Below are positions 1-35,992 of a stretch of DNA of 35,992 nucleotides, in pieces. The DNA comes from Bacteroidota bacterium (GTDB lineage Bacteria > Bacteroidota > Bacteroidia > Bacteroidales > M50B96). The DNA is taken from NCBI GenBank assembly GCA_024762835.1, contig JANTGP010000010.1, positions 1 through 35,992 of the forward strand, written 5' to 3'. The notes under the pieces are model-generated. The model worked only from the letters and a program-made list of their open reading frames with translations, had not been told where the DNA came from and did not search any database. Position 1 is the first letter of the stretch, and every line of letters begins with the position of its first letter. A program made the position numbers and the translations under genes.

Positions 1-1078
1 GAACATCCTTTTCTATCCATAATTCTTTTATCTCCTCTCTTTTTGTCTTGTCAATTCCGGCCTCAGCTAAATTTACCGGACAGTTTATTGAAGAAAAAAA
101 CTTTGTTAATCCTTCATTAAAGCTGTTTGTTTCATCACAACCAAACAGCTCGCTGCCAAGTGTCTCAAGTTTGCCCGGAACCAGTTTCTCGAGATATTTT
201 AACCAAGCAGGATAAACGATTGACAAAGTAGCTGCATGTGGTAAATCATAAAGTAAAGAGAGAGTATGACCAAAAGCATGAACTGCAAAATCACCGGAAA
301 CTCGTCCGTAGGAGGTAGTACCGTTCAAAGCATTTGTGGATGCCCACATCATTCGTGCTCTTAACTCGTAGTCGTTTGGATTGGCAATTAAGGGGTTTGC
401 AATCAGCATTGCTTCTTTGACGATAGAAATAACAAACTTATCTGCCAATGGAGCATCTCCTTTTCCAAAATAATTTTCAAGAGCATGAGCAATCAAATCA
501 ACTATCCCATATGCAGTTTGTTGTGTGTCAACCGTAAACGTATATTCAGGGTCAAGAAAGGAACATTTAGGATAAATCAAGTTATTTCCAAAGCCTATCT
601 TTTCTCTTTCTTTTTGATTTTGAATAACAGCAAAACGGTTCATCTCTGTTCCGGTTGCAACGAGGCTTAATACCGCAAAAATTGGTAATGCTCGTTTTAT
701 CTTAACTTTAGATGTCATTACATCCCATGCCGGTAGATTATCCGGAATACATGCTGCTACAATCTTAGCTGTATCAATCACACTTCCACCGCCTATCCCT
801 ATCACTAAATCAACCGAATTGTCAGTTCCCAGATGTGCCGCCATTTCAACGTCTTCAATTATCGGATTTGGTTTTATTCCCGAATATTCAATAATCTTTA
901 CCCCCGACTGCTTAAGATATGTTTCAACATCGTTAAAAATTCCATTTCTTTTGACCGAACCTTTACCATATATTACCAAAGCAGTAGTTCCATGCTTTAT
1001 TGCTTCATTACCAATGTTTTTTACAACTCCTTTTCCGAAAAATAACTTGACAGGATTATATGCTACAAAATTTTCCAT
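1..1078 (-). CDS. Iron-containing alcohol dehydrogenase, butanol-dehydrogenase type (partial, C-terminus cut off)
   Basis: The gene starts at an ATG at 1078 and stays open to the left edge, giving about 359 of an expected 380-390 residues. The N-terminus MENFVAYNPVKLFFGKG and the glycine-rich GIGGGSVIDTAK segment are the NAD(P)-binding signature of the group III (iron-type) alcohol dehydrogenases. Metal-ligand motifs follow: an Asp and a His in GIVDLIAHALENYF, and two His in HAFGHTLSLLYDLPHAAT. The phrase VATGTEMN and the segment after the last metal His resemble the NADPH-dependent butanol dehydrogenase/YqhD branch, which reduces aldehydes to alcohols in the cytoplasm. Substrate is not readable from sequence. 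The gene diverges from the SPFH gene across a 144-base gap. The family call is secure; the sub-branch is inferred. Confidence 0.93.
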   Translation of the reverse strand, partial: MENFVAYNPVKLFFGKGVVKNIGNEAIKHGTTALVIYGKGSVKRNGIFNDVETYLKQSGVKIIEYSGIKPNPIIEDVEMAAHLGTDNSVDLVIGIGGGSVIDTAKIVAACIPDNLPAWDVMTSKVKIKRALPIFAVLSLVATGTEMNRFAVIQNQKEREKIGFGNNLIYPKCSFLDPEYTFTVDTQQTAYGIVDLIAHALENYFGKGDAPLADKFVISIVKEAMLIANPLIANPNDYELRARMMWASTNALNGTTSYGRVSGDFAVHAFGHTLSLLYDLPHAATLSIVYPAWLKYLEKLVPGKLETLGSELFGCDETNSFNEGLTKFFSSINCPVNLAEAGIDKTKREEIKELWIEKDV

Positions 1079-1153
1079 TTCTTTATTTTAATAATTGATA
1101 AAATTATCAAATTCTCACAAAATAAAAATTATCTCTAATGTAATAAAAAAAAA

Positions 1154-1185
1154 TTTGACTCGTATAATAATTATAGCTACTATTG
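1154..1185 (+). promoter_or_regulatory. Candidate Bacteroidota promoter for the SPFH gene
   Basis: TTTG at 1154-1157 is followed after 20 bases by TACTATTG at 1178-1185, one mismatch from TAnnTTTG. A start site near 1191 would give a leader of about 30 bases before the ATG at 1223. Confidence 0.4.
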
Positions 1186-1222
1186 TAATATTATTTTAAT
1201 ATCATATTAAATTTACTAAATT

Positions 1223-2071
1223 ATGGAAAAAACACACAAAGCAACATCAGGTTACGGAATACTAATATTGTTGATTCTAATCCTTGGTTTTACAATTACA
1301 GGACTAATAATGTTTAAATCTGCTATTCTCGTTGTTCTATTATTCTTAGTAATAATAACATCGCTTGGATTTGTAATTGTTAATCCAAATCAATCGGCGG
1401 TATTGATTTTATTCGGGAAATATAAAGGAACGATAAAAAACAATGGTTTCTTTTGGGTCAATCCTTTCTATATCAAGAAAAAGATATCTCTACGTGCTCG
1501 CAATTTTGACAGTTCTCCTATAAAGGTAAACGATAAGATAGGAAATCCGATTATGATTGGTTTGGTTTTGGTATGGAAGGTTGAAGACACATATAAATCA
1601 GCCTTTGCAGTTGACGAGTTTGAACATTTCGTAGTTGTTCAAAGTGAGGCTGCTCTAAGAAACTTGGCAGGAATTTATCCTTATGACAATTTTGAAGACC
1701 ATGATGCTGTAATTACTCTAAGAGCAGGAAGCATAGAGGTAAACACCGAGTTGGAAAAGGAAATTAGCGAACGCTTGGAAATAGCCGGTATTCATGTTAT
1801 AGAAGCAAGAATTAATTATATTGCCTATGCACAGGAAATAGCACAAGCCATGCTTAAACGCCAACAGGCTACTGCAATAGTAGCAGCAAGGTTCAAAATT
1901 GTTGAAGGAGCGGTTAGCATGGTAGAAATGGCACTCGAAAAATTAAAATCCAATGAGATTGTTGACTTTGATGAAGATAAAAAAGCAACTATGGTTAGCA
2001 ACCTGATGGTTGTATTATGTGGCGACAAAGATGCTTCGCCGGTTATTAACACTGGAACATTACATCAATAA
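1223..2071 (+). CDS. SPFH/Band 7 domain membrane protein
   Basis: A 282-residue protein with two hydrophobic segments near the N-terminus (about residues 10-30 and 32-53). These are followed by the SPFH entry motif NPNQSAVLILFGKYKGT and then the domain to about residue 215 (NPFYIKKKISLRARNFDS, FEHFVVVQSEAALRNLAG). The C-terminal part (EIAQAMLKRQQATAIVAARFK) is the helix that follows the SPFH domain in stomatin/prohibitin relatives. Such proteins assemble into large membrane-anchored rings or microdomains, often with proteases or partner enzymes. The stop codon is two bases before the ATG of a ribbon-helix-helix gene, and a zinc-ribbon gene overlaps that one, so the three are almost certainly one operon. 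No NfeD partner protease lies nearby. The specific role is unknown. Confidence 0.9.
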   Translation: MEKTHKATSGYGILILLILILGFTITGLIMFKSAILVVLLFLVIITSLGFVIVNPNQSAVLILFGKYKGTIKNNGFFWVNPFYIKKKISLRARNFDSSPIKVNDKIGNPIMIGLVLVWKVEDTYKSAFAVDEFEHFVVVQSEAALRNLAGIYPYDNFEDHDAVITLRAGSIEVNTELEKEISERLEIAGIHVIEARINYIAYAQEIAQAMLKRQQATAIVAARFKIVEGAVSMVEMALEKLKSNEIVDFDEDKKATMVSNLMVVLCGDKDASPVINTGTLHQ

Positions 2072-2073
2072 AA

Positions 2074-2256
2074 ATGGCAAAGAAAAAGGCATTTGTATTA
2101 CGAATAAATCCCGAGACATTGCAAGCTGTAGAGAAATGGGCAGCTGATGAGTTTAGGAGTATCAACGGTCAATTGGAATGGATAATAGATAAAGCCTTAT
2201 TGTCTGCCGGTAGAAGTAAAGAAAATGTTAAATCAAAAAATAAGCAAAATGAATAA
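2074..2256 (+). CDS. Arc-like ribbon-helix-helix protein
   Basis: A 60-residue basic protein starting two bases after the SPFH stop. The segment KKAFVLRINPETLQAVEKWA followed by INGQLEWIIDKAL has the form of a ribbon-helix-helix fold: a short strand (residues 5-11), then two helices. This fold is used by Arc/MetJ/HicB-type DNA-binding dimers. The last 15 or so residues are charged and probably disordered. Its translational coupling to a membrane SPFH protein is unusual for a transcription factor; it may be an autoregulator of this operon or a partner of the SPFH protein. Both ideas are inference. Confidence 0.8.
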   Translation: MAKKKAFVLRINPETLQAVEKWAADEFRSINGQLEWIIDKALLSAGRSKENVKSKNKQNE

Positions 2257-2458
2257 TTTAAAATATGTTTGTCCCAAATGCGGAAACCGTCAATACGAAG
2301 TTGATGAAATGAGGGCAACAGGTGGTGCCTTCTCAAAAATATTTGACGTTCAGAATAAAAAATTCACTACAGTGAGTTGTACAAGGTGCTTTTACACCGA
2401 GTTTTATAAAGCAAAATCAAGTGCCCTCGGAAATATTTTCGACTTTTTTACCAATTAA
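2249..2458 (+). CDS. Small zinc-ribbon protein (DUF2082-like)
   Basis: I place the start at the ATG at 2249, which overlaps the end of the ribbon-helix-helix gene (ATGAATAA shared), giving 69 residues; an upstream in-frame ATG at 2225 is less likely. Two CxxC pairs, C8/C11 (CPKCG) and C44/C47 (CTRC), form a single zinc ribbon. The sequence between and after them (GGAFSKIFDVQNKKFT, GNIFDFF) resembles a small family annotated as nucleic-acid-binding zinc-ribbon proteins (DUF2082), recalled from memory rather than searched. The overlap implies translational coupling. Function is unknown. Confidence 0.8.
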   Translation: MNNLKYVCPKCGNRQYEVDEMRATGGAFSKIFDVQNKKFTTVSCTRCFYTEFYKAKSSALGNIFDFFTN

Positions 2459-2460
2459 TT

Positions 2461-2546
2461 GGGGCATGCTGAGAAAGTCCGCAGTGCGTTGATAATGAAG
2501 TTGCAAATCGCTGCTGTATGAGTAAATTAAAAGCTGAGAAAGCCCC
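2461..2546 (+). other. Possible folded RNA segment behind the zinc-ribbon gene
   Basis: GGGGC at 2461-2465 can pair with GCCCC at 2542-2546. Inside lies a weaker hairpin (about 2481-2514, GCA..GCG against CGC.TGC). A 10-base direct repeat, GCTGAGAAAG, occurs at 2468-2477 and 2533-2542. No known riboswitch fits and there is no downstream gene on this strand. It could be the 3' untranslated region of the operon or a small RNA; support is weak. Confidence 0.2.
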
Positions 2547-2641
2547 TTATAGAAAAAAAAGAAAATTTTTTGCTAACCTTTTTCAATGACTGTATACATA
2601 TTGACACAGATTAATTTCTCAGACTTAATCAAGGGGGTTTT

Positions 2642-2680
2642 AAAAAAAGGGAACTGAATAATTCGGTTCCCTTTTTCTTT
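2642..2680. terminator. Bidirectional terminator hairpin between convergent operons
   Basis: The stem AAAAGGGAAC...GTTCCCTTTT has an additional inner GAAT/ATTC pairing and is flanked by an A-run on one side and a T-run on the other. It can therefore stop transcription from both the SPFH operon (+) and the dehydrogenase/HD operon (-). Confidence 0.85.
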
Positions 2681-2696
2681 TAGTAAAAACAGATTA

Positions 2697-3248
2697 CTAT
2701 TCAATTATTAATCTTTCCTTAAAAGGAAGGAAGGTCATAAAATCGGCATGATGGACAACATAAGCTTCGGTTGTTCGCTTAATCATATTCCCTTCGCCGG
2801 CATGAGCTGCAATAATATGACAAACTTCAGCGGGTACATTACATTCCTCGGCTAATGAAACTCCTGAAAATGGATGACGAACATATTTTCCGTAATTCCC
2901 CTGAACAGCTTTGCCTTCTTTGTCAAGCTCATATTCGAGTAATTTTCCAACATCGGCAAGTATAGCTCCGGCAATCAAAACATCCATATCTACAGTAAGC
3001 TCACCATGGTACATTTCGTTTATCTTATTTCCGGCATCTCTTGCAATATGCACAACAGACCTTTTATGATCCATAAATGTAACTTTAAGGTCGGGTCCTA
3101 CCAAAAGAGTAAAGGGAATTCTCTTCAAGTCGTCAGCAGTAAGTACACTACGCTCTAGAGCCAGTTGCCATGTTTTTGCAGTATTACCACGCAATTCCTC
3201 ATCTTTAATCCAATTTAGCTCAGGCCAAAGTTCAAACACTTCTTTCAT
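2697..3248 (-). CDS. HD-domain protein, dehydrogenase-linked, with altered HD motif
   Basis: A 183-residue cytoplasmic protein with an HD-type helical phosphohydrolase fold. Metal-site residues visible are H61 or H67 (MDHKRSVVHIA), H125 (VRHPFSGVSLAEE), H149 (IIAAHAGEGN) and a later VVHHADF. At the signature position the sequence is GAILADVGKLLEYE: A98-D99 where most family members have His-Asp. I confirmed the codon as GCC on the minus strand. The Ala could weaken or change metal binding, or be a feature of this subfamily. The gene begins 17 bases after the dehydrogenase stop, so the two are co-transcribed and probably act on the same metabolite or nucleotide pool. The substrate is unknown. 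Confidence 0.8.
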   Translation of the reverse strand: MKEVFELWPELNWIKDEELRGNTAKTWQLALERSVLTADDLKRIPFTLLVGPDLKVTFMDHKRSVVHIARDAGNKINEMYHGELTVDMDVLIAGAILADVGKLLEYELDKEGKAVQGNYGKYVRHPFSGVSLAEECNVPAEVCHIIAAHAGEGNMIKRTTEAYVVHHADFMTFLPFKERLIIE

Positions 3249-3265
3249 CTGTATTTAATTTATTA

Positions 3266-4465
3266 TTATCCTAATTTTGAAATAATTGCATCAGCCATTT
3301 GAGTAGTCGAAGCTGCTCCTTTTTCTACAACATCAACTCTCCCCGGCATTTTCATCATGTCGTAAGTTCTGGTTTTTCCTTCGCTAATAACTTCAGCAAC
3401 AGCTTTTCTTATTTTTGCAGAAATTTTATTTTCATCAAGGAAATCAAGCATCATACAAGCAGATTCAATCATTGCAATAGGATTAACAATTGAAGTTGGG
3501 AAATCGGCATATTTTGGTGCTGAACCATGAGTAGGTTCAAAGACAGCCACACCCGAATCGGGGTTATACTGGGCACTACAAGCAAAACCTAAACCTCCGA
3601 TAAGACCGGCAAAACCATCAGATACAATATCGCCAAACATATTACCTGCAACAATAACCCCATAAGTCTCAGGATTTTTTGTCAACCACATCATCTGGGC
3701 ATCAATATTTGTATTCCAAAGCTCAATTTGTGGATAATCAGCAGTCTGCATTTGTAAGGCCATTTTATACATCATGCCCGAGGTCTCGCGAATAACATTG
3801 GGTTTTTCGCAAACAGTAACAGACTTATAACCATATTTTACTGCATGATCAAATGCTGCTCTCAATATTCTTTCGGTAGCTTTTTTTGTAAAAATACGTG
3901 TTGAAACTGATAGTTCCTCTTTTGGTGTACTACCAAAGTTCTTTACAAACTTTGGATGAGTTAATAAACCTTCATAAACTTTTTCGTTTGGGTTAGTCCA
4001 TTCAACACCCCCATACAAACCCTCGGTGTTTTGACGGAAAATTGCAACATCAACAGCAGGCTCGACAATTTCGTCACCAATTCCTCTTTTTACAAAGTTC
4101 AATGGATTTCCTATGTACGATTTGCATGGACGCAAACAAATATCTAATCCAAAATGCTGGCGTAAACCCACAATAGGACTTGAATAAACTAATCCTTTCT
4201 CCTTTAGTTCAGGTGCTAATTCTTCAAATGCCTCATCTTTGGGCTTTGATGTAATTGCACCAAAAAGAGCTACTTTATGCTCTTCGAGTAAATCGATAGT
4301 ACGCTGAGGAAGAGGATTTCCCTCTTTAGTCCAGAATTCCCATCCGATATCACCTTCAACATAATTTGCTTCAAATCCGGCTGCCTCAAGCACACGAATT
4401 GTTTCTTCCAATACTACTCTTCCAATACCGTCACCGGGTAATGATACTATTGTTCTTTTTGCCAT
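3266..4465 (-). CDS. Isocitrate/isopropylmalate dehydrogenase family protein (probably isocitrate dehydrogenase)
   Basis: A 399-residue beta-decarboxylating dehydrogenase. The N-terminus has IVSLPGDGIGRVVLEE. The substrate region has the arginines of LRQHFGLDICLRP and FRQNTEGLYGGVEW. The metal-binding motif NMFGDIVSDGFAGLIGGLG lies at about residues 275-293, and HGSAPKYAD at about 313. In the isocitrate dehydrogenase family the Lys-Tyr pair in that last motif favours NADP over NAD. The protein would oxidise and decarboxylate isocitrate (to 2-oxoglutarate) or a related 2-hydroxy-dicarboxylate. Isocitrate is favoured because no leu genes are adjacent and the N-T-E-G motif is more isocitrate-like, but isopropylmalate or homoisocitrate cannot be excluded. 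It is the first gene of a two-gene minus-strand operon with the HD-domain protein. Confidence 0.88.
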   Translation of the reverse strand: MAKRTIVSLPGDGIGRVVLEETIRVLEAAGFEANYVEGDIGWEFWTKEGNPLPQRTIDLLEEHKVALFGAITSKPKDEAFEELAPELKEKGLVYSSPIVGLRQHFGLDICLRPCKSYIGNPLNFVKRGIGDEIVEPAVDVAIFRQNTEGLYGGVEWTNPNEKVYEGLLTHPKFVKNFGSTPKEELSVSTRIFTKKATERILRAAFDHAVKYGYKSVTVCEKPNVIRETSGMMYKMALQMQTADYPQIELWNTNIDAQMMWLTKNPETYGVIVAGNMFGDIVSDGFAGLIGGLGFACSAQYNPDSGVAVFEPTHGSAPKYADFPTSIVNPIAMIESACMMLDFLDENKISAKIRKAVAEVISEGKTRTYDMMKMPGRVDVVEKGAASTTQMADAIISKLG

Positions 4466-4859
4466 TTTTATTTAAATTTTATAATTTAATATTCGTAAAA
4501 TAAGCTGCTAAAATAATACAATTTAGGAATTAGGGAAGTATCTGTTTTTATCTTTTTTTGCTGAATCTATTATTCTCATATTAACATCTGATAAGCTGTT
4601 TTTATTCTGGTGTGGATTTGAAGTATGTACCGGCTTAGAATTATGGAATTTCCATTCCGGTTTTAACCGATCATCCACTTTGAACCTTTCCGAATACACC
4701 TGAGAATAATTGTTTTCAGGAAGGTAATTAGGTTATTTGCTAAAAGCTTATTATTTTTCGCACTAAATACAATAACTAAATTCATGATAGGTTTTGTAAA
4801 TTCAATTGTAACAATAATGTTATCTATAGAATCTTCATTTAACTAATCAAAAAAATAAT
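4466..4859. other. Intergenic region with possible gene remnant on the minus strand
   Basis: These 394 bases separate the divergent dehydrogenase and acyl-CoA ligase genes. On the minus strand a 69-codon stop-free run ends in TAA at 4523-4525 and begins right after a TAA at 4733-4735. It has no usable start (its only ATG is codon 52), but reads as a plausible protein (for example YSERFKVDDRLKPEWKFHNS). A short ATG-started frame overlaps its beginning in another phase and starts with MNLVIVFSAKNNKLLANNL. One reading is a small decayed, frameshifted gene; chance is also possible. I see no clear TAnnTTTG promoter for either neighbour. Confidence 0.3.
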
Positions 4860-6776
4860 ATGAGAACCATACCTCAGCTTTTTGAAGACAGTGTTGCTAA
4901 ATATGGGGATAATCCCTTTTTATGGCAAAAACGGACAAGCAGTTACGAAAGTATGACATATCGTGAAACACGTGATGCTGTTTACCGGCTTGCTTTAGGC
5001 TTAACTGATGCAGGTTTAAAAAAAGGTGACCGTATTTCCTTAATCTCTGAAGGAAGAAATGACTGGGTAATAGCCGAGCTTGCAATTTTGTATATTGGAG
5101 CCGTAAATGTTCCGCTTTCGGTAAAACTTGAGGCTTTTGAATTGGAATTCAGGATTGTTCATTCCGACTCGAAAATGCTTATTGTTTCGGGTGGTCAGTC
5201 AAAGAAAATTGCTCAGATTAAAGAAAATATTCCAAATGTTGAGAAGTTTATTTTCCTTGATGAGAAAGATGAATATGCCGTGGATGAGATTCATATTAAC
5301 AGTCTTTATGAGAAAGGAAAGGAAATATTCCAAAAAGGGAGCAAGGAGCTAACAACAATGTGGAAAGGCCTGAATGAAAATGATTACGCAAATATTTGCT
5401 ATACCTCAGGAACAACTGCCGACCCAAAAGGAATAATTCTTTCGCATCTGAATTATTACGCAAATGTTGAGCAAGCTGTTTCGCTAATGACTATTCCCGA
5501 CACTTACCGGACTTTGCTTATCTTACCCCTCGACCATTCATTTGCTCATACGGCAGGCATTTATAGTTTTATGCGAATGGGAGCAAGCATTGCATCGGTT
5601 CAGCTTGGTAAAACACTTAACGAGACATTAAGAAATATTCCAATAAATATTAAAGAAATTAAACCTTCGATATTACTTAGCGTTCCTGCTCTTGCTAAAA
5701 ACTTTAGAAAAAATATTGAAAAAGGAATTCGCGAAAAAGGCGAAAAAGTAGAGAAGCTTTTTAAAATAGCTCTTAATCTTTCTATAAAATACAACGGGAT
5801 TGGTTGGGATAAAGGTAAAGGAGTAAACATTTTCAGAAAACCTCTTATTTGGATTTTCGATAAGATTTTATTTAAGAAAATTAGAGAGAATTTTGGTGGT
5901 GAGCTAAAGTATTTTATTGGAGGTGGTGCTTTGCTTGATATGGATTTGCAGAAGTTCTTTTATGCCATTGGCATACCGATGTATCAAGGTTACGGTTTGT
6001 CGGAAGCTGCCCCTATTATCTCGTCAAACGCCGAGAGGAAACATAAGCTTGGCTCATCCGGTTTCTTAGTGAAGAATCTGGAGTTAAAGATTTGTGATGA
6101 TAACGGAAACAGCCTTCCTGTTGGCAAGAAAGGCGAAATTGTTGTAAAGGGTGAGAATGTAATGATTGGTTACTGGAAAAACGAAAAAGCAACTAATGAA
6201 ACATTGAAAGATGGTTGGTTATATACAGGCGATATGGGATATATGGATAGTGACGGTTTCTTATATGTACTCGGTAGGTTTAAAAGTTTATTGATTGGTC
6301 ATGATGGTGAAAAATACAGTCCTGAAGGTATTGAAGAAGCTCTTGTTGAGATGTCGGATTTTATCGACCAATGTATGTTACACAACAATCAAGACCCATA
6401 TACAGTTGGGCTAATTGTACCAAACAAAGAAGCATTTAAGAGATACTTAAAACATAAACAAATACCTGTAAACTCTGAGAAAGCCATTTCTGTTTCACTT
6501 GAGAAGATACAAAGAGAGATAAATAACTTTAAGCAAAACGGTAAGTATGGCGGCATGTTTCCTGAACGTTGGCTTCCCTCATCTGTTGCTTTATTATCTG
6601 AGTCTTTTAATGAGCAAAATCATATGATGAACAGTACAATGAAGATAGTACGTGGGAAGATTAATGAATACTATAAAGAAAGAATAGAATTCTTGTACAC
6701 ACCTGCATCAAAAGATATTAAAAACGAGAAAAATATTGAGGTAATAACTAAACTGCTGGGAATTAAAGAAGGATAA
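4860..6776 (+). CDS. Long-chain fatty acid-CoA ligase (AMP-forming)
   Basis: A 638-residue adenylate-forming enzyme that activates fatty acids with ATP to acyl-AMP and then acyl-CoA, typically at the inner face of the cytoplasmic membrane. Visible motifs are the phosphate-binding loop YTSGTTADPKGIILSH (about residues 181-196), the adenine motif GYGLSEAAP (about 377-385), YTGDMGYMDSDGFLYVLGR (about 454-472) and the C-terminal lysine region STMKIVRGKINEYY. The length and insertions match the longer FAA1-type ligases rather than the roughly 560-residue FadD. The start ATG is preceded by an A-rich stretch without Shine-Dalgarno, usual for this phylum. The next gene follows 45 bases later on the same strand and may be co-transcribed. 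Chain-length preference is not visible. Confidence 0.93.
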   Translation: MRTIPQLFEDSVAKYGDNPFLWQKRTSSYESMTYRETRDAVYRLALGLTDAGLKKGDRISLISEGRNDWVIAELAILYIGAVNVPLSVKLEAFELEFRIVHSDSKMLIVSGGQSKKIAQIKENIPNVEKFIFLDEKDEYAVDEIHINSLYEKGKEIFQKGSKELTTMWKGLNENDYANICYTSGTTADPKGIILSHLNYYANVEQAVSLMTIPDTYRTLLILPLDHSFAHTAGIYSFMRMGASIASVQLGKTLNETLRNIPINIKEIKPSILLSVPALAKNFRKNIEKGIREKGEKVEKLFKIALNLSIKYNGIGWDKGKGVNIFRKPLIWIFDKILFKKIRENFGGELKYFIGGGALLDMDLQKFFYAIGIPMYQGYGLSEAAPIISSNAERKHKLGSSGFLVKNLELKICDDNGNSLPVGKKGEIVVKGENVMIGYWKNEKATNETLKDGWLYTGDMGYMDSDGFLYVLGRFKSLLIGHDGEKYSPEGIEEALVEMSDFIDQCMLHNNQDPYTVGLIVPNKEAFKRYLKHKQIPVNSEKAISVSLEKIQREINNFKQNGKYGGMFPERWLPSSVALLSESFNEQNHMMNSTMKIVRGKINEYYKERIEFLYTPASKDIKNEKNIEVITKLLGIKEG

Positions 6777-6821
6777 GTCTTATTTCAATTATTTAAAAAT
6801 AATCAATAGACAAAAGATAGG

Positions 6822-7562
6822 ATGAAAGCAATGATATTTGCTGCCGGCCTGGGAACGAGGCTCGGAAATCTCACAAAGGAAAAACCAAAAGCTCTGGTTG
6901 AGATTAATGGGAAAACCCTTCTTGAAAATAGCATCAATTATCTTCGTATGTATGACATCAGCGATGTTATAATAAATGTTCATCATTTTGCCGATAAAAT
7001 TATCAGCTTTCTTGAAGCAAATAACAATTTTGGAATGAACATTACTATTTCCGACGAACGTAATGCTTTGCTTGAAACAGGTGGCGGTTTAAAAAAAGTA
7101 GCGAAATACTTTGCAGCGGAGGATTCATTTGTGGTTTATAATGTTGATATATTAACAGACCTCAATCTCTTTGACTTAATAAATATTCATAATAAAACAT
7201 CCGCACTTGCAAGCCTTGCCGTAAGGCAAAGGGATACTTCAAGATATTTATTATTTAACAATAAGATGATTTTACATGGCTGGAAGAATATAAAGACAAA
7301 TGAGATTAAGATAGCACGAAATACAACTGCACAACTCAGTCCTTATGCCTTTAGTGGGATTCATGTAATAAGTACTGATATTTTCAGGCTTTTTACCGAA
7401 ACAGGCAAATTTTCAATAATTGAAAGCTACCTGCGTCTTGCAACTAAATACAACATAAATGGCTTTGACCATAGCCGGGGCCACTGGTTTGATTTGGGCA
7501 AAGTGGGAAACATTGCTGAAGCTGAAAGAGAATTCCCATTTATAATTGACGAAGAATTTTAG
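6822..7562 (+). CDS. Sugar-1-phosphate nucleotidyltransferase, MurU-like
   Basis: A 246-residue nucleotidyltransferase. The N-terminal signature AAGLGTRLGNLTKEKPKAL (about residues 7-25) binds the nucleotide triphosphate, and the metal-binding Asp lies in VYNVDILTDL. The compact length without a C-terminal beta-helix and the LETGGGLKK motif fit the MurNAc-1-phosphate uridylyltransferase (MurU)/mannose-1-phosphate guanylyltransferase-like group. MurU makes UDP-MurNAc in a cell-wall recycling route. Its usual kinase partner (AmgK-like phosphotransferase) is not adjacent here; the upstream neighbour is an acyl-CoA ligase. The family is secure; the exact sugar and base are inferred. Confidence 0.85.
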   Translation: MKAMIFAAGLGTRLGNLTKEKPKALVEINGKTLLENSINYLRMYDISDVIINVHHFADKIISFLEANNNFGMNITISDERNALLETGGGLKKVAKYFAAEDSFVVYNVDILTDLNLFDLINIHNKTSALASLAVRQRDTSRYLLFNNKMILHGWKNIKTNEIKIARNTTAQLSPYAFSGIHVISTDIFRLFTETGKFSIIESYLRLATKYNINGFDHSRGHWFDLGKVGNIAEAEREFPFIIDEEF

Positions 7563-7570
7563 TAGCTTTG
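7563..7570 (+). promoter_or_regulatory. Bacteroidota -7 element before the small exported protein
   Basis: TAGCTTTG matches TAnnTTTG exactly and begins one base after the upstream stop codon. The implied start site near 7577 lies upstream of the ATG at 7595 and downstream of the alternative ATG at 7568, supporting the shorter protein. No well-spaced TTTG -33 box is evident. Confidence 0.4.
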
Positions 7571-7594
7571 TGCTGTAATTCAAATAATAAAACC

Positions 7595-8203
7595 ATGGCA
7601 TTTAAAACTAGCTTGATATATATTATTGTTCTTTTTGTAACAATAAACATCAGCTTTTCTCAAAATACATATTTGCTAAATGATAGTTTAAATTTAGATA
7701 CTAAGCTCTCGTCTTTTGATAAGAATAAAGCTAAATTATCTTATGGTTTAGAGCTAGGTAGTACTTTTGTGAATATTGGTTCGGGAGTGTCATATAATTA
7801 TGTTTCGCCTTATGTCCTCTATCCTTTATCGAACAAATTAACTCTCGAATTAGGTATGAGAATATCAACGGGAAATATGTTCCCTGTATTTAATCCCTAT
7901 TATACCGAACAGTATAATTCGCTATCTTCCAATATGTTTCAAAAGACTTTTTATGCAAGGGCTCATTACAGTATCAATCCCAATATGAGTGTTTTCGGCA
8001 CAGGTTATTTTCAGAATAATCTCCTTTTTTCTGATGATATAAACAATAAACAAAGCTTTAACACTAAGGCAATGTCTTTGGGCTTTGAGTATAAGATTAG
8101 TAATTCGGCAAGTTTCCAATTCGAGATTCAAACAGGTAATCTATATAATCAAAATTACTACAATACTAATTTATTTGCACCTACACATTTAATGTTTCGT
8201 TAA
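7595..8203 (+). CDS. Exported protein of unknown function, probable outer-membrane beta-barrel
   Basis: From the ATG at 7595 the protein has 202 residues and opens with a signal peptide (MAFKTSLIYIIVLFVTINIS, cleavage likely after FS or Q). A start at 7568 would add nine residues (MCCNSNNKT) that spoil the signal peptide. The mature part alternates polar and hydrophobic or aromatic residues in short strands (KLTLELGMRIST, KTFYARAHYSIN, AMSLGFEYKIS, ASFQFEIQTG), as in small outer-membrane barrels. I recognise no named family. No linked function is evident. Confidence 0.7.
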   Translation: MAFKTSLIYIIVLFVTINISFSQNTYLLNDSLNLDTKLSSFDKNKAKLSYGLELGSTFVNIGSGVSYNYVSPYVLYPLSNKLTLELGMRISTGNMFPVFNPYYTEQYNSLSSNMFQKTFYARAHYSINPNMSVFGTGYFQNNLLFSDDINNKQSFNTKAMSLGFEYKISNSASFQFEIQTGNLYNQNYYNTNLFAPTHLMFR

Positions 8204-8305
8204 ACATTTTAACGCATAATCAGTCTACTTTTTATTAATGGAAGTTTTATTTTTTTTATTGAAAAGTATTTCATTCTTTTGCAACTCAAATTTTGAAAGC
8301 GTTTA

Positions 8306-8380
8306 CGGGGTATAGCGTAGTCCGGTTAGCGCGCCTGCTTTGGGAGCAGGAGGTCGCAGGTTCGAATCCTGCTACCCCGA
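8306..8380 (+). tRNA. tRNA-Pro (anticodon TGG)
   Basis: The acceptor stem CGGGGTA pairs with TACCCCG. The anticodon arm is CCTGC-TTTGGGA-GCAGG with anticodon TGG. The T arm GCAGG-TTCGAAT-CCTGC is perfect. CCA is not encoded. A strong terminator follows directly. Confidence 0.97.
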
Positions 8381-8381
8381 C

Positions 8382-8416
8382 AAAAAACCCATCCGAAAAA
8401 GGATGGGTTTTTTTTA
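8382..8416 (+). terminator. Intrinsic terminator after tRNA-Pro
   Basis: The stem ACCCATCC/GGATGGGT with a GAAAAA loop is flanked by A and T runs. It ends tRNA-Pro transcription and may also serve the convergent minus-strand gene. Confidence 0.9.
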
Positions 8417-8445
8417 TGTTTCTCTTAATCTACCAATACAATATC

Positions 8446-11400
8446 TTAAGACATTTTCTTTACTAAAGTTATTCGTTTCCTTCCGTCCATTTTAAAATCC
8501 AAATCATTTTCAAATTCAACATGTAAGAAGTGCTTGGTTTTTCTAATTAGTTTTTGTTTTTTCAGAATATCCCACGAAATTTTACAATCGCCGGCTTCCG
8601 GAATTACTGAACAATAACCGACATTCATTGATGTAACATTATGAAAAAAGTGAGAACCGGAAGATGCATTTAAGGGGAAACCTTCCAAGCTTGTTTCAAC
8701 TATTAACTTTGCCTTTGAAATTTGAGGCCATAAAACAGGAATGCCAATCCACGGGTCACGTGTACCCCAACGTCCGGGACCAATTAAGATGTAGCCTTTA
8801 TCTTCTTTTATCATTATTTCATTTAGCTCCTCAATCTCTTTAGCCATTTTTTTTGTTCTGGCCTTGTTAAAGACATCAATATCAACAAATATAACATCCT
8901 TAACATTCTCAACCTTGCCATTACCCATTCCTTTTTTTGAATAAATAATCACATTATCATCTTTCAATTCATTTTCATTTATATTGCAATCCTGTAAATT
9001 CCCGATAAGGGGTTTTACCTGAAGTAAATAGAATGAAGTTTTGTAATCCTTATCTCTTTTTAAGTCTATTGCGAACTCAATTTCAACAGCAGAGCCAAGT
9101 GCTTCTTTTACAACATCCAGAACAACTTTTATTGTTTTTGCAAGAGGAATATAATTATGCTTTAAAATATTTGCAAAGTTTACCACACGCGGCCCATAAC
9201 TGTCCATGCCGGGTTTCATTGTTTGATTTGTAATGTCGTATGTTGAGACACAGTGAGTTAAGGTGCCGTGGATTTCGGCTTCATCAATATCGAGTCGTTT
9301 TAAGCCCGCCATTTCGCCTTCGAGCAAATCAATATTCTTCTTTTTGAGATCAACCGCATAAAATTCAACCTGGGAGTTTTTAAACTGATCTTTAGGCGAG
9401 TTATTATCAATTGTAGGATAAGCCGGCGAGAAACGGTGTGTCTTTTCCCCCTCAACAACGTACTTGCCAAGACCGACAGCTATATTTGCAACACCATCAT
9501 CGGGTTTAATATGCCCAAAAGGATAATAGTTATATGATTGAGCAACACCGGATATGTGTGGATAATAATAATCGCCAAAACGATTTCCAACAACTTCCTG
9601 TATGATAATTGCCATTTTCTCTTCCTCTACCTTGTAACTTATTGCCTTAAAATAGCTACGTGCAAGATTTGAGAAAACAGAAGCATAAACAAGTTTTATT
9701 GCATCAGTTGTTTGTTTCAGTCTTACATTAATATCACTATCGTAATTTGGCAGTATATAAGTGGCGAATATTCCTGCAAAAGGTTGCATAAGAGAATCTT
9801 CAAATAATCCTGACGAGCGTATGGCGATTGGCTGATTGATTTTTGACAAAATCAATTTCAACTTTTTAATCAGGCTATCGGATAAACTCCCTGCTAAAAA
9901 CCACTGCTTAATAGTCTCGTCATTAGTTTCGTGTAACAGCTTTTCTTCAAGATTATTATTCTCAAGAAAAGATTCAAACTCGTCTGTTCCAATAACATTT
10001 GTACGTGGTGCTTTAATATTAATATCTGCAATATGGTTCGAGAAATCGAAATTTTGAATTAGTGAATTAATAAATGCCAAACCTCTACCTTTTCCTCCAA
10101 GGTTTCCTTCGGATAGGCTGATGATATTGCTGTCGTCGAATATTGCCGACTCTTCAAAAGGAATTATCTTTCCATGCTTTTGTTCATTTCTGAACTTCTG
10201 AATTGTACTTACAAGATAGTCACGTATTTCCTTTGCACTTTTAAAGTCGGATGCTTTTTGAGGATTAATAATTTTAGCTACTCTAATTTCTCCTCTTGCC
10301 ATCAACCAAAGCGAGAAGTGATTATTCTTTGCGTGATAAATTAATGATTCGTCGCTTATGGTGTGTAGCTTTGACTCAAATTCATTAAGCGAGCTGGCTT
10401 CACCAATAACCTTTCCGTCCATGTTACGATAAATAAAATTACCGAAACCAAGAAAATTCTTTATAAAGTTTTGTAAATCCTGCTTTAAACTTTCTGAATT
10501 TTTATTAATAAAAGTGGCATTTAATTCTTTCGATAATTTCTCGTTATTAGTATCCGACGACTGAATAATCAGAGGTAAATCCTTAATCTCATTTTTTATG
10601 TATTTTGCCAGTTTAAAACCTGCTTTAGGGTCCTTTTTCCCTTTTCTTTCATATTTTACATCGCTAATCAAACAAAGCAAGTAATCTTTGTATTTTTTAT
10701 AAATATCAACAGCCTCCTCGTAATTTGAGGCAAGCAAAAGCTTAGGTCTTGCACGCATTCTAAGCACCTTATATAACTCGTCGGTACTCACGTCATCAAT
10801 AATGCGTTTTGTTTGTTTCATTATAATGTGGTAGATAATAGGAAGATAGCGGGAGTAATAAACCGGCGAATCTTCTACAATAAGAATTACCCGAATTTGG
10901 CCTACCTCTGTATCATTATCTGCATTTATCTTATCTTCAACATGCTTAATAATAGCAAAAAACACTTTTGATTCACCATTCCAGATAAAGACCTTATCTA
11001 TTGATGGAAGATTATTCCTGCTTTTATCGAAATATTTTATATCGCTATTATTATTAAGAAGTAAAAAGATAGGAATATAAGGAAATTCTGAATAAATTTT
11101 ATTGCTGATATTTATAGGTGATACCTTGTCGGTGCCAACCATAACAATCACAATATCAAAATGTTTTGATTGCATTTGCTCCATAGCCTCATCAATGGTT
11201 GAAACACCTGTAATTCGAGGCATCGACGTTAGATTAAGCTGTTGATATTCGCCCAAAACGTGTTCGGAGAACCTACCTTCCTTTTCTATACCATAGGCAT
11301 CATAAAGGGTAGCAATAAGCAAAATCTCTTTTACTTTAAAAGGCATTAAGTCATGATAAATATCCCTGTCGTAATTGCTTTTATTTAAAAACTTCTGAAG

Positions 11401-11904
11401 CAACTGCCTGCTGCTAATTTCACATGTATTTTTATCTTCTTCAAACTGTCTTTTTACAATGTTTAGTTTGGATTTATCACTGCTGCTCTTCTGAAAAACC
11501 TTGTTCAGATAATCTGATATCATTACTGATAACTTGTTTATCAAAAACCGTTCTTGATAAAGAAAAGGGCCTTCTTCAATTTCCGGAAAGCTGCGAGAAT
11601 AAAAAACATCAATCCTTCCTTCGCGGCCATCATTGGTTAAAAAATACTGTGTTTGACACCATTTTGACTGATGAAAATCGGAGCTGGTAAATTCTTCTCC
11701 GTCAAATATTATTCTTGCACAGGCGTATTTATGGTTATGCCAACCTTTTGGTAAAATAAAAGCAAGTTCTTTTAAAGTCTCTTTATAGTTTTTACCTTCT
11801 TTTATTATTGATGAAACTTTGTTTATTGTTGTAAGCTCCTTCCACCTTTCGGTATTGTTAAACAAAACTTGATTTGAATTTTTATCTTTTTTATTTGTTG
11901 ACAT
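8446..11904 (-). CDS. Receiver-domain / PEP-pyruvate-binding (ATP-grasp) fusion protein
   Basis: A 1152-residue protein. Residues about 1-140 resemble a GAF-like sensor. A first receiver-like domain spans about 188-320, but its acceptor position is degenerate (FDIVIVMVGTD, Met where Asp is expected). A second receiver at about 335-480 keeps the acidic pair (VILIVEDSP), acceptor Asp (LISDVKY) and Lys (FINKN). From about 595 the PPDK/PEP-synthase nucleotide-binding module follows: GNLGGKGRGLAFINS, AIRSSGLFEDSLMQPFAG (about 695), GLGKYVVEG, and a metal/nucleotide site near VEIEFAIDL and LLQVKPL (about 945-975). The last 180 residues contain IGPGRWGTRDPWIGIP and SGSHFFHN. No phosphohistidine swivel (GGxTSHAA) or PEP TIM barrel is present, so it cannot be a complete PEP synthase. 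It may be a signal-controlled kinase or phosphotransferase; that is inference. It diverges from galE. Confidence 0.85.
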   Translation of the reverse strand: MSTNKKDKNSNQVLFNNTERWKELTTINKVSSIIKEGKNYKETLKELAFILPKGWHNHKYACARIIFDGEEFTSSDFHQSKWCQTQYFLTNDGREGRIDVFYSRSFPEIEEGPFLYQERFLINKLSVMISDYLNKVFQKSSSDKSKLNIVKRQFEEDKNTCEISSRQLLQKFLNKSNYDRDIYHDLMPFKVKEILLIATLYDAYGIEKEGRFSEHVLGEYQQLNLTSMPRITGVSTIDEAMEQMQSKHFDIVIVMVGTDKVSPINISNKIYSEFPYIPIFLLLNNNSDIKYFDKSRNNLPSIDKVFIWNGESKVFFAIIKHVEDKINADNDTEVGQIRVILIVEDSPVYYSRYLPIIYHIIMKQTKRIIDDVSTDELYKVLRMRARPKLLLASNYEEAVDIYKKYKDYLLCLISDVKYERKGKKDPKAGFKLAKYIKNEIKDLPLIIQSSDTNNEKLSKELNATFINKNSESLKQDLQNFIKNFLGFGNFIYRNMDGKVIGEASSLNEFESKLHTISDESLIYHAKNNHFSLWLMARGEIRVAKIINPQKASDFKSAKEIRDYLVSTIQKFRNEQKHGKIIPFEESAIFDDSNIISLSEGNLGGKGRGLAFINSLIQNFDFSNHIADINIKAPRTNVIGTDEFESFLENNNLEEKLLHETNDETIKQWFLAGSLSDSLIKKLKLILSKINQPIAIRSSGLFEDSLMQPFAGIFATYILPNYDSDINVRLKQTTDAIKLVYASVFSNLARSYFKAISYKVEEEKMAIIIQEVVGNRFGDYYYPHISGVAQSYNYYPFGHIKPDDGVANIAVGLGKYVVEGEKTHRFSPAYPTIDNNSPKDQFKNSQVEFYAVDLKKKNIDLLEGEMAGLKRLDIDEAEIHGTLTHCVSTYDITNQTMKPGMDSYGPRVVNFANILKHNYIPLAKTIKVVLDVVKEALGSAVEIEFAIDLKRDKDYKTSFYLLQVKPLIGNLQDCNINENELKDDNVIIYSKKGMGNGKVENVKDVIFVDIDVFNKARTKKMAKEIEELNEIMIKEDKGYILIGPGRWGTRDPWIGIPVLWPQISKAKLIVETSLEGFPLNASSGSHFFHNVTSMNVGYCSVIPEAGDCKISWDILKKQKLIRKTKHFLHVEFENDLDFKMDGRKRITLVKKMS

Positions 11905-11929
11905 ATCAAAATATTAGTAACAGCTTTTG

Positions 11930-11937
11930 CAAAAATA
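11930..11937 (-). promoter_or_regulatory. Candidate -7 element for the receiver/ATP-grasp gene
   Basis: On the minus strand the sequence reads TATTTTTG, an exact TAnnTTTG match, 26 bases before the start codon. No convincing -33 box was seen. Confidence 0.4.
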
Positions 11938-12050
11938 GCTGTGATTTAAAGTTTTATTGCCGCTTATTATTAAATGACAGTAAAAATACAAAAACATCGG
12001 GATTAATAACAATCATTGAAAAAATATAATAGTGTGAACATTGTATTTAC

Positions 12051-12058
12051 TATCTTTG
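12051..12058 (+). promoter_or_regulatory. Bacteroidota -7 element for galE
   Basis: TATCTTTG is an exact TAnnTTTG match. A start site near 12064 gives a leader of about 24 bases to the GTG at 12088. It also excludes the upstream TTG at 12016 as a translation start for this transcript. Confidence 0.5.
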
Positions 12059-12087
12059 ACAAGATATTATTTAAGAATAAAACTATT

Positions 12088-13113
12088 GTGAAAAAAAGAA
12101 TCTTAGTTACGGGAGGTACAGGTTATATTGGCTCACACACTGTTGTGGAATTACAAAATAGCGGATTTGATGTTATTATTATTGATGACTTGTCGAATTC
12201 AAAAATTGAGGTTCTAAATGGTATAGAAAAAATTACCGGCATTAAACCTGTCTTTGAGCAATTTGACTTGACGGACATTGATAAATGCAAGAGATTCTTT
12301 AATAAATATACCGACATTGAAGCCATAATACATTTTGCTGCTTATAAAGCAGTTGGCGAGTCTGTTGAGAAACCCTTAAAATACTATCGTAACAATTTAC
12401 TTTCGTTGATGAGTTTACTCGAAAGTATGCAAACATTCTCAATCAGAAATCTTGTATTCTCATCGTCATGTACAATTTATGGACAACCGGAAAAACTCCC
12501 TGTAACAGAAGATGCACCCGTACAAGAAGCAATCTCGCCTTATGGAAATACAAAACAAATAGCAGAGGAAATAATTCGTGACACAATAAAAACTGATAAA
12601 AATTTAAAAACTATTGCCTTACGTTATTTTAATCCAATCGGAGCACACCCAAGTGCCCATATCGGCGAGTTACCTATTGGCATTCCAAACAATTTGATTC
12701 CTTTTGTAACACAAACAGCAATTGGTATACGAGAGCAGTTAAGAGTTTTTGGCAATGACTATAATACACCTGACGGCACAGCAATTCGCGATTATATAAA
12801 TGTTGTTGATCTGGCAAAAGCCCATGTTATTGCAATTGAAAGATTGCTTAATAATAATAACAAAAAAGCATTTGAATACTTTAATCTTGGTACAGGACAA
12901 GGTGTGTCGGTATTAGAAATAATTAATAGTTTTGAGAAAGTAACAGGAATAAAACTAAACTATAAGATTGTTGACAGGCGGGCAGGAGATATTGAAAAGG
13001 TCTGGGCAGATACAAGTTTTGCAAATAAAGAATTAGGATGGCAAGCCGAAAAAAGCTTAGATGAAACTCTGCTCTCAGCATGGAAATGGGAAAAGAGGTT
13101 GAGTGAAGAATAA
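12088..13113 (+). CDS. galE: UDP-glucose 4-epimerase
   Basis: From the GTG at 12088 the protein is 341 residues, matching the usual 335-340. A TTG-started extension at 12016 would add 24 residues ahead of the Rossmann fold and lies upstream of the likely promoter. The NAD-binding motif ILVTGGTGYIGSHTV begins at residue 4. The catalytic Ser lies in FSSSCTIYG, and Tyr-Lys in SPYGNTK (about Y152 and K156) completes the short-chain dehydrogenase active site. It interconverts UDP-glucose and UDP-galactose in the cytoplasm, supplying galactose for lipopolysaccharide or capsule and feeding the Leloir pathway. With rfbB 3 kb downstream it suggests surface-polysaccharide precursor supply, though a cargo gene lies between them. 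Confidence 0.93.
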   Translation: MKKRILVTGGTGYIGSHTVVELQNSGFDVIIIDDLSNSKIEVLNGIEKITGIKPVFEQFDLTDIDKCKRFFNKYTDIEAIIHFAAYKAVGESVEKPLKYYRNNLLSLMSLLESMQTFSIRNLVFSSSCTIYGQPEKLPVTEDAPVQEAISPYGNTKQIAEEIIRDTIKTDKNLKTIALRYFNPIGAHPSAHIGELPIGIPNNLIPFVTQTAIGIREQLRVFGNDYNTPDGTAIRDYINVVDLAKAHVIAIERLLNNNNKKAFEYFNLGTGQGVSVLEIINSFEKVTGIKLNYKIVDRRAGDIEKVWADTSFANKELGWQAEKSLDETLLSAWKWEKRLSEE

Positions 13114-13222
13114 TTTTTTATAAAAAAATTCTTAACAATACAATTTTTGTTTAATTATTTTCGTATATTATGAGCAGTGTCTGTTCTTCTTTTTTTGAGT
13201 ATTAATTAAATACGTCTTTGTT

Positions 13223-16087
13223 ATGAAAAAAATCATACCCTTATTTATTTTTCTACTTTTTTCTTCGCTACTTTTTTCTCAACCTAAAATTCAAAACCCG
13301 GCACTCCTAAAAAATTATACTGAAAATATTCGTTTGGAGCAGAATATTGATAGTTTTAAAAACCTATCTTATTTGCCATTACAGGTATTTTTTAGTACTG
13401 GTGCCTATTGCAATGATTCCATTGGATTCATAGCTTGTCAGATGTATAGTGGGATTACTCCTTATTCATATTTATGGAATACAGGTGATACAGTACCTAT
13501 TCTTGACTCAATATCTGCCGGTGATTATTTTGTTACTGTTACAGATTCTTTAGGCTTTGTTGTTATAGATAGTGTTATAGGGTTTAACCCTGTTCCCTTA
13601 TCAGCAGATTTAAGCTACCCGTCAACAGGATGTATACCTACACTTGCAAGTATTGATGTTACGGGAGGGAACAGTCCTTATTTAATTCATTGGTCAACCG
13701 GGGTTTATGACACTTATACCATGTTAAATAGCAGTGGGGCGTATTCAGTAACTGTTCAAGACAACTCAGGTTGTTCTATTACCGATTATTTTTCCATTAC
13801 ACATGATACGTCATTATTTATTGATGGATCAGGTGTTATAACATTAGACACTTGTTCTGATTTACCAGGCTCAATAGAATTAACTCTAGATGCTTCATCT
13901 TATCCGGTTAGTTTTAACTGGTCTGATAATCAAACGACCCAAAATGTCGACAGTTTACATTCCGGTTATTATACTGTTACAATGACAAATCCAGATGGTT
14001 GTTATTTGTCTTTAGATTTCTATATTCCCTTATTTCCAGACCTTGATGCCTTTGTCTATTCTTCTTCCTATGTAACAGATTGTCAGTTGTTAAATAATGG
14101 TTCAGCTTTTGCTTCAATTGTTGAAGGTGTACCGCCTTACAGTTTTCAATGGTCAATTCCAAGTACTGGTAACATGTTGACAAATATCGGTCCGGGAAAT
14201 TATTATGTAACAATTAGTGATTATTGTGACACCCAAATCGATTCTGTTACTGTAGAGTATTCATTTTCTGTAAATTTTCAGATAGAAGAACAAAATGCAT
14301 ATTGTAATACTAATAGTGGAAAAATTGAAATAACAGGATATAACCTGATGAATATTGATAGTTTTTATGTCCAAGATATTATTAGCGGAGATATCTTTGT
14401 CCCAAGCTCAAATTACATAATTGATTCACTTCCGGTTTCTGATTATACATTAACATTAATTGATATTTATGGTTGTGATTCTATTCTTCCAGTCCATATA
14501 GGATTTGTCCCTGTTGATTTTGATTTTGAGATTGATTCAGCAGTTTGTCAAGGGGATACTGTTTCAGCAGATGCTGTGTTTTACTCACCATATACCGATA
14601 CTGCTTATACTTACTATGATATTGAAGAAATTCCATTTAGTACACAAAATATGAGTTTGGGAACAACAATATCTTCAAATATTTCTGATGATAGGTATTA
14701 CGGACCTTTTAATATCGGTTTTGATTTTAATTTCTTTGATGAAGATTATAATCAATTTTGGGTAGGTTCAAATGGATGGATAAGTTTTTCATCATTGTCT
14801 TCCTTAAATTTTGACCCTTGGCAGACTAATGCAATTCCAAATAACGAGGCATGGCAACCAAGAAATGCAATATTTGCATTATATAGAGATTGGAATGTTG
14901 GTAATAGTATGATAAGTGACATAACTTATTATACATCGGGAACAGCACCAAACAGGAAATTGGTGGTGAATTATATTGATGTGCCATTGTATATTTGTAC
15001 ATCTATTTATGGAAACTTTCAGATAGTACTTTACGAAGGCTCTGATATTATTGATGTGAATATTATTGATGGACCAATGTGTCAACAATGGAATGGTGGC
15101 AAAGGTGTATCGGGTATTCAAAATGCTGAAGGGACACTTGCTTATGTTATCGATTCTCTAAATAACACATCTTTTGATGCTTATAACTTCAGCCTTCGTT
15201 ATACACCTTGTAAGCCACAATGGTTCGACCCTAACGGAAATTTAATAGCCGAAGGAAGTAACGTTAGTTTTGTGGCAGAATCTACCGGAACATATAGCGT
15301 TGAGACCTGTACGTATTGTGGTTTTGAGGTAAATGAATTTGAAATTAATTACCAATATATATTCACACCAAACTCTCAACTTCCGGCAGATACATCTATG
15401 TGTCAGGGACAAAGTCTTTCGTTTTTTGCTGCAAACAATACAGCCTACACCTATCTATGGAATACAGGCGAAAGTACAGACTTAATTACTATTGACACAG
15501 TAGGTTTGTACGAAGTAACAATAACAGATGATAGTATTGGTTGTATAAGTGTCCATTCTGTTTTTGTTGATGAACAAGGATTAGCCATTTCAGCTTTCGA
15601 TTTTGCCGAAGCATTCAACAATGTTCAGTTTACTAATCTTTCGCAAAATGCTAATTCTTATATTTGGAATTTTGGCGATGGAACACCTGTCTCTAACGAA
15701 ATAAATCCGGTACATGATTATCCTTCATCAAGTCAAAATATTTGGTACACCGTTTCATTAACTTCAATAAACCAGTGTGGTGAAGATTCATCAAATACAC
15801 AAATTTTAACTTTCGAATTAGAAGAGATAGATGGAAATAGCCAAATTGGTGTTTTCCCAAATCCTAACAAAGGAAATTTTTATATAGATGGAACAGTTGA
15901 ATCGCCAAAAGAGGTTATAATGAGTATTTACAATTCATCGGGGCAAAAAGTTTACACAAAAGAGATTTTACCAAAGAGCGGCAAAATATTGCAAGAAATA
16001 CAAATGGATGATGAGTCGGCAGGCTTGTATTATTTAGTGCTTCAACAGGCAAATAAGAAATGGGTGCATAAACTTATGGTTGAATAG
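13223..16087 (+). CDS. T9SS-exported multidomain surface protein with SprB-like and PKD domains
   Basis: A 954-residue secreted protein with an N-terminal signal peptide (MKKIIPLFIFLLFSSLLFSQ). Residues about 40-400 hold degenerate SprB-like modules (PYSYLWNTGD, GDYFVTVTDSLG; PYLIHWSTG; PYSFQWSIPS). About 470-690 is a larger beta-rich region (GPFNIGFDFNFF, WVGSNGWISFSS, GKGVSGIQNAEG) like domains seen in Bacteroidota adhesins. Another PKD/SprB-like unit (AYTYLWNTGES) and a PKD domain (YIWNFGDGTPVSN) follow. The last 80 residues are a T9SS type A sorting domain (IGVFPNPNKGNFYIDG ... AGLYYLVLQ ... HKLMVE). Such domains direct export across the outer membrane and are removed when the cargo is anchored or released. 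No catalytic motif is seen; adhesion is inferred. Confidence 0.85.
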   Translation: MKKIIPLFIFLLFSSLLFSQPKIQNPALLKNYTENIRLEQNIDSFKNLSYLPLQVFFSTGAYCNDSIGFIACQMYSGITPYSYLWNTGDTVPILDSISAGDYFVTVTDSLGFVVIDSVIGFNPVPLSADLSYPSTGCIPTLASIDVTGGNSPYLIHWSTGVYDTYTMLNSSGAYSVTVQDNSGCSITDYFSITHDTSLFIDGSGVITLDTCSDLPGSIELTLDASSYPVSFNWSDNQTTQNVDSLHSGYYTVTMTNPDGCYLSLDFYIPLFPDLDAFVYSSSYVTDCQLLNNGSAFASIVEGVPPYSFQWSIPSTGNMLTNIGPGNYYVTISDYCDTQIDSVTVEYSFSVNFQIEEQNAYCNTNSGKIEITGYNLMNIDSFYVQDIISGDIFVPSSNYIIDSLPVSDYTLTLIDIYGCDSILPVHIGFVPVDFDFEIDSAVCQGDTVSADAVFYSPYTDTAYTYYDIEEIPFSTQNMSLGTTISSNISDDRYYGPFNIGFDFNFFDEDYNQFWVGSNGWISFSSLSSLNFDPWQTNAIPNNEAWQPRNAIFALYRDWNVGNSMISDITYYTSGTAPNRKLVVNYIDVPLYICTSIYGNFQIVLYEGSDIIDVNIIDGPMCQQWNGGKGVSGIQNAEGTLAYVIDSLNNTSFDAYNFSLRYTPCKPQWFDPNGNLIAEGSNVSFVAESTGTYSVETCTYCGFEVNEFEINYQYIFTPNSQLPADTSMCQGQSLSFFAANNTAYTYLWNTGESTDLITIDTVGLYEVTITDDSIGCISVHSVFVDEQGLAISAFDFAEAFNNVQFTNLSQNANSYIWNFGDGTPVSNEINPVHDYPSSSQNIWYTVSLTSINQCGEDSSNTQILTFELEEIDGNSQIGVFPNPNKGNFYIDGTVESPKEVIMSIYNSSGQKVYTKEILPKSGKILQEIQMDDESAGLYYLVLQQANKKWVHKLMVE

Positions 16088-16097
16088 TATTTTACCT

Positions 16098-16105
16098 TAT
16101 CTTTG
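16098..16105 (+). promoter_or_regulatory. Bacteroidota -7 element for rfbB
   Basis: TATCTTTG matches TAnnTTTG exactly and lies between the cargo gene stop and rfbB, giving a leader of about 30 bases. It implies that rfbB is transcribed separately from the upstream cargo gene. Confidence 0.5.
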
Positions 16106-16143
16106 CTCACGTAAGTTTATATAAATAAATATTATTTGAGTAG

Positions 16144-17202
16144 ATGAAAAAGACAATTTTAATAACAGGCGGTGCAGGATTTATCGGCTCTCATGTAGTA
16201 AGGCTATTTGTAAATAATTACCCTGACTATCTGATTGTAAATCTTGATGCTCTTACATATGCCGGCAATCTCGAAAATTTAAGCGATGTTGAAAACAAAG
16301 GAAATTATAAATTCGTAAAAGGTGATATTAACGACACATTGTTTATTAACAGCTTATTTGAAGAATATAAATTTGATGGAGTTATACATCTGGCTGCCGA
16401 ATCGCATGTTGACCGCTCTATTTCCAACCCTCTAGAGTTTATTCAGACCAATATTCTCGGAACAATGAATCTGTTAAACTCTGCCAGACAGATTTGGAAA
16501 GACAACACGGAGGGTAAGTTGTTTTATCACATTTCAACAGATGAGGTATATGGCTCACTTGGCAGCGAAGGATTCTTTGTTGAATCAACTGCTTACGACC
16601 CACGTAGTCCTTACTCTGCCTCAAAAGCAAGTTCCGACCATTTAGTCAGAGCATATTTTCACACATATAAACTACCTGTTGTAATTTCAAACTGCTCAAA
16701 CAACTATGGTGGAAATCAATTCCCCGAAAAGCTTATTCCGCTTGCAATTAATAATATTAAAAATAGTAAGCCAATCCCAATTTACGGAAAGGGCGAAAAT
16801 ATTCGTGATTGGCTTTTTGTTGAAGACCATGCCTCTGCAATAGAGCTAATATTCAACAAGGGAAAAGTAGGGGAGACTTACAATATTGGTGGCAATAACG
16901 AATGGACAAATATCGACCTCATCCATAAACTTTGCGAAGTAATGGACAAAAAATTGGGACGTGAAGCAGGAGAATCTGCTAAACTTATCACTTTTGTAAA
17001 AGACCGTGCCGGTCACGATTTGAGATATGCCATTGACTCAAGCAAACTTCAAGAGGAGCTTGGATGGAAACCTTCTTTGCAATTTGAGGAAGGTATAGAA
17101 AAAACAGTTGACTGGTATCTTGCAAATCAAGAATGGATGGATAATATTATCTCCGGCGACTACGAGAAATATTATAAAGAACAATACGAAGGAAGAGAAT
17201 AG
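16144..17202 (+). CDS. rfbB: dTDP-glucose 4,6-dehydratase
   Basis: A 352-residue short-chain dehydrogenase-type enzyme that converts dTDP-glucose to dTDP-4-keto-6-deoxyglucose, the second step of dTDP-rhamnose and other deoxysugar pathways. Diagnostic features are ITGGAGFIGSHVV at the N-terminus, LDALTYAGNLENL (typical of RfbB), HLAAESHVDRSI, the active-site HISTDEVYG with Asp-Glu, YSASKASSDH with Tyr-Lys, and the substrate loop NNYGGNQFPEKLIP. The length is standard. The other rml genes (rfbA, rfbC, rfbD) are not nearby, so the pathway must be completed from elsewhere. Its stop is 23 bases from that of the convergent metallopeptidase gene. Confidence 0.95.
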   Translation: MKKTILITGGAGFIGSHVVRLFVNNYPDYLIVNLDALTYAGNLENLSDVENKGNYKFVKGDINDTLFINSLFEEYKFDGVIHLAAESHVDRSISNPLEFIQTNILGTMNLLNSARQIWKDNTEGKLFYHISTDEVYGSLGSEGFFVESTAYDPRSPYSASKASSDHLVRAYFHTYKLPVVISNCSNNYGGNQFPEKLIPLAINNIKNSKPIPIYGKGENIRDWLFVEDHASAIELIFNKGKVGETYNIGGNNEWTNIDLIHKLCEVMDKKLGREAGESAKLITFVKDRAGHDLRYAIDSSKLQEELGWKPSLQFEEGIEKTVDWYLANQEWMDNIISGDYEKYYKEQYEGRE

Positions 17203-17224
17203 GCTTAAGAAATCTTAGCTTGTC

Positions 17225-17944
17225 CTATCTACATATTATTTTCTGATGCTTCATTTCTTTCTCGAACTTAGTAACATTCGGACATACCTTTTCGAGTAAT
17301 GAGTGAAATTCCTTTCCGTGATTAGGGTATTTGAGATGACAAAGCTCATGCAAAATAACCAAATCAATCAAATGGTAAGGTAAATTCATTAGATGGATGC
17401 TTAAATTAATATTTTTTAAACTGGAACAACTTCCCCATCTGGTTTTAATATTTTTAATTCTAAGTTGATTATACTTAAATCCATGCTTATTGGCAAGTTC
17501 ATCTAATCTTACGGGCAAATATCTCTTTGCTTCTTTCCTAAATACTTCGGCAATCATTGCTTTTAATGATTTTTGAAGACGGGTATCGTCATTTTTTAAG
17601 TAATCGGGGAAGTAAATTGTTGCTTTAGAATCATCAATTAACATTCTAATATCAGTCCTTTTTTCAGGAATAAAAGAAATTTTATGAAATTTTGTTGAGA
17701 TTATTTCCTGCGTATTAATTATATTTTCAGTATTCTGCTGTTCAATTTTTTTTAGCTTGGAAATAATCCAATCCTTTTTTAATTCAACAAATGCAAGTGC
17801 CTCTTTCTTTGATGAAAACCTCGGAATAGCAACGCGTACAATATTTCCGGACCTAATACTAATTCCTATTCGTTTTGCTTTCTTGCTCTTTACAAAAAGC
17901 ACTTCGCCAATACCATTAATAATTTTTATTTCCTCTTTTTGCAT
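17225..17944 (-). CDS. YgjP-like zinc metallopeptidase-fold protein (DUF45)
   Basis: A 239-residue cytoplasmic protein without signal peptide. The zinc site is HELCHLKYPNHGKEFH (His199, Glu200, His203, with a third His at 214). An upstream TRWGSCSSLKNINLS motif is diagnostic of the YgjP/DUF45 family related to SprT and M48-type peptidases. The N-terminal half (KRIGISIRSGNIVRVAIPR) is the usual beta-rich part of the family. The family's physiological role is poorly defined. The gene diverges from tRNA-Glu; a TACTTTCG sequence (17952-17959, minus strand), one mismatch from the phylum -7 element, lies just upstream of its ATG. Confidence 0.88.
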   Translation of the reverse strand: MQKEEIKIINGIGEVLFVKSKKAKRIGISIRSGNIVRVAIPRFSSKKEALAFVELKKDWIISKLKKIEQQNTENIINTQEIISTKFHKISFIPEKRTDIRMLIDDSKATIYFPDYLKNDDTRLQKSLKAMIAEVFRKEAKRYLPVRLDELANKHGFKYNQLRIKNIKTRWGSCSSLKNINLSIHLMNLPYHLIDLVILHELCHLKYPNHGKEFHSLLEKVCPNVTKFEKEMKHQKIICR

Positions 17945-17967
17945 CTTGCTGCGAAAGTAAAAAATAT

Positions 17968-17990
17968 TTTGTAAAATATTTTGTAAAATA
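17968..17990. repeat. Tandem AT-rich repeat in a divergent promoter
   Basis: A 12-base unit (about TATTTTGTAAAA) occurs twice in a row between the divergent metallopeptidase and tRNA-Glu/rpsT promoters. The second copy supplies the TTTG -33 box of the tRNA promoter. It could be an operator or simply AT-rich sequence. Confidence 0.4.
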
Positions 17991-18010
17991 AAAACAATAG
18001 TCTACATTTG
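17980..18010 (+). promoter_or_regulatory. Promoter of tRNA-Glu and rpsT
   Basis: TTTG at 17980-17983, a 19-base spacer and TACATTTG at 18003-18010 form an essentially ideal Bacteroidota promoter. The start site would fall near 18017, about 12 bases before the tRNA. Confidence 0.75.
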
Positions 18011-18028
18011 CACTCGCAAAATTGAGAA

Positions 18029-18100
18029 GGTCCGTTCGTCTAGGGGTTAGGACGCCAGGTTTTCATCCTGGTAACAGGGGTTCGATTCCCCTACGGACTA
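18029..18100 (+). tRNA. tRNA-Glu (anticodon TTC)
   Basis: The acceptor GGTCCGT pairs with ACGGACT (first pair G-U). The anticodon arm CCAGG-TTTTCAT-CCTGG carries TTC. The T arm AGGGG-TTCGATT-CCCCT is intact and CCA is not encoded. It lies 28 bases before rpsT and probably shares its transcript. Confidence 0.96.
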
Positions 18101-18128
18101 CGAATATTAATATTAGAAAGAAAAGTTT

Positions 18129-18380
18129 ATGGCTAATCATTTATCAGCAAAGAAAAGAATTCGTCAGAGTGAAGCAAGAAGAGTACATAATAAGTATTAT
18201 GCTAGATCAACACGTAATGCTGTAAAAAAATTACGTTTATTAAAGGATAAAGACGAAGCAGTAAAGATGTATCCTGAAGTTGCATCTAAGTTAGACAGAC
18301 TTGCAAAAATTAATGTTATCCATAAAAACAAAGCTTCAAATTTAAAATCAAGTCTTACAAAATATATTAATACTTTGTAA
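18129..18380 (+). CDS. rpsT: 30S ribosomal protein S20
   Basis: An 83-residue lysine- and arginine-rich protein beginning [18 protein letters not shown], the hallmark start of S20, with a helical-bundle sequence to the end ([19 protein letters not shown]). S20 binds 16S rRNA early in small-subunit assembly. The gene follows tRNA-Glu and is closed by a strong terminator. A longer frame starting at 18022 in another phase covers the tRNA and is spurious. Confidence 0.97.
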
Positions 18381-18403
18381 TTTAAATCGAGCTAAATAAA
18401 ATA

Positions 18404-18436
18404 TTAAGCCTTCCGGACAGGAAGGCTTTTTTTTTG
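18404..18436 (+). terminator. Intrinsic terminator after rpsT
   Basis: The stem AAGCCTTCC/GGAAGGCTT with loop GGACA is followed by nine T. Confidence 0.93.
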
Positions 18437-18516
18437 ACAAATAATTTATTTGCTTATGAAATAATTATTTTTGTATTTTTATTGATGTTATTATTATACA
18501 AACTTAAATTCTTACA

Positions 18517-19893
18517 ATGACTAATAAAGCTGTAATTATTTTCTTTCTTTTGGTATTGGTATTTCCTTCCTGCAAGCAAACAACAAATAATACGAATTCC
18601 AAAACAGACAAGAGTGTTATGAAACAAAGATTTCCGGAGTGGGTAAAAAATGCTACAATTTATGAAGTAAATACCCGACAATATACAGATGAAGGTAACT
18701 TTAAATCTTTTGAAAAACATTTGCCCCGATTAAAGGCAATGGGTGTTGATATTGTTTGGCTTATGCCTATTTTTCCAATAGGCGAAATTAATAGAAAAGG
18801 AAGTCTGGGCAGCTATTATTCCGTGAAGGATTATCTTAATGTTAATCCCGATCTTGGAACAATGGATGATTTTAAATCATTAGTAAACGAGATACACAAG
18901 TCAGGTATGTATGTTATCTTAGATTGGGTTGCAAATCATACATCATGGGATAATAAATTATTACTTGAGCATCCTGAGTGGTATTCAAAAGATTCAACAG
19001 GGAATATCATTTCTCCGGTTAAAGACTGGGCTGATGTTGCAGACCTGAACTATGACAATCATGAATTATGGGAGTATATGACAGATGCACTTAAATTTTG
19101 GATTAGTGAGTGTGATATTGACGGTTACCGTTGCGATGTTGCAGGAATGGTTCCTGTAGAGTTTTGGAATTATGCCCGACCTAAGCTTGACAGCATTAAA
19201 CCTGTATTTATGCTTGCGGAATGGGAAGACCCAAAATATCTTGAATATGCTTTCGATATGGATTATGCATGGGACCTACATCATATAATGAATGATATTG
19301 CCCAAAGTAAAAAATCTGTTAAAGATCTCGATGAGTATTTTACTAGTCCACCTAAAATGTATCCAAAGAGTGCAATTAAAATGAATTTTATTTCAAACCA
19401 TGATGAGAATTCATGGAATGGAACTGTTACCGAAAGAATGGGTGATGCTGCAAAAGCAATGGCTGTATTGTCGGCTACAGTTCCCGGGATGCCATTGATT
19501 TACAGCGGACAAGAGGCTGAGCTTAATAAAAGGCTCAGGTTTTTTGACAAGGATACAATAATATGGAAACATACTGCAACAGAAGAGCTTTATTCTAAAC
19601 TTTTCCACCTGAAAAAAAGAAACAAGGCTCTGTGGAATGGAATATATGGGGCTGATTTGCACCGAATTTCAACTTCTGATGATGATGCTGTATTTGCTTT
19701 TATTCGCGAAAGAGATGGTGACAAAGTATTTGTAGTTATTAACTTATCGAATGAAACAAAGCAGTTTACGTTTAATGAGAAATGCTATTGCGATAAATAC
19801 ACTGATATATTTTCAGGAAAATCATTTGAAATACTTAATGAGATTGGAATGGAATTGGGCCCTTGGGAATATTCTATTTGTGAAAAGGAATAG
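18517..19893 (+). CDS. GH13 alpha-amylase-family glycosidase, probable lipoprotein
   Basis: A 458-residue protein. The N-terminus (MTNKAVIIFFLLVLVFPSCK) reads as a lipoprotein signal with Cys19 as the lipidated residue, so the enzyme is probably membrane-anchored. The GH13 barrel follows at about residues 45-380: IYEVNTRQYTDEG, DWVANHTS, GYRCDVAG (nucleophile Asp207), AEWED (acid/base Glu235) and ISNHDENSW (transition-state Asp296). A short beta-sheet C-domain (VFVVINLSNETKQFTFN) closes it. The family cleaves or rearranges alpha-1,4 or alpha-1,6 glucans and maltodextrins; the exact substrate cannot be read. No susC/susD pair or other starch genes are nearby, so it is not a typical polysaccharide-utilisation locus. 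Confidence 0.9.
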   Translation: MTNKAVIIFFLLVLVFPSCKQTTNNTNSKTDKSVMKQRFPEWVKNATIYEVNTRQYTDEGNFKSFEKHLPRLKAMGVDIVWLMPIFPIGEINRKGSLGSYYSVKDYLNVNPDLGTMDDFKSLVNEIHKSGMYVILDWVANHTSWDNKLLLEHPEWYSKDSTGNIISPVKDWADVADLNYDNHELWEYMTDALKFWISECDIDGYRCDVAGMVPVEFWNYARPKLDSIKPVFMLAEWEDPKYLEYAFDMDYAWDLHHIMNDIAQSKKSVKDLDEYFTSPPKMYPKSAIKMNFISNHDENSWNGTVTERMGDAAKAMAVLSATVPGMPLIYSGQEAELNKRLRFFDKDTIIWKHTATEELYSKLFHLKKRNKALWNGIYGADLHRISTSDDDAVFAFIRERDGDKVFVVINLSNETKQFTFNEKCYCDKYTDIFSGKSFEILNEIGMELGPWEYSICEKE

Positions 19894-20211
19894 CAAATAG
19901 CACAATTTATTTTTCCGGAGAAAATTGCTTGCATTCATTTTGTTTGAATCATTAATATTTGGCAATCACGCTATAAGCCCCTAATATCAACAAATTATTT
20001 TTCAAAATAGTACTTAAAGTGTCAAACTCAAGAGTAAGAGAAAACAAAAATACAATTGATACTTAATAAGAAAGACCTTCATAGAAATATGAAGGTCTTT
20101 TTTGTTAGTATTAACCTAAGGTTGATATAAGGATATTTTTGGCTAACCGATAATTTTTTATTTTACTTAAACTTTTATTACTTTTACAAGAAAGATAACA
20201 CATCTTAGTTT
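19894..20211. other. Intergenic stretch with terminator and possible promoter
   Basis: No gene is seen here. A weak hairpin (CAATTT...AAATTG, about 19903-19927) follows the amylase gene. The stronger terminator at 20071-20104 comes next. An exact TAnnTTTG match (TATTTTTG, 20134-20141) precedes the orphan sorting-domain fragment but has no good -33 box. Confidence 0.5.
20071..20104 (+). terminator. Intrinsic terminator downstream of the GH13 gene
   Basis: The stem AAAGACCTTCAT/ATGAAGGTCTTT with a very short loop is followed by T-rich sequence. Confidence 0.88.
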
Positions 20212-20340
20212 ATGAAACTTCTAAATACCGGTTGGCAACAATTTCCAATAGATTTATCCACTTTAGAAAGTGGAATGTATAATATTAGAATTAATAGTGA
20301 GAAATATATTATACACAAAAAATTACTGCTTATAAAGTAG
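20212..20340 (+). pseudogene. Orphan T9SS C-terminal sorting-domain fragment
   Basis: A 42-codon frame from an ATG at 20212 to a TAG reads as the last half of a T9SS type A sorting domain: the pattern FPIDLSTLESGMYNIRI followed by a short linker and a basic-hydrophobic tail (IIHKKLLLIK) matches the ends of the three complete cargo proteins nearby. An in-frame TAG lies two codons upstream and I see no continuation in other frames. It lacks a signal peptide, so it cannot be exported. It is most likely the remnant of a deleted cargo gene. Being too short for normal gene calls, it would usually be missed. Confidence 0.6.
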
Positions 20341-20367
20341 TAATTTTACTAAAGTAAATGATTAAAT

Positions 20368-20402
20368 TAGTCAGGGTTTCGCTTTAAGCAAAACCCTGAC
20401 TA
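20368..20402. terminator. Long perfect hairpin between the remnant and the next cargo gene
   Basis: TAGTCAGGGTTT pairs with AAACCCTGACTA, with further pairing inside (GCTT/AAGC) across one C/A mismatch. There is no long T-run after it, so it may act as a terminator for the vanished upstream gene or have another role. Confidence 0.6.
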
Positions 20403-20437
20403 TAATAACATGTAAAATATTATTTATATAGATACTC

Positions 20438-20827
20438 ATGAAAGCTTATTTCTATAGTTTTATTATTATAATACTTCTTTTGCCCCAAACCCTTCTTTCT
20501 CAAGGCGAGGCTAATAATTGGTTTCTTCATCTTGATAATTATATTAGCTTTAATTCCGGCTCCCCCGAACTTATTACCCCTCCACCTGCTACAGAATGCC
20601 CGGGATGGGAACAAAGTTATTGCGACTTTTTTTCAACAGACGTTGCAGGATCAAGCATTAGCGATAAAGATGGAAACTTATTATTATACACCAATAATTA
20701 TGTAGTTTGGAATAACCAATTCGATACTATATATAAAAATAATATAGGAGGTACTTTTAATCATATTGGTGCAAGCCAAACTTTAATAATACCTCATCCG
20801 GGTAATTCAAATATTTATTTTAAATAA
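20438..20827 (+). CDS. T9SS cargo gene, N-terminal piece (before frameshift)
   Basis: 129 residues with a signal peptide (MKAYFYSFIIIILLLPQTLL, then SQ). The start of a beta-propeller-like domain common in Bacteroidota surface proteins follows (NNWFLHLDNYISFNSGSP, SISDKDGNLLLYTNN, HIGASQTLIIPHPGNSNIY). The frame closes abruptly at a TAA (20825-20827) just where the family continues. The following frame takes up the same domain without a gap. Adding one A to the AAA at 20822-20824 would restore reading (YFKINVPYYNTAGG). The piece alone would be exported without a sorting domain and is unlikely to function. Confidence 0.8.
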   Translation: MKAYFYSFIIIILLLPQTLLSQGEANNWFLHLDNYISFNSGSPELITPPPATECPGWEQSYCDFFSTDVAGSSISDKDGNLLLYTNNYVVWNNQFDTIYKNNIGGTFNHIGASQTLIIPHPGNSNIYFK

Positions 20828-20829
20828 AT

Positions 20830-23316
20830 GTGCCATATTATAATACTGCTGGCGGAATAAAATATACCGAAATAGACATTTCTCTTAACGGTGGAATTGG
20901 TGGATGGATTTGGCCAAACAATCATATGTTGCTTACCCCATCATGTCAAAAAGTTACAGCCGTTTATCATGCAAATGGTAAAGATATCTGGTTAATGCTA
21001 CACGAATTTAACAGTAATGCTTTTTATGCTTTTTTGGTTACCGAAAACGGCTTTAGTTCTACAGCTGTTATTAGCAATGTAGGCAGTGTACATACAGAGC
21101 CCTCAAACCCTCAGGCAGGTATTCCCAATGGGAGTAGTTATGGCGAAATGAAATTTTCTACTAACGGAAAAAGGCTTGCACTTGCTGTGTTTGAGTTGGG
21201 ATTTTGTGAGGTTTTTGATTTTGATAATACTACGGGCATTGTTACAAACCCAATTACCATTCAGGTTGAAGCTGCCGAACATGTTGAGTTCTCACCTGAC
21301 GGTACTATATTATACATTGGGAATAATTATCAATTTGGAATGTTATCATCAGACATTACAAGTATATATCAGGTAGATTTACTTGCAGGTGATTCAAGTG
21401 ATATTGTTAATTCAAAATTAAAAATTGATATTTTTACAAATTGCCCAGGATATAATTCATGGTTTAATTTTATTCAATTAGCACCTGATGGAAAAATTTA
21501 TAATATTAAATCAATAGTTAATTGCAATGGAGTAAGTTATTGGAATACATATATTTCAGCAATAACATCACCAAATACAGTAGGTTTAGGTTGTAATTGG
21601 GTTTTTGATGCAATTGTTATTCCTCAATCATATTGTGGTAGTAGTGTTCTTCAAAATTTGCCAAATTTTTTTCGCTCGGCATTAGATAGAAATATTGTAA
21701 TGGAAAATACTTGCTACGGAGATACAACATTAATTTGTACACAAACAAACACCGATTTTGATTCTATACGGTGGGAGTTTGAGGATGTTGGTGCAGGTTT
21801 AATATTTTCTATCCCCAACCAAGATGCTGTTTATCATGTTTTCTCAGAACCAGGTAGTTACGAGATTATTTTAAAAAGATATAGAAATGGTTTTTTGGAT
21901 GAGGATAAACGTATGCTTTATATTTTACCTACGGTTAATATTAACCTTGGTAATGATAGCTTATTTTGTGAGGGAACTTACCTTAGTGTTGGCAATCAAC
22001 CCTTTTGTGAGTTTGCATGGTTAAGTAATCTTACTCAGGATTCGGTTTTTGCCGATTCTATTCCGGTTACTCAAACAGGTGTATTTTGGCCTGTCCTTAC
22101 AAACTTTGAAGAGCACTGCGGCAGTACAGATACAGCCATCATAACGTCTTATATGCCGGATTCTCTTTTTATTGGAAACGATACATCAGGTATTTGTATT
22201 ACAAACCCAATAACTCTAAATGCAAACATAGACAGCACCCTGAGCGTAACCGAAGTATACACGTGGTCAACAAACGATGCAACTGCTACAATTACAGCAA
22301 ACCAAAGTGGTTATTATTGGGTAGATGTGCAACAAGGCTATTGCACATTTACCGATACCATATTAATAAACTACGATGAGCCTTTACCTGTTTTATTACC
22401 TGATACCGTCTTTTTATGCGACAGTATAGCGGAAATTGTTAGTGCAGGGATTCCGATAGCTATCGGGATTATCTGGTCACCAAACGGCGAAACAACATCG
22501 GAAATAACAATAGAAACAGCCGGAGTATATGGCGTTACGGCAAGTAATGCTTGCGGTGAGTTTGCAGATTCGACAAGGGCTATTTATTTACAAACACCAA
22601 CAGTCTATTTTGGAAACGATACAATTATTTGCCTTGGCGAGCAAATACTATTTTCTATTCAAAACCAACAATTATCTAATAATCTGTGGTCAACAGGTGT
22701 AACAGATACCTCAATAACAGTATGGGAGCAAGGCAATTATTCGCTAATTGTTAGTAATATTTGCGGTAGCGATACAAATAGTATTTTTCTTGAAGTTCAC
22801 GAAAATATATTTGCATTCGCAACAGATACTTTTTTCATTTCAAACAGCGATAGCATAATTATTTCTACATCGGAAGAATACGAAAGTTATGATTGGTCAA
22901 CAAACGAAAGCACAGCTTCAATAACAGTTTCGGAAATTGGGACATACTATTTAACCGTAACAGATACAATTGGCTGCAAAGCAACAGATAGTATAATAGT
23001 TGCAATAAAGGATTCCGCCTCAGGTGTTTTGCCTTTACAAGACATACTTATTTATCCAAACCCTTTTTCAGATAATTTAACAATCTCAGGTTTACAAGGA
23101 GATGAAGAAATTAAAGTAGTTGATGTTCTCGGTAGAATAATATTTGCTACTTATCTAAAAGATGGAATGGTACAAGTTACAAACCCTATAGCTATCGGGT
23201 TGCACCAGCAGGGGGATTGTATTCAACTTAGTTTTGAACTGCAAACATTTGGATTATATTTTATTTACATAAAAAGAGGCACAGAGTTTAAAGTTTTTAA
23301 GGTAGTGAAAGGGTAG
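20830..23316 (+). CDS. T9SS cargo gene, C-terminal piece (after frameshift)
   Basis: Opens at a GTG that is probably not a real start, since the protein sense runs in from upstream in another frame. The 828 residues begin with the rest of the propeller-like domain (GGIKYTEIDISLNGGIGG, FSPDGTILYIGNN, LAPDGKIYNI). Several Ig/PKD-like modules follow (SIRWEFEDVG; TYLSVGNQPFCEFAWLSN; EVYTWSTNDATATITANQSG; NNLWSTGVTDTS; ESYDWSTNESTASITVSEIG). The tail is a T9SS type A sorting domain (ILIYPNPFSDNLTISGL ... GLYFIYIKRG). Two short palindromes interrupt it in frame, encoding IPIAIGI and NPIAIGL; the second sits inside the sorting domain, which looks about 15-20 residues longer than usual. With the upstream piece the intact gene would encode about 959 residues. 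Confidence 0.8.
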   Translation: MPYYNTAGGIKYTEIDISLNGGIGGWIWPNNHMLLTPSCQKVTAVYHANGKDIWLMLHEFNSNAFYAFLVTENGFSSTAVISNVGSVHTEPSNPQAGIPNGSSYGEMKFSTNGKRLALAVFELGFCEVFDFDNTTGIVTNPITIQVEAAEHVEFSPDGTILYIGNNYQFGMLSSDITSIYQVDLLAGDSSDIVNSKLKIDIFTNCPGYNSWFNFIQLAPDGKIYNIKSIVNCNGVSYWNTYISAITSPNTVGLGCNWVFDAIVIPQSYCGSSVLQNLPNFFRSALDRNIVMENTCYGDTTLICTQTNTDFDSIRWEFEDVGAGLIFSIPNQDAVYHVFSEPGSYEIILKRYRNGFLDEDKRMLYILPTVNINLGNDSLFCEGTYLSVGNQPFCEFAWLSNLTQDSVFADSIPVTQTGVFWPVLTNFEEHCGSTDTAIITSYMPDSLFIGNDTSGICITNPITLNANIDSTLSVTEVYTWSTNDATATITANQSGYYWVDVQQGYCTFTDTILINYDEPLPVLLPDTVFLCDSIAEIVSAGIPIAIGIIWSPNGETTSEITIETAGVYGVTASNACGEFADSTRAIYLQTPTVYFGNDTIICLGEQILFSIQNQQLSNNLWSTGVTDTSITVWEQGNYSLIVSNICGSDTNSIFLEVHENIFAFATDTFFISNSDSIIISTSEEYESYDWSTNESTASITVSEIGTYYLTVTDTIGCKATDSIIVAIKDSASGVLPLQDILIYPNPFSDNLTISGLQGDEEIKVVDVLGRIIFATYLKDGMVQVTNPIAIGLHQQGDCIQLSFELQTFGLYFIYIKRGTEFKVFKVVKG
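22453..22466. repeat. Palindromic repeat, copy 1 (inside coding sequence)
   Basis: A perfect 14-base palindrome, CCGATAGCTATCGG, extended imperfectly to about 22 bases. It adds the residues PIAIG in frame. Confidence 0.75.
23184..23199. repeat. Palindromic repeat, copy 2 (inside the sorting domain)
   Basis: CCCTATAGCTATCGGG is a 16-base palindrome with one mismatch (T/C). The core ATAGCTAT is the same as in copy 1, again reading PIAIG in frame. Confidence 0.7.
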
Positions 23317-23381
23317 AATAATACATGTTGGAAACCTATATGGCTGACACTCTGCCGGATATTGTTGAAATAGAATATGGA

Positions 23382-23399
23382 ATCCGATAGCTATAGGAT
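23382..23399. repeat. Palindromic repeat, copy 3 (after the stop codon)
   Basis: ATCCGATAGCTATAGGAT is an 18-base palindrome with one mismatch (G/A) around the same ATAGCTAT core, 66 bases after the cargo gene stop. Confidence 0.7.
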
Positions 23400-23432
23400 C
23401 AGAATTCTAAAATCAAAGTATATCAATAAAAG

Positions 23433-23465
23433 AAAAGCCTGTTTCGTTAACGAAACAGGCTTTTG
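23433..23465. terminator. Bidirectional terminator between convergent cargo genes
   Basis: The stem AAAAGCCTGTTTCG/CGAAACAGGCTTTT with loop TTAA has A and T runs on both flanks, so it can end both the plus-strand cargo gene and the giant minus-strand gene. Confidence 0.93.
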
Positions 23466-23485
23466 CTTAAATACATAGCTTGGTT

Positions 23486-26400
23486 TTATTTAATAAGCTG
23501 TATTGGCTTACTAATAATCTCTCCATTAACATTAAGTTTAATAATATAATTGCCTGAGCGAAGATCACCCGACTCGTAATTTACACTATTAATACCTTTG
23601 TCGTAAATGCCTTTAACAATTGTAGTTAGTTTCTCGCCAAGAACATTGTAAAGCGATATTTCCACTTCAGCTTTCTCGTTAAGATTAAACTCAATTGTTG
23701 TGTAATCACTAAACGGATTAGGATAATTGCTCAAATTAAGTTCTGAAATAATTTCAACAAACTCAACTTTATCAGCTATTGCAATTGCATTTTCATGGAA
23801 CTTGCCATCACCTTCGAGCCAGCTGCTTATTTCAAACTTATTTGTTGTACCGGATGCTTTGTGATAAATTTCAAAAGTCATAGTCTCATAATTAGACATT
23901 CCGTTCTTATTATCAGCAAGTTCGTCGAGACCCCAAACACTTATTGCCATATTTTGTCCGGTGTATACCGAAGCACCTGTTATAGTGCCATTTGCATCAA
24001 ATACTGCAATCTCATCACCAACAAGCGGCTTAACATTCCATGCATTTGCAGGAATAGCGATAGTCATATCCTTACCGGTTGATTTAGGCTCTGAATAGTA
24101 TTTCAGTTCGGGAACAATAACATTTGATTTGGCAACTGCAGCATCGTTTGCAGGATAAACTAAAGTTGCAGGGAACTTCATGTTAATTTTATATCCTTCA
24201 CCAGGTAGCATATTTCCAATAAGGTCGAGACCAAACATTGGCCAGTAAACCTGTCCGTTTCCATCTTTAAGTAACATCATTTGAGCACTAATAGGGCTCA
24301 TCATATCAACTACTGAGGCAGCTGTTTTACGAAGATAACCTAAATGATTATAAGTAAAGTTAAGAACAATAGGATGGTTAACAGGATTAACCGCTGAACC
24401 TTCAACATTTAGAGTTCGAGTATTAACCATTTTTATCAGATATGCATCACCAATTATCATGTTTCCAATTGTGTTAACACCGAATGCTGTCCAATATACA
24501 TCACCATTACCGTTTTTAACCATTATCACATCATTTGAAATATCAGCAAGAACAGCATCGATTGGGTTTGTATTATCAATGTATGTAGAGAACATGCTCC
24601 ATCCTTCATTTAGAACGATTTCTTGTCTCTCATCAATCTGAACCATATCATTGTTTTCACAACCGTTCAAGGTAACACTTACCGAATACTGTCCGTATGA
24701 CGGCACAATAAATGAACTTGTTTCGCCTGTGCTCCACAAGTAACTGTCAAATACACCCGGATATAAGATTATTGTATCAGGATTCATGGTAATTGCATAA
24801 TTATAATCAAAGTCGATAACCGGATTTGAAACCAGTATATCTGTTTGTGCAGTTGCCGAACATCCTGCTGCATTGGTAACTGTCAGATTATATTCACCGC
24901 TATAATCAGTAGTAATATTACTAATTAGGTTTTCACGGTTTATAGATGTCCATCCGTTTGGACCTGCCCAATTATAACTTAGACTTGTACCTGAATCAAA
25001 TGCTTTTATCTCTACCATATAATCTTCTGTTTCACCTTTTTGGTACATGCCACAATAATCTTGTGTAGCAGCATCGTTAGTAATAATACGTATACGTTTT
25101 TCGCCAAGTTGGGTTGATTGAGGTACTGTAAAAGTATAACAGAAGCCAAGTGTATCATCACCCCAATCACCTTCGCCATCACAATCATCATCCCATGGTG
25201 GCCACAATTCGTCATTTTCGTCAAACAAACTACATGCTACATTTGGATTACTTGTATTATTATGAATATAAACTTTAAGAGTATAAGTTTGTCCAACATA
25301 CAATGTTGCTAGAGCAGATGATGTGTTGTCCGTGTAATTTGAAGCACCACTTGTGATAATATTTCCATCTAATTCAACTTTAAAGATATGGAAATAACTA
25401 TCGAAAAGTGAACTTGACTCACAACTTGCAGGTGATAAATTACAAGTATCACAGCTAATCTCTAATGGTTCTCCATGTATGTCAAATTCAGTTCCTTGAC
25501 AAACGGGTGAACTGCTAGTAATAATAGCTGTTGGTAAATCGTCAATTACAGTAAGGTTAGTAACAATAATACTATCACATCCTTCTATACTTGACAATGT
25601 GTCGTAATAAACACCTGTTGTGTTTTGCATTGCTCCGCCAACAAATACTTCTTCATTTGAACAAATAGAAATATCAACATTTGTAATTATATCTAAACAA
25701 AGTTTTTCTATTGTAAAATCAAAGTTAAAACAGGCAGGGTCAAGTTGGTCAACCAATACATAATAAGCACCTGGTGCTAACACAGTTTCAATAATTCGTG
25801 GGTCGGCAGTAGCATCAGCTACATATACCATAGCATTATTAGTTGAAGGACAATCTGCATATAAGGCAAGACCTGTCTCAATCGTTGCCAATGGGTCTAA
25901 TGTAATTCTTACATTTGTTTCCTCGGCAACATTTAGTTTATAAACAACATCTTCACCTTCGTCATAAGTGTTTAATTCAGTGTCGCTGTAACTGTTACCA
26001 TGACCACAAGTTGTTTGGTTGGCATCATAATATGTTAATGATGATGGAACATCAACAACAAATGGTGAAGTACAATCATCACCTGAACCGGAAGGCTCAA
26101 AGATAGTAACAAGAATATCATCACTACATGCATTGATATCGCTAACAGTAAGAGTGTAACCACCTGCAGTTAAACCGGATAAGTCTTCTGTTGTTGCACC
26201 TGATGTCCAATTATAGCTATATGGTGTTGTTCCACCGGTAACAGTTATGTTTACTGCACCATCGTTACCACCATAAGAGCTAACATCATTTGTACTTGAC
26301 GAAATACTTAAAGCATTAGGTTCAGATAGAGTTACAGACGATACTGAGGTACATCCCATATCATCAGTAACCGTAACACTATATGGCCCTGCAACTAAAT

Positions 26401-29400
26401 TATCATTTGTTGAGTTTGGATTGAAGTCTGACCAGAAATATACATAAGGCATTGTTCCGCCTGTTGCACTTACTGTTGCACTTCCATCGTCTCCACCATT
26501 ACAGCTGATATCTGTTTGTGAGCTTATACTTGAAACTAGTTCAGTAGGCTCTGTTATTATTACTGATTCAATTGCTTCACAAGCATTATCATCAGTAACT
26601 GTTACTGTATAAGTTCCTACTGTCAGCATACCAATATTATCATCAGTGCAGCTGTTGCTCCATAAGTAAACATAAGGGCTTAATCCACCATTTACTAAGA
26701 TTGTTGCAGCACCATTATTACCGCCAAAGCAACTAACATTAGTTTGTGAACTGATACTTGCGATTAGTTCTGTTGGTTCGCTAATCTCTACAAAAGCAGT
26801 TGCAGAACAACCATTTGCATCAGTTACTGTAACTGTATATATTCCTGCGGATAAACCTGCAGGATTAGGTGATGTTGCTCCGTTTGACCATAGATAAGTA
26901 AATGGGAGAGTTCCTCCATTAACAAATACACTTGCCGCACCGTTAGAGCCTCCATAGCAGCTAACATCAGTATGTGAAACGATATTAGGGAATAACTCGT
27001 ATGGTTCGGTTATTTCTACTGTTGACATACTTGTACATCCAAGGTCATCAGTTACTGTAACTGTATAAGAACCGGCAAATAATCCACTAATTGTGGCTGT
27101 TACTTCTCCATTACTCCATAAATAAGAATATGGAGATGTTCCTCCGCTTGCAAGAACAGTTGCTTCACCATCATTTCCACCTGTACAGCTAACATTTGTT
27201 TGTGTACTGATTGATGATACAAGAACATCAGGCTCGGTAATTACTGCATAGGTGTAGGCAACACATCCATTTACATCAACAATTGCTACGGTATAATTAC
27301 CTGCTGATAATCCTGTTGCTGTTTCGTTTATTGAACTGTTTGACCATAGATATGAATATGGCATTGTTCCTCCTTCTGCTAAAACAGTAGCTTCACCGTT
27401 ATTACCGCCATTACAACTAACATTAGTTGAAGCTGCAATTGTTGCTGTCAACAAATCAGGTTCTGTAATGTTAATGCTTGTTGAAGAAGAACATCCATGA
27501 GCATCACTTACAGTAACATCATAGCTGCCTGCCAGTAAACCGCTTACATTATCAGTTGATGCATTATTTGACCATAAATAAATGTATGGCATTGTTCCGC
27601 CTTCAACTGTAACATTTGCACTACCGTCAGCAACACCAAAGCAACTCACATTATCAGTTACACTAGCAACTATTACTAAGTCATCTGGTTGAGTAATTGT
27701 TATACTTGCAAACGTAATACAGCCATTTGCATCAGTTACCGTAACTGTATAGCTGCCTGCTGCCAGTGAACTTATATTTGCAGTAGTAGCACCATTACTC
27801 CATGAATAGGAATAAGGTAAAGTACCTCCTGTTACTAAAACGGAAGCACTTCCGTCGTTACCGCCATAGCAGCTTACATCTGTTGAATTAACACTGCTAA
27901 TAGAAAGAATATTTGGTTCGGTAATAGTTATTGAAGAAACACTTGTACAGCCCAAATCATCAGTTATTGTAACTGTGTATGTTCCGGCTGTAAGTGTGTT
28001 TATTACTGCAGTGGTAGCACCATTACTCCATAAATATGTATATGGCATTGTTCCACCGCTTGCAAGTACACTCGCTTCACCATCATTTCCACCTGCACAA
28101 CTGACATCTGAGAAATAGTTAATACCTGAACTTAAAACAGTTGGTTGTGTAATAATTACAGATAAACTTGTTAGGCATCCATTGGCATCAGTTACATCAA
28201 CACTATAAGTTCCGGCAGTAAGCTCGGTCAATGAATTGTTTGTTGAACCGTCAGACCATAAATAACTGTATGGTAAAACACCACCTGTTGTAATAATAGA
28301 TACTGCACCGTTGTTACCACCAAAACAGCTTACATTTGTTTGGTAATCTACAATGGCAATAAGCTCATCAGGTTCAGTAATGATAACAGAAGTAATTGCA
28401 GTACAGCCGTTAGCATCGGTAATGCTAACATCATATGTTCCTGCTGCAAGTCCACCTGCAAATGCCGAAGTTGCATTGTTTGACCAACTGTATGAATAAG
28501 GAAGAGTTCCTCCTGTTGCTACTGCATTTGCATTACCGTCATTACCACCAAAACAACTTACGTTTGTTTGTAAACTAATTGATGCAACTAATTCGTCAGG
28601 CTGTGTTATTTCTGCTTCGGCATTAGCTATACATCCGTTTGCATCAGTAATTACACATGAATAACTATCATCACCTAAATTAGGAATGTCAGGAATAGTT
28701 GCTCCATTCGACCATAGATAGGTATATGGCATTGTTCCGCCATTCACACTTAAATCAATTGCCCCATCGTTATTACCATTACAACTTACATTATCAAATG
28801 AAGCAATTTCAGCAATAAGTTCGGAAGGTTCAACAATTGTAACACTTGCTGATGCTGTAAGTCCATTATCATCAGTAATTGTTAAAGTATATTCGCCACC
28901 GGCTAATCCTGTAAGGCTTTCAATAGTTTCACCGTTTGACCATAAGAAAGTATAAGGCGTGGTACCACCGTCACCAACCATAGTAACTGTTCCGTCGTTT
29001 GCTCCGAAGCAAGAAACATCAGTTTTTGATGACAAGACAACGTTTAATTGTCCGGGCTCGTAAATTTCAGCACTTGTTGTTGATGTACATCCATTAGCAT
29101 CAGTAACTATAACTGTATATGTTCCGGCTAATATTCCGCTAAGGTCTTCTGTGGTTTCGCCATTAGACCATAAGAATGAATATGGTGTTGCTCCGCCTGT
29201 AACAGAAATATCAATTGCACCGTCAACACAGCCATAACATGATAGATTTGTTTGCGAACTTACACTTGCAACAAGAATAGAAGGTTCTGTTATTACATAT
29301 TCATCTATTTGTTCACAACCATTTATGTCGTGAACAGTTACACTATAGTTTCCAACAGATAATCCGGCAAGGAAATCTGTAGTTTCACCATTTGACCACA

Positions 29401-32400
29401 TATATGAATAAGCAGCCGTACCACCGGAAACCGTAAGAAGAATTTCACCATCATTACCTCCGTTACAACTTACATTGTTTAGAGTAGAGCCAATTAATAA
29501 TTCATCAGGTTCATTTAATAATATATTAGCATCGGTAACACATCCATTAGCATCTGTAATAATCACTGAGTATGAGCCACCGGCAAGTCCGGTGATATCT
29601 TCAGTAGTTTCGCCGTTAGGTGTCCACGAATAGGTATAAGGCGTAGTTCCACCGTTTACAAACAGGTCTATTTCTCCATTGTTTGCTCCGTTACATGTTA
29701 CATCAGTTTGAGTATAACCTGCTGTTAATTCCGAGGGCTGTAAGATTGTTACATCTGTTTGGGCAGTACAACCCATATTATCTATTACAGTAACAAAATA
29801 ATCACCGGCTAAAAGATTGTCGATTGAAGCTGTGGCTTGGCCGCTATTCCATAGGAATGTGTAAGGAGCTGTGCCACCGGTTGCCTGAGCTGTAGCAGCT
29901 CCATCACTTAGTCCGAAACAAGAAACATTTGTTTGAGATGTTATTGAAACGACTAATTCGTCAGGTTCTGTAACTTCAACAGATGATTCAAATGTGCAAG
30001 CATGAGCATCAGTAATAGTTACAAAATATATATCGGCAATCAGATTGTCAATAGTAGCATCAGTGCCAACTGTGCTCCATTCATAAGTATATGCTGCTGT
30101 TCCGCCTGTTACTGTAATGCTTGCTGAGCCTGTCGAGGTGCCATTACAACTTACATTAGAACTTGATATTGTTCCTGTTAAGTCATCAGGTTGTTGAATT
30201 GTAGCAAAAGCTTCGGATGAGCAGCCATTTGCATCGCTAACTATTACCGAGTATTCGCCTGCAAACAATTCAACATTCTCAGCATCTGTTGTTCCGTTTG
30301 ACCATAAGTATGTGTAAGGAGCTACACCGCCTGTTGCTGAAACAATAGCATTTCCATCGTTAAATCCGAAACATGAAACATCGTTACTTGTTACAGTTAA
30401 AACTAACTCGTCAGGCTGGGTAATTTCAGTTGATAAGCTCTTAGAACATCCATTAGCATCGATAACTGTAAATGAATACATTCCTGCTGATAAACCGCCA
30501 ATTGTTGGTGAGCCTGCTCCACTTGACCAGAGATAGGTGTAAGGACCAACTCCGCCGATTATTGTTACTCCCAGAGCCCCGTTTGTTCCTCCGTAGCAGC
30601 TTACATTTGTTTGTGATGTTAATGTAGCAACTAATTCATCGGCTTCGTTAATTTCTACTGATGCAGATGATGTGCAGCCGCCATTATCGGTAATTGTAAC
30701 GGTATATGTTCCGGCAGCAAGCTCTGTTGCTGTAGCATCGGTAGCTCCGTTTGACCATAAATAAGCAAAAGGAGAACTTCCGTACATTGCCTCTGCTGTT
30801 GCAGTACCTGTACTTTCTCCATAGCATGCAACATTTGTTGAAGCACTAATATTTGCAGTAAGTGCTGGTGGTTCTGTAATAATAAATGATTCGGTAGCAG
30901 AGCAGCCATTTGCATCAATTACATCAACGCCATATGTTCCGGCATCTAATCCTGTAATATTATCATTGCTAGCACCATTTGACCATGAATAAGTAAATGG
31001 TGATGTACCTCCTGCTATTGTAAGATTAATTTCTCCGTCGCTACCCATACAGCTAACCTCACTTTGAGTACTGTTAATCTGCAATACATCAGGTTGAGTA
31101 ATTTCTGCGGCAAACAGAGCTACGCAACCATTAGCATCAGTAACTGTAAGAGCATAATTATATGCTGAGAGAGCATTGATATCCTGTGTTGTTTCACCAT
31201 TTGGTGACCAGAAATAAGTATATGGTGTTACGCCACCAATTATTGAAACATCAATGGCTCCGTTGTTTCCACTATAACAATCAATATTTGTTTGAGAATC
31301 CAAAGCTACAGAGAACTCATCAGGTTGAGTAATTGTAACAGAAGTTGATGTAACACAGCCATTATCGTCTGTAATATCTACAGTAAATGTTCCTGCTGCC
31401 AAGTCAGTTGCAGTAGCATCAGTAGCTCCGTTTGACCACAAGTAAGAATACGGGCTTGTTCCGCCTGTTGCAAGAACTGTTGCAGAACCTGTTGCAGCTC
31501 CATAGCAGTCAACATTTGTTTGTGTACTAATTGAAGCACTTAGTAATGCCGGCTCGCTTATAGTGAGCGATGTGCTTGCAGTACAGCCCATATCATCAGT
31601 AATATCAACAGTATATGAACCTGCAATCAAAGCTGTAGCTGTTGCATCTGTTGTACCATTTGACCATGAATATGAATATGGACTTGTTCCTCCCGTAGCA
31701 AGTACGGTTGCCTCAGCATCGTTTCCTTCAAAACAGCTTACATTATTGTAAGAATCAATTGAAGCTACAAGTTCAGCCGGTTCGGTTAAGCTTGTTCCGG
31801 TAACAGAGGTACATCCGTTGGCATCGGTAACAGTAAGAGAATAAGCACCTGCAGAAAGATTACTCAAATCTTCAGTGGTTTCGTTATTTGGCCACCATGA
31901 GTAATTGTATCCGGGTGTTCCGCCTTCAACAAGCACATCTATTGAACCGTCGGAACCACCGTTGCAACTAATATTTGTTTGAGATGATATTGTTGCAACA
32001 ACAGCGGTAGATGGTTCTGTAATAGTAACTGTTGCTGTTGTTGTGCAGCCAAGTGCATCGGTTACAGTAAGAGTATGTGTATCGGCAATGAGGGCAACAG
32101 CAGTTTCGCTAGCTTCACCGTTTGTCCACAAAAATGAATATGGACTTGTACCTCCTGAAATTGTAGCAGTTGCAGTACCATCATTTCCACCTAAACAATT
32201 TACATCTGTTTGTGCACTTATTCCTGCTGCGAGTATTGTCGGTTCTGTAATACTATATGAAGCTGTTGCTATACATCCGTTACTGTCAACAACAGTAATA
32301 TCATAAGTTCCAACAGGCAATGCAAAGATTGAATCTGTTGTTTCACCGCTCGACCATAAATAAGTATATGGTGCTGTTCCGCCTAAAGGTGAAATATCCA

Positions 32401-35400
32401 GTACACCGTCATTACCACCAAAACAACTTACGTTTGTTTGATTGTCGAGGGCAATTGATAAATCACATTCAACACCGGTTATTTCCAGATTATAATCTCC
32501 GAAATATGAGCTATAGCCATAAACTTTTGCATAATAGGTACCTGCTTCTAAGAAAGGAATAGAAATATATGAATTTCCACCACTACCACAGTTAGAGTAA
32601 GAGTCATCATTATAATACATATACGAAGAAGAGCTACAATTATCCCATATTTCCAGTTTTGTATCATAGGCAGAGCCGCACAATGATATTACTACGCTAC
32701 CGTAATCATTATTTAGGGTAAATGAATACCAGTCTACATCATAAGCATATACGGTAGAATCGGTAACAGCAGGGTCGTTAATTAAACCGTAATCAAGAGC
32801 AAGAGTACAAGAGTCTCCCATAAAATAACAAGAGCCATCATCATGCGTTGCAGTATCCATATAATTTATAGCCAATGGGTCCATACAGCCTTCGATATAA
32901 ATACAACTGCCATCATCCAGGGTTGCAGCAGGGTCATAATTCTCAGCAATTGGATCCATACAACCTAATATTGGCATTTCCATTATACTAACATTATCAA
33001 CAAATAAATCATAGCCATAACCTGAAATGGCATTGAATCTAATTAATAATGAGTTTCCAAAGCTTGATAAATCAATAATTCCGGAAGGAACAAAAGTTCC
33101 AGGACTTGTAGAACCGGCACCGTCATTTGAGTTTAAATCAGTACCTGTTTTATTCCAAACCGAAACCCAGCTTGCGCCATTATCATCAGAAACTAAAACA
33201 TCTAACTCATCATTTGGATATGATGATGAGTAACCACTTGACCAGTCGAAGTTAAGTGTTGGTGTGGTTAAAGTGGAAACATCAAATGTAGGTGTTGTCA
33301 TTACTGCGTTATTTCCAGAAGAGTGACTCCAGAAGTTTGCTCTGGCACTACTTGAACCATATTGAACCCAGTTAAATGTACCTCCTGTTAAATCCCAGCA
33401 ATCAGGTGTCCAAGTATCAAATGTTTCAGTCCATGGGAAAGTATTAACAGCATCACATGCAGTAGTAAATGTATAAGGTCCCACCCATGAACTTTGAGAA
33501 CTGCCGCAATCGGCTCTTACATACCAATCGTAAGATGTGTTGGCAGTTAAACCGTTAACTGTATAAGGATTTGTAAGGCCTGCATATGTAGGTGTTCCGG
33601 TAGGAGTAATCCCAGTTTCAACTATTTCTATATCCCAGCTTGTTTCTGTACCACCTGCAGTCCAACTTAATTCTGCCGAGTTGCCAGTTATTGAACTTGT
33701 TGCCAGTGCTGTAGGAGATGCACAAGCAGGTGCTTCATCAATAGTTATATCGTCTATAGATATGTCGTCATAATAGTCTGATCCGGAAGATGTTTCGTCA
33801 CCAACAAATTGGATTTGAATTGGCCCTGAAATTGTCAGAGTAGCTAAATCAACTGTCATGTTTTCCCAACCCGATGTATTTCCACTAAAAGAGGCAAAAT
33901 CATTATTCCATGCAGCACCATCCCATATATTAACATGTAAAGTCATATTAGGATGACCTTCATTATCACTATAAAACCAAAAATCCAATTGAGGAATAGA
34001 TAGTGTGCTAAGGTCAATAAAAGGAGTAGTTAAGGTGACATCTGTAGAGTGAGGATATTCTGAGTCATCAACTGAAGCAAAATAACCAGCTCCACTTGTG
34101 TGGTCGCTTGTTGCAGAATGTCCAATTCCTGTAGTGCTAAATTGCCAAACTTCGCCAGTTGAACTAGTATTTGTCCAATATGCAGGTGTTGCTCCTCCAT
34201 CTTCAAAATCCTCAAAGAAAGGAGCAACGGCAATATAAGGATTGATGGTCAGAACTCCACTAACATTAGTTACACCATCCCAAAAGCCACCACCTCCGGC
34301 ATTATAACCACCATATTTAAAAATACCACCGCTTAATTGCCAGCGACTTGCATAGTAATATGTGCCGGGGAGCAAATTTTGAGGAAGTCCGAGGTCAGCC
34401 ATAAATTCATCATTATTACCATTATCTAAATTGTATGTTGCAGGAACCCAGTCTGTCCATGTAGAAGGGTCGGTATTTGATGTACTGTAGCCTATCCATA
34501 CATCTATTCCGGCTCCTGCACCTGCACCAGGTGTTACTCCATCTTCCCATCCCTGAGTATAAACGGTTACGCTATTACCTTGAACAATTGTAGCATTTTC
34601 AGGCCACTGCAAATTACACCAATCCATGGCAAATAGAGGGGTCTCTTCAACAGTGATATCATCAATACCAGAGTTGTCAGTATTAACTCCCCAAATTGAA
34701 ACACCTCTAAATCTGACAACAACTCTATTTGAGGTAAAACTTGAAAGTGAGATTGTGTTCTCAAACCATGTGTTAGTTGTTGAATGATCATGTACGAATA
34801 CATCATTTGTCCATGTTGCTCCTCCATCGTCAGATACGTCAATATGAATGGGATTTGCTGCTCCATCTGCACCAATCCATGCCCAGTATTTTATCTGATA
34901 GCTTATTCCGGGACTTGAGAAATCAAAATTCGGAGTGAGTAAATTTACCGGACTGTTATTATAGTGAATGCTATAGTCATTTAATAAAGCATAATAACCT
35001 GTTCCACTGGTATGGTCAGCTGTTGAGCCGTGACTATTTGTAGTAGTAAATTCCCAATCTTCTCCTCCATCTCCGGCGTCATTTGTCCAATATAAAGGAA
35101 TACTTCCACCATTCTCAAAATCTTCGGTGTAAGGTGTAGCTACTGTATACCAGCAACTACCATCATCAACAGTAGCAGTTGGGTCATAATTTCCGGCAGA
35201 TGGATCCATACAACCAGGGATTCCTGAGCAATCAGCCAAACCGGCATCTCCAGTTGCATCAGGCGTAGTTCCACCTACGCCAGAAGCAAGAACTTCAACG
35301 CCATTACTATCATATATATAATATGAATTCTCAGTAGAATAACTACCGGCGGTATAAATTGTAGTTATTGCTTGTCCTGTAAAAACTGTAAATATGTGAT

Positions 35401-35926
35401 TCTCGGGGCCGGCCCCGCTTGAAATTGTCAAGCTGGATAAAACAGGTACCCCATCAACTAAAATGTCCAATGAACCTCCATTCCACCCGTCTCCCCATGA
35501 ATCAAGGAGTGATACTGAATAATCACAAGAAGGACAAACCGCAAAACCAACTAATCCTCCGCTAGGAGTTGATCCTCCATCTCCATCAGAAAACATTTCA
35601 GTTCCATCTGCATCAAAGATTTTATATGAATTTTCAGTAGAATAGCTACCGGCAGTATAAACAGTAGTTATTTCTAGTCCATCTGTTACAGTTAAAACAA
35701 AGTTCTCGGGTCCAGCCCCGGATGAAATTGTTAAACCGGTTAGAACAGGTGTCCCGTCAACGAGTACGTCAAGTGAGCCTCCATTCCAACCATCACCCCA
35801 TGAGTCAAATAGAGTAACTGTATAGTCGCAATTTTGAGCCATTATGCTTCCATTAAACATTGAAAACAAAATGATAAACAGCAAATTTGCATACCATGTT
35901 TTTTTAAGTAAAGATTTCTTTTTCAT
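23486..35926 (-). CDS. Giant T9SS-exported adhesin-like protein with 28 SprB repeats
   Basis: 4146 residues, uninterrupted. A signal peptide (residues 1-31, ending SIMAQN) is followed by two copies of a 100-residue beta domain (DSWGDGWNGGSLD). Then come a calcium-site-like GCMDPSAGNYDP repeat and choice-of-anchor-J/MAM-like domains (TEDFENGGSIP, FFEDFEDGGATP, WTETFDTWTPDCW) interrupted by a fibronectin type III domain (about 740-830). Two more GCMDP repeats and a pre-peptidase C-terminal-like domain (about 1032-1150) precede 28 tandem SprB repeats (about 1156-3278). After these are a second such domain, a GEVED-type domain (about 3495-3640), two GNGxVYW repeats and a T9SS type A sorting domain (NLSNYPNPFSDYTTIEF to the end). 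SprB repeats are named for the mobile gliding adhesin of Flavobacterium johnsoniae. Surface adhesion or motility is inferred; no enzyme motif is seen. Confidence 0.93.
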   Translation of the reverse strand: MKKKSLLKKTWYANLLFIILFSMFNGSIMAQNCDYTVTLFDSWGDGWNGGSLDVLVDGTPVLTGLTISSGAGPENFVLTVTDGLEITTVYTAGSYSTENSYKIFDADGTEMFSDGDGGSTPSGGLVGFAVCPSCDYSVSLLDSWGDGWNGGSLDILVDGVPVLSSLTISSGAGPENHIFTVFTGQAITTIYTAGSYSTENSYYIYDSNGVEVLASGVGGTTPDATGDAGLADCSGIPGCMDPSAGNYDPTATVDDGSCWYTVATPYTEDFENGGSIPLYWTNDAGDGGEDWEFTTTNSHGSTADHTSGTGYYALLNDYSIHYNNSPVNLLTPNFDFSSPGISYQIKYWAWIGADGAANPIHIDVSDDGGATWTNDVFVHDHSTTNTWFENTISLSSFTSNRVVVRFRGVSIWGVNTDNSGIDDITVEETPLFAMDWCNLQWPENATIVQGNSVTVYTQGWEDGVTPGAGAGAGIDVWIGYSTSNTDPSTWTDWVPATYNLDNGNNDEFMADLGLPQNLLPGTYYYASRWQLSGGIFKYGGYNAGGGGFWDGVTNVSGVLTINPYIAVAPFFEDFEDGGATPAYWTNTSSTGEVWQFSTTGIGHSATSDHTSGAGYFASVDDSEYPHSTDVTLTTPFIDLSTLSIPQLDFWFYSDNEGHPNMTLHVNIWDGAAWNNDFASFSGNTSGWENMTVDLATLTISGPIQIQFVGDETSSGSDYYDDISIDDITIDEAPACASPTALATSSITGNSAELSWTAGGTETSWDIEIVETGITPTGTPTYAGLTNPYTVNGLTANTSYDWYVRADCGSSQSSWVGPYTFTTACDAVNTFPWTETFDTWTPDCWDLTGGTFNWVQYGSSSARANFWSHSSGNNAVMTTPTFDVSTLTTPTLNFDWSSGYSSSYPNDELDVLVSDDNGASWVSVWNKTGTDLNSNDGAGSTSPGTFVPSGIIDLSSFGNSLLIRFNAISGYGYDLFVDNVSIMEMPILGCMDPIAENYDPAATLDDGSCIYIEGCMDPLAINYMDTATHDDGSCYFMGDSCTLALDYGLINDPAVTDSTVYAYDVDWYSFTLNNDYGSVVISLCGSAYDTKLEIWDNCSSSSYMYYNDDSYSNCGSGGNSYISIPFLEAGTYYAKVYGYSSYFGDYNLEITGVECDLSIALDNQTNVSCFGGNDGVLDISPLGGTAPYTYLWSSGETTDSIFALPVGTYDITVVDSNGCIATASYSITEPTILAAGISAQTDVNCLGGNDGTATATISGGTSPYSFLWTNGEASETAVALIADTHTLTVTDALGCTTTATVTITEPSTAVVATISSQTNISCNGGSDGSIDVLVEGGTPGYNYSWWPNNETTEDLSNLSAGAYSLTVTDANGCTSVTGTSLTEPAELVASIDSYNNVSCFEGNDAEATVLATGGTSPYSYSWSNGTTDATATALIAGSYTVDITDDMGCTASTSLTISEPALLSASISTQTNVDCYGAATGSATVLATGGTSPYSYLWSNGATDATATDLAAGTFTVDITDDNGCVTSTSVTITQPDEFSVALDSQTNIDCYSGNNGAIDVSIIGGVTPYTYFWSPNGETTQDINALSAYNYALTVTDANGCVALFAAEITQPDVLQINSTQSEVSCMGSDGEINLTIAGGTSPFTYSWSNGASNDNITGLDAGTYGVDVIDANGCSATESFIITEPPALTANISASTNVACYGESTGTATAEAMYGSSPFAYLWSNGATDATATELAAGTYTVTITDNGGCTSSASVEINEADELVATLTSQTNVSCYGGTNGALGVTIIGGVGPYTYLWSSGAGSPTIGGLSAGMYSFTVIDANGCSKSLSTEITQPDELVLTVTSNDVSCFGFNDGNAIVSATGGVAPYTYLWSNGTTDAENVELFAGEYSVIVSDANGCSSEAFATIQQPDDLTGTISSSNVSCNGTSTGSASITVTGGTAAYTYEWSTVGTDATIDNLIADIYFVTITDAHACTFESSVEVTEPDELVVSITSQTNVSCFGLSDGAATAQATGGTAPYTFLWNSGQATASIDNLLAGDYFVTVIDNMGCTAQTDVTILQPSELTAGYTQTDVTCNGANNGEIDLFVNGGTTPYTYSWTPNGETTEDITGLAGGSYSVIITDANGCVTDANILLNEPDELLIGSTLNNVSCNGGNDGEILLTVSGGTAAYSYMWSNGETTDFLAGLSVGNYSVTVHDINGCEQIDEYVITEPSILVASVSSQTNLSCYGCVDGAIDISVTGGATPYSFLWSNGETTEDLSGILAGTYTVIVTDANGCTSTTSAEIYEPGQLNVVLSSKTDVSCFGANDGTVTMVGDGGTTPYTFLWSNGETIESLTGLAGGEYTLTITDDNGLTASASVTIVEPSELIAEIASFDNVSCNGNNDGAIDLSVNGGTMPYTYLWSNGATIPDIPNLGDDSYSCVITDANGCIANAEAEITQPDELVASISLQTNVSCFGGNDGNANAVATGGTLPYSYSWSNNATSAFAGGLAAGTYDVSITDANGCTAITSVIITEPDELIAIVDYQTNVSCFGGNNGAVSIITTGGVLPYSYLWSDGSTNNSLTELTAGTYSVDVTDANGCLTSLSVIITQPTVLSSGINYFSDVSCAGGNDGEASVLASGGTMPYTYLWSNGATTAVINTLTAGTYTVTITDDLGCTSVSSITITEPNILSISSVNSTDVSCYGGNDGSASVLVTGGTLPYSYSWSNGATTANISSLAAGSYTVTVTDANGCITFASITITQPDDLVIVASVTDNVSCFGVADGSANVTVEGGTMPYIYLWSNNASTDNVSGLLAGSYDVTVSDAHGCSSSTSINITEPDLLTATIAASTNVSCNGGNNGEATVLAEGGTMPYSYLWSNSSINETATGLSAGNYTVAIVDVNGCVAYTYAVITEPDVLVSSISTQTNVSCTGGNDGEATVLASGGTSPYSYLWSNGEVTATISGLFAGSYTVTVTDDLGCTSMSTVEITEPYELFPNIVSHTDVSCYGGSNGAASVFVNGGTLPFTYLWSNGATSPNPAGLSAGIYTVTVTDANGCSATAFVEISEPTELIASISSQTNVSCFGGNNGAATILVNGGLSPYVYLWSNSCTDDNIGMLTVGTYTVTVTDDNACEAIESVIITEPTELVSSISSQTDISCNGGDDGSATVSATGGTMPYVYFWSDFNPNSTNDNLVAGPYSVTVTDDMGCTSVSSVTLSEPNALSISSSTNDVSSYGGNDGAVNITVTGGTTPYSYNWTSGATTEDLSGLTAGGYTLTVSDINACSDDILVTIFEPSGSGDDCTSPFVVDVPSSLTYYDANQTTCGHGNSYSDTELNTYDEGEDVVYKLNVAEETNVRITLDPLATIETGLALYADCPSTNNAMVYVADATADPRIIETVLAPGAYYVLVDQLDPACFNFDFTIEKLCLDIITNVDISICSNEEVFVGGAMQNTTGVYYDTLSSIEGCDSIIVTNLTVIDDLPTAIITSSSPVCQGTEFDIHGEPLEISCDTCNLSPASCESSSLFDSYFHIFKVELDGNIITSGASNYTDNTSSALATLYVGQTYTLKVYIHNNTSNPNVACSLFDENDELWPPWDDDCDGEGDWGDDTLGFCYTFTVPQSTQLGEKRIRIITNDAATQDYCGMYQKGETEDYMVEIKAFDSGTSLSYNWAGPNGWTSINRENLISNITTDYSGEYNLTVTNAAGCSATAQTDILVSNPVIDFDYNYAITMNPDTIILYPGVFDSYLWSTGETSSFIVPSYGQYSVSVTLNGCENNDMVQIDERQEIVLNEGWSMFSTYIDNTNPIDAVLADISNDVIMVKNGNGDVYWTAFGVNTIGNMIIGDAYLIKMVNTRTLNVEGSAVNPVNHPIVLNFTYNHLGYLRKTAASVVDMMSPISAQMMLLKDGNGQVYWPMFGLDLIGNMLPGEGYKINMKFPATLVYPANDAAVAKSNVIVPELKYYSEPKSTGKDMTIAIPANAWNVKPLVGDEIAVFDANGTITGASVYTGQNMAISVWGLDELADNKNGMSNYETMTFEIYHKASGTTNKFEISSWLEGDGKFHENAIAIADKVEFVEIISELNLSNYPNPFSDYTTIEFNLNEKAEVEISLYNVLGEKLTTIVKGIYDKGINSVNYESGDLRSGNYIIKLNVNGEIISKPIQLIK
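26093..32461 (-). repeat. Array of 28 tandem SprB repeats (about 228 bp each)
   Basis: Each unit is about 76 residues with the order NVSCxGGNDG - GGTxPYxYxWSNG - AGxYxVTVTDxNGC - ITEPDEL. The two conserved Cys, about 45 residues apart, probably form a disulfide after export. I counted 28 units. Unit 16 lacks the second Cys (DDNGLTAS) and unit 28 lacks the first (DVSSYGGNDG). Units 15 and 26 carry an additional Cys (CYGCVDG and NSCTDDN). DNA similarity is highest between short motifs such as the PYSYLWSNG codons, and no two units look identical. Confidence 0.92.
35228..35830 (-). repeat. Tandem duplication of a 100-residue N-terminal domain
   Basis: Two adjacent copies (35528-35830 and 35228-35527 on the minus strand) share LFDSWGDGWNGGSLD/LLDSWGDGWNGGSLD, LTISSGAGPEN and YTAGSYSTENSY. 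They are close enough to indicate a recent duplication within the giant gene. Confidence 0.88.
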
Positions 35927-35992
35927 AAGCTTAAAATTTAATTAATAAAATAAAATTACATTCAAACAAAATAATACGGCATAACCGGCAAA

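Follow-up and report, generated by a model that had tools for sequence, protein, structure and literature searches.

The window, by which we mean the whole stretch of 35,992 nucleotides that was analysed (positions 1-35992), corresponds to contig C10 in a draft genome assembly (3.28 Mb, 317 contigs, 90.3% complete). On its minus strand lies a giant open reading frame (Table 1), the ATG start codon of which is 66 bp away from the end of the contig and which, according to the ORF listing and its translation, runs to 4146 amino acids with zero internal stops. A single giant gene for a T9SS adhesin with SprB repeats had been described here in an earlier note, and this observation is confirmed by the intact reading frame, its 28 repeats and its sorting domain. 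The remark that no gld or spr genes are in the window also holds, as no match to one of these was obtained in the 14 ORFs of at least 100 amino acids outside the giant gene (13 by Pfam, one by NCBIfam).

Table 1 Features of the giant gene in the window, from its N-terminal to its C-terminal end
Feature	Position	Strand	Evidence
Giant ORF, complete	23486..35926	-	4146 aa
Signal-peptide-like N-terminus, aa 1-31	35834..35926	-	Basic start and hydrophobic core, by eye from the translation
Two tandem 'DSWGDGWNGG' units, aa 30-231	35234..35839	-	No Pfam/NCBIfam family above cut-off
Best MAM stretch, aa 573-732	33731..34210	-	PF00629 79.9 bits; two stretches counted in all
fn3 domain, aa 737-813	33488..33718	-	PF00041 27.9 bits, cut-off 25
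PPC-like domain 1, aa 1063-1137	32516..32740	-	25.7 bits, just under cut-off 25.9
Array of 28 SprB repeats, aa ~1158-3283, ~76 aa each	26078..32455	-	PF13573, own-unit repeat HMM, self-identity
PPC-like domain 2, aa 3328-3393	25748..25945	-	21.9 bits, under cut-off 25.9
GEVED domain, aa 3596-3638	25013..25141	-	PF20009 32.1 bits, 40.3 in second scan; cut-off 24.4
Two tandem ~85-aa units 'GWSxxSTYI ... VKNxxGxVYW' (181-aa stretch)	24092..24634	-	No Pfam/NCBIfam family
115-aa domain 'NTGxNMTLGIP ... GDEIGVF'	23747..24091	-	No Pfam family above cut-off; travels with the GWSxxSTYI units
T9SS type A C-terminal sorting domain, aa 4068-4140	23507..23725	-	PF18962 36.3 bits (cut-off 27); TIGR04183 30.2 bits (cut-off 23)

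Beyond the stop codon of the giant ORF lies a convergent gene on the plus strand (20830-23316) that is not PorP/SprF. It is the second of two adjoining ORFs (20438-23316, +) of 129 and 828 amino acids and starts at a GTG 2 bases past the stop codon of the first. The end of the 828-aa product matches the type A domain with 30 bits in Pfam, which is over the cut-off, and with 22.5 bits in NCBIfam, just under it; the pair is either one broken T9SS gene or two genes. Further away, a 954-aa type A protein is encoded at 13223-16087 (+) that has PKD and SprB-like similarity (SprB 32.5 bits, no single stretch passing), and at 8446-11904 (-) a protein of 1152 amino acids with PPDK_N at aa 601-966 as its sole Pfam match.

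The N-terminal half was called mixed in the earlier note, in agreement with the MAM match in two stretches and the fn3 domain. The two pre-peptidase-like domains named there were both seen again, but as weak matches under the cut-off. Short cysteine motifs of the form 'GCMDP ... DDGSC' occur in three copies at about aa 235-260 and 985-1035, and Pfam gave no match for aa 986-1036. None of the seven Pfam families found in the giant protein at E 0.01 is a lectin family, several stretches are without any family, and no enzyme family was recognised by Pfam. To call it an 'adhesin' is to guess from its MAM and fn3 domains and its architecture. Sequence searches of the PDB returned nothing for the whole protein at E 0.001 and nothing for aa 30-1155 at E 0.01.

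Among the matches listed in a search of 98 other genomes with the C-terminal 737 amino acids, for which up to 11 candidates per genome were scored, there was no full-length ortholog. Against genome contigs the same query led to one locus in a Bacteroidales MAG (L048), the sole named relative recovered, by which the organism probably belongs to that order. The N-terminal, MAM and fn3 stretches and aa 431-560 had no match at E 1e-5 in the 22 loci fetched.

The SprB repeats at the locus and in the genome

The Pfam SprB model PF13573 matched the giant protein in 28 stretches that form an uninterrupted run (967 bits, E 4.9e-300). When 13 units of the window were used to build a repeat HMM, this found 28 strong units between aa 1160 and 3279, with three weak matches outside the array, and comparison of the protein with itself gave a maximum of 38% identity at a lag of 76 residues, against a median of 8%. 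The count of 28 repeats over about 2120 residues in the earlier note was therefore right. PF13573 had no match in any of the 14 control genomes. The units are on average 47% identical in protein and 55% in DNA when compared pairwise; the best pair reaches 68% in DNA, and the longest exact repeat within the DNA of the array is 36 bp. Because the units differ this much in DNA, an assembly artefact is unlikely. Recent duplication of adjacent units was not seen either, neighbours being 47% identical in protein, as are all pairs. Each of the two conserved cysteines of the unit is present in 27 of 28 copies. The array is very acidic, as its 2126 residues include 134 Asp and 87 Glu but only 2 Lys and not a single Arg; the pI of 4.05 computed for the whole protein as well as for the array looks like the lower limit of the program and was disregarded. 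Matches to BiPBP_C and rSAM_Geo_metal were also set aside, since no stretch passes alone and the best stretches fall in the array.

Three consecutive units were modelled from an alignment of 26 overlapping triplets of the window, in which the aligner was partly out of register (310 columns for 228 residues). The model has a mean pLDDT of 95 and a pTM of 0.72 and is all beta with six strands per unit, so that the SprB repeats are predicted to be a string of Ig-like beta domains. Its best match in the PDB is the grappling hook protein GhpA of Aureispira (9flw; Foldseek E 1.8e-9), on which it superposes with a Z of 10.9 and an rmsd of 4.5 over 215 aligned residues. Next in the ranking by fold come animal Ig and fibronectin chains and the Hoc protein of phages, the next Z values being 9.9 and 9.8. 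By sequence profile, too, the repeat matches GhpA (9flp, E 4.1e-5), with four phage chains scoring above it, and a stretch of five units searched by sequence gave five PDB matches at E 1, the best of which is a phage neck protein (4.8e-4). Since Ig chains of animals and phages follow so closely behind GhpA, the fold says little about function. Matches of the repeat in PHROGs are 'Hoc-like'.

SprB repeats are not confined to the giant gene. At least 127 matches at E 0.001 were counted across the genome, with 150 of 209 candidates scored, and 34 ORFs have a repeat match, the giant ORF included. One of them, on contig C116 (L038 5115-9947), is open at the contig end; at least 16 SprB repeats are found in it along with a type B domain that scores 75.8 to 78.7 bits, and 24 bp past the ORF a gene for PorP/SprF begins. 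A type A match of 33.5 bits in the same ORF was set aside, as no stretch passes alone and it falls inside the repeats. On contig C5, a type A ORF with 10 repeats is open at the contig end, and after it come genes for a type B protein and for PorP/SprF.

The ends of 20 other repeat ORFs were surveyed. Type A scored over the cut-off in 16 of them, type B in two (C116, C24) and, under the cut-off, in another two (C21 and the second ORF of C149). Outside this survey stayed six ORFs that run off their contig end (C274, C112, C117, C43 and the second ORFs of C21 and C11) and seven that do not, namely C11 with 4 repeats and C5a, C102, C13, C96, C229 and C127 with one or two. As 16 of the 20 surveyed ends and the giant ORF are of type A, the SprB repeat alone is no basis for inferring gliding. 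It does prompt such a label, in the earlier note and also in the annotation given in an enzyme paper (PMC7698502).

The C-terminal module and its relatives

The giant protein ends in a type A sorting domain; the type B model TIGR04131 had no match in it, and none of the 17 TIGR04131 matches of the genome is on C10. A match of the PorU model covers the sorting domain alone and was set aside. Matches to PKD and Ig-like families in the C-terminal flank stayed under the cut-off. The two GWSxxSTYI units are 36% identical to each other over 70 amino acids. Together with the 115-aa domain they make up a module (23747-24634) that stands before the sorting domain in 22 further ORFs of an alignment, drawn from the own genome, related and more distant ones, with identities of 24-51%. 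These were retained at E 1e-6 if at least 250 of 381 residues were spanned, shorter ones being dropped; row L049 of the alignment is the window itself and is outside the count of 22. Of the 295 genomes of the order, 39 or more, the own one among them, have a match to the two-unit part, with at most six candidates scored per genome. A tally of 150 of 295 genomes for the module was rejected as overstated, because the sorting domain is part of the query alignment and accounts by itself for many of the matching rows. The last 381 amino acids found nothing in the PDB by sequence at E 1, and a structure prediction for the module, with two sequences as input, was of no use, its mean pLDDT being 33.

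Module-bearing relatives also carry SprB arrays. A PPC domain followed by two repeats is present in C7, in C29 of G001 and in C76 of G002, and one followed by four repeats stands before the same module in C89. Three repeats in C48 and 15 in L048 precede it as well, both without a PPC match, and a relative on C166 has eight repeats in a comparable place. The ORFs of C7, C48, C89 and C166 have an open N-terminal end as fetched, and their arrays begin inside. An array that lies between N-terminal domains and a shared module and that counts 2, 3, 4, 8 or 15 repeats in relatives would suit a stalk of changeable length. Module and stalk are but loosely linked, however, since the module is also found without a real SprB array (C127, C229) or with scattered repeats (C115 of G087, C8 of G071). 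Placed before the sorting domain and without a Pfam entry, the recurrent module could be made a named family and lends itself to the study of how type A proteins are held.

Secretion genes and the fate of the giant protein

SprA (2686 bits), PorV (484 bits) and GldK, GldL, GldM and GldN were all found in the genome over their cut-offs. The genome thus has several of the genes by which the earlier note proposed to check its T9SS reading, and the absence of any T9SS genes, which it named as counter-evidence, does not apply; together with the type A sorting domain they support T9SS export of the giant protein. GldB and GldH are over the cut-off, and GldJ is borderline, its best stretch scoring 455.4 bits and the whole protein 460.8-462.5 bits at a cut-off of 458.2. 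In the control genomes, GldH over and GldB under the cut-off were both seen in Bacteroides ihuae and GldJ under the cut-off in 2 of 14, which counts against taking these genes as a sign of gliding. GldD was not found in this 90%-complete draft; it is present in 11 of 13 genomes searched, including all three other members of the family. The genome has nine PorP/SprF homologues, none of them on C10. In F. johnsoniae a C-x-C motif links SprF to GldK (PMC12635249). None of the nine homologues (L036-L039, L041, L103, L112-L114) has C-x-C in its last 40 residues, and one or two other cysteines are near the end in five of them (C25, C54, C115, C207, C253).

We consider it reasonably probable that the giant protein is a PorV-routed member of the T9SS type A class, stalked and located at the surface or in a matrix, and that the gliding track does not carry it. 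It would be exported by Sec, leave through SprA and then be collected by PorV; the C-terminal domain would be cut off and the remainder either fixed on lipopolysaccharide or shed. The 28 SprB repeats, predicted to be Ig-like, may then serve as a long passive stalk that holds the MAM, fn3 and unnamed N-terminal domains away from the cell, where they presumably bind something, and the track would leave the protein unmoved. In other words, the export machine probably fixes the giant protein to the cell surface or sheds it, and it is probably not the moving 'foot' on which related bacteria glide. As such it is large and intact, yet a fairly ordinary example of the known type A surface proteins that the T9SS exports and that have a stalk of SprB repeats.

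The comparison with SprB of Flavobacterium johnsoniae bears most directly on this. Both proteins are giant and have SprB-type repeats, and T9SS export would be common to both, but SprB belongs to the type B substrates and has SprF as its anchor (PMC12635249), whereas the giant protein carries a type A domain and its contig lacks a PorP/SprF gene. SprB is reported to have 6497 amino acids (PMC9870892) and a length of about 150 nm (PMC13104615) or about 200 nm (PMC12635249); as to the length here, 4146 residues packed like SprB would come to very roughly 95 to 130 nm, which is a proportion and not a measurement. According to a domain-swap study in F. johnsoniae, SprB with its own type B domain is mobile, with the type A domain of RemA it is secreted and surface-exposed but immobile, and with that of AmyB it is released to the medium (PMC12618676). 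Since the sorting domain sets the fate of the cargo in that organism, a giant type A array is expected to be static or shed.

The earlier note had left two alternatives, a stand-alone surface filament and a gliding adhesin encoded away from the machinery. The former fits better and the latter less well, because a type B domain and PorP/SprF, by which SprB is tied to the moving track, are absent here and both present at the C116 locus. With its repeats, its type B domain and PorP/SprF directly downstream, that locus is a likelier counterpart of SprB than the giant ORF. A mobile gliding adhesin would have to ride the track despite its type A domain, as RemA does in part, or use a PorP/SprF carrier encoded elsewhere. 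RemA is indeed a precedent: it is a type A surface protein of F. johnsoniae for which, as for the giant protein, an adhesive role is proposed, and it is partly mobile, with mobile foci in 86% and immobile foci in 55% of the 86 cells that gave a signal, helical movement having been reported earlier and elsewhere (PMC12618676). Type A therefore does not exclude movement. RemA has a lectin domain (PMC12618676), though, whereas no lectin family was recognised in the giant protein. GldB and GldH, the borderline GldJ, GldK-N and the nine PorP/SprF homologues would also suit a gliding adhesin. Against it speak the type A domain, the immobility of SprB with the RemA domain, the lack of C-x-C in all nine homologues, the missing GldD and the better SprB counterpart on C116, and we regard a role in gliding as quite improbable. 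A protein that is cut free after export and works outside the cell, in a matrix or biofilm, seems unlikely to us, if less so: shedding of SprB with the AmyB domain speaks for it, and the very acidic array would suit ion binding, but the type A domain alone does not tell release from anchoring.

Very improbable, in our view, is a filament that captures prey or particles in the way of GhpA. Like GhpA (PDB 9flp, 9flw and others), the giant protein is very large and has repeats of a predicted Ig-like fold; its repeat model has no better match in the PDB than GhpA, which the repeat profile matches too, but this likeness is common to many Ig-like chains: four phage chains outrank GhpA by profile, and animal and phage chains are close by fold. 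Moreover, GhpA ends in a type B-like domain, its aa 5804-5885 matching the type B domain of C116 with E 9.3e-13, whereas the giant protein ends in a type A domain and its C-terminus had no match to the GhpA chains. The T9SS-secreted hooks of ixotrophy are described as heptameric in a review (PMC11205867), the hook protein of which we take to be GhpA.

Returning to the static or shed type A protein that we favour, it is tempting to speculate, as one possibility that we hold only tentatively, that the SprB arrays of this lineage have largely left the gliding system and become length-adjustable stalks of static type A proteins, the cell-facing end of the stalk being attached to the undescribed GWSxxSTYI module, which may help in anchoring. 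If true, nature would have carried out in this lineage the same kind of domain swap as was published for SprB. A SprB repeat and a C-terminal sorting domain also occur in one protein in the fucoidanase Fhf1, which has one repeat and an enzyme domain (PMC7698502), in contrast to the 28 repeats and no enzyme family recognised by Pfam in the giant protein. The same combination of SprB repeat and sorting domain is described for proteins beside TANFOR toxins (PMC7073777).
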